A program made the translations under genes and the position numbers. From NCBI GenBank assembly GCA_933822405.4, contig CAKOGP040001758.1, positions 867,134 through 931,133 on the forward strand: a stretch of 64,000 nucleotides of DNA. Direction: 5' to 3'. The notes under the pieces are model-generated. The model worked only from the letters and a program-made list of their open reading frames with translations. It did not search any database and was not told where the DNA came from. Of this stretch, positions 1-64,000 are shown piece by piece (the first letter of the stretch is position 1; each line of letters opens with the position of its first letter). This stretch comes from Cylindrotheca closterium (Eukaryota > Bacillariophyta > Bacillariophyceae > Bacillariales > Bacillariaceae).

Positions 1-10
1 AGCAGTATTC

Positions 11-1372
11 CTAAGACTTGAGCTTTTTCGCTTTCTTGCCATCGTCTGAACTATCTCGATCATGCTTCTTCCACGCAACACTCAAGACATTGACCACCTT
101 TTGTCGGCCTTCAGATTCGAATTTGTCCACATAATCAGAGATCTTCTCAAGCCACTCTGCACCAAACTTTTGACTCTTCATGTCGCCAAGAGATACCAAG
201 GTTCGTGCTGTCCCGATAATCACATCACCTAGAATATGCCCAGGATGCAGCTTCAACCTTAAGGATTCGACATAACGATGGAGCCGTTGTAAGTTGTCAA
301 TAGTTTCGGCGACATCTTCCATTTCTGGTATTTGTTGGGTGGTCAACATGGTCGACGACATCTGAGAAAGACGACGATGCAAAAGAAGCAAAAGGAGAAG
401 ATTGGTGGTCCAATGTTTGTCTCCCATGACAGCTCTTGCCAGACTCAAATGCTCTTCCAAAATTTCCTCATCATCGGAATCGTCATTAGGTTTCTTGTCT
501 TTGGCCGACTCTTGTTCTTCCAGGAGAGCTAACACTCTTGACGTAACTACCGACATGGATTTTTTCAATTTCTCAAATTTTTCCAGAGCCGAACTTTCAC
601 TGGAAGCACAGATATACTTCACAGTCTGATCATCGTCGTACTGTTCATCCTCATTCAGTGATTGTTGAGCTTGTCGTGGATGTTCCGAAGGACAAGGGAC
701 TCTGGCAGCGACATCCTCTCCCACGCAACGTGTGCACTCGCAGTGAAAGAATTTTGTTCGTTTCAACTTTTCTCTCCTTACTCCAGTTTCCGTATACAGC
801 ATGGACCCCAAATATGAGATAGTTATCTCGTCCCCCACGGCAATGTCTGTTGCTGCCAGCATCTTTTGACCTTCTCCTTTAGCTTGAATGATAGAGTTTG
901 GATCACACGAATGATTCGCCCTTGATATCTTGAGATAAATCCGACCACCCTGGAATGAATTGCAAGCCCAAACAAGCATGGCCTTTTCAACTTTGTCCCA
1001 ATCCACCGTGCTGTCTGTGCTCTTCTGTAGAAATTGGAGAGCTTCTTTAGCGACAGTTCGTATTCTATCCTCGATTTTGGATGACGATTCTGCAGTAGGA
1101 GAGTACAAGTCAAGAATCGCTGTCTTTTCATTTTTCGAATTTTCAATCCAACTCGTCCCGGCGGTAATCATGGAACGAAATGTTCCGTGAAGGTCAACAT
1201 CGATGGATTCCAAAGACTTCTTGATGGATGCCTCGGTTTTCTGTTGTTTTCCTGCCGCTGTTGAGGCCAAAACGACTGCAGGCGACTCTGCGAGTATTTC
1301 ATCTCCAGCTTTGAATGCTTTGGTAGCGAAGAGCCCCAATTGTCCATAGGCTGATTGCTTTACTTCCGACAT
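11..1372 (-). CDS. SMYD-like SET-domain protein
   Basis: A 453-residue intronless protein. The SET signature is visible: an N-terminal segment YGQLGLFATKAFKAGDEIL, the NHSCDPN motif at about residues 153-159, a GDEITISY block, and a post-SET cysteine cluster (HCECTRC). The segment between the two SET halves (about 45-130) is helical and lacks the CxxC spacing of a MYND finger, so this is an SMYD/SET5-like protein without a recognisable MYND domain. The family transfers methyl groups from S-adenosylmethionine to lysines of histones or other proteins; the substrate cannot be told here. The C-terminal half is helical, as in SMYD proteins, and ends in a Lys-rich tail that could serve nuclear import. 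It is divergent from the mutase gene, with 208 bases between the start codons. Confidence 0.85.
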   Translation of the reverse strand: MSEVKQSAYGQLGLFATKAFKAGDEILAESPAVVLASTAAGKQQKTEASIKKSLESIDVDLHGTFRSMITAGTSWIENSKNEKTAILDLYSPTAESSSKIEDRIRTVAKEALQFLQKSTDSTVDWDKVEKAMLVWACNSFQGGRIYLKISRANHSCDPNSIIQAKGEGQKMLAATDIAVGDEITISYLGSMLYTETGVRREKLKRTKFFHCECTRCVGEDVAARVPCPSEHPRQAQQSLNEDEQYDDDQTVKYICASSESSALEKFEKLKKSMSVVTSRVLALLEEQESAKDKKPNDDSDDEEILEEHLSLARAVMGDKHWTTNLLLLLLLHRRLSQMSSTMLTTQQIPEMEDVAETIDNLQRLHRYVESLRLKLHPGHILGDVIIGTARTLVSLGDMKSQKFGAEWLEKISDYVDKFESEGRQKVVNVLSVAWKKHDRDSSDDGKKAKKLKS

Positions 1373-1580
1373 GGTTGCAATGTTGGATGGTTCTTTTGAA
1401 ATTTTGATTTTGAGTGATTGATGAGGAAACGCTCATAACCTCAGCAGAAGTCGAAAGGGTCAATAAGGACTACACAATTCCTTCACATCTCCGTTTTATT
1501 GGCTTCGCTTTGTTTTCTCGAAGTGGGTTGATGCTCTTCTCATAAAACGTAACTTCCTATCCACAAAAGTAAGATGCCCA

Positions 1581-3767
1581 ATGACAAGAACCATACCTTT
1601 AATGCAACTTCTGCTCGTGTCCTTTGCTTTGGCGCGAGGATTTCCGGTCCTCCCACGTAGTACATCGAGCCCACCACCCTCAACCGTTGCGTTCTTGTCC
1701 CAAATCAAGGATGGTGATTCGAATACTGAATCCAATCTCAGCACACTGAGTCGTTGCCTTGTGGAGGAATATGAGGGATATTCGAATTCGCTATCACAGG
1801 GACAAGAAAAGAATCGTGTTCTTGCAGAGCTCGAGCCACAAGAATCAATCTGGAGACGAATGTTTCGAGAAATTTCCATCAAAAGGAAAACAAGACCAGG
1901 ATCCTTGGTGCTGCTTCGATGCTGTGAGTCAACTTTTAACTTGAATGAAACTTTTACGGGGTGGTTAGATCCACCTTTGTCGGATGAGGGTGTCAAACAA
2001 AGCCAACATGCAGGGCGCTTGCTTCTTTCGGAAGGTTTCGACGTCGATGTTGTCTACACATCTCGACTGAAGCGGTCAATTACAACCGCCTGGCATGCGC
2101 TGGAAACAATGGACTCCCTCTTCATCCCAGTATATAAAACTTATCGGCTAAATCAAAGAATGTATGGTGCCCTAGAAGGTTTGCCCAGGGAGGAAACAGT
2201 GTCCAAATTTGGTATTGACGTTGTCAAAGCCTGGCGCCAATCAATGAAAGCCCAACCACCCAAACTGTCTCGTGACGACCCATCTCATCCGATTCACGAC
2301 AGAAGATACAGCGATGTCCCTCCCGAAATGATTCCAGATTCAGAGTCTCTCATCGAGTGCCACAGACGCGCTGCCCCACTTTGGGAACATCAGATCAAGG
2401 GAGATATCAAGAACGGAAAAACTGTGCTCGTTGTGGCTCATAAGGATACGCTACGTGGTCTCTTGAAAACAATTGATAATATTGATGACAAGGACATTAG
2501 TGATATCAAAATGCCTAGAGGCGTTCCAATGGTCTATCGATTTGATGAACAAATGGAGCCCGTCGAACCGAGCGACATGAGCCGGAAGCTGCTTCATACA
2601 AATGGTCAATTTCTTCAAAAACCTGGGAAGACACTAGAAATATTGGGGCATGAATCTGGCCCCATTTCGATACAAAATAACTGTCAAATGCAGCGTAGAG
2701 AACTTACATTGCAGGATTCCATGAACAGTCTTCGCTACGGAGCAACATCAGAGACCGAGGAACGGGTGGGATTGGTATCGGGCGAAGACAGTGGCAGAGC
2801 AGAGAGGTGGTCAGACGACCCTTGTGAGTTTGAGGAGTACGACGTCTTTGCCGAAGAGATCGAGGGTGATGGCGAAGAAATAGTTCCCACCATTCTGTCG
2901 AGCAACAAACTTTTGTCAAATCAGACATTGGAGGGTCCATTCATTGTTCTAATTCGGCACGGACGCACACCACACAATCAAATGGAGCTCTTCACAGGAT
3001 GGGAAGACCCACCACTAGCCGAGGAAGGCGTCGAGGATGCAAGAAATGCTGGAAGACTTTTAAAACGCCACGGCTTTGAATTTGATGTTGTGTACACGTC
3101 ATGGCTCACCAGAGCAATTCAAACGGCGTACTACACCTTGGAAGAGTTGGATCAATTGTGGCTACCAATGGTGAAGTCCTGGCGTCTAAACGAACGGTTT
3201 TACGGCGACCTAACAGGGAAAAGTAAAAAGATGATTGCTAACAAGTATGGAGAAGAACAGCTGAAGAAGTGGAGGAGAGGGTACACTATACGTCCACCTC
3301 CTGTGTCATCGTACTCGTTGAACTATCCTGGCAATGACGAACGCAGAGCCAAACACTTCAAAGACCTGCGTTTCTCCTTTCGAGAGTCAATGGCTAGAAG
3401 TCTAGAAATGAAGAGACTGTCCTTTCACCGAAAGTTTCCAAAAACAGAGAGTTTGAAGGATTGCATGGATCGATCCATTCCGTTCTACACGAAACGAATC
3501 AAGGGTGAGGCGATTCGGAAGGGAAAGAGGGTTTTGATAACTAGCCATGAAAACGCGCTGCGAGGAATTTTAATGCATTTGTGTGAGATACCCGAGGAAG
3601 CGATGAATCAGTTACATCTGCCAAATGGTTTGCCATTAGTCTATGATGTAAAAAGGAAATGTCTTTACCTCCTTGATAATGGAAGCGGTAAAAATCCCGC
3701 TGAATCTCATGATTTTGGACCGGCGGCAAAGTACCTATTTTCACCATGTGAGACAAAAAAATTGTAA
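1581..3767 (+). CDS. Double histidine-phosphatase (phosphoglycerate mutase-like) protein
   Basis: A 728-residue protein with two dPGM-type domains (about 108-300 and 452-690) joined by an acidic linker. Domain 2 keeps the catalytic RHG (R459-H460-G461), FTGWEDPPL, a LNERFYG block and a second histidine in SHENALRG. In domain 1 the RHGES motif reads RCCES (residues 113-117), so the phospho-accepting histidine is Cys114 and the glycine is Cys115; its distal histidine (AHKDTLRG) remains. Canonical dPGM interconverts 3- and 2-phosphoglycerate in glycolysis. Here only domain 2 looks catalytic, and its LNERHYG histidine is Phe, so true mutase activity is uncertain. The N-terminus resembles a signal peptide followed by ARG-FPVLP, compatible with plastid delivery (inference). 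Confidence 0.88.
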   Translation: MTRTIPLMQLLLVSFALARGFPVLPRSTSSPPPSTVAFLSQIKDGDSNTESNLSTLSRCLVEEYEGYSNSLSQGQEKNRVLAELEPQESIWRRMFREISIKRKTRPGSLVLLRCCESTFNLNETFTGWLDPPLSDEGVKQSQHAGRLLLSEGFDVDVVYTSRLKRSITTAWHALETMDSLFIPVYKTYRLNQRMYGALEGLPREETVSKFGIDVVKAWRQSMKAQPPKLSRDDPSHPIHDRRYSDVPPEMIPDSESLIECHRRAAPLWEHQIKGDIKNGKTVLVVAHKDTLRGLLKTIDNIDDKDISDIKMPRGVPMVYRFDEQMEPVEPSDMSRKLLHTNGQFLQKPGKTLEILGHESGPISIQNNCQMQRRELTLQDSMNSLRYGATSETEERVGLVSGEDSGRAERWSDDPCEFEEYDVFAEEIEGDGEEIVPTILSSNKLLSNQTLEGPFIVLIRHGRTPHNQMELFTGWEDPPLAEEGVEDARNAGRLLKRHGFEFDVVYTSWLTRAIQTAYYTLEELDQLWLPMVKSWRLNERFYGDLTGKSKKMIANKYGEEQLKKWRRGYTIRPPPVSSYSLNYPGNDERRAKHFKDLRFSFRESMARSLEMKRLSFHRKFPKTESLKDCMDRSIPFYTKRIKGEAIRKGKRVLITSHENALRGILMHLCEIPEEAMNQLHLPNGLPLVYDVKRKCLYLLDNGSGKNPAESHDFGPAAKYLFSPCETKKL

Positions 3768-4035
3768 GAACAAGCCAGTAGTAGAAATATATCACTTAAA
3801 TTGCCGCACTGATTCCTGAAGATCTTCCCTGTCGATACAACAAGTTGCCATGGGCTATGCACTTCACAAACGTGATTGATTCATTCCCGCAACGATCTTC
3901 CGCTTCACAAACGTGATGAATCATCTTCAACTGAAACCGTATCTTTGATGTGTGACAACAAGTGTGCTGACGATAGCAAATAATATCAGCATTCAGAAAG
4001 CAACAAAACAGAACGTACACACCAACTAAAACGCC

Positions 4036-5424
4036 ATGGCCCTCGTTAAGAGTACTATCCTGCTATGCTTGGTATCAGCAAGTCATTCATTGTTACCGAG
4101 AGTAGCAACTACGGGAAGATTTCAGAGCCAAGCCTGTTCGGCAGCTTCAACTCCTGTTGAACTTGAAGATGCTAGCTCAAACAAGTCGATTCTTCCACCT
4201 GGACGCCCTACGAATCGCTTTGTAAGATGGCTATTTGATGATACGATTGCTCTTCTTAGTCCGAAGGATATGAAGCTACTGAACCGCAAGGAAAAGTTTG
4301 GTCCAATATTCAAGACCAATTTCTTGTTGCGCCCCACGGTTTTCCTCACCGACGTCGATTACATTGAAACATTCTCGAAGTACGAGAGGAAAAATAAGCA
4401 CTCCTTCGAAGCATTCTTTCCCCCTCATCATCACAAACTTTTTGGAGAAAACTCCCTCCTTGTGTTGTCTGGAGAGAAACATACACGTCTTCGTGGTCTC
4501 ATCATGGCCAGCCTGACTCCAATCATGACCAAGTCCTATGAGCCACTCATAATGGAGAGTGTCCAGTCTTTCCTAAAAGTTCTGCGTACTGACACAAAGG
4601 ATTCCTACGCTGAACTGGTTCCAAGAATTCGTTCTTTGTTCACTGGCATCATGCTGCAAGTCATTCTGGGCACCAGAGACGTTTCGGCAGACCTTGTAAA
4701 CGATATTTCGATATGGGCCCTCGGACTAGTGGCTCCGCCATTGACAGCATTACCATTCACAACGGCAGGAAAAGCCATGAAAGCCCGGGCCCGTATTGTC
4801 GAGCAGCTAAAGAAGCTCATGGATGATAGATCGATTCTCGACGAATCTGGACTCTTGGCTCGACTCTTGGACGCAAGCGACGAAGACAATGGTCGGCTAT
4901 CAAAAGGCGAGATTATCGACAACTTGTTTGCACTAGTGTTTGCCGGGTCAGATACGACAGCTGCAGCTGCCACCTCAATCTGCCTCACACTTTCCAAAAA
5001 TCCAGGGCTTCGAAAAACGATGAGCGAGAATCCAGATAACATTGAACCATTTGTCACACAAGTACTCGAAGCCTTTCCGTCAGCTCCATTTCAGATGCGT
5101 GAGACGACACGAGAAATCCGAGTCGGAGATTATTGTATCCCTTCGAACTGGTTGGTTGCTTTTGGGTTCGCTGCTGCCTTGTCTGACAATGTGCCTCCAA
5201 CTCCAGAAAGGTTAAAGCCAAGTGACGACAAGGCTCCAAACTCGGTTGCTTTCGGGAGAGGACCACGAAGATGCCCAGGCAGATTTCTGGCGTGTTCTGA
5301 GCTTGAAGTGATGACGCAGGCTCTGCTTGATGTCGAGTTGGAACTCGAACCAAACCAGAATCTGGAGCAGCAGTATACTCCCGGCTTCTTTCCTGTGGAT
5401 GGGCTGAAGGCCAAAGTGGTCTAG
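4036..5424 (+). CDS. Cytochrome P450 with an atypical K-helix
   Basis: A 462-residue intronless P450. The heme-ligand loop FGRGPRRCPG is intact (Cys413), and the I-helix oxygen-activation motif AGSDTT lies at 303-308. The normally invariant K-helix ExxR reads E345-A-F-P348, so the Arg is replaced by Pro; a nearby ETTR lies in the following beta region and is not the K-helix by alignment with the downstream IP block. P450s use heme to mono-oxygenate lipids, sterols and pigments; no substrate can be assigned. The N-terminus (MALVKSTILLCLVSASHS) is a signal peptide or membrane anchor. Loss of ExxR usually weakens heme-pocket folding, so this may be a divergent or non-monooxygenase member. Confidence 0.85.
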   Translation: MALVKSTILLCLVSASHSLLPRVATTGRFQSQACSAASTPVELEDASSNKSILPPGRPTNRFVRWLFDDTIALLSPKDMKLLNRKEKFGPIFKTNFLLRPTVFLTDVDYIETFSKYERKNKHSFEAFFPPHHHKLFGENSLLVLSGEKHTRLRGLIMASLTPIMTKSYEPLIMESVQSFLKVLRTDTKDSYAELVPRIRSLFTGIMLQVILGTRDVSADLVNDISIWALGLVAPPLTALPFTTAGKAMKARARIVEQLKKLMDDRSILDESGLLARLLDASDEDNGRLSKGEIIDNLFALVFAGSDTTAAAATSICLTLSKNPGLRKTMSENPDNIEPFVTQVLEAFPSAPFQMRETTREIRVGDYCIPSNWLVAFGFAAALSDNVPPTPERLKPSDDKAPNSVAFGRGPRRCPGRFLACSELEVMTQALLDVELELEPNQNLEQQYTPGFFPVDGLKAKVV

Positions 5425-5891
5425 CACCGAATCTTTTTTGTCAGCAAGGCAAGTTGGTTGATACTACAATACCGGTGTAGTGGATGGAGGAGTAAAGTGT
5501 AATGGGGGAAACATTGGGGGCGTAGAATTAGTGTTCCGCCTGCAGGTGCTTTAGTAGGAACAAGAGTATACACTCTTGCTAGGAAAGACAGTTGTCCAGC
5601 AGATTTGACATGCTGCTTATAAATTAATTTTTTGCAGCTGTTCACAAGATATGGTTTTTGCCTATCTGTTCGTGACAGCATTATCAATAGATATACTTCT
5701 CTTCCCATCCCAATTTCGTGCAAAACAACCAACAACAGTCCAGACGCGTTATTGATTGAGTAAAACTATGACTGCGGCTAGGGTTGCGGTAGCTTTAGTC
5801 GTACCAGTCGGAGTTGTTCCATCACAACAATATCATTGGTCCACTTCGAATCAAAGCCTCGAAAGGTGCTCTGTTCCAACGCTAAACTATA
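5425..5891. other. Intergenic, no gene seen
   Basis: 467 bases between the P450 and the HNH-like gene. Short open frames exist on both strands but lack any recognisable domain or coding bias. The region presumably holds the P450 3' end and the promoter of the next gene. Confidence 0.5.
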
Positions 5892-6908
5892 ATGGACATG
5901 TCTACGCTGGTGACTTATTCTCCAGAAACTGCTCTTCCTGTGGTCTCAGGATGCGTTGCATTCGGGACGACATTGTGTCTCTCGACTCTTGCACAAAAGA
6001 TCATTGGCATTTCGACAGCAAACAAAATGGTTCCTTCCCTGTTTGGAATGGCAACTGTTTGTCTAGCTTCAATGGCCAGTCAACGAGCTGCTATCTGTAC
6101 ATATGATTGGGTGAATGACAAGCGGCCGATTCAAGAATTCATCATGGATCCAAAGACCCGAAACACACTGTTCTCGCCGTCCACAGCATCCTCTGCTGAC
6201 TGCATTCGAATAGGTGACCACATCAAGATACCAAAACACGACATTCGGGTATGCGCTGTTGGGTTGGCTGCCTTCAAACTATTAGGGGGTCGATTTTGGG
6301 CCATTGCCCCGTCAAGTTTCACTAATCTTGGTTCGTTTTCACGGTGGTCGATCCCATGTGGTGAAAGATATGCAACTACAAACCAGCGCACTTTGATTGA
6401 AAAAATGGGAAGGCGATGGGGTTGTCACACTTGTGGATCACGAATGTTCTTTTCTAGGCTAGGGAAAAACAAGTTTGTCGGTGATCACATGCCACCAAAA
6501 TCTGTAGCCGATCAGATGAACAAGAGCTGGCTCCGAAGAATGAACATCTTACCGAAAGTTCCATTTCGATTTTATCCGCAGTGCGTGAAGTGCTCGAATA
6601 CGCAAGGTTCAATCCTATCCAAAGCGTCTAATGAGTTATCCAAAAAAACACTTTTGCCATCCTGGATAAAAGCAGCAAATCTAGAGAAAGCAGGAGGTGG
6701 ACGAGCAGCTCATTTTCACGGTTTGAGATTTCGAGCGAACCACTTAACTGGCGGAATATTAGCCGGTGCTACTGTTGTTGGTGCAACCAAGTCGGAAGTC
6801 TCCAAAGGAAATAAGAAACGTTTTCAGGGTGCCACTAATCAGGCGGAGGATATTGTCAAATCTGCAAATGTTCAGGTGAAGGAGTTGATAAAGTCTGCAA
6901 CTAGATAG
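5892..6908 (+). CDS. HNH-like zinc-binding protein (DHMPP motif)
   Basis: A 338-residue protein. The first ~75 residues contain two hydrophobic stretches (membrane or organelle targeting). The core (about 175-240) has CHTCG, then KFVGDHMPP, then FYPQCVKCSNTQG. This order, CxxC, then D-H, then CxxC followed by N and a small-residue turn, is the treble-clef layout of HNH/endonuclease VII-type nucleases, where the DH histidine is catalytic and the cysteines hold a structural zinc. The tail (about 290-338) is Lys/Ala-rich. I do not recognise a named family, so a nuclease role is inference from motif order. The ATG was chosen because it opens the continuous frame; a second ATG lies two codons later. 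Confidence 0.7.
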   Translation: MDMSTLVTYSPETALPVVSGCVAFGTTLCLSTLAQKIIGISTANKMVPSLFGMATVCLASMASQRAAICTYDWVNDKRPIQEFIMDPKTRNTLFSPSTASSADCIRIGDHIKIPKHDIRVCAVGLAAFKLLGGRFWAIAPSSFTNLGSFSRWSIPCGERYATTNQRTLIEKMGRRWGCHTCGSRMFFSRLGKNKFVGDHMPPKSVADQMNKSWLRRMNILPKVPFRFYPQCVKCSNTQGSILSKASNELSKKTLLPSWIKAANLEKAGGGRAAHFHGLRFRANHLTGGILAGATVVGATKSEVSKGNKKRFQGATNQAEDIVKSANVQVKELIKSATR

Positions 6909-6950
6909 AGTAAATTCCACAGCCTAGTCAAATCGAATATTGTTCGCAAT

Positions 6951-9435
6951 CTAGTCAAACTGCATCAGTTTTCTGCGAATGTCATTCATCTTGCTTGTGG
7001 CCAAAGATTGTCGCAATCGTTGTCGAGCATCTTGCAGCAGTTCGATTAGCTCGGAATATTCTTGTCCCTTGCTTGCCAATTGTTCATACTCCATTCCCGC
7101 CTTGATATCTGGGTTCTGTCTCTGAATTGTAATCCTATCCGCCTCATCCTTTTCTTGTTTCTTAAGACGCCGGCCTTCCGCACGCTTTCTTCGTGCCATG
7201 ATGGTTTGAATGCACTTATGACACATGAAATCTTCGTCTGGCTCGGGAGCCTTGATGGTGAACTTATCGGCCATGCAATGCATGTGCACAGCATTCCGGC
7301 AGAAATCACAACACAACAAGCTACCTACGTCCTTGCAAATGGCACAATAATCAGTGTGATCGTCTCCCTTGTATCGCTTCTTACTCGGATACCGACCGGA
7401 ATCAATCTCATCCGCGAGCGCAGAAATATCAATAATGGGAGGAGTCGGCTTGACAACTTTCGCTCGTTTGCGACGTAAACTAGATCCAATATCTTTCCGA
7501 TTCTTTGGTTTTGTGTATCGAAGAGCCTTGTACACTTCCTTATACATGGACCCATACTTCTGGTCGTCGGAAACACGTTGGCGCTCTTCTAGCTTCTTTG
7601 CTAGGTCTTCCATAATCTTTTCGGGTGCATCCTTAGTTAGGGATAGGGTGGGTGGGGGTGCGTTGGAGCCCATCATTTCCATTTCAGTACTCGCATGAAA
7701 TAGCATGTCGTCTGTAAACTTAATATCCTCTTTGATTACCTTGTATCCCAGGGAAATGACTACCTCAGGGTACATCCCGAATACCTTCTTTCTCTTCCCC
7801 TTCCTCTTTCGAGGAGCAAAGTCCTGTTGGGGTTCATATTCAGGCGGGAAGCATTTGTTTGCAAGAATGCGCGATGCTCCCGCTTCCAAGGTATGTTGTG
7901 TCTCTTTTCTAGCTGCTGATAGTTTCGCATTTTTGGAAATGCACACACGATTTCGGACGTGATATGTGTAGCCTGGAGTCGAAGTAAACTTTCTGCCACA
8001 GTCTTCGCAAGCATTAATGTTCCCACTACCAACATATGGATCAGTCAGAATGCGCCGTTGGAGGAACAAGCGTTGCGTAGAATTTTGATTCTCCGGAATC
8101 GAGCCATCTAGCTGCACCCACACACACTCCACCATACGATCTGGACAAGCTTCCGGAGGGACATGGATATCGTCAGGCAGTAGGGGCATTGGCGCGAGTT
8201 TTTTGTTTTCGTTCAGGTCTGTCGGATTGCCACCGTGATAGGCAAAAAAAACCGACGTCTTGTTGATACTTTTTCCTTCTTCCAAAAGCATGTTGATCTG
8301 ACGCTTACGTGCTCGCAATCGAATGTACTTGGAAACCATGCATTTATGCCGTTGCTTTTCGGTCTTGATTTTCTTGGAATTGTATGTCCGCAGCTCGGTT
8401 GGCGGGATCTTGCACACTGGTGCTGTAGATTCACCCCGACCATCCGAAACGACTTGGACCACACCAAAGGTAGTCATGAATCGTTCGCCAGGTGCCAAAT
8501 TGTTGAGAATCATCTGTTTCGAGTCTGACTTGTTGTTCTGTTGACAAACCTTGCGACCTGATATTGCATGAATTTTTAAAATTAGCATGTGTGTTTCATC
8601 AACATGTCCATCAGATTCACTCCACAACCATCGTTACTTACTAATATGATAGTTTAATCCCAGAGTACTGGTGAATACCCGATCACAATCTGGACAACGT
8701 CGATCTTCCAATTTGCCCCGAAATCGTTTGCTGTAGCTTTTTGGTGTGTCGGTCCCTCTGGTCTTGGTTTTGCCCCTCGTTCGTTTCTTCTTGTTGGCCT
8801 TGGCTAGAATTTTCGGATCGGTACACTGATCTATGCGACAAACGTAGTTTGCTTAAAGTGACACGAGAAACGGATAATTATTGTGAGGAAAAGACTCGAG
8901 TGTGCCTAGTTGTGTCACTTTTGATCCATGCGCATATCAAGCTTGTCCAACACAAGATTGACACTAGCAGCAACTCACCAATATGATACTTGAGGCCTCC
9001 TTCGGAAGAAAATTCTTTTTCACAATGCGGACATTTATGCTTTCCCTTGCCGGTTTTGCGCTTCTTTTTGGGCTGTGCCACGTCTCCCTCCTCCTCATCG
9101 TCGTCATCCCTTTTGCCATCGCCTTTGCCGTCTTGATTGCTGTAAGCTTCGTCATCTTCAGTTTCATCCGCATCAATATTGGAAGCATGTTCATCCTTTA
9201 CATCCTCCTCATCCTCCGTGTCTTCTTCCTTCAATTTGGCCATAGCCCTCCTCGAAGCCCTCCTTGGCGACCGAGTCTTTCGCTGGATGCGTCCTTTCTT
9301 TTTGCTTGCGCCCTTTGCATGTGGAGACGACGACGCTGGACTTTCTTCGTCCTCCGTGTCCTCGTCGTCGTTGGACGGAATCAGCTCTTCGGCGTCTTCC
9401 TCCTTTTTAATTTCTTGTTTCTTTCGTTTGACCAT
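6951..9435 (-). CDS. C2HC zinc-finger and PHD-finger nuclear protein
   Basis: Three exons on the minus strand: 9435-8979, 8851-8642 and 8557-6951 (757 residues). Introns are 127 and 84 nt with gtgagt/ttaag and gtaagt/atcag borders, both phase 1. Exon 1 encodes a highly charged acidic/basic region and a finger starting CPHCEKEF with GGLKYHI. Exon 2 completes it (ANYVC), adds a basic stretch, and begins a second finger (CPDCDRVF, GLNYHI). Exon 3 completes that (SRKVC), adds a third (CEDCGRKF, GYTYHVRNRVC) and a PHD finger (CAICKDVGSLLCCDFC ... CHKC). PHD fingers read histone H3 tails, and the other fingers probably bind DNA, so a chromatin-associated regulator is likely. It shares strand but no evident operon logic with its neighbours. 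Confidence 0.85.
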
Positions 9436-10039
9436 GTTGGTAGGTCGTCTTCGTTTGTGATGTATTCATTACTCTTGAGATCGTGTCGATCGATCGATAT
9501 TCAATTTTTTTATGCTGCGTCTGACCGTCGTCCAAAACAAAAAGTTTCTTTCCAATCGGATGGGTCAACGTTTGATGGGTCAAAGTGGTCCAACGTGAAC
9601 CTGCTGAAAAGAAATAATTGAAGGCAAACACGGTGAAATCGAACGCTTTTTTTCCAGCGAGTGACCATCAGGTTGGCATGGTGACCAGGAAAGTGACATG
9701 GGACATGGACGAAAAGGTACCACAAACTATCTTGGTAGTTTGTTTCTTGGCCTAGAGGTCTTAGTAGTATAGTTAGAAGTAGTATTTGTATAATTGGGTT
9801 AATGGAATAATACAACTAGTAGTTTATGATGAATGAATGGATTATAGTTTCAATCAATCAATCAATCAATGAGGTATAGATCTAAAGATGATCCGCCAAA
9901 TCCATGGCTACAGTATCGCTCGTTGGATACAAGGATTCATGCAATCCTCCACCAATCGAATCGAGTGTCCAAAACAAACATGCTGTTTTGGCAAAATTGG
10001 AACCGCTCCCTCGTGGGCGCGAAAGTTATGTTTTCTTCT
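9436..10039. other. Intergenic with short CAAT tetranucleotide repeat
   Basis: 604 bases between the PHD gene start and the ShKT gene end. A short (TCAA)n run sits near 9852-9871. No supported gene on either strand. Confidence 0.5.
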
Positions 10040-10618
10040 CTATATGAATCGATTCTCCTCGACACCGATTAGTTCCAATTGTTCCATCGTAATGAGATGA
10101 CAAGATTGACAGGCTGGAGCGCAGTTGACTCGCATCCAGTCTCGGTTCGTCTCGCATTCTCCTTGTAGGACCCATCGGGTACAGTCGCGGTGTCGATTCC
10201 AACAATTCAAAAAGAGTTCCGGGGACAAATCCAAAACCGCATCACTGTCGATATACTTGCGGGTTTTCTTGACAATTAATGAAAGTTCATACGCATCTCT
10301 GCCCACTATATCTTGGAGCACACCAAATTCGGTGGTTCGTTCCTGGCTTTTGCAGAGTTTGCAAGATTCGGGACACAGTCGGTACATTAGATCCGGCTGT
10401 TTTCGGCACATTCCGTCCTTCGCAGACTTCAGACAGGCATTTCGTTTGTCTTTGCATGTCATGTTTTCGTCTATTCGGTCTTCAGATGATGATGTCGGAG
10501 CGTTCATGCTGAATTTGGCCTCTGCTACTTGTGATGAAGATAGCATCAGAAGAACCAGCATCGATAACAGCGTTATCCATGATCTGGATCTATATTGGTA
10601 CTGTATACTCCTTCTCAT
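10040..10618 (-). CDS. Secreted or membrane-anchored protein with two ShKT domains
   Basis: 192 residues. A hydrophobic N-terminal segment (WITLLSMLVLLMLSSSQVAEA) acts as signal peptide or anchor. Two ShKT six-cysteine modules follow, starting at CKDKRNAC (ending CPESCKLC) and CWNRHRDC (ending CAPACQSC), about 55 residues apart. ShKT domains are small disulphide-bonded modules common in secreted diatom proteins and in prolyl-hydroxylase tails; they often mediate protein or channel binding. No enzymatic domain is present. The final 20 residues are acidic. Function unknown; the name comes from the fold and does not imply toxicity. Confidence 0.82.
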   Translation of the reverse strand: MRRSIQYQYRSRSWITLLSMLVLLMLSSSQVAEAKFSMNAPTSSSEDRIDENMTCKDKRNACLKSAKDGMCRKQPDLMYRLCPESCKLCKSQERTTEFGVLQDIVGRDAYELSLIVKKTRKYIDSDAVLDLSPELFLNCWNRHRDCTRWVLQGECETNRDWMRVNCAPACQSCHLITMEQLELIGVEENRFI

Positions 10619-10796
10619 TGTATTTTATGCCCTGATTGCTTTGTACTGTATTGCTCAGCGTGTTGGATTACACGGTACAGAAACGAGAGAGGAAGAATAG
10701 AACTTGACGTTTTTCGTTGACCGTGGCGCTGCCTGCCTTCCTACTGGCGAATGAATCAAAGGTATTTTTGTTGCGTGCACGGTGATTGTTCTGGAC

Positions 10797-11072
10797 CTAG
10801 CCCTTTCTTGATGCCGCTGCTACTGCTCTCCCAAACAAATCACTATGAGAATACACCTTTGCTCTTTGTTGCTTGGCAGCCGGTGAAACCTTTTTTGTTT
10901 CCAGTTGCGTGATACGTGAACCTAGTTTCAGGGTTGTCGGTCCGTCCTCTGGCACATTACGTGACAAGTAAAACTGCATTGACTCCTTCGATTTCGATTT
11001 TCGACTCTGCGTATGTACAAAATGGTACATTGGCCGGCTTGGAGGTTCAAAAACAACCAGTTCGAGGCGCAT
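10797..11072 (-). CDS. Small ORF or terminal fragment, unrecognised
   Basis: A 91-codon frame starting MRLELVVFEPPSRP and ending FGRAVAAASRKG. Its composition (balanced charges, no low complexity) looks coding, and the frame stays open 16 codons upstream of the ATG to a TAA. It may be the last exon of a gene whose upstream exons I could not define; 11090-11220 minus also has a short coding-like frame (MFKTILKAFRES). It could also be a degraded gene or chance. No domain recognised. Confidence 0.3.
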   Translation of the reverse strand: MRLELVVFEPPSRPMYHFVHTQSRKSKSKESMQFYLSRNVPEDGPTTLKLGSRITQLETKKVSPAAKQQRAKVYSHSDLFGRAVAAASRKG

Positions 11073-11362
11073 TTCGTTCGCAATATGGCATAGATCCTGG
11101 CTTTGTGGCCCTTATTTGTCTGAATCACGGATTCTCCAATAGTGGTATGTCGTTAAATCGATCATCAGTTGATTCACGGAACGCTTTAAGTATAGTTTTG
11201 AACATTAATTCGATTTGTATCGTTTCGCAGAATGGCATAAGTCGGAATGAATCACAGAACTTTTTCAACCCGAATGACCATCATTTGTTGTTCCGAAAAT
11301 TCGGAATCATGGATGTAGCAAGGTTTCCCACATAATCTAAGACAGCAGACCATAAGAATTAA

Positions 11363-12061
11363 ATGAAGAAAAGGACTATCGACGCAGTTAACGAGGACGC
11401 TGCCCAATCGTTAGTCCGATTCAACAATAAGCGACAAAAAAGTGCTTACTGTCCTCTCTGTAGCGATGTTTTCTACATCGGCACAGCTTCGTACGACTTC
11501 TGCGTTCCCATTTCCTCCGCCAACGTCGAAAACAGGAAACTCGTCCGGGCTGGGCGACAACACTGTAAAAAGAAGCACCCGACCTCCTTTTTATGGAACC
11601 TTCTTCCGAGGAGGGACAAGTTACTCGCGAATATTCCTTCTCGCGAACTCACTTTGGATGTCGGTCTTGGTTCCGACAATGATATTTTTGAGGTTGATGC
11701 ACTTTTTGTAGTAGCGATGAGCAAGGCTGCTAAGTTGCACCCAGTTGGAGGTGACAGTTCCATTCATTTGATAAGGATCGGAATGTTGTGTCGCCTGTCC
11801 ATGGCCAAAGCTTGGTTGAAGTGGATGACATCGCGGCGATGTAGCCTGTCTTCTAAACTTGGCAAGGATAAGGCTAGGGAAGTTATTAAGAAGACAAGTG
11901 ACCGCTTAGAAGAACTTATACTCGCGCTGTCCGACATTCGACCAGTCTCCCATTTGCCCCAGGGTGCAACCGAAGTCTTCAACGAATTCAACCTTTTTGC
12001 TCTAATTCCAGGGCGCCACAGACAAACCTGGCTCGTGGACGGCCTCACTGGCCAGTTGTAG
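11363..12061 (+). CDS. Unrecognised 232-residue protein with zinc-finger-like Cys/His motif
   Basis: A basic N-terminus with a probable nuclear signal (NNKRQK) is followed by CPLC and, about 40 residues later, QHCKKKH. That is a CxxC...HxxxxH arrangement like a C2H2 finger with a long loop. The rest is helical with an Arg/Lys-rich middle and ends WLVDGLTGQL. I recognise no family. It lies tail-to-tail with the coiled-coil gene ending at 12311. It may belong to the same lineage-specific cluster as that gene and the DOT1-SET gene; shared function is conjecture. Confidence 0.55.
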   Translation: MKKRTIDAVNEDAAQSLVRFNNKRQKSAYCPLCSDVFYIGTASYDFCVPISSANVENRKLVRAGRQHCKKKHPTSFLWNLLPRRDKLLANIPSRELTLDVGLGSDNDIFEVDALFVVAMSKAAKLHPVGGDSSIHLIRIGMLCRLSMAKAWLKWMTSRRCSLSSKLGKDKAREVIKKTSDRLEELILALSDIRPVSHLPQGATEVFNEFNLFALIPGRHRQTWLVDGLTGQL

Positions 12062-12245
12062 AGCTCAACCATCACCATTCCTGGCGCTAAAATTATTTTA
12101 AGAAGACGTCTTTTTAAGCATGGCAAACATTATAATTTTATTATGGTAATATCGCAAAGTTGCCAACACTTAGTAGAAGTTAGGTCTATGACAACACCTC
12201 ATTCTTGCACTGTAAACTAGGATATGCCTAAAGTGAATGGTAGAG

Positions 12246-12325
12246 TTGCAGACATAGTAATAGGAAGCGGTTATGGTGATGGTGCTTGCAGACATAGTAA
12301 TAGGAAGCAGTTATGGTGCTGGTGC
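12246..12325. repeat. 40-bp tandem direct duplication
   Basis: The segment beginning ttgcagacatagtaatagg occurs twice, at 12246 and 12286, with a few substitutions. The second copy carries the TAA stop (minus strand, 12311-12313) of the coiled-coil gene and the first GGTGCT unit of its Pro-Ala tract. The first copy repeats the stop-containing sequence just beyond the gene. Confidence 0.85.
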
Positions 12326-14722
12326 TGGTGCTGGTGCTGGTGCTGGTGCTGGTGCTGGTGCTGGTGCTGGTGCTGGTGCTGGTGCTGGTGCTGGTGCTGG
12401 TGCTGGTGCTGGTGCTGCTGGTGAGAATGCAGCAGCATTCTTTTTCAACCTTGCATCCATCTTTGATTCCGAATCGTTACTTAGCACAGTAGCAAGTTCG
12501 TAGAGTTTCTGGTCGAGACAACGCTCAACCATGCCCCTTGCCGTGGGGAAGTATCCATCCTCTTGCCACATTTCTCCATATAGTGTGAACTGCCTCAAAA
12601 ATGTGTTCGCAATCCGGTTCTTTGTCGATCCCACGGTTTGTATTCCCGTCGACATCAGCTCCTGGAACATACTATTGATGATTGTTACAATGTATGGTTT
12701 TGCCGCGGAAATATAGACTGTGGTGAACCCATGTTCACTTTCCACAGTCTTTGTTGGACCTTTCTTATGTTCTATGCGAGCTGGATGGATCTTTTGATGG
12801 AAAACATCATCACACATCAGAAGCGTGAAGTTACACTCATTTTTGTTAGTCAACCTTTTAAGAATCTCAATCTTGGCCTGTTCGATCCAGTTTTTGACGG
12901 CCCGTGGGTCAGTAATCGTCTCCACTAGATTCGGTAACTGACTTCCTTTGGAAAATGTGTACGCGAAAAATTGCTCGCTTACAAATTGAGGAATAGTAAC
13001 CGTTCGGTTCTTCCACACTAATGGTGGGCCGTTGCGCCACCACATACCACATCTCGAATGACCATCTACTCTTTTGTGGTTGGGTGGTTTGCAGGCGACT
13101 CCACCTTTTGAAGTGCAGATATTGGCATGCTCACTCAGGTCGCAGAATGCCCCAATCGGGACAAGAGGTACTTCGGCTTCCGTTGGTGCTTCGGCTTCCG
13201 TTGGTGGTGCCCCTGCTTCTTCCAGTTCATCCTGGCCATTGGGTTCATCCTCGTCGGTTTCCTGGGTATTAGATTCATCGTCGGTCCCTGCTGCTTCGTG
13301 TTCATCCTGGCCATTAGATCCAACGTCTGACCGGTCTGACCCATTGTGGGAATCGGCTACATGCAGGTCTTGATCGCGTAGTCTTGCGATTTCATTTTCC
13401 ATTTGGGAGAGTTGGGTCGCATTCTCGTTCTCTGCTTCTTGGATGTTTCTAATGAATTGCTCGCGTCGTTGTGCTTGCCTCAGAAGCTGATCCCTTTCCT
13501 CTGTCACCGTTGCAATATCCGCCTGTCGCAGTACCCTCAACTCCTCTCTGGATCTATTTATTTTCCGCCGGTGTTGTTGATTAGTGTCTTTTGTCGACGT
13601 GTTGTACGGACTCAAGATGCATTCTACCTACCTTTGTAGCTCCAACTGGCAAGCAACCAAATCGTTTCGTTCGCGTTGGTGAACGACAAGAAAAGCATTA
13701 TGCTGGGTTTCCAACTGGTGACGCTGGGTCTGCACCCTGGCGAGTTCCGACGCGGCCTCCCTGGATTGCCGTTCTAATTCCTGCTCCGACTGCTCCACTC
13801 TCCTCCTTTTATTGGTGAGTTCTTCCTCCGTTTGCTGGCGTCGACGTTTCTTGTCTTCTAATTCGTTTGTCTTCTCCCTTAGCGCCCTTGTCATTCCGCA
13901 CCACGGCCCAAATCCGACAGACCCACAAGTAAGTGTGACACGCTCTAGCTTTTCTATGGCATTTTCTGGAAGCCCTGGATGATAGGCAAACCAGTTCTGG
14001 CAACAATCATATTGAATCATTTTTTCCACTTTCTGCTCCCCGAAGCTGGTGTAGCAAAGGTCGAAGAATAATTTGATGTTCGAGAGAGACTCTGGTTCCA
14101 GAAATCTGGTGCTCACTGTTACATTCAAAGATAATTGTAACATCACCGATAAGCATACCACATCAAGGTTGATTTCGTGACCATTGCTTGACTGAGATTC
14201 AAGGAAGTACTCTCCTGTAGATACAGTTGCCCAAATGGGTAGTTTCCCAAAGGCCTCCACCATTTTGTTTTCCGTTAGAAAATTACCGGCGGGTCCTTCT
14301 TTGAAGATACTTCTTCCCGTTATCTCCATGACTACTTCGCCCTGTTGGCTGACCGTGGCGCATTGTGTGAAAAGATGGACGTTTCTGCACGTCTTGACAA
14401 CAAAGCCCCAATCTTGTGTATGTTTCACTGTTGGATCAAGCAAGTCAAAGTCGTTGATTAAATGCTCTTCATTTTGGCACTGGTGAGAAATGCCGACCTT
14501 GGGACAATGTAGAAACCACTGTTCAACAACAGTGAAGTAGTTTTCATCTATTGGCAAGTCCGGTTTTGATGCAACGTGAAGTGATTGCTCGCAAGATACA
14601 ATGTTCTCCAACAGTTGTTCCGGTGTTAATTCACCTGCCCTTGTTTGAGGGGGTTCCAGGGAGCGACCAAATTGGCATGCAAGGTGGAACATGGACGAAG
14701 ATCTAACCCCACACGGATTCAT
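12311..14722 (-). CDS. Coiled-coil protein with Pro-Ala repeat tail
   Basis: Two exons, 14722-13632 and 13553-12311 (777 residues), joined by a 78-nt intron with gtaggt donor and aatag acceptor, phase 2; an alternative in-frame acceptor lies 6 nt downstream. The join is supported because the Glu/Arg/Gln-rich coiled coil that fills the end of exon 1 (from about residue 285) continues directly into exon 2. The 434-codon exon-2 frame also has no ATG at its 5' end. The N-terminal half is globular, with several Cys and no known domain. A second globular region (about 510-740) has scattered Cys/His and a conserved-looking TVYISAAKPY block. The protein ends in about 17 Pro-Ala dipeptides. It is divergent from the DOT1-SET gene (162 bases between starts), suggesting shared regulation. 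Confidence 0.6.
12315..12416. repeat. (GGTGCT)17 hexanucleotide microsatellite, coding
   Basis: 102 bases of uninterrupted GGTGCT. Read on the minus strand it encodes the Pro-Ala tail of the coiled-coil protein. Being a multiple of three, copy-number changes would only alter tail length. Confidence 0.97.
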
Positions 14723-14884
14723 TGGTGCGGTTTTGTGATTTTGTGATGTTGCCTTTTTTGATTATGTGTACGTCTTCGTACATAACCGTCGTGGCAAAAC
14801 ACGGGCCATTTTTCAGCGCCTCCAAACTCGTCTTCACGACGTACCAATACTTCCTGTCATTGTTGTATCTACTATCGCTGCATC
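14723..14884. promoter_or_regulatory. Putative bidirectional promoter
   Basis: 162 bases separate the divergent start codons of the coiled-coil gene (minus) and the DOT1-SET gene (plus). The short distance leaves room only for a shared control region and two short leaders. No specific motif is claimed. Confidence 0.45.
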
Positions 14885-17800
14885 ATGCCGAGGCAAGTCT
14901 CACAGAGCGCAATGGAGGAAGCGTGGAAGACGCAGACGCCCATCCTGGAGAAGCTAACTTGCGATGCAATGCTTGTCATACTTGAAATGAATGGCATCAC
15001 TCTAAAGAAACAGGGAAGGATCAGGAGAAAGTTCAAAAGACTTGTCCATCCAGACGTAGTCCAGGCATTCGACCTACAGTCGAATGAATTACTTGCTTTA
15101 TCTAAGGACGATATTTCGAAACAGTTGCTGGAAAAGCAAATGATGCGCCAAAAGCAAATGATGCGCCAAATGACGGTGGAAGACCGTCGTAATTTGGAAA
15201 AACTAGACTACCACAAGGCACGTTGGCGATGGATCAAGGATGACTTTCTGTCTCGTGGGTTGGTAACTACTTTTTCGCAGCCTGAGTGCTTCCAACAGCC
15301 GGTACCCGGTGCTAAAATGATAGTGAAGTTGAACGTACCCGGTGCTAAAATAAAGGTGGTGAAGTTGAACGTTCCAGAGCAGAATAGGCAACAAAGTAAT
15401 AGTATGCTACCGTCGGTTACCAAACCGGCAAACTTGGTAACTCCTGAAACGCCGGAATTTGCGGTCGGTCTTGTTGCAGAGTTGGTAACACCTCGACCTC
15501 CGAGTACTGACCGGGGAACGTTGACAACACATCCACTTCCACTTGTGGATGCAGACGATAATCATTTGCTGCCTACGGATTACATGGAGGATCGAGGATA
15601 CTTCAATACCGACTGGGGAACCTTGGCAACAATTGAACGATCGGCACCAGTGTCAACCTCTTACTCCTACTGCACAATTGAACGACGAGATAAATCAGTC
15701 GAGACATCAGTTCTGAGCTCTTACTCCTACTCCACGAGTGAACGACCAGACGATCCAGTCGAGACACCACCGGAAGAAACCATTGAGTCTTTTTTCACAC
15801 CGGAACAATTTGACAACGCAATGCAAGAAGAAGGTTCGGTTTATCATTCACCCCAAATGGGAGGTAGACTTATCTTCGGTGCGGACGAAGAAACAAGTTC
15901 ACTGGGAGATACACTGGGAGATACGGTTCTGTCGGAAGGGGAAGAAACTGAAGAAGAAAGGAAATTGGAGCTGTTGGATCAGTTTGCAATTCCAGTCAAG
16001 CGTCTCCTTTTGCAAACTTTGTGTGCCGAGGGGGGAACTATAGATTCCAATACGGTACTGGCAGCCGACTGCAACGACGGGGAGGTTCATTCCTGCTTTC
16101 AGAAGCAGTTTCATGCACTCGGTGTGCACGATCTGGAAAAACTTTTGGAAGATCCCTGTCACGTTCCAACTGGGATGGTACTGGCTCGAAACGCCGTTGG
16201 TAAGTTGAGACTGTACTGATTTCTACAACATATTATCTTGTCTAATGTCAGCGAAACAAAAAGAGCGAGAACACCAAAGGGAGAAACAACAATTGAAGGA
16301 ACAACGACAAAAGGAGAGGGCACTGCACACACAAAAGACAAAACTTACGAATATGAGGAAACGTCTGGAGAGAGAGGGAAGTCCTTATCGACAGATTGTG
16401 GATACTATTCACACCGTGTTCGGTAAGCAGGGAACAGAACTGGCACATAATGGAAGTTCGACCTATGCCGAAGTGACCAAAGAAACGATCACAGGAATTG
16501 TGGACATGCTCAAGGATCACCACAAGTATAAAGAAGACGACTGCCTCTTTGATGCTGGTAGTGGCATCGGTACTATGGTGTTTCGAATGTCGGTTGAGTT
16601 GCAGTGTCGTGCCTTGGGTATTGAGTACTGCAACCACCGTACATTCCTTGCTGCCCATGCCGCTATTAATTTGTTTGCAGAGTACAGGCTCGACGAACGG
16701 TTCAACCAAGGAACGATGCTTGCTCTGGGAGATCTGTATAACCTCCAACAGATACCTAAGCAAGTCACAACATTGATAATGTACGACGAGGCGTTTCCTC
16801 CCGGATTGATGCTCCACATGGCAGATCTCATCCAGGCAGCCCCGCCCAATCTCCAATTTGTTGTATCCGCAAAGGTCAACAGAGAGAGTTGCTACTCCCA
16901 GCTCTTAATCGACGCAGGATTAACAGAGCTGGGCAATGTCAAAGGAAGCAAAACGAACAATGGTGGAGCGACCACATTTACTCTGTTCAAACGCCTGGAA
17001 CCCCAAACGAACAAAGATGGAGGGTCCGCAGCTCCGGCAACCGCGTCAGTGTCGCCTGTGCCTGAGAAGGAGACACTCCATCTGCAGATCGAAGGAGAGC
17101 TCGAAAGATTCACGGTGGGGGGTTCCTACGAATCAAGATTGAAGTACTATGAGGCACTGAAAGCCTCAACTCAGAAAACTATGCAGCGGGAAAAGAAGCT
17201 ACGCAAACTGCATAGCAAGAAACGAGAGAAGAAGCATTGCCTATGTGCTGCTCAAGCGATGTGCGAGGCAAAATGCATCGGATGTGAGGAATACTTCGCT
17301 CATATCTCCGAAGATGAGCTCACATCCAAAAAAGTTACTTGGCTACCAAACCAACAGGGCCTTTTCTGTAAGACGAAGTTGAACAAGGACCAATTCGTCG
17401 TCGAGTACGCTGGGAGAATCAGGAAGACAACAAGCACCGACTGCGATCGGTACGTACTGTGTTTCGATGGGAAGCGCATCAACGCCAGGGGATATGGAAT
17501 CCAGCAGTTCGTGAACCATAGCTGCAATCCGAACTGTACCCTTACTAAGTGGACAGATGAGTACGGAAAGTCCAGAGTCTCCATCAGGACCAAGAGCAAC
17601 ATTCCATCCGAAACAGAACTGACGGTCGACTACGGTAGCGAAAGGGAGCCCTTCGACTGTATCTGCGCCCGTTGTCGCCCCATCACAAAAACGGTGATGT
17701 GGTTCGGGATGACGGGAACCACCTTTGAAAGTATGAAAGTAGACAGGCCCAGTATCACGCTGGGGAGGTCTGGGAAAAAAAAATGGTTGGCCGACTTCTG

Positions 17801-18863
17801 TAGTCGGAACGGCAATAAATTGGGTAAACAGGATGCCCGCGATTTCCTCCGCATATCGGCTGCGAGGTGGAAGAAAACAGAGGTCTACTCGGTATCGATT
17901 CAAACAATCGACGAAATCGAGATGCTGAATCGAGACCCAGTCTTCCACAACAACTGTGACTGGAATTCCCCAGATTGTCTGGCCAAGATCGTAGGGAAAG
18001 TGGACGTGGTTGAGTGCGACTGGGTTTGGATGCCGGCATCCTACCTATCGGATTGCTTGAAGAATGGGTTTTTTACTAAGGTGATTCCGGAGCTGATCAA
18101 ATGTCATCTTGCGCCTGGTGGTTACATTTTGTTACCACTCCAAATCCCCATCCTCGACCGAGTATTGGCCCACCAGAATGAGGGCAAATATTCAGTAACT
18201 TTGCTGACAGAACAAGAAGCGACGAAACTTAGCCCTTTGTTACAGGCCACGCACGAGCTACAGGCCATCATGACCGACAAAGAAACTAGGAGGGTTATGG
18301 GCAAAGCAAAACAGCAGCTGGATCAGTACGCTGGTATTGAAAGCCTATCGGTGGTAGATCAGACGGTCTCCTCTGCTATCGACGTCAAGGATTTCCTAAA
18401 TAACTACGCTGAAGAGAATGGCGACATTGGGAAGCTAAGATTCATTTGCATCAAAAGCAAACAGCCCAGTAAAAGCAGTCAGGCCGCTGGTATCGAAATA
18501 AAGCAGAGGAGCAAAAGAAAGCAGACGACAAAACCAACCGCTGCTGGCAAAAGGAAGGGTGTTCCGACAACGGAACCGGTGAAGGCGACAACTTCTGGTG
18601 CCAAACGAAACAAAAGGGCTGCAGGCAAAAGAAAGCAGACAACAAAACCAACCGCTGCTGGCAAAAGGAAGAGTGTTCCGACAACGGAACCGGTGAAGAA
18701 AACAACTTCTGGTGCCAAACGAAACAAAAGGGTGGTCGCTGCGGTCGTGGAGCAATCAACCAAAGCCAAAACCAAGATTTCCGTTGCCGCAACAGCTAGA
18801 AGCCGGAAGGCTCCAGGTTGTACCCCAAGAGAAATGCGGTTGAAAGCCAAAGTGCTAGGGTAG
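14885..18863 (+). CDS. DOT1-like/SET fusion methyltransferase with H1-like tail
   Basis: Exons 14885-16199 and 16252-18863 flank a 52-nt intron (gtaagt/gtcag, phase 1), giving 1308 residues. Residues 1-438 are mostly disordered with short internal repeats. At about 515-690 a DOT1-type domain shows YAEV, the SAM-binding FDAGSGIGTMVF (Asp539 region), GIEYCN and a DEAFPPG block. A Cys-rich segment (CLCAAQAMCEAKCIGC) precedes a complete SET domain (about 795-912) with YAGRI, NHSCNPNC (860-867), LTVDYG and post-SET CICARC. About 985-1100 resembles the second half of a PRMT Rossmann domain (VDVVECDW ... APGGYILLP), but motif I is not seen. The tail has two 38-residue Lys-rich repeats. DOT1 methylates H3K79 and SET proteins methylate histone tails; the joint substrate here is unknown. 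Confidence 0.8.
16200..16251 (+). other. 52-nt intron joining the two DOT1-SET exons
   Basis: Begins gtaagt and ends atgtcag; splicing keeps phase 1 and joins codons GCC GTT G|CG AAA. Without splicing the upstream frame ends at a TGA (16217-16219), splitting the protein into 444 and 872 residues. Confidence 0.8.
18511..18738 (+). repeat. Two 114-bp tandem repeats encoding a Lys-rich tail
   Basis: Copies at 18511-18624 and 18625-18738 are nearly identical and each encodes 38 residues rich in Lys, Thr, Pro and Ala (KRKQTTKPTAAGKRK core). Period and composition resemble histone H1 C-terminal tails. Confidence 0.9.
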
Positions 18864-18889
18864 GATACTAATTAGTATATGAATATGAA

Positions 18890-19327
18890 TTACAAATGTG
18901 TAATCTGATGATATCCGGGTACTCCTTCGAATGCCCCATCTTCAATAACAACACCGCGACAGAGGTTAAGTATTCGAGAAAGACTAGTACAATCCTTGAA
19001 TGCAGAGACTTCAACAAGCCTTAGGCGGGGAGGAAAGTGTACCATTGTCACACTAATGCACCCCCGAAAGGTTCCACTCCTGATGATTCGAACCTTCGTG
19101 CAACTCAGATTCACCTCGAGCATACTTGAGCAGTTCATGAATGCCTGTCGTCCAATATCATTCAAAAGGGAAGAGAATGGAAATCCGCGGAGGTTTGAAG
19201 CGTTCATGAAAGCCTCCTCTCCAATACGTTCCAGACGCTGTCTTCTAGCAGCCTTCGCTTTGTTTTTCGTTTTCTTGCTCATTTTAGAAAAGAAGTTTGC
19301 TTTGGATTGCCATGCCCACCGTGTCAT
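18890..19327 (-). CDS. Short BspA-type leucine-rich repeat protein
   Basis: 145 residues. After a basic N-terminus (KKTKNKAKAARRQR), about four LRR_5-type repeats follow, recognised by recurring IGEEAFMNAS, IGRQAFMNCS, IRSGTFRGC and VEVSAFKDCTSL units. It is far shorter than typical diatom BspA-LRR proteins (such as the 641-residue one at 27567), so it may be a truncated copy. It ends 26 bases from the stop of the DOT1-SET gene, tail-to-tail. Role unknown; such repeats usually bind proteins. Confidence 0.65.
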   Translation of the reverse strand: MTRWAWQSKANFFSKMSKKTKNKAKAARRQRLERIGEEAFMNASNLRGFPFSSLLNDIGRQAFMNCSSMLEVNLSCTKVRIIRSGTFRGCISVTMVHFPPRLRLVEVSAFKDCTSLSRILNLCRGVVIEDGAFEGVPGYHQITHL

Positions 19328-19467
19328 ACTCCACGCTACTCCCTACTCTTCGGGGTGTGCACGGAGGTTATAACACGATGACTCCGCCATGGTCAACGCT
19401 CAGTAGTTACTAGATAAAACAATGACTAATTAACATTACACATCATGTGCTAACCGCAGTCACGGGC

Positions 19468-19899
19468 CTATCGAGCTGACCGGACGTTAAGATTGGATTT
19501 TTTCAGAACAACGAGCAGTCGACTATCACCAAAAATATCTCCAAACGCTACGTAGACAAACTCGGTTGTGGTGCCAATGATATAGCCAACTTCGCCGTCC
19601 ATTTGGGGTTCCCAAAGGACGGTAACTCGCTCTCCAAACTTATGATTGCTGCTGTTTTTCTTTTGGGGAAAGGGAGACTTCCGTTTGTTGATCTCAGCTA
19701 GATCCCTTGCCACCATTTTCAGTTTGTGATGAACGTTTTTATTTGGACTGGGCCTGTTAGTATTTGGGCCAAAAGAAAGCTCTGCAAGCCTTTTTTGCAG
19801 CTCTTCCAGTCTCGCCTTTTCATCCTCTATGCGACTTTCCGCATCCGTGATTAATGCGCAGATCTCCTGCTTTGTTTCCATGTCCCCTGACCTTGCCAT
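19468..19899 (-). CDS. Coiled-coil protein with SH3-like (Tudor/KOW-type) C-terminus
   Basis: 143 residues from the first ATG (MARSGDMETKQ). The frame is open further upstream, but only through GTG codons and palindromic repeat sequence. About residues 5-40 form a Glu/Arg coiled coil (SRIEDEKARLEELQKRLAEL). The C-terminus (GERVTVLWEPQMDGEVGYIIG, then FVYVAFGD) has the strand-turn pattern of small SH3-like barrels that bind nucleic acid or methylated tails. No firm family. The position next to the chromatin-writer gene is suggestive but may be coincidental. Confidence 0.5.
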   Translation of the reverse strand: MARSGDMETKQEICALITDAESRIEDEKARLEELQKRLAELSFGPNTNRPSPNKNVHHKLKMVARDLAEINKRKSPFPQKKNSSNHKFGERVTVLWEPQMDGEVGYIIGTTTEFVYVAFGDIFGDSRLLVVLKKSNLNVRSAR

Positions 19900-19952
19900 C
19901 CTGTTGGGATGTTGCTTTTTGCATTGCAGACTCACGACTGTCACAGTACCTG

Positions 19953-20180
19953 ATGGCCCCAGAATGCCCAGAATGTGGCCCCAGGATCCATTCACACTTG
20001 GAGATTTGCCCCCAGAATCCGTAACACACTTGGAGATTTGCCCCCAGAATCCGTATTACGGATTCTGGGGGCAAATCGCAATCACGAAAAGTTCATTCAC
20101 GCTTGGAGATTTGCCCCCAGAATCCCTAATACGGATTCTGGGGGCAATCCAAAAGGCCGTAATATGGACTCTGGGGCCAC
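19953..20180. repeat. Cluster of palindromic and inverted repeats
   Basis: The unit cttggagatttgcccccaga (followed by atccgta) recurs near 19998, 20030 and 20102, with degenerate relatives at 19953-19985 and 20160-20180. At 20036-20076 two 20-bp arms flank a single base as a perfect hairpin. At 20111-20147 two 15-bp arms (ttgcccccagaatcc) flank a 7-base loop. The cluster sits between the divergent coiled-coil/SH3-like gene and the twin-Cx9C gene. Confidence 0.9.
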
Positions 20181-20432
20181 ATCTGTATCACGAATAATCG
20201 CAGCGTTGGGAAACGACATCACGAAGGCGAGAAGGTTGCATAGATATTGGATTCATTCGACCGAAACGAGAGATTTGGTCGGACGAGAACAGACGTCGTT
20301 ACGAAAACCTCAAACCAACTCATTCATTCATTGCCCAAGAAGATTGATTGGTCTCTTTCACTTTTAACTTGGCATCTCTCTCGCCTCCTAACAAGATTCA
20401 ACACATACTGTAGAATCTCTAACCTCACCACT

Positions 20433-20693
20433 ATGGGATGGTTTTCCAAAAATAATCCCGATCTTACCACCACTGCGAAAGAATCATCGAACAAAGTAGT
20501 CTGTGTCGATTGCGACGCCAAGACCAATCAAGTTCCATTGCCCTCCCAAGATAAAATTTCCTCCGAGGGCAAGGAATGTTCAGTAACCTATACTTTGGTG
20601 GCAGAATGCATGAAACAAAACAAGGGACAAGTGACAGCTTGTACCAAGGAATGGGATGCTTTCAAGAATTGTCATTCCAAGGTGTCTGCTTGA
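20433..20693 (+). CDS. Twin-Cx9C (CHCH) protein, probably mitochondrial intermembrane space
   Basis: 86 residues. The C-terminal half contains two C-x9-C pairs (CSVTYTLVAEC and CTKEWDAFKNC) separated by a short turn, the coiled-coil-helix-coiled-coil-helix fold imported and oxidised by the MIA40 relay. Such proteins are cytochrome oxidase assembly factors or respiratory complex subunits. An extra CVDC pair lies at about residues 24-27. The ATG at 20433 begins the conserved-looking part and is preceded by a leader (acctcaccact); an upstream ATG at 20247 in the same frame would add 62 unlikely residues. Confidence 0.75.
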   Translation: MGWFSKNNPDLTTTAKESSNKVVCVDCDAKTNQVPLPSQDKISSEGKECSVTYTLVAECMKQNKGQVTACTKEWDAFKNCHSKVSA

Positions 20694-21387
20694 TGTTATC
20701 GCGTTGCGTTGCTTTGGTTTGGTTTGGTTTGGTTTGGTTTGGTGGGTTGTCATGTGATGAATGGGGGCTGGCTGCAAGTAAGGAATTGACAGTCACCGGA
20801 GCAGTAGTGACAGACCGCCAGTTCTGAATACCCAGCTGGTACATTGACATGCGCGATACATACTACATGCTGCACACACAGTCCAAGAATCCAACAGAAT
20901 GTTTGTTGTCGACGACTATATGTACCTTATTGTGGCGAAATGTTGTCCAGCTGCACCATTTTCCATGGAATCATCATCTTGGTACAGAATGACAAGAATG
21001 CAAGACGGGCCGTGGCTGCCTTTCGGTGATACGGCTAATTAGTAAACCCTCTAGTAGTATAATTTCAGCTCTCTTTTTCGTTATTTTCAAATACACTACA
21101 GTTATACTTGCTTTGCTGGCTAGCTTCAAACTACACTGTATCTAAATTCGATTGACTTGGATATGCTTTCGACCATGCTCGTTTGCTGAGCTGTGGCGCA
21201 GTCCTTTTGTAAGGACCAGTTTCCCCGACTGATATTATGATTGTGATGATGATCATGATATGGGAGCAACAAATCCAAGTGAAAATGAAAACCACACAGT
21301 GTTTGATAGAATGATATCGTAGACGGACGCAAATACATATACATGTATATGGTATTTCCAACCCAATAGTGCAATGGACTGGTAGTC
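20694..21387. other. Intergenic with (TTTGG)6 repeat
   Basis: 694 bases between the convergent Cx9C and MND1 genes. A (TTTGG)6 tract lies at 20713-20742, just past the Cx9C stop codon, probably in its 3' UTR. No other gene is supported. Confidence 0.6.
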
Positions 21388-22245
21388 TCATTTTTCTTCT
21401 GGGTCTATTTGGCACCGGACAAGGAAGGAAGAAACAAATGTTAGAAAACATGGAAAAAACAATGACGATAGTATGAAAAACTCGCGAATCAATCAAATCA
21501 TCAATGCGTGAACGCAACTAACAACGTACAATCAAAGTTGGCAGTAATGCCCAAAATTTTCTGTTTCCAGGAGAAGGGGATACAACATATTTGTGTGAGA
21601 ACGAAAATCGATTGGCTCGAAAATACATGAACGGAGAGACTATTTTCATTAAAAAACAAAGAACTTACATTCACTTCCTTCTTGTCCATGCCTTTCTTCT
21701 TGACAAGGTAGCTCTTGCACTCGAAGATGTTATCGGTCCAGCGGTTTGCGGCGTCTCGCACCAATTGGTACTCCTTTTCCAAATTGGCCAAGGCGGCGGG
21801 ATCGTTCTCCTTCAAGGCTTGCAGTTGTTGTTCCAATGCTGCCTTTGTCTGGGCCAAAGTGGAAAGTTTGGCCAATTTGGCAGCTCGAGTATCTTCTTCC
21901 GTTCCTCCATCTTCTCCTACTTCGACTTCTTCGCGACCACGCTTGGCATCGGCCAATCTGGCCTTGGCTTCTTCGACTTTGGGTTGCAGAGCTTCAATTT
22001 GTTCCAAGGTTGCCTTGTGTTGCTTTTGGGCCATTCGATCCTTCTTGGACTTGAAACTCCAGCAGTAGTTGGTACCGCCAATCTTTTGCTTCTCCACCAA
22101 GGCATCGTCGACCAATGACTGATGAATATCAGGAATAGTTTGAGCATTGATGCCAGCCTTGGAGGCAAGTGTGATCATTTCCTTTTCGGTGTAGACTTGT
22201 TGCGTCTTGTGATACAAACTAGAGTAGATCGATGGAGCGAGACGA

Positions 22246-22292
<47 letters not shown>

Positions 22293-22502
22293 AATTGATT
22301 GAATGGACCGAAAAGTGGGACAAGCACAACAATAGTAAGAGGATGATCGAGACAAATGCGAATGACAATGGTCTTTTCAAACAGTTTTTGGAATTTTAAG
22401 GTTCGAATCCTTTTTTCATTTTTCCCAAAGAGAAGAATGCAAGACTTACCCGAGGATCACATTTCGCTTTTCGTCTTTGGTCATGCGCTTTGTTCCTCCC
22501 AT
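21388..22502 (-). CDS. MND1: Meiotic nuclear division protein 1 homologue
   Basis: Four exons (22502-22450, 22218-21669, 21560-21530, 21404-21388) give 216 residues. MND1 pairs with HOP2 and stimulates RAD51/DMC1 strand invasion in meiotic homologous recombination, in the nucleus. The family features are all present: N-terminal MGGTKRMTKDEKR and winged-helix region with SLVDDALVEKQKIGGTNYCW, a central coiled coil, the family motif ANRWTDNIF, and a C-terminus KILGITANFDYPEEK that is recovered only by splicing the last two tiny exons. Donors are gtaagt, gtaagt and gtacgt. Intron 2 (108 nt) is stop-free and a multiple of three. Intron 1 carries a TTGA microsatellite. The gene is divergent from the vWA gene. 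Confidence 0.88.
22246..22302. repeat. (GATT)n microsatellite in MND1 intron 1
   Basis: About 57 bases of near-perfect gatt repeat with one interruption (ttaattg), located just upstream of the exon-2 acceptor on the minus strand. Confidence 0.9.
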
Positions 22503-22880
22503 CTTTTACGTGACTAAATGAATGAAGGAATGAAGGAATGAATTCTTTGAACTGTTGTAATGAATTGAATGCCTTTTTGCCACTCCGTGCGTTGACGATT
22601 GATTGATGATTCCTTCGAAGTGGATGATGACAACTGTTGGTTGAAAAATAGTTTGGCGCAGACTTGCCAACGACTGACTCATTCGACTATGGATCCAATG
22701 GTTAGTCGAAGAGGTCGAGGTATCCATCCATATCTTTTCCGACGCGACACATTCGAACATGGTGATAGTTAGTCGAGTCATTTCAGTGAGACCCACAGAC
22801 CCACCAACAAGCAGGTTTCGGATGACAGCTTACTATTGATTGTCTACGCCACACACTCACAATATTTCAGTGCAGTCAAA
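22503..22880. promoter_or_regulatory. Divergent intergenic region between MND1 and vWA genes
   Basis: 378 bases separating two start codons on opposite strands, so it must hold both promoters. Short gaatgaa repeats occur near 22520. No defined motif is claimed. Confidence 0.45.
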
Positions 22881-25700
22881 ATGAGCGGAAAAAATGACGA
22901 CACGGAAAACAAATCTGCCGATGAAAAGGCTGAAGAAGCCTTGATGAAAGCTTGCACATTGAGCCGCGACGTGTCCATGGAAGAGTGCCATCAGCTTGTC
23001 AAGACCATTCTCGAGTCTGCCAAATATGCCCCAGTCCTTCCCGTCCTTATTTGTCACCTTCGAAATCACGAAAAGAGTTTGGTAGAAGGACAGGGCTCCG
23101 GCGAGCGAAATGTTGCCGAACGATTGGCAGTCGCGCTCTACCTATGCGACGATGTGATGGGACGTGTCCTCTTCAAGTTTTTGGTCCTGTTTGGATCTTG
23201 GAAGAGTCTCTTGAACATCCTATGCTTATGCGATGCTCTAAACAACCCAGAAGCCATGAAAGAAAAAGCTGAAAGGAAAGGAAAAGCCAAAACAAAGAAA
23301 CGAAAAAAGGGCGCAAATGACGAGGATGATGTCGAAAAGGACAAGGGTGATGAAATCAAACTGACGAGCGCTGCAGAATCTGGACCCTACATGGACCTTT
23401 GTCATGACATTCACGATTATTTTGTGGAACAGCTGAGACGTGACAAAGCTGCCATTGATGCAGGAGAAAAAAAGGTATCCAATGCTAGCAAGTATGCTCC
23501 ACATGAACGGCGTGGACGAGACTTGACGTCCTTGCATGCTGACGAAATAGCTAAGAAGATCTTTCCGAATGAGGGAGATAGCGGTGGTGATAATAAGCAC
23601 TATCTTCGAAAGCTGTATCGCAAACTACGCTCTCAATTGAATCAAACCAATGAATATCTACCGGATCGCAAATTGGCATTGGGAAAAGCGGATCAGCTTC
23701 AAATGCATCAAATTACAGCAGGATACTTTGCCAAGTCTAGAAAGGCGCTGTTGAATCGCAACAAAGATGGACAAGAGCGTTACGATTCAGAGCCGAGGAG
23801 AAACTTGAGAAGACTAGTCTTGGAGGCAGCTGCAACTCCTCAGAAAGTTCCAACACCTTCGGACCTACAGCAGCTGGCAACGGATATCAGTTTTATTGTG
23901 GACGACGATGACGAAGAGTTGATCTTGCTTCAAGCCAGCTTTGAAAAGGCTGTAATGGTAGTTACGGATAGGATTCACGAGTTGCAAAACACTCTCAAGA
24001 GTATGATGACGTCTCTCTCCATGAGTAGACCAGAAGAGTTGAGCGTTTTGAACCTTGATGATGTTTTGATGGCTATTGATGTTAGTCCATCCCAAGCTTA
24101 TACATTTCCACTGGTCGCACTACTGGTTATTCTGTTCCACACCGTCATCAACAAGTTAAAGGAGGAAGAAGGAAAGGCCGAAGCAATGGATGAAGATGGA
24201 GACCAAAAGAAGATGACCGCTCATGAGTGTGTCCTGTTCCATCAGACAACTCAAACCATACCCGTACCCGTGACGGGTACCATCCGCCAAAGATTGTCAA
24301 CGCTCGTCAAGTCGTTCCGAGAAGCTCGTTTGACAGTCGATGGGCAAGAGAGCGGGGAGAATGAGTATACCAGTCTCTTGCAAACTTTGAAGTCGAAAGT
24401 GACAGGTCGCCCAGAAGCACCTGTTCTGGTTTGCTCGGACTTTGCTTCCTCTCCTGAGTTTGCCATCGCGGTGGAAGAACAGTTCGCCGATGTGGGAAAC
24501 GAATTGTGTTGTTGGAAATTGTCCAAGCCCACAAGGATCCGCAATCGCAAAATTGTATCTTGGGACTCGGCGAAACCTCAAATCGATCTTTGCATTTGCC
24601 TTGATACAACTGGGTCCATGGGGAGTCATATTGAGAGTTGCAAGAGTGAGATTCTAAATCTTCTCAATGACTTGATGGCGGGGGGAGGAATGGCAGTGTC
24701 CTGTTCCTTTGTCTCATACAAAGACTTTACAAACGCAGGACACTTGGAAACTCATGACTGGGTTAGTGCGTCGGATGCCGCTGGAACTGCGTCATTACGC
24801 CGATTCATTACTGGCTTGAGACCGACGGGTGGAGACGACTGGGAAGAAGATGTCGCCGGTGGTTTCGAGAAGTGCATTGATCTGATGAAAAAGAAGAAGG
24901 ATCAATCAAGTCTCAAGCTGGTATTGTTGATTGCCGACGCCCCTGCCCATGGATATCCAGACGGTAGACCAAATTACAATGGAGTCGATCAAAAAGAAAG
25001 GTTGCGAAAAGCAACTCGCCGGTTGGCAGCAGCACCTCACAACGGTGGATTTGGTTGTGAGCTCATGTTTGCGGAAATCAATCCTAATACAACCGGAATG
25101 TGTGACGCCATTGACAAAGTCCTCGAACCTGAAGGGACCTATATTGATCAGTTCGAAATGGGGCAAGCGAAAAGTAGCGTTTTCCGAGAAAAGATTGTGG
25201 CGAGCGTTCAACAAGTGGTGTCCCATGCTGTTGCGCCACCAGCCGCTGTAGGCTTGGATGTCATTTCTGGCACAGACATTGGTATCTGTGAACGTCTCCT
25301 TGCAAGTCGACTAAGCAACCGGTTGCAACAGCTTCTTGAGAAGAAAGCAGAGGAGGAGAAGGAGGAGGAGGAGGAGGACACGGAGATGAATGAGGATTCT
25401 GGTGAGGCAAAACCCAAGAAAGCTTTGCCAACAGCGTTGGGGAACTTGTTGGGAAAACTGGATGGAGAAGCATACAACATGGTCCGACATGCCATGGGAA
25501 CCGTCAAAACAGGATTATATGCTTCATATCAAGTTCCCACAAATTCGGGACTTTCTGAGGCAAGCGTTTTGAGCCTGATCAAGGCAGGCATCACAATGGA
25601 AGATTTGATAGCAAACGGTTACCCAAAACATATTCAAGATATGTTTGAGGAAGTCTTGCGCGGTATGATGACGCAAGGGGCCGGAAAAATAAATGGATAG
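22881..25700 (+). CDS. von Willebrand A-domain protein with DUF2828/TROVE-like N-terminus
   Basis: 939 residues from the ATG at 22881 (MSGKNDDTENK); an ATG at 22836 would add 15 residues. The N-terminal 450 residues are helical. They contain FGSWKSLLNIL, KYAPHERRGRD and a YRKLYRKLRSQLNQTNEYL block, resembling DUF2828/TROVE-type helical repeats that precede vWA domains. The vWA domain begins near 570 with the MIDAS DTTGSMGS (Asp575), followed by SYKDF, RPTGGDDWEEDVAGG and LIADAPAHG, the form found in vWA-alpha-kinase proteins; no kinase domain is present. A Glu-rich stretch (about 825-845) and a short helical C-terminus follow. It is probably a cytosolic metal-dependent binding protein or scaffold. 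Confidence 0.82.
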   Translation: MSGKNDDTENKSADEKAEEALMKACTLSRDVSMEECHQLVKTILESAKYAPVLPVLICHLRNHEKSLVEGQGSGERNVAERLAVALYLCDDVMGRVLFKFLVLFGSWKSLLNILCLCDALNNPEAMKEKAERKGKAKTKKRKKGANDEDDVEKDKGDEIKLTSAAESGPYMDLCHDIHDYFVEQLRRDKAAIDAGEKKVSNASKYAPHERRGRDLTSLHADEIAKKIFPNEGDSGGDNKHYLRKLYRKLRSQLNQTNEYLPDRKLALGKADQLQMHQITAGYFAKSRKALLNRNKDGQERYDSEPRRNLRRLVLEAAATPQKVPTPSDLQQLATDISFIVDDDDEELILLQASFEKAVMVVTDRIHELQNTLKSMMTSLSMSRPEELSVLNLDDVLMAIDVSPSQAYTFPLVALLVILFHTVINKLKEEEGKAEAMDEDGDQKKMTAHECVLFHQTTQTIPVPVTGTIRQRLSTLVKSFREARLTVDGQESGENEYTSLLQTLKSKVTGRPEAPVLVCSDFASSPEFAIAVEEQFADVGNELCCWKLSKPTRIRNRKIVSWDSAKPQIDLCICLDTTGSMGSHIESCKSEILNLLNDLMAGGGMAVSCSFVSYKDFTNAGHLETHDWVSASDAAGTASLRRFITGLRPTGGDDWEEDVAGGFEKCIDLMKKKKDQSSLKLVLLIADAPAHGYPDGRPNYNGVDQKERLRKATRRLAAAPHNGGFGCELMFAEINPNTTGMCDAIDKVLEPEGTYIDQFEMGQAKSSVFREKIVASVQQVVSHAVAPPAAVGLDVISGTDIGICERLLASRLSNRLQQLLEKKAEEEKEEEEEDTEMNEDSGEAKPKKALPTALGNLLGKLDGEAYNMVRHAMGTVKTGLYASYQVPTNSGLSEASVLSLIKAGITMEDLIANGYPKHIQDMFEEVLRGMMTQGAGKING

Positions 25701-26113
25701 ACTGTAGATTAGAATAGCATGAAAATTATTCAGTACTCTGGTTGGCGGTTGTCATTCTTGCACTAGTTTTGACAAGTCTAATCGCTCCACTAAACTATTA
25801 ATGGTAGTACCACTTATACAATGCTGAACCTCAGTGTGTCATCACGGAAGTTTTTTCTCGTGATTCTTTCCTTCCTCTCCCTTTGAAAACAACATGATAA
25901 AGTTATGTTGCCAACAGCAACGCCTTCAACGATAGTGATGATTTGCAAGTTGCAATGATGATAAGCATGTAGACTATTTGCTCTCCACTGATACTACTAT
26001 TAGCTTCAAACGAGCTTTCTCTGAGACGAGGAGTGTCCTGAACCGAACAATTGTGAATAGCTTCTTAGATGGCACTGTTTCACCATGCTCGAATAGTTGG
26101 CGCACTAACGAAA
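25701..26113. other. Convergent intergenic, no gene seen
   Basis: 413 bases between two genes that converge; presumably the two 3' UTRs. No domain-bearing frame. Confidence 0.5.
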
Positions 26114-27199
26114 TCACATGCTCATCGCTTCATTTTCATCAATTCTCTTCATGAAAATTTTGTAATCATAGACCGCGACAGCTTTGGTATCCTGATAGGA
26201 AGAATCTGCTCCATCCAATTGTTGAATATAATGTGGCAAAAAGGCAGCCACTCGAATCCTGCCTGAAATTACATCTTGCCCATCGCTACCCTTGAGTCGT
26301 TCCAGCAACAAGTGGTCTTGATAGAAGGTTTGCAATTCCTGTGAAGGATTGAACTGCGAATAAGTCTGAACAGTAACAAATCTCGAGTTGCTGTTGCCCT
26401 CTGCAAATGACGGGGAAGTAAAATTTAACAATGTGACGTCCGACGATTGCACTTGGCGGCCACTCTTCCTTGTTGGGGCCTCAAAGTCGACTACTGCTCG
26501 AGATGCAACCCAGTGCAATTTAGGATTATCTTGGACTGCACATCCATCTCCAGTGACAAAGCATTTTGGAGTCATCCGACTGTCGCTGCTACCATTCGTT
26601 TGGACCGACAACACTTTCGATTCAGGCCAAAAGCTCTCAAGTCTTCTGGGGAGATTATATGCCAAATCGCCATGTACAAATCCATCATTCTCATCACTGT
26701 TCTCATTGGATAGGAATCGTAAGGCATGGGCTGCTGGTGGATTGTATCCAACATTTGGAAGTACAAGACAGGTTCCCAGACCAGCACCTGCTGTTCGTAG
26801 AGACAGGATTTTTTTGCCTTGCGGAAAATCGGCACCTGCAAACTTGTATTTCACAGACCAGTAACCTTTCATCCAACCAGGGTAAGTGATTTTGGCCGAG
26901 TCGAATGGAACAGGAGCATTTTTGTTTTGGTCGTACCCAGACAAGGTCGACGCGCGATATCGACTTTCGTTCCAAGTTGGACCTGACCAGAATAATACCT
27001 GTAGGTCATCACTGCTCGAAGGACCACTGCTGTTGGGATCCAGAGCCGACACAGACGAGGGGAGACCCAAGACGCAAGAGAGCTGAAGCGCCTGGATAGG
27101 ACTCTCGAATAGGCTTCTTCGATGTTGATCTATTGGCTGAGGCACCAAGGAAGAAACATATCGAACAATCAAGCCACAAAATATCACAGGACGAAACAT
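26114..27199 (-). CDS. Putative secreted or plastid-targeted protein (possibly DUF6816-like)
   Basis: 361 residues, intronless. The hydrophobic N-terminus (FRPVIFCGLIVRYVSSLVP) looks like a signal peptide, followed by a second hydrophobic segment ending VSALDP, compatible with a plastid or lumen route. The mature part has WSGPTWNESRYR, GWMKGYWSVKYKFAGADFPQG and a VASRAVVDFEAPTRK block. These recall beta-barrel proteins of photosynthetic organisms annotated as DUF6816; I offer this only tentatively. No catalytic motif seen. Confidence 0.65.
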   Translation of the reverse strand: MFRPVIFCGLIVRYVSSLVPQPIDQHRRSLFESPIQALQLSCVLGLPSSVSALDPNSSGPSSSDDLQVLFWSGPTWNESRYRASTLSGYDQNKNAPVPFDSAKITYPGWMKGYWSVKYKFAGADFPQGKKILSLRTAGAGLGTCLVLPNVGYNPPAAHALRFLSNENSDENDGFVHGDLAYNLPRRLESFWPESKVLSVQTNGSSDSRMTPKCFVTGDGCAVQDNPKLHWVASRAVVDFEAPTRKSGRQVQSSDVTLLNFTSPSFAEGNSNSRFVTVQTYSQFNPSQELQTFYQDHLLLERLKGSDGQDVISGRIRVAAFLPHYIQQLDGADSSYQDTKAVAVYDYKIFMKRIDENEAMSM

Positions 27200-27566
27200 T
27201 TCATCTGGTTGTTAGGAATTTAGTTCGAATTGGAACCTGCGACATTGCACATGAAGAAAGAAGGGAGGTGCAAAACGAAGTGATGATGGATGTGATGTTG
27301 AGACGGGTTGCGATTTGGCGACGAGATGTATTTGTGCCGTCTGTACTAGTAGGTGCACGCACCAGGTACACGTGTACGGTACTGTACGTACATCGTGGAG
27401 AGTCCCCATCGACTACTTCGAGCTGTCGCAGTATCCAAATCCTCAGTCATCCCGACCAACTCACTCTCACACTGTGCCAGGTTGAAGGTCTCACCCATCC
27501 TCTGTACCTGGTACCGCTACCTAAGCTTCATCAGGTCTGCTCCTGTGCAGCCAAAAAGTCACAAGT
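27200..27566. promoter_or_regulatory. Divergent intergenic region with G-box-like palindrome
   Basis: 367 bases between the divergent 361-residue gene and the BspA-LRR gene. A 12-bp palindrome gtacacgtgtac near 27366-27377 contains CACGTG, the core recognised by bHLH/bZIP factors in other eukaryotes; further gtac-rich sequence (ggtactgtacgtac) follows. Confidence 0.4.
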
Positions 27567-29492
27567 ATGGCCGAACGAGGCACCTTGTTCCGCTACAATG
27601 GGCAACCCAAGGAGGAGATTCCTACAGAGGCAACTCAGATTGTTGTAGACTCGTCGGTGTGTGAAATCCCTGACGATACGTTTAATGACCGTCGGTTCCT
27701 CATCGAAATCCTTTTTGAAGTGAAGCTAGTCAAAGGCCTGGTTTCCATTGGTTCCGGAGCCTTTGCTGGATGTTCTGCCTTGGCAGAGATATCCATCCCT
27801 GCTACAGTCACCAACATTGGTGACAATGCCTTTGAAAACTGTACCGCCTTGCGAAACTTAAAACTTCAAAATGGATTGAATGAAATCTGCGAGGAAGCCT
27901 TTGCAAACTGTTCTTCCTTGCTCCAACTTTTTGTACCAGAAACGGTTGAAACGATTGGTCAATCTGCCTTTCAAGATTGTCGATCTCTGGTGCTTGTAGA
28001 GTTTTGTGAGGGACTCCTGGAAATTGGACCCATGGCCTTTGCTGACTGCGCCTCGATTGAAAGTCTGAAGATTCCGGGAACTGTAGAAATCGTCGAAGAC
28101 GCCTCCTTTACTTCCTGCGCGTCTGTGACACAGCTCGAACTGATGGAAGGGGTCAAAATTTTGGGCGTAGCCTGCTTTGCGAACTGCTTCAACCTGACAA
28201 TGGTATCGTTTCCAGAGAGTATAGAGACAATTGGGGAAGAGGCATTTTTAAGCTGCCAATTGCTTTCAGAGGTTACTTTTAATGAAGGGTTGACGGAAAT
28301 TGGAGGTGAAGCATTTGGATATTGTGCAATAACTTTCGTTTCTACTCCATCGACTCTGACGAGGATTGGTGTTAGCGCCTTTCGATGCTGCAAGCACTTG
28401 GCGACGGTGCACTTGAAGGATGCTATCAACGAAATAGATAGCAACGCCTTCGAGTACTGCGAAAAACTATCGGAAATGTCGATTCCTCCACTCATTCATG
28501 TATTGAGATCTGGCATTTTCAATGGCTGCCGTTCGATTGTCCAAGTGCAATTGATGGAAGGTCTGAGGGAAATACTTTATGCTGCTTTTCAGTCTTGTCG
28601 TGCGCTTCGAGCAGTTTCGCTCCCATCTAGCGTGGAATTCATAGGGAAAGGTGCCTTTCGGAATTGTACAAGTCTGGTATCAGTTGAATTGCCAGAGCAA
28701 TTAGAAGAGATTGAATCACAAGCATTCGGAAACTGCTTTTCCTTGACGAATATTGCTCTGGATAAGAACTCCCATTGTATCGTGGACAAGGATGCCTTCA
28801 TGGGATGCACACTTTTAGAAGAATTTTTTCCGCTTTTTAGTGGATCGTCCATGCTAATGCGACGATTTCAAGGATTCTCGGTTCATGGTTTGTGCCACCA
28901 AGCGACAAAAACAACTACTCAGCAGCTGATGGGTGCGAATCAAACCTGTCGAGGTGTCATCCCCATCAGGGATGCTTTCGGGATGACACCTTTTCACATC
29001 CTTTCGTCGTCTGGAAGTCTTCGTCTCGATTTATTTAGGGCGTTATTTGACATCTTCCCGTCCCATGTAGCATGTCAGCGAAATGAACAGAACAAATCGC
29101 CGATGGATTATTTGCGAACCAATTCATCGCACGAGGTGATTTCTGTGATGCAACTTGTTCTTCGTGAATCTATGCTGAAGCGATTGGATCAGTGGGGCTT
29201 GAGACAATGGAAATTGGATCTATGCAGTCTCGTGAACTCGATTGGGACGGAAGGCGACAAAAACAGGAACTGTTGCATCGACGAAATTTACTCGAAAATG
29301 GCTTCCTACGAGTTATTGGAGTCTACTTCACTGCTGGAACAAAGACTATGGTTGGACAGAATACTGCAGAAATCGACGAATGAGAGTACCGGTGAATCAC
29401 TATCCTCGGAAGCTAGAGAGGCTTGCCGCATTGGTTCTGGAGCTAGCGTTGTAATCCCGAATATTCTACAGTTCATGGTATCTGCATCATGA
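27567..29492 (+). CDS. Large BspA-type leucine-rich repeat protein
   Basis: 641 residues, intronless. Residues ~45-430 are about 16 LRR_5 units of ~23 residues with the recurrent form 'I-xx-xAFxxCxxLxxVxxPxx' (for example IGSGAFAGCSAL, IGDNAFENCTAL, IGEEAFLSCQLL). A C-terminal region (about 455-530) contains RDAFGMTPFHILSSSG and KSPMDYL, an ankyrin-like helix pair that commonly follows BspA repeats in diatom proteins. There is no signal peptide or membrane span, so it is probably intracellular. A protein-interaction role is likely; partner unknown. Confidence 0.85.
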   Translation: MAERGTLFRYNGQPKEEIPTEATQIVVDSSVCEIPDDTFNDRRFLIEILFEVKLVKGLVSIGSGAFAGCSALAEISIPATVTNIGDNAFENCTALRNLKLQNGLNEICEEAFANCSSLLQLFVPETVETIGQSAFQDCRSLVLVEFCEGLLEIGPMAFADCASIESLKIPGTVEIVEDASFTSCASVTQLELMEGVKILGVACFANCFNLTMVSFPESIETIGEEAFLSCQLLSEVTFNEGLTEIGGEAFGYCAITFVSTPSTLTRIGVSAFRCCKHLATVHLKDAINEIDSNAFEYCEKLSEMSIPPLIHVLRSGIFNGCRSIVQVQLMEGLREILYAAFQSCRALRAVSLPSSVEFIGKGAFRNCTSLVSVELPEQLEEIESQAFGNCFSLTNIALDKNSHCIVDKDAFMGCTLLEEFFPLFSGSSMLMRRFQGFSVHGLCHQATKTTTQQLMGANQTCRGVIPIRDAFGMTPFHILSSSGSLRLDLFRALFDIFPSHVACQRNEQNKSPMDYLRTNSSHEVISVMQLVLRESMLKRLDQWGLRQWKLDLCSLVNSIGTEGDKNRNCCIDEIYSKMASYELLESTSLLEQRLWLDRILQKSTNESTGESLSSEAREACRIGSGASVVIPNILQFMVSAS

Positions 29493-29907
29493 CAAATCTC
29501 AACCAAGACGGCAGATTGTCGAGATGGCGGATTTTCTCTCACATTTTCTGTGATCACTTTGACGAACAGATTTGAGCAGGCAGTGAACTCTTGGTCATCT
29601 TCTCCCACTATAAACGAAGGAATGATCAGTGACATGTCAATTCGGTTCATCACCTGCCATACTAGTCGATGCGACTAGATCCTAATGCAATGCAAATGTA
29701 GATGAATGAGAAATAGCGAGCTAGTTTATCCTACATATTGTACCGGTATGAATGGAAGGATATGGCCGAAAGCAGTCGTGCGGATCAAATCGCGTCTCCG
29801 AACCCAAATTCAGACGCAAACGTATACGTTTGCGTCTGAACCCTGTCTTTTTCTCATAATTTTCAATTTGAAACCAAACAAAAGAAAACTTAGAACCAAC
29901 TTGAAAC
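29493..29907. other. Intergenic containing a 32-bp perfect palindrome
   Basis: 415 bases with no supported gene. The palindrome at 29809-29840 lies 67 bases before the ATG of the vWA-VWD pseudogene. Confidence 0.6.
29809..29840. promoter_or_regulatory. Perfect 32-bp palindrome
   Basis: Arms ttcagacgcaaacgta and its exact reverse complement meet without a spacer. The position just upstream of a start codon suggests a dimeric regulator site or a cruciform-forming repeat; which one is unknown. Confidence 0.85.
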
Positions 29908-31685
29908 ATGAAGATCTGCTTTCCTCTTGCTCTCTCTGTCGCCATCTTTGCTCATGCAGCAAATGCCTAATCCTTTGATTATGCTGCTCCTGCCACCGGG
30001 TCTGCCAAGTGGTAAGCTTGGAATTTCGTGCTTGATTGATATTAATTTGCACATGTCCACCAACCAACATCTCTGTTTTCGCACACGATATGTAGTGCAC
30101 GATATGTAGTGCCTTGGTCAATGTGATCATGGACGAATCCGGATCAATGAGTGGTGATCAATTTTTCTCAAGAATGTGGCCCTCCCAAAGATGGCCACTG
30201 AGCTTTACAGTTCCAACCATAACTACTCCGATGTCTTTGTCTGCAGCAGTGGATTTGGCTATTTCGCTAGCAACAGCGTCCAGGCCTACCGTCATCTTGG
30301 TTCCACGACTTACAACTCGGCTGGCGTCATTGCGGAACCTTCTGTAGTGGCTTGGTATGCCAGCGGGGGACTCGAGGATGGCTGGTACGCCATGAAGCAC
30401 GGCATGGGAGATATCCCTGCTTCCATTGATGGAAAAGACTTGCTTTCACACTGTGCCAGTGTTGACAAGAACCTCATTCTTGTGACCGATGAAGACCGCG
30501 ACGATGCTTACAGCAACGTCGATGCAGCTAGCATTGCCAACTTGATTGATACCAATGGGTACATCTTGAATGTGATTGCAAACTATGGCATCAATGGCAC
30601 TACCAGCGACTTTGGCATGAAGATTGGAGGCGGTGGCTCCAACAGCACCATTTTCCGTTTTGATTCTTCCGCTACTGACAACTGACCTCCGTCAGTACAA
30701 CACCTAAGTCACTTCCTTCGGAGGAACCCATCCCCACTACACCGAGCTCATTGTCGACAAGCCAGGAGCTGCCTGGAACATTAACAGTCTTCGTGCTGGT
30801 GGTCTGCTGGCTCAAATCTTTGCTGATATTTTTGTGGACATTAAAGTCAAAGAAATCTCTAATGGAAGTGGCGGTCCTTCAGGTGGTGGAGGTACTGTCC
30901 GTGTTGGTGGACCCGAAGCCGGTGGAGATCCCCACATTACTACCTGGAACAATAAGGAACACTACGAGTACCATGGACAGTGCGACCTTGTCATGGTAAA
31001 GGATCCCAGCTTCGCCGATGGTCTTGGGCTTTATCTTCATATTCGTACCAAGATTGTCCGATACTGGTCATACATTCAAAGTGTGGCCATCCGCATTGGT
31101 GATGGCGTTCTTGAAATTGAAGGATCCGCAGATGCCAAGGACGCTCAGGCTCACTATTGGAAGAACTTTAAATACCAAGCCGACCTTGACACTTTTGCTG
31201 GCTTTCCAGTCACCCAAAAGCTTCCTTCCGTTTACAAGCGTTCCTACACCATTGACTTGAGCTCCAAGTTTCCTGGACAAGATATTACAATTCAATTGTA
31301 CAAGGAATTTGTCCGTATCAAGATCAATGGCAAAGAACAAGTTTTTGGCAACTCTGTTGGTCTACTCAGAGACTACAAGACTGGAAAGACTCTTGCTCGT
31401 GACGGTGTCACAGTCTTGGACGACTTTACTGATTTGGGTGACGAGTGGCAAGTTTTGCCCAGTGAACCAAGACCATTTCACGAGATTGCCCATCCCCAAT
31501 TCCCCGAGCTCTGTTTGAAGCCTGAAGATCCTCGTGGGGAGCGCAAGCGTCGTTTGGAAGAGTCCAGCATCTCCGTAGAAGATGCCGAGAAGGCATGTGT
31601 TTCATTGAAGGATCCCCTTTCCATCAAGGATTGTGTCTACGACGTGTTGGCAACCCAAGACGTTGACATGGTTGGTGCCTTTTAA
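29908..31685 (+). pseudogene. Decayed vWA-VWD secreted protein gene
   Basis: The reading frame starts with a good signal peptide (MKICFPLALSVAIFAHAANA) and meets TAA at 29968. It continues SFDYAAPATGSAK to a consistent intron (30012-30109, gtaagc/gtag). The next exon opens with a vWA MIDAS (MDESGSMS). A frame slip near 30163-30175 moves coding to another frame (ALPKMATELYSSNH ... to 30682). A second slip near 30680 returns to the first frame, with a further TAA at 30705. The remainder is intact to 31685 and contains a VWD-like domain (GGDPHITTWN ... GQCDLVMV). The domains point to an extracellular or cell-wall adhesion protein. At least four lesions argue for a pseudogene, though the last 283 codons remain open. 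Confidence 0.75.
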
Positions 31686-32343
31686 GAGATCGATAAAGCT
31701 CAAATCGGGAGCCGAGACTTGAACAACGGTAGAGAAGATTGTTGCACACACACTACATTCACTGGTCTAAGTTTCAGATGAATGAAATCCTAATTGAGTC
31801 ATTCGTATGGAAATTTTGTCTATTCATTCACCTTTCTTATCATCATCCTGCAGTATTTTCGTTTCTAGGGTACGTCTCTATCGTCTTCAAAATGATTGGA
31901 AAATGGACTCCTTAGAATGAATCAACTCTCTTTACGATACAATTGATTGCCACATTCAGACCTACAAGACGTTCCAGCATAGCAAGAATCAACCCTTTTA
32001 GGATTGTGATGATGTACAGCACGTCATCTGTTAGAGTTACAATACAGTACTTTTCGAACTCGGAAAAACGCTTTCCAGCAAGGGTTTCCAGCGCCAATTT
32101 TATTGCATTTTGGCGCAAACTGTCAGAAAAACGCGTTCCGGCGCCAATTCCATTTTCCTCGTTTTATATATTTTATATAAAATACGTGAATCGAATTATG
32201 GGACAAGCGATATTTTCCCTTGTGTTTCCGGGTCGATAGTGAAAAAGCCCCACCGCAAGTTGGCCGACAACACACAACTCAGGGGTATAACAGCTCATCA
32301 ATCAATTCCACCCTTGCCTTCCAATTCCTTTCACAATCCAACA
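31686..32343. other. Intergenic, no gene seen
   Basis: 658 bases. The frame of the following gene is open up to 32110, but the extension lacks its conserved composition. A short imperfect repeat around ttccagcgccaatt / ttccggcgccaatt lies at 32085-32150. Confidence 0.5.
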
Positions 32344-33363
32344 ATGAATCTATCATTTGGATGCAACAATCTCTCTAACTCGCCTCCTCGAAAAAAGAAA
32401 GGAGTCAAGTTTGCGGACGAAGAAGAAGTCCACGACGTTCTACGACGCCGAAGTCAGATATCCCGAGAGTCAATGCATGGTATTTGGTTTGACGGCGAGG
32501 ACTTTGAATCCTTTATCGAGGACATGGAAAAGAGCATCAAGAGACTGGAAAAAGGAAAAGTACTGAAGGATAAGAAATACTCATCTCTGGGTTTGGAATG
32601 CCAAACCCAAGAAGGCAGTGCTCTCCGTCAATGCCAAAAAGAATATGCCTGGGACATGGTTTTGTGGGAACAAGAGCAGCAACAAAAAGAAGGCAGGAGA
32701 TCCTCCATGCAACTCGCCGAAGCGTACCGCGAGGCTTCGCGAGATGCTGAAGTTCGTGCTGTCAAATCGGCTAGACAGGTATCGGATGAAGCCCTAGAGG
32801 ATTACACGAAAAGCGGTTTGTTGAATCGATTGGAAGAGGAAGGATCCAGTTCCACGTTCATGTCCCTGTCCGATGTCGACGGGCCTGAAGTACATACGGA
32901 GTTGCCCCGGACCAAGCCAGTCCGCGTTCGTTTTGCGGAAGAGCCAGTGGTCCATACAGTTATCCGACGTCGTAGTCAGATATCTCGTCAGTCTTTGGAA
33001 GGCATTTGGTTTGGCTGCGAGGACTTTGAAGCCTTCATGGACGAGGTGGAAGAGTCCGTCGACAAGATGGAACATGGGGAGCAATTACAGGAAAAGGAAG
33101 AGACGTCACTAGGGTTGGAAGCGCTAACAGAAGAGGCAAATGACCAGCGCCACAAAAATCAAGAAGACGCCTGGGATACGGTATTGGGTGAACAAGACGA
33201 TCAACAGAGAGAAGGTGTAACATCTCCCTTTCAAATCGCCAGAGCCTACCGAAAGGTTTCGAGTGATGCTATTATGAATGCAATTGCACAAGCCAGAAAA
33301 GTATCAGAGGAAGTACAAGAAGACAAGTGCGCGGATGACGAAAAGGATCTCCTGTTGAAATAG
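32344..33363 (+). CDS. Internally duplicated diatom-type protein, function unknown
   Basis: 339 residues from ATG 32344, chosen because it follows a leader-like pyrimidine-rich stretch and directly precedes the first conserved block. The protein is two copies of one ~150-residue unit. Each copy has V-K/R-FAxExxVHxVxRRRSQIS-R, GIWFxxEDFExF, SSLGLE or TSLGLE, an AWDxVLxEQ block and a YRxxSxDA helix. Copy 1 spans about 20-160 and copy 2 about 185-325. It is charged and predicted helical, with no signal peptide or membrane span. The SRxSxxGxW(F/Y)xxEDF pattern recurs in many diatom proteins of unknown role. Confidence 0.7.
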   Translation: MNLSFGCNNLSNSPPRKKKGVKFADEEEVHDVLRRRSQISRESMHGIWFDGEDFESFIEDMEKSIKRLEKGKVLKDKKYSSLGLECQTQEGSALRQCQKEYAWDMVLWEQEQQQKEGRRSSMQLAEAYREASRDAEVRAVKSARQVSDEALEDYTKSGLLNRLEEEGSSSTFMSLSDVDGPEVHTELPRTKPVRVRFAEEPVVHTVIRRRSQISRQSLEGIWFGCEDFEAFMDEVEESVDKMEHGEQLQEKEETSLGLEALTEEANDQRHKNQEDAWDTVLGEQDDQQREGVTSPFQIARAYRKVSSDAIMNAIAQARKVSEEVQEDKCADDEKDLLLK

Positions 33364-33672
33364 TACTGTCAAACAGTTTTCCTGACTTCGCTCATGCATG
33401 AAAATATGGTGCACATGTTCAATGTACCAGCATAATACATACTTGTACTGTATGAACGTTCTTTTTTAATAAAAAAAGCGGTATAATGATCAATCAATTT
33501 TTTTCCAGAATACGACTTGGTCGACTACTGTAGACTGCATATCTTTCTGTTCAACGTCGAAACATGAGAACACCAGACGACTTATTGTTGCTGAAGCCAT
33601 CCAACTCTATCCAATAATACTCTACTCTGCCTGCAGCAACTTCACTACGTACTAAAACATTTTTCCTCTACA
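33364..33672. other. Intergenic, no gene seen
   Basis: 309 bases between the duplicated-domain gene and the TspO gene; AT-rich, no supported features. Confidence 0.5.
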
Positions 33673-34605
33673 ATGAGAAATTTTCACCTACTTTACTCCT
33701 TCGCACTTTTGATCACATGTTCTCGAGGATTCACAACCGCTTGGGCTCCGGCGACGACAACAAGGAGGACGACGACAACAAATTCCATCCACCAGCAACC
33801 TTTTGGGAACCAAATACAATCTACAAGTGCATCGAAATCCGCATTATTTTTTGCGCCACAACGATCTAATCGTCACCGCCCTTCGATTGTTATTGACATC
33901 GCTTCGAGTAAAATCTCAGTCATTGACAAATCTTCATCTTCCACAAGAACCCAAACGACCAAACTCGACGCAGCACCCACTTCGATCGCCAACAGCCTTC
34001 CCTTTGCCAATTCTCCAAAAGCTCTTATTGCCATCAGTATTATTGGCCACGTTCTTGGAGGATTGATTGGTACCCCCTTTGTCATTCGCGCCACCCGAGG
34101 TCCGGTCTCGTGGTATCGCAAGATTTCGTTGCCGTCGTGGACCCCACCCGATGCCATTTTTGGCCCCGTCTGGTCGACCCTGTACGCTCTCATGGGACTA
34201 GCCATAGGCCGACTATGGAATGCGACAGCCTCGAATCCACAGCCAATGAATATCCTTGCCTTGGGATTGTGGACGGTTCATTATATCATCAATGTTTTGT
34301 GGGCACCAACTTTTTTTGGCATGAAAAAGCTCCGATTGGCTTCCATTATGAATGGACTATTGCTGTCGACTTTGATTCCAGTTATTGTTCTTTTGGGATT
34401 CCATATCCAACCAGTTCCACAGCCAGCAACGGCCGCTCTCTTGTTGCCATATTTAGGATGGTTGACCTTTGCAACCTTTCTGAATGAAAATATTTGCAAA
34501 CGAAATCCTACCGACACCAAGTTTGGCGGATACAATGAAGCCCGATTGCAAGCAGATTTGGCAAAGTTGCAACAACAAGCAGCTCGATTTGCAAATGGAA
34601 AGTAG
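33673..34605 (+). CDS. TSPO: TspO/MBR-family membrane protein, organelle-targeted
   Basis: 310 residues. An N-terminal signal peptide (FHLLYSFALLITCSRGFTTAWAP) with a Ser/Thr-rich transit-like region to about residue 110 precedes a five-helix TspO domain (about 117-285). Family marks include GxxxGxPF, WYRKISLPSWTPPDAIFGPVW, an N-x-LW-x-PTFF-type block and LGWLTFATFLNENI near the end. TspO proteins bind tetrapyrroles and sterols and act in porphyrin handling and stress. The extension suggests the plastid envelope, or passage through the ER, rather than mitochondria. The coproporphyrinogen oxidase gene lies next, on the same strand; the pairing is noted but probably not an operon. Confidence 0.88.
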   Translation: MRNFHLLYSFALLITCSRGFTTAWAPATTTRRTTTTNSIHQQPFGNQIQSTSASKSALFFAPQRSNRHRPSIVIDIASSKISVIDKSSSSTRTQTTKLDAAPTSIANSLPFANSPKALIAISIIGHVLGGLIGTPFVIRATRGPVSWYRKISLPSWTPPDAIFGPVWSTLYALMGLAIGRLWNATASNPQPMNILALGLWTVHYIINVLWAPTFFGMKKLRLASIMNGLLLSTLIPVIVLLGFHIQPVPQPATAALLLPYLGWLTFATFLNENICKRNPTDTKFGGYNEARLQADLAKLQQQAARFANGK

Positions 34606-35487
34606 AGCATTATGCTTTCGGGGATTGGCTGCTGGGCTGTCAAAAGTGGAATAAATTCGTCAGAATGGATCGATCGCATAGGCATGGTAGAAAAGAAAAA
34701 TAATTCAAAATACAAATAAACTATGTATAGACGTTGACGAATTTCTACGATAGATCATCAAAGTATCATACCTCATCATAGAGCGATCTGCCCTCTTATT
34801 TTGTTTTCGTTCCTTCAGTCAGTAAAGCGAATAGTCTGACAAATCATCGAGGGAACACCACCATTCGTTTGTTGGTCTATCTTGAGTATCTTTGGTCATG
34901 GTGTTGCAAACCCCAACAACGAAGGTACATCACCTCATCCTTGATGAGTGGTGTTCAGGGTGCTCCTGGCTGCTGATGGTGGTGTATTGTTGAAGTATCT
35001 TGGGCTTGGAGGAGAAAGGGAACCAACCCGAACTCTGATTGCTTTCTAATCTTCAGCTTGGATGAGTGATGAGGCAGATTGTTGAAGTATCCTTGACTTG
35101 GATGGACAAAGGTCACAAATCCGAACTTCGAATCCAAATTTCTTGCATTCTGGACCCTCAATTTGTGGGCTTAGATTTCAACCCGAACCGATGGGAACCT
35201 TGCCGCACAGAAGAGCAGACCAAAGATACAGATACACGTGGAGTGCGAATTCGGTTTCACCGTACAAACCTACTGGATCCATCGAGTCGACGCCAGGTTG
35301 AAGTGAGAACCTACCACAGCCTGGCTTCATTTTCGACCGACGAAGGTTGTCAAACACAATAAAAATCTGTGAGGAAGTTGTTTGCCATCCCTTTGAACAG
35401 ACTTGCGATTCGGTTTTTGTAATCCGTACCCAAGTTTCTAGAGAACCTCTCATAACTTTCAAAGCTTTCGACATTCACGGATACAAG
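34606..35487. other. Intergenic with imperfect direct repeat
   Basis: 882 bases without a supported gene. A diverged direct repeat (ttgttgaagtatc ... cttgga ... ccgaact) occurs at 34985-35040 and 35078-35132. The promoter and leader of the coproporphyrinogen oxidase gene must lie at the right end. Confidence 0.5.
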
Positions 35488-36917
35488 ATGAGAGTCATCA
35501 GTACCTGCTTGACAATTCTATCGGCTGCCTCTTTGGCGCAAGCATTCTCTCCCGTCCGACCATCTTCTTTGGGTCGCGGAGGAAGGTGAGGACTTCCATT
35601 GATGGTGGATACTGTGGATGGATTTATGATTATGCATATGCAATCCTTGGATAATCACTTTGCCATCCATTTTGCTTTGTCTGAACTGGTTTTCTCACTT
35701 TACCTGAATTTTCTGTCATGACTTCTTCTGTACTATGACCACAGCCAATTGCACTCCACCGCCGAGAAGACTGAAGGAAAGAAGGCCGGAGAGGATGCCC
35801 CCCCAGTAAGCATTGGATGGGATTCTCACCAAGCTGTCGTAAGTGTGGTCCAATCACCTGAATTTAGTTGGAATCTGAGAATTTTTAGTTTAGGAACAGG
35901 TACTGACGTTTTCTCATTTGTAATAATATTGTTTATTGACAACAGGAAAAGATTCCCGATTCTCTTGTGCGAGAGGGAGATGGCCCAGAAGGAAACTACC
36001 CAATGCGCTCCAAGTTCGAAAAGATGTGTCGTGAAGCCCAAATTTCCATCACCAAGGCTATTGAAGATATTGACGGAGATGCCAATTTCCGAGAAGATTG
36101 CTGGACCCGTGCCAACGGCGGCGGTGGTATGTCTCGAGTTCTTTCCGGCGGAAAGGTCTTTGAAAAGGCTGGAGTCAACCTAAGTGTTGTTTACGGATCC
36201 ATGCCCCAAGAAGCACTTCAAGCCGCCACCGAACGTGGTATCGACCGAAGCAAGGGAATGGCGCCCGGTGAACGTGTTCCATTCTTCGCCTGTGGATTGT
36301 CCAGTGTCATGCACCCCAAAAACCCCCACTGTCCAACTATGCACTTCAACTACCGTTATTTCGAGACTGATGGTGGCGTGTGGTGGTTCGGAGGAGGTAC
36401 CGATATCACTCCATCCTACGTCAATGAGGAGGACATGAAGCACTTCCACGGAACATACAAGGAAGTGTGCGACAAACACGACCCCGAGTACTACAAGGAG
36501 TTCAAGGCCTGGGCTGACCGATACTTTGTCATTCAACACCGTAACGAAACCCGTGGACTTGGAGGAATCTTCTTTGACGACCAAAATGACAAGGACCCCG
36601 AAGAGCACTTTGCGTTCAGTGAGGAATGTCTGAACTCTGTTGTCAAGGCCTACGGACCCATCATTGAAAAGCACAAGAATGACGAATTCACAGAACAGGA
36701 GAAGGAATGGCAATTGATGCGTCGGGGACGTTACGTCGAATTCAACTTGGTCTATGATCGCGGAACAGTTTTCGGATTGAAGACCGGTGGACGTATTGAA
36801 AGTATTCTTATGAGTTTGCCCGAAACTGCCCGTTGGGAATACAACCACATCCCTGAACCAGGCACACCCGAGTACGACTTTATCGATGCCTGCAAAACGC
36901 CACGAGAATGGGTTTAA
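35488..36917 (+). CDS. CPOX: Oxygen-dependent coproporphyrinogen III oxidase, plastid
   Basis: Three exons (35488-35585, 35745-35838, 35946-36917) give 387 residues; introns are 159 and 107 nt with gtgagg/cacag and gtaagt/aacag borders. The enzyme decarboxylates two propionates of coproporphyrinogen III to give protoporphyrinogen IX in heme and chlorophyll synthesis. Family blocks are clear: [57 protein letters not shown] and PREWV at the C-terminus. Exon 1 encodes a signal peptide ending AQAFSP, the diatom plastid-import pattern (Phe at +1). Length without the presequence matches the family. Confidence 0.95.
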
Positions 36918-37904
36918 TCTAAAACGCCTTGTAAATTAAAAAATGCACTCAATCCTCTTTCATTTCAACATTAAAATAACATAAGGAGCTCATGAATGAT
37001 TGGTAAGTTGGATGCCAATAGACTAGACCTTATTAGATATGCTTGGCATAGGATCAGACCAGTGTCGCTACTCACTGTGACATCGTTCGGGCCTGTTATT
37101 AGCTACAGTATGGTGCTGTACTCGTGGTGTAGGTACTACCTAGTATGTACTGCAGCTTCCGACGATCTGCGATCCAAATATGAACCCGGCAGCAGATCAC
37201 AGTTCAATTTGCGGTGGTACTGTATTGACACGAGAGTCCTAGACTGACTGACTGACTCAGGCATACCGGTACTTCACCTAGCCCAGATATTCTGACAAGA
37301 AAGCGGCAGATGTGACCCACCACCACACCATGGGACTGATACGCTACTGTATGGAACCGTGAATACCGTACCTCGTGGTACTCGACATAGCTATACCGAT
37401 AGAGGTTAGGAAGCAAGACATTTTGAGAGGAAAGATTCAATAGCTGGATGATGGCCCAAGATTTAGGTGCGGTCCCCGAATGAGTAGCTCTAGTAGTCTT
37501 TTGAACGAGAGTCCCAGTTTGGTGATAGAAAATAGACCCGTAAGTTATGTCTTTCACGGACTGTGGCTCAAGTAGATTTTTACATCATTCTTCGTAGGCC
37601 TTATATCACCACTCCTTTTCCACGAGTGTGCCGTTCCCGCGTATGCGGTATCACATTGTCAAATCCCTTAAATCGTTGGAAAATACTTTAAATGTGTGAT
37701 GTCATGGAAATCATCATGAAGCACTGAGAATTCCACAATGGTCGCGTCTAAAACATATGTAATTTTGAGCTTTCCAGACTTTTTCAATTTCCACTTATGG
37801 CAAACGATTGGAAACAAAAACCACGACGAAATTGTTTTTGTTTGTTGTCTTCCCACTAAGATTTTGCAAAATCTCGCTCTCATAATTTCTAAAAGCACCA
37901 AAAG
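36918..37904. other. Intergenic, no gene seen
   Basis: 987 bases. It contains a short (ACTG)n run at 37244-37260 and several taccggta/tactgta words, but no frame with coding character. Confidence 0.5.
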
Positions 37905-39758
37905 ATGAACGCTCCAACTAACTTTCAACGCTCTTCCTCTTGGACTCTGCAGTCCTACCTCAAGAGCAAGGACACCCCACAAGATGACGAAAAGGATAAC
38001 GATATGGCTGTGCCAAAGACTGACCTTCTTCGTGGTTTCAGCAGCATTTTGGACACTTCCGCTGCCTATGATGTTCTCCCTCACCAGGTTGAGAACCAAC
38101 ATGATTCCTCCAAGACTTCCAAGCGTGTCTCCATCATTTCTTCTGCTTCTGAGGCCGACACTCGCTGCAGTGAGAGTGACGATGACGACAGCTGGATGGA
38201 TGCCCTCTGCGATGTCCCAGTTGAGATGATCGATGCCATCGATCCACTTCCTATTTTTCAGGATGATGTGCTGGCAACTCCCACCAACAGCCAGACTCAC
38301 AAGCGAAGCGCTGATGACTTGATCAGTCCTACCATTGTGACTCCTTATACTAGTGGAAAACACATTGCTCTCAGAAGAGTCTCCGTGGATGGATTCCTTC
38401 CCGCTGCAGCGACTCCTCCTGCTCCACGAGCACCAAAGAATGCTCCTCCAACAAGACCAAGCCGTTTGGACAATGTTGCTTCACCTGAAGCCAATGTCGA
38501 TGCTGTCTGGTCTAAAGGTAACTTTAGACCTTCTCAGCTTTTCCAAAAGGAGCTAAGATTAGTCAAGCGGAAAGCAACTACCAGCGAACCATCAAGCATG
38601 AAGGCACCTCCAGCAACCAAGGATGTACCGTTTCCCAACATTTCATCCTCTGGCCGAGTTCGCAAGAGTGTCAAGCTCTTTGATCCTCTGGACTACGAAA
38701 ACCCTCGGAAGCCAAGAAAGTCCAAGTCTGTCATCAAGAAACAGGGAAATACCAGCGAGCAGGTTCTTGCCAAGGCCTCCTTCTCTTCTAATGACGTTCC
38801 ATACCACATTGTCATGGAGCCAATCAAGAAGAAGCGCAAGATGGAGACTCCCGTCAAGGTCGAGACTGGTGCCAAGAAGTCCGATACTTCCAGGAAGCTC
38901 AAGTCTTTGAAGAAGGCTACCCCTTCGACTCCCAACAAGATCAATTGTTCCACAAAGGTTGGAATCTCCAAGAGTGCTGATTCCCAGTCGAAAGAGAACA
39001 AGACCAGAAGAATCAAGGCTTCCAAGGCTCGCCGTGCCGCTGTCCTTCGCCCCAAGGATGCCCTTCGTCCTCGGGTTCTTACTCCCACCAAGGTCAAGGG
39101 TGATCCTACTCCACTCGATCTGTCCAAGATTCCAGTGGTGGTCGGCAACAAGACCTTCTCCGACATCCAAGCGGCAAGCTGGACCAAAAAGTACAAGGAA
39201 TTCTTGGCCTTCAAGGAATTCTACGGCCACACAGCAGTCCCTCACTTTTACACTCCCAACCTCAAGCTGTCCCGTTGGGTTAAGCGCCAACGCTACCAGT
39301 ACAAGTTGCGATTGAACAAGCTCGCAAGCACCATGACCGACGATCGCATTACCCTCTTGAACGAGGCTGGTTTCATTTGGGATTCTCACACCAACGTGTG
39401 GATGGAACGCTACCGCGAGCTCTCCAACTTTGTGAAAAAGCATGGCCACTCCGGCGTCACCTCCACCCGCAAGTCCAAGAAGCACTGCTGCTTGGCCGCC
39501 TGGGTGAAGCACCAGCGCAGACAGTACAAATTGATGAAGATGGGCTGCCCAAGCCACATGTCTCCCGATCGTATTGACCTCCTCAACAAAATTGGCTTCC
39601 AGTGGTTCATTCGCCCAAGCTACCAAAACGAAATCATCCACAAGCTCCAAACCGAGGAGGACCAAACCACGCGTGTTCCTAGACCCACCACCACGGAAGC
39701 ATTCCAAGTCGATGATGTCAAGCCTGACCAAGTCAAATCCACCTTTGCTGACTTGTAA
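37905..39758 (+). CDS. HA-domain (helicase-associated) DNA-binding-like protein
   Basis: 617 residues, intronless, strongly codon-biased. The N-terminal 420 residues are disordered and very rich in Lys, Ser and Pro with probable nuclear signals (KKKRKM, RKPRKSK). Two HA domains close the protein, about 425-495 (WTKKYKEFLAFKEFYGH ... LSRWVKRQRYQY) and 500-570 (WMERYRELSNFVKKHGH ... LAAWVKHQRRQY). Both carry the W-x5-8-L, Y/HGH and LxxWVKxQRxQY pattern. HA domains are three-helix, Myb-like units widely expanded in diatoms and inferred to bind DNA. No helicase domain is present. Probably a nuclear regulator. Confidence 0.82.
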   Translation: MNAPTNFQRSSSWTLQSYLKSKDTPQDDEKDNDMAVPKTDLLRGFSSILDTSAAYDVLPHQVENQHDSSKTSKRVSIISSASEADTRCSESDDDDSWMDALCDVPVEMIDAIDPLPIFQDDVLATPTNSQTHKRSADDLISPTIVTPYTSGKHIALRRVSVDGFLPAAATPPAPRAPKNAPPTRPSRLDNVASPEANVDAVWSKGNFRPSQLFQKELRLVKRKATTSEPSSMKAPPATKDVPFPNISSSGRVRKSVKLFDPLDYENPRKPRKSKSVIKKQGNTSEQVLAKASFSSNDVPYHIVMEPIKKKRKMETPVKVETGAKKSDTSRKLKSLKKATPSTPNKINCSTKVGISKSADSQSKENKTRRIKASKARRAAVLRPKDALRPRVLTPTKVKGDPTPLDLSKIPVVVGNKTFSDIQAASWTKKYKEFLAFKEFYGHTAVPHFYTPNLKLSRWVKRQRYQYKLRLNKLASTMTDDRITLLNEAGFIWDSHTNVWMERYRELSNFVKKHGHSGVTSTRKSKKHCCLAAWVKHQRRQYKLMKMGCPSHMSPDRIDLLNKIGFQWFIRPSYQNEIIHKLQTEEDQTTRVPRPTTTEAFQVDDVKPDQVKSTFADL

Positions 39759-40037
39759 GCAGTTTTGAAAAGAAATAATGTTACAATGAATAGCTTGCAG
39801 CTGGGGGCTGCTGGGGCTCGAAAAAGTTGGGAACCGTAACATTAGTTTTGGGAATTTTTATATGTGACACAATTGTAGTTCTTTAAAAAAGTGTGTTTGT
39901 GTATGTGCTTACGTTTTTAAAAGTTTGAAAGCTGAACATCCGTCCTATAGACAGTAAGTATACTGTATGTAGCTGCCATAACTTCAATTCCATGATCTAC
40001 TGTCTGTAGTACAGTTTTACTGTAGTCCATTATAAAA

Positions 40038-41778
40038 TTAGACATCGACATGACGTCCATTATCTCGAAAGGATCTTCCATTGGGAGAGTAATTGTCGGC
40101 ATATCGACTCTTATCTACTGTCACATTTCCATTCCGTCTTTCTCTCCAAGCCTGTGTCGCATTACTGACTTGTCCATTGGGTTCGTCAATACCCGATCCA
40201 CACGCAAAGGATCCAACTAGAGTCCGAGCGTGTTTTCCAAGGCCACTGCCCATGGAAACTACTGATTCAACAGCCGGGTGCTTGGTAAAACTGCTGTGGT
40301 TGAAACCTGAACCTGTAGAACGTGTATCGTCTTGCATTGACTTCGAATGAAGACTTTGGGCAATGCTACGTGAATCGTCCATGATTGACGAGTCGGTGCC
40401 CACTCCACCAGCCCGTCGTCTGAGGAGTTCTGCTTGCTCTTGCGCATGAGTCAATTTCTCTTCCCATTCCTATGAGTTAAAATAAGTGTGAGAAAACATT
40501 GCACTACAGTATTGCAAATGCAATAGCATCTTTCAAAGCAAGCCAATACAAATAAATACATACCGCACGAGCCAACAAGAAATCACCCTTGAGTTTTCCA
40601 AGATTCTGTTCCAGTTTTTGTTCTTGTCGTTTTTGTTGCTTTTGCGAATCACTCAATGCCTCAAAGAATCGTGTCGAAACGCCTTGCAATGGGGTGTCCT
40701 TGTAAATGGGAGCACTCATCATATCCTTCATTTCCTCCACCATACTATTGAGTGCCTCTTCATTCGATTGGATCACTTGACCAGAGGTTCCAGTCATGGT
40801 TGGATGACCAGAAGGTTTGCTGAGAACCACATCCGCTCTCTTACTAGGATCTGGCAAGGGAACCTTATGGGCTCGCATTCCTGATCTGAGAACATCGTCC
40901 ATGGCATATCTCAAAATGGCACAAGCCCGGTCCGGATCCATACTTTGGGCTCTGGACAGAGAGAGTTGCAATCGACCACGGTGATCGGAATCCACGGGCA
41001 ATAAAGCGGAAGCAGAGTCACAAGCACTTTCGTACAATTCAAAGCACTCTGAAAACTTTTGCTGTTCCTTCAAAACAGTGCCCTTCCGAATGGCCTCCGT
41101 CAAACAATCCTTAACATCTTGATCGACAAATTCATCGTGACGACCAGGTCCATTGGGAGAAAGTGGTCCACCATTTTGACCATCCTCGTTATATTGTTCC
41201 TCGCCTCCTCTGGCTCTCACTTCTTCCTCACGTCTAGAAGCTTCAAAGGCAGCTCCTTCCATGTGGGCTGCTTCGACTACATGTTGAAAGAGCTTCTGAA
41301 CATCGGCAAAAGCATCAATGATGGCTTCTCCCATGGCATCGTAACCATGATCGTAATGTTCCATCAATCGTTCGGCAATGGCCAGTAAACCATCTTCATG
41401 TCCCGACAAGGCATCCACAAGCAATTCCGGAGAAACAACAGGATTCTCACCAGATTGATGGGTTCGTTCACCTCTGGAACGGAGTGAGCGTGCTGGAGAA
41501 CCTCCTCCTTCTTGCATTTTTACACTAGTGCTATCCTGTTGACGAGATTGTTCTTGTTCGAGACTGGCGTAGGCTCGTGCGTGTGTGGATGGACGATTGC
41601 CAGAAGGTCGGCTGTGTTGGGACCTAGAATGCGGCGATTGACTTCTTCGTTCAGTTTCTTCCTCGATTTTGCGACTGTACGCACGGGCTCGTTCCAAGAC
41701 GGAGGATCTTGCGGAAGATGATTTGGGAGAAGTGCTGCTGGATTGATTGGCGGGGCTTTCCAAGTCGGCTGTTGTCAT
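40038..41778 (-). CDS. Helical-repeat (TPR/MIT-like) protein with disordered ends
   Basis: Exons 41778-40564 and 40469-40038 (548 residues) are joined by a 94-nt phase-0 intron (gtatgt/catag). The splice continues a coiled coil, LLARA|EWEEKLTHAQEQAELLRRR. The start is placed at MTTADLESPANQ; the frame stays open upstream through a possible targeting-like segment with ATG codons near 41931, so a longer form is possible. A Ser/Arg-rich disordered region (1-130) precedes two helical parts. One is HEDGLLAIAERLMEHYDHG; the other runs DVKDCLTEAIRKGTVLKEQQKFSECFELYESACDSA and resembles a TPR or MIT helical pair. The C-terminus is Ser/Gly-rich. Function unknown. Confidence 0.68.
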
Positions 41779-42289
41779 ACGTGGAAGTGTTTGCAACGAA
41801 AGTGTCTTGGCAAGGATTATTTTCGAAAACCAAAGTCCATCCACATTGTTTCGACGACCTTTCAAAAAAGCGCAAGCCGGGAATGCACAGTCGTACGACA
41901 CGAGGAGTTTCGCGTACCATTGGCCAAGCATGCGTTGATTCAAAAAGTATCATCCACGTAGCTGAATATAAATATATATATTTTTAGTCAGAGTAGGTCC
42001 TGCTGAGCCACTTCCAGCAGTTGAAGCTAGCATTGGACGCTAGCTTCAACATGAACCAATGGTAGGAAAATACTGTATTTGAGTGGGATGAAGTCCTATG
42101 ATACAATACCAGTACCGCTATCGGGCACCAAAATCAACAGAGTTTTATGCTTTGCTTGCTGGCATTGTAATCTATAAGTTTAACTCACCTTCCTTCCTGA
42201 TGCAACAGCAGAAGTACGTTATGTGTAATTTTTATGTTTTCTCTATTTTTCTTTAGTTCCTAATTTCTGGTGGTGGTAGTACTTGTGCC

Positions 42290-42361
<72 letters not shown>

Positions 42362-42411
42362 TGATACTAGTGCGGTAGTCTAGTGTACAGTTCCTTCAAT
42401 ACCCTCCTTTT
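41779..42411. other. Intergenic with TAG microsatellite
   Basis: 633 bases upstream of the helical-repeat gene and downstream of the DUF2358 gene. It holds the 70-base TAG repeat (42291-42360) and an inverted pair around gaagctagcattggacgctagcttc (42024-42048). Confidence 0.6.
42291..42360. repeat. (TAG)23 trinucleotide microsatellite
   Basis: Seventy uninterrupted bases of tag repeat, about 50 bases beyond the stop codon of the DUF2358 gene, so likely in or near its 3' UTR. Confidence 0.97.
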
Positions 42412-43914
42412 TTAATATCGTGGAGGTTTATCCAAGGGTGGATAATTTGGGCCTGGACTCGCAAGGACTGGAACTTCCGCCAATTGGCCTTGCCGGGATT
42501 GCGGTCCATCCAAAATACGCATTCCACTGCTGCAACACATTTTCTTGAATCCAAAATCGCAGCAAACCTCGGGACGTTGGCAATCCCAGTTGCTCTGACA
42601 AGTATCTTGCAAGGCATCTCCAAAGATTTTTTGGAAGAAACTACCTTGCTCTTCCTTTTTCTTCTTGGCGGCCATTTCGGCGGACGCTGTAGCCGAGCGT
42701 TGTTGTTGTTGGGATTCCAATTGACGCACTTCCTCTTGCAATTCGGTATACTCTTCGACACTCAGTGGTTTCAGTCCAAACTTTTTGCGGGCCGCATTCT
42801 TTTCTTCCAAGGCGTTTGCAACGGAGGAATCCAAAGTACTAGTACTAGTAGTAGTGGTACTACTATCGGATGCTATTGAATCCGGAGAGGCAGCCTCCAT
42901 ATGGGAGGGTGGTGGTGGTGGTGGTGCCAAGACATCTTCGGACCGATGAAAGAGAACCGAGGTAGACTCAGGAGCAAAGGTTCGAAAGGGGACCATTGCT
43001 TCCTTGCCATAATTGACAACTTCCAAAGATGAGGTTGATAATGATGATGATTCACTGTTCCAGACGGGGATTCCTTCCGTGTCCGACTTTTTGTTGTAAT
43101 ATCCTCGAAGAGCTGCAAACACACCCTGTTCGGGAACTATGGGAGTATCGTTAATGATCAATCGCTCGATGCGATGTTGAGTAATGTTTCCGGATACTCG
43201 AGAAATTTCGTACACCGAAATTCCGTCCACATGAAGCGTGCTCTTGTGACCTCCGAAAATGGCCTTGGGGATGACTTCCGCGTTCCAATGGATTCGAATG
43301 TTTTGCCGAGCCTTATCAAAGCACATGCGATTCTTCAGTATGGATTGATCGGGACTGTAAAAGATGCCCACCACCGCATGAAGCAATCGAAAGGCAGCCT
43401 TGTAATTTTTGACTCCGTGCAATTTCACTCCCGAAGGATCAATGAGTTCCAAATCCTGGTCGTAAATGGAAAAGTCTAGAGGATTTTGACAAAAGATATA
43501 ACAAAAGAGTGAGAAAAACCAAATATGACGGTATGCATCCAACGCCTCGCGTTCTTTGATTGCTATCGTACCTGGCTTGGTGTGTAACAGCAGTGGGTAA
43601 TCCTTTCGCAAGACATCCATGGCGTGTCCAACTTCCAGTTCAAACTCTTGCTGATCCAAACAAAGCATGGCCAGTGGTGATCCAGGAGGAATATTGCTAC
43701 CACTGCTGCTGGGAGTGGTTGGGCCTTTTGTTTTTAATGAAGAACTGCTGCTGCTGGTTTCCACCATTTTCATGTTCATGGTCCCACCACGATTGGGTGC
43801 GGAAAAGGAGAGGACTCCATTGTTGGTGGAAAGGCAAATTAGGGACACCAGCAGTATTTGGAACCAGCGTGATTGTTGTGGTAATGATCGGTGTTGGCTG
43901 TGTGACTTGATCAT
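42412..43914 (-). CDS. Plastid-targeted DUF2358 (NTF2-like) protein with Cys-rich tail
   Basis: Exons 43914-43572 and 43475-42412 (468 residues). The 96-nt intron (gtacga/tctag, phase 1) is proposed because removing it restores the family block PLLLHTKPDFSIYDQDLELIDP. The intron itself is stop-free and in frame. The start MIKSHSQHRS precedes a signal peptide ending VLSFSAP, a plastid-type motif. The DUF2358 domain (about 85-240) has a YDxDLELIDPSG, NYKAAFRLLHAVV and IRIHWN pattern of NTF2-like folds found in cyanobacteria and plastids; no enzymatic role is known. The C-terminus has CQSNWDCQRPEVCCDFG and MCCSSG. The 5' leader contains five TTGGTA repeats. Confidence 0.78.
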   Translation of the reverse strand: MIKSHSQHRSLPQQSRWFQILLVSLICLSTNNGVLSFSAPNRGGTMNMKMVETSSSSSSLKTKGPTTPSSSGSNIPPGSPLAMLCLDQQEFELEVGHAMDVLRKDYPLLLHTKPGTIAIKEREALDAYRHIWFFSLFCYIFCQNPLDFSIYDQDLELIDPSGVKLHGVKNYKAAFRLLHAVVGIFYSPDQSILKNRMCFDKARQNIRIHWNAEVIPKAIFGGHKSTLHVDGISVYEISRVSGNITQHRIERLIINDTPIVPEQGVFAALRGYYNKKSDTEGIPVWNSESSSLSTSSLEVVNYGKEAMVPFRTFAPESTSVLFHRSEDVLAPPPPPPSHMEAASPDSIASDSSTTTTSTSTLDSSVANALEEKNAARKKFGLKPLSVEEYTELQEEVRQLESQQQQRSATASAEMAAKKKKEEQGSFFQKIFGDALQDTCQSNWDCQRPEVCCDFGFKKMCCSSGMRILDGPQSRQGQLAEVPVLASPGPNYPPLDKPPRY

Positions 43915-44405
43915 CTTGGTATTGGTATTGGTATTGGTATTGGTAGTAATAAATAATAATAAGAACAATAAAAATATATTTGTGGAATGGGAAAGGTGTA
44001 TGTTCAATGGCAAGCACTCTTTTTTGTGTTGTGTGTGCTGTTGCAGTCGTGGGCAAGAAAGTATTGATATATTATGGTATTGATGCAACAAAGTCAATCG
44101 TATGAGAATGAATGCAGTTCCAAAGAAGAAGTAGAACTGGTTGATCAGAAATAGGTGGGTGTGCCGAGACCTACTGTACCGTGTATGGTACTGCCGTCGG
44201 GGAAACGGACCTCTGACTTGCACGTAAAAGAATATCCATGTCTCCCAATTGGACCAATCAACATGATGAAGAAAGATGCTGACGTGTTCGAAGCGCACGA
44301 CAGACGTCATCCGAATTTTGGGCTTCGTGTGACTCACTCATGACTGATGTCATCATTTTTCACGACACATCTCCAGAATCACAATAGCCACAACTACAGT
44401 ACAGT
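43915..44405. other. Divergent intergenic region with TTGGTA repeats
   Basis: 491 bases between divergent starts. (TTGGTA)5 lies at 43916-43945, immediately before the DUF2358 start codon. No gene supported; the frame upstream of that start is open by chance of the repeat. Confidence 0.55.
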
Positions 44406-45848
44406 ATGAGAATGATAGGATCGTCAAGGCTTCCGCTTCTCTCCATTCTTCTGCTATCAATATTTCAACCATCAGTTCACAGTTTGTTGTCCACGAAAAG
44501 TTGTCAGAATGGAAATGGACATAGGATACGGCTTCTTACCACATCAGGAGCATACAGCAGTCATCCAAGAAAAAATCCCAGTGAGGAGGATCAAGGTTTG
44601 CTTTTGGCCAAACGACCTTCAACTGCTGGTGCTGGTGTTGATGCTAATTCTTCAGAAGATCCATTCAGCGCATCCGGTGGTCGATCCCTCGTCACGACTG
44701 TCAAGGGAGGATTGGCAAATATATTTGAATTTGCTGAGGAACAAAAAGCGAGGAACAAACGACGACAAGAACTCCGACGAGCCCAGCGACAAAAAGCCAA
44801 TTTAAAGCAAGGGGGTGGTAAAGAACAGCCCCGATGGCATCCTTACTCTGGAATCAACTCTTCCAATCCCAATTTTCGAACAGCCGCCCCGGTCATGACC
44901 AATGCTGGCTTTGCCAAGAGCATTTGGCGGAACGCCCGCAAACGCAACAAACCGGTATTGTGGGAAAATTCTCTCCGGACCTATGATCGCATGGCCATTC
45001 TAGAACAAAAGACGGAACTGAAAATCAAACGCACCAATCTACATCACGAGGGCGCCATGTTGGCCTGTGCCAAATTGGGATGGTGGCAAAAATGTTTGGA
45101 GATTTATCATTTTGTCAACGAACAGGACTCTTCCACCATTCTTCCGCCGACGGCATCATCTAGACTGGCTCCTTCCAATTTAGAATCATCTGCTGCCAGC
45201 TCCAAGATTGTCCGTCGGGTATACGTCACGGACAATATGATACAATCGCTCGTTCGAGCCTGCTCGAGGGCCTCCAGTCAACGCGGCAAGGGTGGTAGTA
45301 GTAGCAGCAAGCAACAACAGCAACAGCAGCAGCAGCAGGCCAATTCACAAACAACAACGACGAGCAACGCTGATGAACAGGAGTCATTGGAAGAACAGGA
45401 AGTTGCTCTTCGTCGAATTCCTCTGGATACTGCCCTGGAAATTGTTCGTACCATGGATGAAAACCATGGAGTCAAACCGGGTGCCATTCATGTGAATCCC
45501 TTAGCGGCTGCCTATCAATCCTTGGGGTATACGGAAGAAGCGAGGGACATTTTGCAAACTATGCTCTCGAACCGAACGGCGGGAGAAGAACCGGAGGAAG
45601 GTGTGGATATTCTTAATGTGCACGATTTGTGTGCCAAGGACAAGGGCAGTTACAGTCTGTTGGTCCAAGGAGCGGTTGGATCCGGAGATTGGGGGGCGGC
45701 AGTGGAAGCACTCTGTGACATGACCAAGTCGGGACTCTATCCAAACCCTCGGCACTGTAACTCTTGGAATGAGATCGCCGAACGACATCGAGGACGAAGT
45801 TCGAAAAAGAAGATACGAGAGGAATTTTGGACAAACAGTGTCATATAA
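44406..45848 (+). CDS. PPR/TPR-like helical protein, probably organellar
   Basis: 480 residues. The N-terminus (LPLLSILLLSIFQPSVHSLLS) is a signal-like targeting sequence. After a basic region (EEQKARNKRRQELRRAQRQKA), helical pairs typical of pentatricopeptide repeats appear: LHHEGAMLACAKLGWWQKCLEIYHFV, VNPLAAAYQSLGYTEEARDILQTM and SYSLLVQGAVGSGDWGAAVEALCDM. A poly-Gln tract (about 302-310) interrupts the array. PPR proteins bind organellar RNA; the low repeat number makes an assignment to RNA processing tentative. Confidence 0.7.
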   Translation: MRMIGSSRLPLLSILLLSIFQPSVHSLLSTKSCQNGNGHRIRLLTTSGAYSSHPRKNPSEEDQGLLLAKRPSTAGAGVDANSSEDPFSASGGRSLVTTVKGGLANIFEFAEEQKARNKRRQELRRAQRQKANLKQGGGKEQPRWHPYSGINSSNPNFRTAAPVMTNAGFAKSIWRNARKRNKPVLWENSLRTYDRMAILEQKTELKIKRTNLHHEGAMLACAKLGWWQKCLEIYHFVNEQDSSTILPPTASSRLAPSNLESSAASSKIVRRVYVTDNMIQSLVRACSRASSQRGKGGSSSSKQQQQQQQQQANSQTTTTSNADEQESLEEQEVALRRIPLDTALEIVRTMDENHGVKPGAIHVNPLAAAYQSLGYTEEARDILQTMLSNRTAGEEPEEGVDILNVHDLCAKDKGSYSLLVQGAVGSGDWGAAVEALCDMTKSGLYPNPRHCNSWNEIAERHRGRSSKKKIREEFWTNSVI

Positions 45849-46000
45849 CTACTATTATAGTCACAACACAATCAATTTTGGAAACCAAAAAGCTCCACAT
45901 TAACTTATATATACATCCCATGATGAACCCTGTTCGATTATGATTGCCTTAGTTGGCGTCTCACTTGCTTGCTACAAAATCAACTGGACAACTTGAGAAC

Positions 46001-48203
46001 TCAACAGTCTAGGTTTGAGATGCTGTTTGTGCAGACCAGCTGATTCCCACCTGTTCAAGGGAATTTATTATCATGAAGTTAGATACCGCAAAACAACAAA
46101 CAACTCTCCACAATTCCTTTTGAATACTTACCAAGTAAGATTGATGTACCACTAGAGACTGCAAGGTTCTCTACTGCGGCAGGTACTCTTCCTTCTAATC
46201 GGTTATTGCCTGAAAGATGTAAATGCAAAATAAGTGTTAGCACGTGGCAAAAGTGATATCCAACTCAAGCGCTCGGTTGTACGTACGTAAATCCAGCGAT
46301 GCCAACTTTGTCAGTCTTCCGATTTCAGTAGGTATGTTTCCTTGTAATCGATTTGTTTCTGTCAAAAGCAAAAGAAAAGCAAGTTACATGTACAATGTGA
46401 GGTAGGTGATGATATCGACCACCCAGGGGCCATGTTTTACTTACGTAATCCAAGGCGTGTGAGTTCACCCAGCAAACCAATTTCAGATGGCAACGAATTT
46501 GACAGGCCGTTGAATTGCGACAAGAGACTGACAACCCGGTTGGAGGAATCGCAACTGACACCAAACCAGTTACAAGAACTAAGGTTGCGATTTCTCCACC
46601 CACTGCTCAAATTCCACCCGCTGCCTCCGCATGATTCATAAAACACCGACAAGACAAACCGTTCCATCCAAAGGCGACTGTCCGAAGTGTCATTTGGTGC
46701 CCAGTTGTCCGTTTGAGCAAGTTGATTCAATACGGTTCTTTGCAGTTGAGTTGAGGGGAAGCTATCTCCGAAAAAGGGTAACAGATTGTTGATCCAAACT
46801 TGTTCCGTCGAGGTGGTGGGGGCTCGCGTTAAATCTCCAGTGGGATTGGCGCTGGGAGCAACTGTTGGTGTCCCAGATGGACTGGCGCTGGGAGCAATTG
46901 TTGGTGTCCTAGTGGGGCGTTCAGATGCCGCTATACTTGGAGTACTACTGGAAGCAGATGTTGGTGGCACGGTTGGAACAGGACTTGGAACCAATGTAGG
47001 TGGTATGGTGAAAGTAGCGCTGGGAGCTGATGATGGTAGCGCAGTGGGACCAACTGACCGAACTATAGTTGGAGTAACACTGGGAACCGACGTTGATGGA
47101 AAGAAGGTTGGACTCGACGATGGATTGGCACTGGGGTCAAGCATTGATGGAGTGAAGCTTGGACTCGAAGATGGGTTGGTACTGGGGTCAAGCGTTGATG
47201 GAAAAGAACTTGGACTCGAAGATGGGTTGAAAGTAGGAACAGGTGTTGCTGTTGGGCTTGCAGATAGAGTCGGGAGCAAAGTTGGCCGTGTAGATGGCAC
47301 TGATGATGGTGAAGTTGACGGTGACGTAGATAGTGAAGCAGTCGGTGAAAAAGATGGCAAATTGGTAACGGCTGCTGTGGGTCCGTCGTCGTTAGGTGAC
47401 TTTGCGATACTTGAACTCTCTCCGTCATCAGAATCGCCACCAGAAGCTACTACACCAACCACAATGGCGACAATCAAAACCAACAGGAGGACGATACAGA
47501 TCAGCAGTCGTTTTCGTTTCTTTGATGGCTCACTAGCAACTTCACCCACGGCATCTCCTTTGTCATTCGTTGCGTTTGTTGACTCGATATCTTCCGTCGC
47601 ACCCAGAGAAGCCAAGCCAGCAGGGGTCAAACCAGCGTCGGTGGCAACTTCATAACCGTCGTCCGCTGAACGAGATTTTGGTTGTTTTGACGGCACAGTT
47701 ATAGCTTCTAACGGTGCACGAGGCGCAGACTCGATCCCAGGACTCCCACGGCTGCCTAGCGTCGGCAATCCAGCAAGAACTTGGTGGTCGTTTCCACTAT
47801 TTGATTGATTTTTCGGTAGAGGTGGAGGAGATGATTGGGATTTTGCGTACTCTTCCCTCTTGTCATTAGACGACTGAAGTGCATCAGAGGAAGCTGTTAT
47901 CACAGGTGCTGGAGCATCATCACTTTTTCCAATTGGTTCGTCGGGATCCACTACCTCTTCATTTTTGTCACTCAAGTACACGGATTCGTCATCACTGTAC
48001 ATTTCAGCCGCTTTCTCATTCAACAGTTGCCGAGTGGAATGCCCTAGCGTTCCTTTCACCGGTCTTTGTGGCGGAAATATTGGTCTTGGTTTGGGTGCTC
48101 GTTTCTTTTTCCGTGTGACTGTCACAGCCTGAACCGGCGGAATATGCTCATCGAGTCGTATCTCGACCGATTGGTCGTCGGCTCCACCAGTTTCATTCGG
48201 CAT
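46001..48203 (-). CDS. Transmembrane LRR protein with PS-rich ectodomain stalk
   Basis: Four exons (48203-46445, 46358-46287, 46209-46132, 46050-46001), all introns phase 1, giving 652 residues. A cytosolic acidic/basic region (1-235) precedes one membrane span (KKRKRLLICIVLLLVLIVAIVVG). A long Pro/Ser/Thr stalk with PSxxPS units (about 270-470) follows, then WNLSSGWRN ... CNWFGVSCDS, a plant-type LRR N-cap. Plant-type LRRs then run LPSEIGLLGELTRLGL, NRLQGNIPTEIGRLTKLASLDL, NNRLEGRVPAAV, ending GGNQLVCTNSISNLDC. Type II topology puts the LRRs outside or in the vesicle lumen. This architecture is widespread in diatoms and may serve surface sensing; no kinase is present. Confidence 0.82.
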
Positions 48204-49091
48204 TCCTTGCGTTCCAGTATAAGGTTACCAGTCGAATAGGGTCGATTGTTATTTGCCAAATTGAGGTGGAGTGGGCTTGCGAGGTGTACCGTGGAGGTGA
48301 AAGCAAAGGGACAGAGAAACAAGAAGCGAAGATATATTTTTCATGCGAGTCGTCGTTGAATCAAATCTGACCAACCTAATTTTTTCTCACGGACAATTCG
48401 TGCTCTACGTTAGACTATTTCAAAACGCCAGCCGACTAGATTCGTTAATTAGGATCTCACAGATTCACCGTTGTGATTGATTTCTGGCAGGTTTTAGAAG
48501 CCAGTCGATACCCAAAATATCGGAAAAAATGAGACACGCAATGAAAAGCAACTGTTGAAGCAAGCTTTGTCTTTGCCCATTGCTCCTCTTTTTTCAGCTT
48601 TCCATCTGCTAAACATGGTGTAATCGTATCGCACCATGGCTTGGAATATTTCTGAAGTGGTTTCCAGAGCCACTCGGCAAAGTTTTCGGAACAGCAGAAT
48701 TTGAAATAGCTATGCAGCCAGGGAGGCATAGATTATCATCCTGCTGCCCAGGGTTTAGTTGAATCATTCTGCCCTTGAATATAGAAACGTATGGCGTGCA
48801 TGATTGCGTATATCGATAACTTGTGCGTTGCAATGATCCGAATGGTTTCTGAACTGACTGCTTATTAATAGTCGATGTCAAAACAAGGCAACCGCAGTAC
48901 CAAACTGGATATTCGATGAAGATTATTGGCAAAGCTCTGAAAGGCAATAGAACTTCGCTGTTGTAGTAGTGGATTGGAATTTCGATAGAGTCCTGGAATC
49001 GTGTAGTTTTGAAAGTCGTTCATATTTTTGTAATGATGTGTGATTTTTTAAAAATGCTGCATTATTTATCTAATGATACAATCAAAATTCC
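48204..49091. other. Intergenic, no gene seen
   Basis: 888 bases between the LRR gene start and the small Cys-rich gene. Several short frames on the minus strand show no domain or plausible start context. Confidence 0.5.
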
Positions 49092-49421
49092 TCATGGTGC
49101 TCCAGCGGTACCGACCACAGAATCCACTGGGGCTGTGATGTTTCCAACAGTCAAACTGCATTCCGCAATCTTTCCTTCCAGCTTGCTGCATGCAGAATCC
49201 CACAGATATTTCACGATGAAATCACCAAATCCTTCGTATTCTCGGATGGGACAGGAGCAAGCAGAAAGATCGAAACCACAGCATCGACCATACAGACCTT
49301 GGCTCTCTTCACAACTCTTCAAATGACGGTGACCAGCAGTTAGCCGAGCATTGGTTGGTTCCGCAAGGAGGGCGAAAAGCAAAGATAAGCCCAAAATCAA
49401 TTGTGAACAGAACTTGAACAT
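49092..49421 (-). CDS. Small secreted cysteine-rich protein
   Basis: 109 residues. A clear signal peptide (FCSQLILGLSLLFALLAEPTNA) is followed by a mature part with seven cysteines (SCEES, GRCCGFDLSACSC, SACSKLEG, ECSL). The pattern does not match ShKT, EGF or CFEM as I know them. The ORF is isolated, with long non-coding flanks, typical of lineage-specific secreted proteins. Function unknown. Confidence 0.55.
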   Translation of the reverse strand: MFKFCSQLILGLSLLFALLAEPTNARLTAGHRHLKSCEESQGLYGRCCGFDLSACSCPIREYEGFGDFIVKYLWDSACSKLEGKIAECSLTVGNITAPVDSVVGTAGAP

Positions 49422-50939
49422 GACAACGCTGCTTTCTTCAATTTCGTAGGAGGGTTCTTCAAGTCAATAAAAGAAAGATAATCAGTCTTATGCACAGATA
49501 AACACCACGGCAACAGTCTTGACCAATCGTACCAAAAGTTCAATGCACAATCAGTCGAGAAGTAGGAACATTCGGGAACATCCAGTATTCATTCAATCTG
49601 ACGTTGCAACTTGAAACTATTGCTCATACAATTTGCGGGAACTTATAGTGGTCGATCGATTCGAACGGGCAAAAACGAGGAAAAAGATAAATCCTCAACC
49701 CGAAAACCCGTCAAACAAATATGGGAGCCAAACCTGAGCAAAGGGCAAGGAATAGATTGCAGAAAACGATAAAAGCTTTCTAGAGAGATAGTAATACCAG
49801 AGTGGCACAGCAGTGGCGGTTGAAAATGTGACTGGATATTGTGGGGTTGGGAGCCAAGGCCATGCATCAGGGCTGCCTTTCGATTTTTCCAGTTTGTTCT
49901 TCCAATAATTTGCAGGCGTAATAATGTCATGGCAATTCAACCCTACATTCTTGTGAAGTTCTAGATGTGTGTTTCCTGGGATGCAAAAGTGGTGGAGAAT
50001 GTTCATTTGAGCAGTCAGATTAGATATTCAATCAATTTCCATTCTTGCTTTCTACGTTACACTTTTACTAGAGTACTTTTCTTACGCCCAATTTTTAAGT
50101 CGCATACTGGATGTGCTATGAGAATTTCTCTAGCTCTTCTTCAACATGAATGCTTTTGCCTTGTCGTTCTTTCATTTTACTTGTTGCAGCGTTCCAATAG
50201 CAAAATCATATCCTCTCAAGCACCACCACCATGTGTTTCATTTTCTCAGGAACCCAATCGATAGTATTGTTGCCGCCATTCCGACAGAATACGAGTCGTT
50301 CATTGAGATATGTATCAACTTGTCAATATGTGTGTCGGTATCTTCGAGATGGCGGAAGGCTACCCAATCGGAGAGTCCATCGATGGCATCGACTTCTTGG
50401 TAGCAAAAGGGATCGTTCGTGGGACCTTTGTTGCAAAACGTGGGCACATGCCAATAAGAGGGATGTTGCCAAGCAACGAGCTCGCGCTCGCGAATCCAGT
50501 GAAAGCAAGGGCATCTTGTTTATTTCTGGGATGCTTCTAGTGCCGCCAAATGACGAAAATGACTCGAAGATTTACTTTTGTATTCAAGCCAGACCAACCG
50601 AACCAACCAGACCTCTTCAAACTGGCCGAATGTATACTCCTTGTGACTCTCTTCCAAGCTGACGGGGACAAGAGTGAGATTTTCTTGTTGTTGGTTGGGT
50701 CCAACGCACGGTGTGAGAATACCTTGCTCAACAAGAAAGTATCTAAAATGACAACATCTGTTCTGTTCGGATCATCTGTTGCGAACTCAAACTGCTGGCT
50801 TGCTGGCGCGCCAGAAAATAGCGGACTGATTGACTGACTCTTTCGAATCAATCATCAAATCGAACCAGTCAGTCGCGCGTCGATCAACAACAAAACAACC
50901 AACGACAACAAAACAAAACGAAGGAAACGGAAACTTGTG
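49422..50939. other. Long intergenic stretch, no gene seen
   Basis: 1518 bases, the largest gap of the window. Open frames at 50231-50662 and 50146-50403 overlap each other and look random in composition. The region just before 50940 is CAAC/AAAC-rich, like a leader sequence. An undetected non-coding RNA cannot be excluded. Confidence 0.45.
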
Positions 50940-52355
50940 ATGGCAGAGACAAGACCTCCCATTCCAAACTCCTCTGCCCTTTTCTTGGCTGGATGTGGTA
51001 TTCTATCACTAGGGTATACAATCTGGAAACAGATAAATGAAGGCAATAATTTTGGACGACAGCGAAAGAATGCGACATCCTCCGCATCACTTACTGCACA
51101 CGAATACTTGATTGAAATGGGAACCCCGCTCGTTCCCCTGCGGCAAATTTCCAAATTGGTCGGAAGAAATATCTACGTGAAAATGGAGTCATTGAACCCT
51201 GGAGGAACTGGAAAAGACAGGGCAGCAATCAACATGATTCGATCTGCAGAAAGGAACAATCTATTACCACAACCCAACGATGCTGGAGATTTGTTCCTGC
51301 TAACCACTCCCGCGGAAGCACCAGAGACACAATCCGAAGTGGATGGTACAGCCAGCATGACTGGTGATGACAAAAACGATTCACAGAAGAGCAACCACCA
51401 ATCCCAGAGTAGTCAAAGTGCACCATCACTCGAGTCCATGATTGTCCAGGCAATGGCAAAATCACGAACGGGTGGTCTGGTGGTGGAAGGAACTTCTGGA
51501 TCCACAGGAATTGCCTTGGCCACCATATGCGCAGCTCGAGGTCACGCCTGCTTGGTGGTATTACCCGACGATCAAGCCCAAGAAAAGAAAGCCATTCTTC
51601 AATCTCTGGGTGCCATAGTTTATGAGGTACCTACTGCTTCTATTTCCAATCCAAACCACTACGTCAATATTGCTCGCCAGGCTGCCAAATTGGCTCGAAG
51701 AAAGTTTGGGATTCGAGCCTTTTTTGTCGATCAATTCGAAAATCCAGCCAACTATCAGATGCATTATGATAATACAGGTCCCGAAATCTGGCAGCAATTG
51801 CCAACGATAGATGCCTTTTGCATGTCGTCAGGAACTGGTGGCACCATTGCAGGAGTCGGAACATATTTGAAAGAGAAACAATCAAAAGTCAAAATCATGT
51901 TGGTAGATCCTCCTGGATCGTCACTCTACAACAAGGTGGAACACGGAATTGCCTATGCAGTACAGCAAAGTGAAAGGTCGGTTCGCAAACATCGGTACGA
52001 CACCTTGGCGGAAGGAATTGGGTTGGACCGTGTGACACAAAACTTTGATTGGGGACTAGATGCTATGGATGGGGCCATTCGGGTTTCCGATCAAGAGGCT
52101 GTCGACATGGCGCACTATTTGCTGAAACTAGAAGGCCTGTGGGTTGGATCGTCATCCGCCATGAATGTTGTGGGTGCTATTCGGACGGCCATTGACATGC
52201 CAGAGGGATCCAACGTGGTAACAATGATTTGCGATGGCGGTCAACGGCATGCTACTCGATTCTGGAATCCAGCATTCATTGAGAAGAATAGAGGATTGAT
52301 CTGGCCATGGGAGGAGCGAATACCGGAATGCTTACAACAAATGGCTGTTTCCTAA
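50940..52355 (+). CDS. MCY1-like PLP-dependent cysteine synthase family protein
   Basis: 471 residues. An N-terminal hydrophobic segment (ALFLAGCGILSLGYTIW) anchors or targets it, as in yeast Mcy1 of the mitochondrial outer membrane. The beta-family PLP fold shows TPLVPLRQIS, KMESLNPGGTGKDRAA (candidate Schiff-base lysine K92), the phosphate-substrate loop GTSGSTG (184-190), SSGTGGTIAGVG and a VGSSSAMN block. An acidic, Ser/Gln-rich insert of about 55 residues (115-170) splits the first domain and is unusual. Canonical enzymes make cysteine from O-acetylserine and sulphide; Mcy1-type proteins have unclear physiological substrates. Confidence 0.85.
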   Translation: MAETRPPIPNSSALFLAGCGILSLGYTIWKQINEGNNFGRQRKNATSSASLTAHEYLIEMGTPLVPLRQISKLVGRNIYVKMESLNPGGTGKDRAAINMIRSAERNNLLPQPNDAGDLFLLTTPAEAPETQSEVDGTASMTGDDKNDSQKSNHQSQSSQSAPSLESMIVQAMAKSRTGGLVVEGTSGSTGIALATICAARGHACLVVLPDDQAQEKKAILQSLGAIVYEVPTASISNPNHYVNIARQAAKLARRKFGIRAFFVDQFENPANYQMHYDNTGPEIWQQLPTIDAFCMSSGTGGTIAGVGTYLKEKQSKVKIMLVDPPGSSLYNKVEHGIAYAVQQSERSVRKHRYDTLAEGIGLDRVTQNFDWGLDAMDGAIRVSDQEAVDMAHYLLKLEGLWVGSSSAMNVVGAIRTAIDMPEGSNVVTMICDGGQRHATRFWNPAFIEKNRGLIWPWEERIPECLQQMAVS

Positions 52356-52695
52356 TAACAACATCACGTCATACAGTAGTGATGCTAACGCAAACTCTTC
52401 CACGTGCGAATATACTGTATGTATTGTTTTACATGAGACGATAACTGCACTCATTCTTTTGTTGTTACATCATTACATTGATGATCCATCATAAAGCGGT
52501 TAACGAAAAACCGCTCATTGATGATCATGGGTGTTGTTTTGCTCTACCAATATGTATGTACTACCTTGTTTCATGTATGTTCCAGGCCAGCACAGCACAA
52601 CTCCACTGCTGCCTGCACGACAGCAAAAGTGGCGCTGTCTTTTTGTTCCTTTTGTATTTACCACTAGTATCCAACGAACTACCCAACTAAGTTGC
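52356..52695. other. Convergent intergenic, no gene seen
   Basis: 340 bases between two convergent stop codons; contains short inverted words (gatgatcatg) but nothing interpretable. Confidence 0.5.
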
Positions 52696-53586
52696 TTAGA
52701 AGAATGCATCTTCGTAATCGTCTCCGATAGCATCGTAATCATCGTACATATCGTTGTCACCAAAGACTTCATCGTGCAACTTCTTGGCCTTTTGTTTTTC
52801 TACCTTATCTTGCTTCTTGGACTTTTGAGCCTGTCCCTTGACCTTCTTCTTTGCCTGTTGGACCTTTTCGTTTTTGATCACATTGCATGCCTTGATAATA
52901 TCACTAATCGTATTGTCATCCAAGACATCCTTACTTTGTTGAATGACTTCCTTCAAGAAAATACCTGCCAGATGCACCTTTCCGTGATCCTGTTGAGTTG
53001 GTGTTGTGAGCCAAAAGAGAAAGAGTGTTGGAATGAGAACGGGGAATTGCAAACAGAACAAACTGGAACTACTCGATTCAAGACTCCTCCAAGACTTCAT
53101 CCAACGTACCTTCATGCATGTTGCAACCTTGCGAGCGTGCTTCATGTGGTCCTTCATGTCCTTAAGAACAAGCTTATCCCCTCCACTTTTGTCTCCCGCC
53201 TTGTTATCCAATGTCATCTTTTCCACAGCACCAAACAAATCATCAGTCAAAGCATGGTCAGCCTCTTCGACCCGTCTTCGTTCCATTGCACGAAGTTCAT
53301 CTGGTGTCATTTTCGCCTCCATTTCTGCTTGATATTCCAACTCTTTGCGCGCCACTTCAATTTCCAATTTTCGTTCTTCTTCTTCCTTTTTTCGGGCGGC
53401 CAAGGCGGATCCCTTCTTTTTGAGAACATCCTTGCTGGCATTTTCTTCTGCTTGCTTTTCTTTCAATGCGAGATCTTCTTCGTCATCAAAGTTGTTCTCG
53501 GCTGGCTTGGCAATTCCCAACTTGGCGTCCAGAGCGTCGTCATCGACGTCCCATTCGTCATCACTGTCGTCCCAATTGTCTGTCAT
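52696..53586 (-). CDS. EIF3J: Translation initiation factor eIF3 subunit J
   Basis: Exons 53586-53110 and 52989-52696 (256 residues) are joined by a 120-nt phase-0 intron (gtacgt/aacag). Splicing joins HARKVATCMK to DHGKVHLAGIFLKEVIQ, the expected eIF3j core. eIF3j/Hcr1 binds the 40S decoding region and aids mRNA recruitment and ribosome recycling. Marks: acidic N-terminus starting TDNWDDSDDEWD, a central Lys/Glu coiled coil, DDLFGAVEKM, the basic KKVKGQAQKSKK stretch and an acidic C-terminus DDYDAIGDDYEDAFF. The intron is stop-free and in frame, so an unspliced message would encode a 40-residue insert. Confidence 0.92.
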   Translation of the reverse strand: MTDNWDDSDDEWDVDDDALDAKLGIAKPAENNFDDEEDLALKEKQAEENASKDVLKKKGSALAARKKEEEERKLEIEVARKELEYQAEMEAKMTPDELRAMERRRVEEADHALTDDLFGAVEKMTLDNKAGDKSGGDKLVLKDMKDHMKHARKVATCMKVRWMKSWRSLESSSSSLFCLQFPVLIPTLFLFWLTTPTQQDHGKVHLAGIFLKEVIQQSKDVLDDNTISDIIKACNVIKNEKVQQAKKKVKGQAQKSKKQDKVEKQKAKKLHDEVFGDNDMYDDYDAIGDDYEDAFF

Positions 53587-53984
53587 CTTGCTTTAAAATT
53601 TGTGTGCTTTGTGTGTAGTGTAATTGCTTGTTGAGTAAATCAATGCAATTAACGATCCAAATCAATCGATGGGTGTAGTGTGTATAATAACAAAAGACGC
53701 TATTCTCAAGTGGTACACTCAAATCACAAGTTGTAAAGAAAGTTATTGTCTTTGGTGTGCGTTTGCCCACACACGTTTCGTTCGTCGATGGTTGACCATC
53801 CGTACGACGTACGCCACATTTGCTTGCAATGATTTGAAGTTTCGGGTTTTGCGATTCCAGATTCCATCCTTGTCACACATCACCCATCATCAACCAACTC
53901 CCGAAACTTCATCTTCCATCGTGTGTAAGATAGAACAGCAACCGTTCTAGCTAGACACAATTAGAGTGACGTTGTGAAGCTTGA
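53587..53984. promoter_or_regulatory. Divergent intergenic region, eIF3j and DTD
   Basis: About 400 bases between divergent starts and therefore the site of both promoters. No specific element recognised. Confidence 0.4.
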
Positions 53985-53987
53985 TTG

Positions 53988-54536
53988 ATGCTATCAAGAG
54001 GCTCCATTATCTGCTTGCTTCTGTGTTTCTTATTCCTATTATCAGCATCTGAAGCCATGCGATTGGTGGTGCAACGAGTCAAGTCCGCATCCGTGACGGT
54101 AGAGGGAACCGTCATTTCTTCGATCGGACCGGGCGTCATGGCCCTGGTGGGTCTTCACGAACACGACACCAAGGCAGATTTGGAGTTTTGTTGCAAAAAA
54201 TTATTGGCCTGCAAGCTATGGGAAAATGACAATGGAGCCATGTGGCGGCATGGTGTCAAGCAGAGGGATCTGGAAGTTTTATGTGTCTCACAATTCACCC
54301 TCTACGGTACGCTGTCGAAAAAGAATCAACCAGATTACAAAAAGGCCATGAAATCAGAACCAGCGAGAGCAATGTACAGTGAGTTTCTTGAAATGCTAAA
54401 AGCGGCATATCAAGAAGACAAAATTAAGGATGGCGAGTTTGGAGCCATGATGGACGTTGCACTGGTGAATGATGGCCCAGTTACAATGGTCATTGAGAGT
54501 GAAGTGAAAGCACCGCCAGAAGAAGAAGCCAGCTAG
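53988..54536 (+). CDS. DTD1: D-aminoacyl-tRNA deacylase with alternative signal-peptide start
   Basis: 182 residues from ATG 53988. DTD removes D-amino acids (and misacylated glycine) from tRNA. The family core begins at a second in-frame ATG (54057, Met24) with MRLVVQRVKSASVTV and carries both signature motifs, SQFTLYG and NDGPVT, the latter supplying the Gly-cisPro specificity loop. The first 23 residues (LSRGSIICLLLCFLFLLSASEA) form a strong signal peptide absent from standard DTDs, so two initiation sites could give plastid/ER-routed and cytosolic forms. The C-terminus adds a short acidic tail. Confidence 0.92.
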   Translation: MLSRGSIICLLLCFLFLLSASEAMRLVVQRVKSASVTVEGTVISSIGPGVMALVGLHEHDTKADLEFCCKKLLACKLWENDNGAMWRHGVKQRDLEVLCVSQFTLYGTLSKKNQPDYKKAMKSEPARAMYSEFLEMLKAAYQEDKIKDGEFGAMMDVALVNDGPVTMVIESEVKAPPEEEAS

Positions 54537-54879
54537 CTAGTAAAACAACGAACTAGCTGCGAGCTGATGCTACACGCATGTACCTGGTACTGCAAATAAT
54601 TTTGAATAAGAAAAGTTTTTCGATTGGCAGTTTTCAATCGTATTCTCAATCATCTCTGATTCATTCATATATTATATATTTTTATCGTGCCCAAACATTC
54701 CATGATGACATGGTCGCGTTCAGGGTACGTTTTCACTACATATTTCCAATCGACAAACACAGAAATTCGAAGAAAACTAAAAGAAATACGTAGTCAATCG
54801 TGAACCCATCGGAACATCCTTTCTTTCTTGTCTCACAATTTCTAATTTCGACCTGAAAAACAACACACACTAAGAAACC
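54537..54879. other. Intergenic, no gene seen
   Basis: 343 bases between DTD and the Hsp20 gene; AT-rich with an ACACAC-rich leader directly before the Hsp20 ATG. No clear heat-shock element was identified by eye. Confidence 0.45.
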
Positions 54880-55482
54880 ATGAAGACCATCGCACCAACA
54901 ATCCTTGCTCTAGCTTCTGCTCCTGCTGTTACAAGCGCATGGAGCAGTCTCTATTTTCCAGTTGTTCCATCTGCCAACACCATGATGCGGAGAAACCGAG
55001 CCTTCGCCAACCAGTTCTTCCAAGAGACACAGCTCGCTTCTCCTCGCTACGAGCTCATCGACAATGAAGACAAGTTTCAACTATCTGTGGATGTTCCAGG
55101 AGTCAAGATGGAAGACATTGATGTGAGCTTAGAAGATGGACATTTGACCGTTAGCGGGCAGCGTTTGTCGTCGAGTGATAACTCTCGCTTCGCTTCCAAG
55201 TTTTCCCAAACCTTTTCTTTGGATCCAGCGGTGGATGTGGACCAATTTAGTGCCAGCTTGGACAACGGGGTCCTAGTCGTGGCGGCACCAAAGGACATGA
55301 AGAGAATCGAGGAGAACATTAAGAAGATTCCCGTAATGCAAGGAAAAAGCGAGGCGGCGATCGGAGGTACATCGGAGGTTGAGGAGACATCTCCTCTAGC
55401 TACCGACGATACTTTGGATCTTGACACGACTGGCGTGGAAGCTTCTGGAGATGTCAAAGTTATTGAGACTGAATCAGCATAG
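54880..55482 (+). CDS. Small heat shock protein (Hsp20) with signal peptide
   Basis: 200 residues. A signal peptide (KTIAPTILALASAPAVTSA) precedes an alpha-crystallin domain (about 55-145) with RYELIDNEDKFQLSVDVPGV, DISL-type VSLEDGHLTVSG and the LDNGVLVVAAPK block of beta-8/9. The C-terminal I-x-I anchor is represented only weakly (KKIPVMQ). A Thr/Glu/Asp-rich tail follows. Hsp20 proteins hold unfolding clients; the signal peptide sends this one into the ER, and perhaps on to the plastid although no Phe motif is present (TSA|WSS). Confidence 0.9.
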   Translation: MKTIAPTILALASAPAVTSAWSSLYFPVVPSANTMMRRNRAFANQFFQETQLASPRYELIDNEDKFQLSVDVPGVKMEDIDVSLEDGHLTVSGQRLSSSDNSRFASKFSQTFSLDPAVDVDQFSASLDNGVLVVAAPKDMKRIEENIKKIPVMQGKSEAAIGGTSEVEETSPLATDDTLDLDTTGVEASGDVKVIETESA

Positions 55483-56086
55483 TCGCTCCTGATCGTGCAG
55501 GAATGAATGATACTCCTGCTGTAGAGAATAAGTACTCATCCGTTTAGTGTAAGCAATAAGATTGTCATTCTATTACCACTTCTACCCATATTTTTTAAAT
55601 ACAGACTAGAGTAGAAACTGTGTTTGTTTGTACGTATTACCACCTAGGACCACAAGATGAATAGTCCAAAGCACTGCGGTTCAAACCCAGCAGAATACGC
55701 GAGGTCAGGCTTTTGGCCGTCCTTTGCAGGCAAATAGAGTTGCATCCAAGTATATGTATGGGTGTCAATAGATTCCATGGAATACAGGCAAGGGTCGCAC
55801 TAAAATGGAACCAGGAACAAAACCAAGCGTTGGTTGAAAGAATGGAATCCCTGGACCTTTGAATAGAATGAAATGAAAGCGGATAGGTTCCCCAAAATTG
55901 AGCGCTGGAGGTCTTGTTGTTTCCAACTCCCCCAATCTTCCGGATCTTCTTCTTTACTGTGACTCTGTTTATTGTCTAGTACAGTATCGTCCAGGACGCA
56001 AATGAATTGCACTCTGACGATGGGCAAAAGATTTCTATCGAAAAGTAGAATTCAGTGCCTTCTGGGATTTTCCTTTGACTGGATCA
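55483..56086. other. Convergent intergenic, no gene seen
   Basis: 604 bases between two convergent stops. A ggttcaaaccc word at 55679 looks like a tRNA T-loop but no tRNA fold surrounds it. Confidence 0.5.
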
Positions 56087-57349
56087 TCATAACGCCAGAA
56101 GGATTGCCGTCATATCGTCTCGATATCCTTTTTGAACTTTTGGTGTAATCGTTTCAAAGACTTCTAGACCCTTGGCCAATGGATGAACACTTCCGCCTCC
56201 AGAATGCCCTTCAATTGGAAAGAAGCATTCACCAAATTGTTTGCCATAAAACTGTTTGCGGCGCACATCCCAGACCCCATCAGAAGCCGCCATGAGAAAC
56301 GAGTTTGGCGGTAATTGGTTTAGGTGGACAACGTCCACCAAAGGTTCCGCAGTCACCCCGACCACTTTCCATTCCCAATCACCAATACTTCGCGACATGG
56401 CCAACATGATCGTATCTCTGGCTGCTACAGAATACACGACGACAACCGACTCGTTGCTATGTGGATTGACATGAATTTTCCCACCCAGTTTTTCAATCCG
56501 ATCACGTTCGTCCGGTAAGAGCGCCTTGTCTTTGCGAGTGGCAAAGCGAATATCGACATCCTGTAGAGGTCCTGCAGTCGTTCGAATAGTGGTACCGTTG
56601 TTTGGCATTGAGAACACCATAGTTTGACTGTCGCCTACATTGGCAATGTACAATTTGGATCCCAATCGAAGGGTAACAGATCCCGTGGTTCCTCCAAGCA
56701 AGAAGTTGGGTGTCCCGTAAATGTCTACTTCCACAAAGGATTCTTTCAACATTTGAATGATGATTGCGTCTGGCACTTCATGGTCCTCAGACATGCGGAG
56801 GGCCTCCAATTTGCTGGCCAAAAGCTTTGGAAATTCGTGCAACACATGACTGGCAACTATGTGTCCTTGCACGCCGTGTCCGTCAAAGAGACATATCAAT
56901 GTTCCGTTGATGACCACGTTCTTGGAAGATGACGAGATCATGAATGGATCGATTATTGAAGCCCGATCTTGATTTTCGTGGTGGGAGGCTCCCTGTTGTG
57001 TTACAATAAGCATATTTTCGTTGGCAAAGGGATAGTTTTGGTGCTTGTTTCGAACGATGGATGCCTTGAGGTAGGAGTACACCTCTGGGGTCAACTCGGC
57101 AGGATATATTGGGCAACCAAACTGTAGGCAATCTTCCTCTACCTCACTATCGTCACGGACGTTCATATACGAACCATCGCCTGCCTGCTTGAAATTTGCG
57201 TTCCTCTGGTTGCCAGCTGTAGTATTTCTTGATTGAGTCACTTCCTCGAGAAGTACGACAATTGCAAATATCGCTAACGAAAGAACAAACAGGCTCGCTT
57301 TGGTTTTATGTCCTCTTCCATGATCCGGCCGAAGTCTCGGATGGACCAT
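56087..57349 (-). CDS. Membrane-anchored PP2C-type protein phosphatase
   Basis: 420 residues from the ATG at 57349 (MVHPRLRPDHGRG). A single span (ASLFVLSLAIFAIVVLL) near the N-terminus makes it a type II or signal-anchored protein. The PP2C fold shows NQDRASI, LICLFDGHGVQGH (metal-binding DGHG), LGGTTGSVTLRL, IANVGDSQ, LAMSRSIGDW, MAASDGVWD and a final YRDDMTAILLAL. PPM phosphatases dephosphorylate Ser/Thr with Mn or Mg. Motif order and the metal-ligand Asp residues are complete, so it should be active. It is divergent from the CLC gene. Confidence 0.9.
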   Translation of the reverse strand: MVHPRLRPDHGRGHKTKASLFVLSLAIFAIVVLLEEVTQSRNTTAGNQRNANFKQAGDGSYMNVRDDSEVEEDCLQFGCPIYPAELTPEVYSYLKASIVRNKHQNYPFANENMLIVTQQGASHHENQDRASIIDPFMISSSSKNVVINGTLICLFDGHGVQGHIVASHVLHEFPKLLASKLEALRMSEDHEVPDAIIIQMLKESFVEVDIYGTPNFLLGGTTGSVTLRLGSKLYIANVGDSQTMVFSMPNNGTTIRTTAGPLQDVDIRFATRKDKALLPDERDRIEKLGGKIHVNPHSNESVVVVYSVAARDTIMLAMSRSIGDWEWKVVGVTAEPLVDVVHLNQLPPNSFLMAASDGVWDVRRKQFYGKQFGECFFPIEGHSGGGSVHPLAKGLEVFETITPKVQKGYRDDMTAILLAL

Positions 57350-57847
57350 TCGGAAAGATGACCTACAGCAGCAGAAGTATGGTAGCAAGCAACCGTTCGT
57401 ATCCAATGTTCAAGAATCTATCTGGCGCTTGCAGTAGTATACTGCTCGGATTTGCAATTCATGTTGACTCGTGACTGATGTCGTCTGATCTGAATCTTGT
57501 CAAAGCTATTTTTCTGGTCACGGTCCGTCACCGCCCGCCACCGCGCCAGTTCGGAACTAAGAAAGGCACTCGTGTCGAAAACGTTAGCTGTGTATCTGAT
57601 CGCAACCACCATTGCGTTATCATCATTGGAGCGTTGGAAATACGGATACGTGTAGGTTTATATATAGGTACATCGAATCCATCCTATCATCGAGTTTCTG
57701 TTGAAAAGAAGCGTAGCATCGTGTTCTTCTTCCTTCCACAACGACAACTTCTTTGTTTCGTTCCACCATCATACTGTAAATTCACATTACTCTACATTAG
57801 ATAATCAATAAAAGCAAATAGGCGAGTTCGCTAGAGAAAGTTGAAAA
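57350..57847. promoter_or_regulatory. Divergent intergenic region, PP2C and CLC genes
   Basis: 498 bases between start codons on opposite strands. No element recognised; the frame of the PP2C gene is open 19 codons upstream of its ATG but without another ATG. Confidence 0.4.
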
Positions 57848-60507
57848 ATGACAATGCAGCCCGAGTTTATGAAAGTGGAGTTTAATTCCAATGACTACCA
57901 AAGTGATGACGATGCGGTCGGGGAATTGCCATACATGAATGGTCATCAGCATGGCTTTGCCGATCACCCTGCCTCTCTACGCGGGGACGGTTACGGAGGT
58001 GGAGGCACCATCAAGTACTCTCCCCTAACAGCTCCAACTGCGTCGATACAATCGCATAATTACGAACCAGACGAAAGCGAGGTTTGGAGAGCCTATGTTT
58101 CACAAGTCCATTTTCTGAATCGAGGACAATGGTGGACTACGGGAAAAAAGAGAGCTCTCAAGCGGTGGATTTTGACGTTTTTGGTGGGTGTGATTCAAGC
58201 CTTTGTGGCTGCCATTTGTAATTTTTCGTCTCGTGCCCTGAGCAAATGGAAGTACGATTGGGTTTATGAATTGCTCAATCCACCAGCGGCTGCCTCTGCT
58301 GTTATGAATGTGGAGACCGATGATCTGACATTCATGGGAGATGAAACCGTGGGTGGAACGCAGGCAGATGCAGCATCGAAATCGGGAATCTCTGCGTTTT
58401 GGGCATTTTGCTTGACTCAAGTTATTTTTGCGGCAATTGCCTCCATTTTTGTTTGGATTGAACCAGTTTCCGGAGGATCTGGTATTCCTGAAATTAAGTG
58501 TTTCCTCAATGGAATCGATCTGCCACGCATTGTTCGAGTCAAGACATTGTTGTGCAAAGTGGTGGGAGTTACCTTTTCGGTGGCTGCGGGATTACCAGTC
58601 GGAAAAGAGGGACCCATGGTTCATAGTGGTTCCGTCGTCGCCGCTGGTATTTCGCAAGGAAAGACCAATTTTTGGGGTGTCGATACTTCCTTTTCCAAAT
58701 TTTCGGATTTCCGCAATGACCGTGAAAAAAGAGATTTTGTCGCTTGCGGGGCTGCTGCCGGTGTTGCTTCCGCTTTTGGAGCTCCGATTGGTGGAGTCTT
58801 GTTCAGTTTGGAAGAGGGTGCTAGTTACTGGTCTACCAAGTTGACTTGGAGAGCATTCTTTTGTGCGATGACTACTATTTCAACTCTGTTTGCAATCAAG
58901 AATGTTGATGTCATGTGGGGTCAAGCAGATGTTGCAAAGCTCTTTTCCTTTGGGGAATTTACCCACATCTCGTAAGTATCAAGTGGGATGGCTGGTGGAT
59001 GGTGACTGACTTTGGTCCAAATGTTTAACCTTCTTTCTTTTTTTCTTTCCTTCGTTTTCTCTCCTTCTTTTCGTGCAGTGGTGAAGCATCCAATTTTAGC
59101 ATTTGGGAACTCCCAGTCTTTGCCATTATTGGATGTCTAGGTGGGCTCATTGGTGCAGTCTTTAATGCAGCCAATGAGCATTTGACAATCTGGAGGATGA
59201 AACATGTCAATCACTCCAAGAGCAGACGCATGATTGAAGTTTGTCTGGTCACGTTCCTTGTGTCTGTTGTCTCCTTTGTCATGCCTTTGGTTTGGGGCCG
59301 ATGTACCGAGCTGCCAAAGGATATGCAAGACTGGACCAATCAGGAAAAGAGCTTGGTCGAAAATTTGATTCCATTCAACTGTGAACCAGGCAAGGAGTAC
59401 AATGAGGTCGCAAGTTTAATCTTCACAGAGGCCGATATTGCCATCAAGCAGTTGTTCCACTTTCGCGAAGGAGGAAGCGAGGACAACTCTACCTTTTCTT
59501 CCGGTGCTTTGTTCTTGTTTTTCATTCCTTACATCACTCTTGCCACCATTGTCTATGGCATCGCTGTTCCAAGTGGACTCTTTGTGCCATCTCTCTTGGC
59601 TGGTGCGGCGTTTGGGCGATTGTGTGGCCACTTATTGCACAAGCTTGATCACACCAATGGAACTTTTGCTGATTCCGGAACCTATGCACTGATGGGAGCA
59701 GCAGCTGTTTTGGGTGGTATGGCCAGAATGACCATTTCATTGACTGTAATTCTTCTGGAAGCTACTGGGGATATGCAATACGTGTTACCACTGATGTTGG
59801 TACTCATGTCAGCAAGATTCACAGGCAATGTTTTCAACGAGGGTTTGTACGATATTCATATTCACCTCAAGAAGATTCCATTTTTGGAACCTGAAGTTCC
59901 ACCAATTGCCGAACGTAATGAAATTGTTGCAGGTCAAGTCATGTCGACTGAAGTCAAATGTCTTCGTCCTGTGGAACGTGCAGGTGTCGTGTACGATTTG
60001 CTGAACAGCTGCAATCATGGTACCTTCCCAATAGTAGATACCGCAACTGGTGGAACACTCTATGGAACAGCAAGCCGATCTATGTTATGCACCCTACTAA
60101 AGCGAAGAGCTTTTGGGTCTCCAGACATTCTGGATGATTATGACAATGGAGAAAACTTGGGACCTCGTCGATTAAGTCCGTTGGTCCAGTGGGATACCAT
60201 TGAGCGAGCATACCCTCGCTATCCCGAAATCGACGATGTTGACATGAGGGACTCGGATAGAAACTGTTGGTTGGACCTCAGACCATACGCAAATACTGCA
60301 CCATACACAGTGAACGAAACAGCGTCAATCCAGCGTACTTATCGCTTATTCCGCACTTTGGGATTGCGGTTCCTCTGTGTCGTGAACTACAACAATCAAG
60401 TTGTGGGGATTATTACAAGAAAAGATCTTTTGCCAGCATCATTGTCGAACTCCTTGCTTCGTGGACGCAACGCTCATGTTATCGAGGACGAACATCACCT
60501 TGATTAA
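57848..60507 (+). CDS. CLC-6/7-type chloride/proton exchanger
   Basis: Exons 57848-58971 and 59079-60507 (850 residues); the 107-nt intron has gtaagt/gtgcag borders, phase 2. Selectivity-filter motifs are intact: GSGIPE (210-215), GKEGPMVHSG (252-261, gating Glu254), and the luminal-filter region YGIAVPSGLFVPSLLAGAAFGR. SLEEGASYW (about 320-328) carries the proton glutamate and the Gly-Ala-Ser form typical of CLC-6/7, so proton-coupled exchange rather than a passive channel is expected. Two CBS domains close the protein (about 670-735 and 800-845). Likely a vacuolar, lysosomal or other endomembrane transporter. Confidence 0.93.
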
Positions 60508-60610
60508 AAGCACATATGGATCACGAGTGTTTCGGCATTCCATTTCTTTAAAAAAAGCTCACAATACAACTAGCAAAACAATCGTATTTGATGTTATATA
60601 CATACTCTTT

Positions 60611-63600
60611 CTATCCCCCCAGACGTCTTCCACCACGCCGAGCACGTATCCTGGAAGCAAAATTAGTAGCCACCTTCGAAGTCTTGGTTGCCGGAGCTTC
60701 CTTGCTGTAGAAGCTGGTAAAGTTTGGCCGGACACGGTGGGAAATGACAGCAGTTGTTGCCTCGCTTCCAGTATTCGGGCTCCTCACACCCCTTTGTTGC
60801 TTTGAGTAAGGTGATCTTTCAAGCCGACTTGAATCACGCGAGGAAGAAGCTGAATAGATTTTCCCTTGTGTGCTGGTTCGATCACTTGACTCGGTCTCTG
60901 TCATCAAAAATGGATCCGCACTCTCATCGTCGTCTGACGCATCCGTCAACGAAGTATGTTGCCGCAAACGAGACACATCCTCGTCGTCCAAGGAAGTGGT
61001 AGTCTCATTAACTGACCGAATACTTCTATTGTCGCTGAGGTACGACACCTCGTCGTCGTTGTTATAGCCATTTGACCCCGAGTAGTCAGACGATTTTGAC
61101 GTATTATTCTGGAGAGAAACGGACTCTGGAACAGCATTTTCTTGCCCTCGCCTGGTTGGGTATGCATCATTCTGCAACACCCCCCTTGCATCGTATTTTA
61201 CCGCAGGTTTCTTTCCATTTATTACATTACCAGCTGACCGATGATCAAAACCCTGTCCAGGTATCTTTCGAAAGTTTGTGGGGAGTTCTTGTCCATTTGG
61301 CAGGGGTTGAAGGGTATCTTCTGTCGGCGCACGTGTATTCGTCGAGTCGATACCTGGAGCATCTCTTGCATCGTGCGCATCCTTCTTTGCTCTAGCAAAC
61401 ATCCCAAGCGGGTTTCTGCTTTTGCTCCGCTCTAGTGATGATGACGATGATCGCGCATGATCTATTCCCAAGTTTGATTCTCCATTGTTTTCATTTACTG
61501 TTTGGTTCACTTCTGTGCCAGTATTAGTTTGCAAGCTCTCCAGACTTTCATCCGTCAGAGAGTCAATATTGGTGCTATTGTCATTTTGCCCTGCATCGAA
61601 ATCATCTTCGAATGCTGTGTTCAAATACCCTTTTAATCTTTGAGTTCGAGTTTGACCTTTTCCTTGTGCTGTCGAGTGCATAGGAGAATCAGCCTTGGGA
61701 CCAACGCTTCCACGACGTTTTGACGCCTTGAAGCTACGAAGAATCGCATACGACTTTTTCTTTGCTGGTGATTCGTATGATGGTTCAGAATCCCTGGCTC
61801 TCGAATTGTTACTGATAAAACTTTCGTAGTCGTCGCTCTGTTTGGCTCGCATTGCATCAGGCGATTCCACGCTTGATCTTCTACCAGTTGGAAGATTGGA
61901 ACATGACTGTCTTCTGTACTCTGGAACTTCACCATCCTGTTCAATATTCCCCTCGTTGGCATCCAGTCCCTTTGGTACAAAACGGTCGTTTGGCTTCAAA
62001 TACTGCATTCGATCGGATGACAATGAATTCTTCAACTCCATTTGCCCGACGGCCATCGCATGCGCGAGCCTTTCTCTTCGCTTCGTCATGCCCTGAATCA
62101 AATCATCGGCACTGTGCATGTTTTTGATCCCACCATACTGCGAATTAATATCTCTTCTATACAACTCTTCGCTCTGGTTGCGATCAATTACTGGATTATG
62201 AACCCTTCCCTCCAATGCTTCACTATTTTTGGACTCGTCCTCCTTTGGTGGAGTCGCGTAATCGACGTGCTCTCGATATTGTTCTCTTGTGGTTTCCTGC
62301 TCCTTGAGTCGCTTTTGCAAATCGTCCATTTTTACAACATTGTATGAAACGGATTTCTTTGACGAGTTCTCAAGCAAAAATCCGAATGACTCGACGACAT
62401 CCTTGAAGAGATTCTCCAACTTGCTATCGCCTTGTTGAGTTTGAAGAAGTTTCAATGGCCCAACTACATCCCGAGACCTGTCGTGAAATACCTTCATTTG
62501 AGCGGGATAGTGCTGGTTGATATTCTCCTTGATGGCTTCCAAGGTCTTGATGAAACCTTCCCTTTCCTTCTGGAGCTTGTTGACCTGTCTTTCAGAGTGC
62601 GCAAGGGACTGATTTGACGCAAAAATTGCATTCTGGTTCTCCATTTCTGCTTGTTTGCGACAGGCTTCTAAGCTCTCGATTAGTTTCTTCTCGTGCTCAG
62701 TCGCCAGCCGCTGTTCTGTTTCTGCAATGGCTTGATTGACAGCCTGCTGCACATCGGCGCCTCGTTCGTTTCGAATTTTTTCAAATTCTGTTTCATAGGA
62801 ATTGCGGAGAGCTCCAAGCCTTGCACTGACTTCCATTTCTTTTTTGGCACTCATAGTCTTGATTGCTTCTTCAATCTTTTGTCGAATGATTCCATTTGCC
62901 TGAGCTTTGACCTTTTCGAGCTGCGCTTTTAAATGTGCAATTTGCCTTCTCCCGGATTCCCCATATCTTGTAGCCTGTCGGCTTGCCTCGACAATGGCAG
63001 CATCTTTCTCTCGAATAATATTTTCGATTTCCTCTTGGTAAATCACCTTGAGTTCGGAAATCTTTTGTCGTGTTCTCTCTTCAAAAAGCTTCCTTTCTGA
63101 CCTATACTCTTCCTCTTGTTGCTCAATTTCGGACATGAATTGTTCGTTGTTGTCCTTTAGAATTTCAACCTCTGTCCGTGCTTGATGTAGAACCTTTTGT
63201 AATTGTTTCGACTGTTCCGATGTAAGCGTCTGGTGCGCATCTTCTGACTGAACTCGTTTTGGAACTATGTCATACATTTCTGCGAGATAATCACGATCGC
63301 CAACAATATCGTCCCTGTTATCATCGTCCAAGGTGAGACTTTCAAGGGTAGCTTCCATCTGCTTCTCATAATCATCAAGCATAGCTGTTATTGTTTCCCC
63401 CTTTTCCGGCTTGTATTCGTTCTCAGCTTTGTTGGAAAAGTTCACTTGACCAACCATATTGTACGTGCCTTTAGATTTAGCATATGCATTCACAGATCCA
63501 TAAGACCCAGACCCTCCGCCTTGATCCATTAGATAAGAGCTTTGACCACTTTGACGACGAGTATTTGAACCACGACGGTTGTGCTTGGATCCGTGCGGCC

Positions 63601-64000
63601 TTTCCCCTTCAAAGTCTTTAGACTCAGCCCCAAAAGCAGAATCCTCGTCCGCCATTGGTTTCATATTACGCATATAACTATGCTCGCTGGAATTTTCGGA
63701 TTTGCTTCTTACAACACTTAGATAATCTGTGCCGTCATCGTCTGCTTCTGAATCTTGATAATCTTCATTAAAGGATTTCAATTTGTAGCGACCAACTTGT
63801 GTGGGAGTTCCTCTAGGTGTCTTGCCTTTATCTTGAAATCGTACACTGTGAGGAACCCCGATGCTGGAAACTTCTTGAGGAATGCCCCTGGGCGTATTAA
63901 GGCCAGCGAAAACGGAAGAGTCTTCGGAATTCTGTCTCTCTAGATGAACGGGAATAGTTCTGGAATGAGGTGTAGTATTAGACGGGACTCCGTATCCACT
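60611..64000 (-). CDS. Large coiled-coil protein, 5' end beyond the window
   Basis: The frame is open from the stop at 60611 to the right edge, at least 1129 residues, with no start seen; the visible N-terminal part is SGYGVPSNTTPHSR. After a Gly/Ser/Asp-rich region comes a long coiled coil (roughly 62340-63250 on the map) with heptads such as QKLQKVLHQARTEVEILKDN and repeated Glu/Gln/Arg. A disordered Ser-rich half then contains GxVGP-type and polybasic segments. The end is RIRARRGGRRLGG. It resembles centrosomal, basal-body or cytoskeletal scaffold proteins only in general architecture; no domain name can be given. Confidence 0.75.
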   Translation of the reverse strand, partial: SGYGVPSNTTPHSRTIPVHLERQNSEDSSVFAGLNTPRGIPQEVSSIGVPHSVRFQDKGKTPRGTPTQVGRYKLKSFNEDYQDSEADDDGTDYLSVVRSKSENSSEHSYMRNMKPMADEDSAFGAESKDFEGERPHGSKHNRRGSNTRRQSGQSSYLMDQGGGSGSYGSVNAYAKSKGTYNMVGQVNFSNKAENEYKPEKGETITAMLDDYEKQMEATLESLTLDDDNRDDIVGDRDYLAEMYDIVPKRVQSEDAHQTLTSEQSKQLQKVLHQARTEVEILKDNNEQFMSEIEQQEEEYRSERKLFEERTRQKISELKVIYQEEIENIIREKDAAIVEASRQATRYGESGRRQIAHLKAQLEKVKAQANGIIRQKIEEAIKTMSAKKEMEVSARLGALRNSYETEFEKIRNERGADVQQAVNQAIAETEQRLATEHEKKLIESLEACRKQAEMENQNAIFASNQSLAHSERQVNKLQKEREGFIKTLEAIKENINQHYPAQMKVFHDRSRDVVGPLKLLQTQQGDSKLENLFKDVVESFGFLLENSSKKSVSYNVVKMDDLQKRLKEQETTREQYREHVDYATPPKEDESKNSEALEGRVHNPVIDRNQSEELYRRDINSQYGGIKNMHSADDLIQGMTKRRERLAHAMAVGQMELKNSLSSDRMQYLKPNDRFVPKGLDANEGNIEQDGEVPEYRRQSCSNLPTGRRSSVESPDAMRAKQSDDYESFISNNSRARDSEPSYESPAKKKSYAILRSFKASKRRGSVGPKADSPMHSTAQGKGQTRTQRLKGYLNTAFEDDFDAGQNDNSTNIDSLTDESLESLQTNTGTEVNQTVNENNGESNLGIDHARSSSSSLERSKSRNPLGMFARAKKDAHDARDAPGIDSTNTRAPTEDTLQPLPNGQELPTNFRKIPGQGFDHRSAGNVINGKKPAVKYDARGVLQNDAYPTRRGQENAVPESVSLQNNTSKSSDYSGSNGYNNDDEVSYLSDNRSIRSVNETTTSLDDEDVSRLRQHTSLTDASDDDESADPFLMTETESSDRTSTQGKIYSASSSRDSSRLERSPYSKQQRGVRSPNTGSEATTAVISHRVRPNFTSFYSKEAPATKTSKVATNFASRIRARRGGRRLGG

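Follow-up and report, generated by a model that had tools for sequence, protein, structure and literature searches.

A gene of the diatom Cylindrotheca closterium appears to encode one polypeptide that joins a DOT1-like class I methyltransferase domain to a SET domain, a conclusion supported by profile scores and by a paralogue under selection. DOT1-type and SET-type enzymes have unrelated folds and perform the same chemistry, and the two domains normally reside on separate chromatin proteins. The gene lies within a 64,000-nt stretch of genomic DNA (the window), and its product would be ordered as a DOT1-like domain (approximately residues 500-690), a SET domain of the NSD/ASH1L/SETD2 type (residues 808-900), a third region and a basic tail. 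We consider it probable that these parts make up a single methyltransferase of the chromatin type, in which two SAM-binding folds of unrelated kinds are followed by a third conserved region and a basic tail. The first-pass annotation had placed DOT1-like and SET domains in one protein, and this holds: both profiles score over their cut-offs within one open frame.

Gene structure

Exon 1 (14885..16199, + strand), defined by its ORF and by splice arithmetic, encodes residues 1-438 plus the initial nucleotide of codon 439. It is followed by a putative 52-nt intron (16200..16251, +; GTAAGT...TCAG), which carries the in-frame stop of exon 1 and, owing to its length, changes the reading frame. Exon 2 with the stop codon (16252..18863, +) encodes residues 439-1308. 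Conceptual splicing of 14885-18863 with removal of 16200-16251 gives 1309 codons with a single stop at the end, i.e. 1308 residues. The earlier proposal that an intron unites two frames into a product of this length is thus borne out at the level of coordinates, splice borders and a frame free of internal stops.

Exon 2 is also part of a continuous ORF of 872 aa beginning at an ATG at position 16245 (16245-18863), in which the DOT1-like domain, the SET domain, the third region and the tail all lie unbroken. When exon 2 was shuffled 300 times by mononucleotides, no stop-free run exceeded 183 codons, versus 872 observed. Since both domains are located in exon 2, within one open frame, their fusion is independent of the putative intron. 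It is improbable that the two exons are separate, unspliced genes, the second starting at position 16245; this ATG is in frame with exon 2, but the donor and acceptor of the putative intron restore the frame exactly, and even separate genes would leave the DOT1-like and SET domains fused. No known Pfam domain was found in exon 1 (the sole match, DUF3027, E 0.022, is under the cut-off). The start of exon 2 is predicted to form a long charged helix (pLDDT 80 across its first 20 residues, pLDDT 34 for the entire exon), which may bind a partner.

The SET domain

The NHSC motif and a C-terminal Tyr are the catalytic features of SET domains, and GxG is their SAM motif. The SET domain of the window protein (17358..17636, +; residues 808-900) carries NHSC at residues 860-863 and the Tyr of ELTVDY at residue 899, both of which are present in a paralogue on contig C311 too. 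It matches PF00856 over positions 3-105 of 105 with 51.4 bits (cut-off 22.4; E 1.6e-13, or 1.9e-14 for the SET region alone). The nearest PDB sequences are NSD2 (E 9.1e-9), ASH1L (3.9e-8) and SETD2 (1.2e-7; best row for each). The domain is preceded by a cysteine cluster (17238..17285, +; C768, C770, C776, C780 and C783) and followed by a CxCxxC motif (17658..17675, +; residues 908-913). All five pre-SET and three post-SET cysteines are invariant in the two-sequence alignment of the window protein and the paralogue, and the full SET domain with flanking cysteines that had been read from the sequence is confirmed.

The arrangement NHSC...KWT...TELTVDY with flanking cysteine clusters is shared with the NSD2/ASH1L/SETD2 group. 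The window protein differs from that group in its post-SET spacing, which is CxCx4C in the group, and in having Gln for the first Gly of GxG; this place reads NQQG, where the second Gly alone is kept, and TQRG in the paralogue. It differs further in its fusion to a DOT1-like domain, and Pfam reported no AWS or Pre-SET family for it. With NHSC and Tyr intact, the SET domain would be an active protein-lysine methyltransferase.

Another SET protein is encoded at 11-1372 (- strand) of the window (42.6 bits; SMYD-like by eye). The whole genome (47.6 Mb, 572 contigs) contains at least 80 SET-domain places versus at least 4 DOT1 places. In keeping with a diatom source, it also has 12 matches to the silicon transporter family, every one above the cut-off (best 848.9 bits).

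The DOT1-like domain

The DOT1-like class I domain (16434..17006, +) was delimited by PF08123, a PDB profile match and a low-confidence model. PF08123 exceeds its gathering score of 23 both for the full product (28.8 bits; E 1.1e-6 in exon 2) and for the DOT1-like region alone (31.3 bits; E 1.8e-7), the matches lying over residues 511-580. At most positions 20-91 of 205 are covered, that is, the N-terminal half only of a divergent domain. The previously noted SAM motif (motif I), DAGSGIG, is present at residues 539-545 (16551-16571, +). For the same region, NCBIfam gave only matches far under the cut-off, including a methyltransferase (E 0.031), and a PHROGs match (E 0.31) was disregarded.

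A stand-alone DOT1-like protein encoded on contig C112 of the same genome matches PF08123 likewise partially (18-80). Its local alignment with the window domain scores 104 (z 10.1), a value reached in none of 400 shuffles, and the two share the pattern YxE - DxGSGIG - FPP. Unlike in the window fusion, no SET place occurs within 120 kb of it among the matches listed. A profile of these two sequences, searched against 177,635 PDB sequences, returned as its top match the H3K79 methyltransferase DOT1L (E 0.0022), the first non-DOT1 row having E 0.017.

Alignment A7 was folded with the C112, C392 and C555 rows shortened and the second C112, second C555 and C196 rows dropped; alignments A5 and A6, which were of poor quality, were left unfolded. 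The model of residues 495-700 (pLDDT 50.0, pTM 0.49) has the order of helices and strands expected for a class I fold. The Rossmann fold sought at residues 515-690 thus appears in the prediction, at low confidence. In a Foldseek search with this low-confidence model nearly all of the 50 rows listed were methyltransferases by title, and among the DOT1 enzymes the TM scores of the pLDDT-50 model were 0.46 (T. brucei DOT1A), 0.45 (yeast Dot1) and 0.44 (DOT1L). The window domain therefore resembles the DOT1/KMT4 enzymes in its N-terminal half, including motif I, and, as far as the low-confidence model indicates, in its class I fold. It differs from them in its fusion to SET, its unmatched C-terminal half and its unrecognisable NNF motif.

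In DOT1, the catalytic Asn sits in this NNF motif. Neither the Asn nor NNF can be recognised in the window domain; the printed DOT1L alignments end before that segment, and by eye we place YDEAFPP where DOT1 has NNFAF. This apparent substitution, along with a PF08123 match confined to the N-terminal half, would suit a degenerate, non-catalytic SAM-binding module in a protein that functions as a SET methyltransferase alone. We regard this as a real possibility, although not the favoured one: DAGSGIG and GIEY, with its Glu, are intact, and the FPP variant also occurs in the C112 protein, which makes the change look more like a trait of the family than like decay.

Predicted function

With motif I and the Glu of GIEY retained, the DOT1-like domain would still bind SAM, probably with an altered substrate pocket. 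Most likely, SET carries the main catalytic activity, with the DOT1-like domain either methylating a second site or serving as a SAM-binding helper. The proposal that one enzyme writes both a globular-core and a tail mark is not directly supported, the PF08123 match covering only 20-91 of 205 positions and the catalytic Asn being unrecognisable. It is rather doubtful that the protein combines two active, unrelated lysine methyltransferase domains that place two chromatin marks per binding event, held on DNA by the tail and acting together with the product of a divergent coiled-coil-like neighbour.

To our knowledge, two such marks are coupled only via complexes in other eukaryotes. If real, a natural DOT1-SET fusion would couple two marks covalently and indicate that composite enzymes can incorporate the DOT1 fold. 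It would also offer a testable model in diatoms, whose chromatin has received little attention.

Third region and basic tail

The third region (17709..18476, +; residues 925-1180), described at first as PRMT-like, includes a conserved core (17928-18071, +; residues 998-1045) with 26/48 residues identical in a paralogous fragment. No match to the region was found in NCBIfam, PHROGs (E 1) or the PDB (up to E 10). In Pfam, only a phage neck domain (E 0.055) and, for one sub-piece, FtsJ (E 0.031) appeared, both under the cut-off; no PRMT family was listed (maximum E 10, with filters dropping most matches above ~0.1). A PADLOC match of residues 1068-1143 to PDC-M03A (E 0.022) was disregarded.

Scores against the genome's own arginine methyltransferases were those of shuffled sequences: z -0.14 for a PRMT1-like protein (510/1000 shuffles as high), 0.44 for a second PRMT-like protein (298/1000) and -0.09 for a PRMT7-like protein (193/400). 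The score against the DOT1-like domain of the same protein was at chance level (z -0.85), and motif I is unrecognisable in the third region. Because neither profiles, PDB sequences nor the genome's PRMTs match it, the PRMT-like assignment is rejected. It is very improbable that the chain contains three writers, with a PRMT-like arginine methyltransferase in addition to the DOT1-like and SET domains, although on visual inspection KVDVVECDWVWMP...LAPGGYILLP is reminiscent of the second half of a Rossmann methyltransferase and the sub-threshold FtsJ match points the same way. The visual likeness to PRMT and FtsJ class I enzymes extends over residues 1021-1067; the region differs from them in lacking a significant score and motif I. 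A possible reading of the third region is a degenerate Rossmann half.

The C-terminal tail (18462..18860, +; residues 1176-1308) contains 38 K/R among 133 residues, KRK and KRNKR clusters and two near-identical repeats, with a 108-nt internal repeat in the DNA. The K/R-rich, repetitive character implied by the initial description as histone-H1-like is well founded, and the tail may hold the protein on nucleic acid.

Paralogues and copy history

Among the matches listed, the genome holds no second intact copy of the DOT1-SET gene. The C196 copy covers residues 584-1308 (720/725 identical; 98% DNA identity) and is truncated inside the DOT1-like domain; its 4 synonymous and 6 non-synonymous changes are too few for judging selection.

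The diverged copy on C311 matches residues 624-920 in one frame, with 154/298 residues identical (52%). It joins DOT1-like residues 624-690, located after motif I, to SET; the first two thirds of the DOT1-like domain, with motif I and YDEAFPP, are absent, and no place on this contig was among the DOT1 matches listed for the genome. Its dN of 0.38 and saturated dS of ~2.5 make the dN/dS of 0.154 a rough value. Differences at the three codon positions number 99/76/156 in 283 codons and, so judged, show protein-level selection extending from the last third of the DOT1-like domain through the linker and SET. Directly upstream, an 865-aa ORF (L017 4475-7072, - strand) overlaps the SET paralogue by 4 nt. 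It has only weak Tudor matches (PF21743, 21.9 bits, cut-off 27.2) and may supply the DOT1-SET part with an alternative N-terminal partner.

The C311 copy ends 2 bp from a 7.1-kb stretch that is flanked by 211-bp direct repeats (99.5% identical) and contains an ORF which, by eye, looks like a copia-type polyprotein. On the far side of this stretch lies the fragment matching residues 998-1045, found also on C141, with codon-position differences of 19/12/27; approximately 70 residues of the intervening region were not found between it and the copy. The end of C311 carries rearranged fragments with 92-98% DNA identity that contain stops. Weak tblastn matches on C311 (E 0.08) and C141 (E 0.10) to residues 789-844, and on C196 (E 0.59) to residues 127-139, were set aside.

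As the copies on C196, C311 and C141 are all partial, the full order from DOT1-like domain to SET is intact only in the window. One truncated copy, rearranged fragments, a diverged copy interrupted by a retroelement and the lack of an intact second copy among the matches listed would fit a decaying low-copy repeat unit whose gene is heading towards a pseudogene. We think this unlikely, given that the window copy is open over all 1308 codons and that the diverged C311 paralogue shows purifying selection.

Scans of other sequence collections confirmed no relatives by tblastn: 5, 116, 102, 72 and 164 pattern matches were obtained in viral_contigs with the queries exon 2, A1, A2, A3 and A4, and 24 and 126 in genome_contigs with exon 2 and A1. 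Since these collections comprise viruses and prokaryotes, the scans are hardly informative on other diatoms; they lend no support to a giant-virus origin.

Gene neighbourhood

A divergent gene (12311..14722, - strand; ORFs 13628-14722 and 12311-13615), partly coiled-coil-like, starts head-to-head ~160 bp from the DOT1-SET gene. On C311 and C141, the contigs carrying DOT1-SET paralogue pieces, a relative of the first ORF is present; outside the coiled-coil-like part the similarity reaches z 14.8, with 0/500 shuffles as high. The link for the second ORF is weaker (a short stretch, z 5.3): a whole-genome search with it did not place C311 or C141 among the matches listed, and a PHROGs match (E 0.0096) was disregarded. 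On C196 (L014 3139-7164), sequence corresponding to window position 20201, 3′ of the gene, is followed after 9 bp by that of position 11291, a junction resembling a tandem copy of an 8.9-kb unit (11291-20201). A tandem array of this unit would make the gene pair convergent, the orientation also seen for the pieces on C141 and C311. Relatives close to the paralogue pieces and the tandem-like junction suggest that the DOT1-SET gene and its neighbour may have duplicated together.

The left end of the 8.9-kb unit carries a palindrome, TTCCGAAAATTCGGAA. The DNA of 10800-20600 matches two other contigs only, among the best candidates. When 9001-14000 was compared with 18501-24000 by short words, inverted matches of 19-22 bp within a simple repeat were all that emerged. 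These results do not support a high-copy transposon flanked by terminal inverted repeats.

Two further ORFs of the minus strand were distinguished in the window. The ORF at 6951-8627 has by eye a PHD-finger-like cysteine pattern (CAICKDVGSLLCCDFC) and possibly encodes another chromatin protein, while that at 18893-19327, just downstream of the DOT1-SET gene, encodes BspA-type leucine-rich repeats (PF13306, E 5.4e-17).
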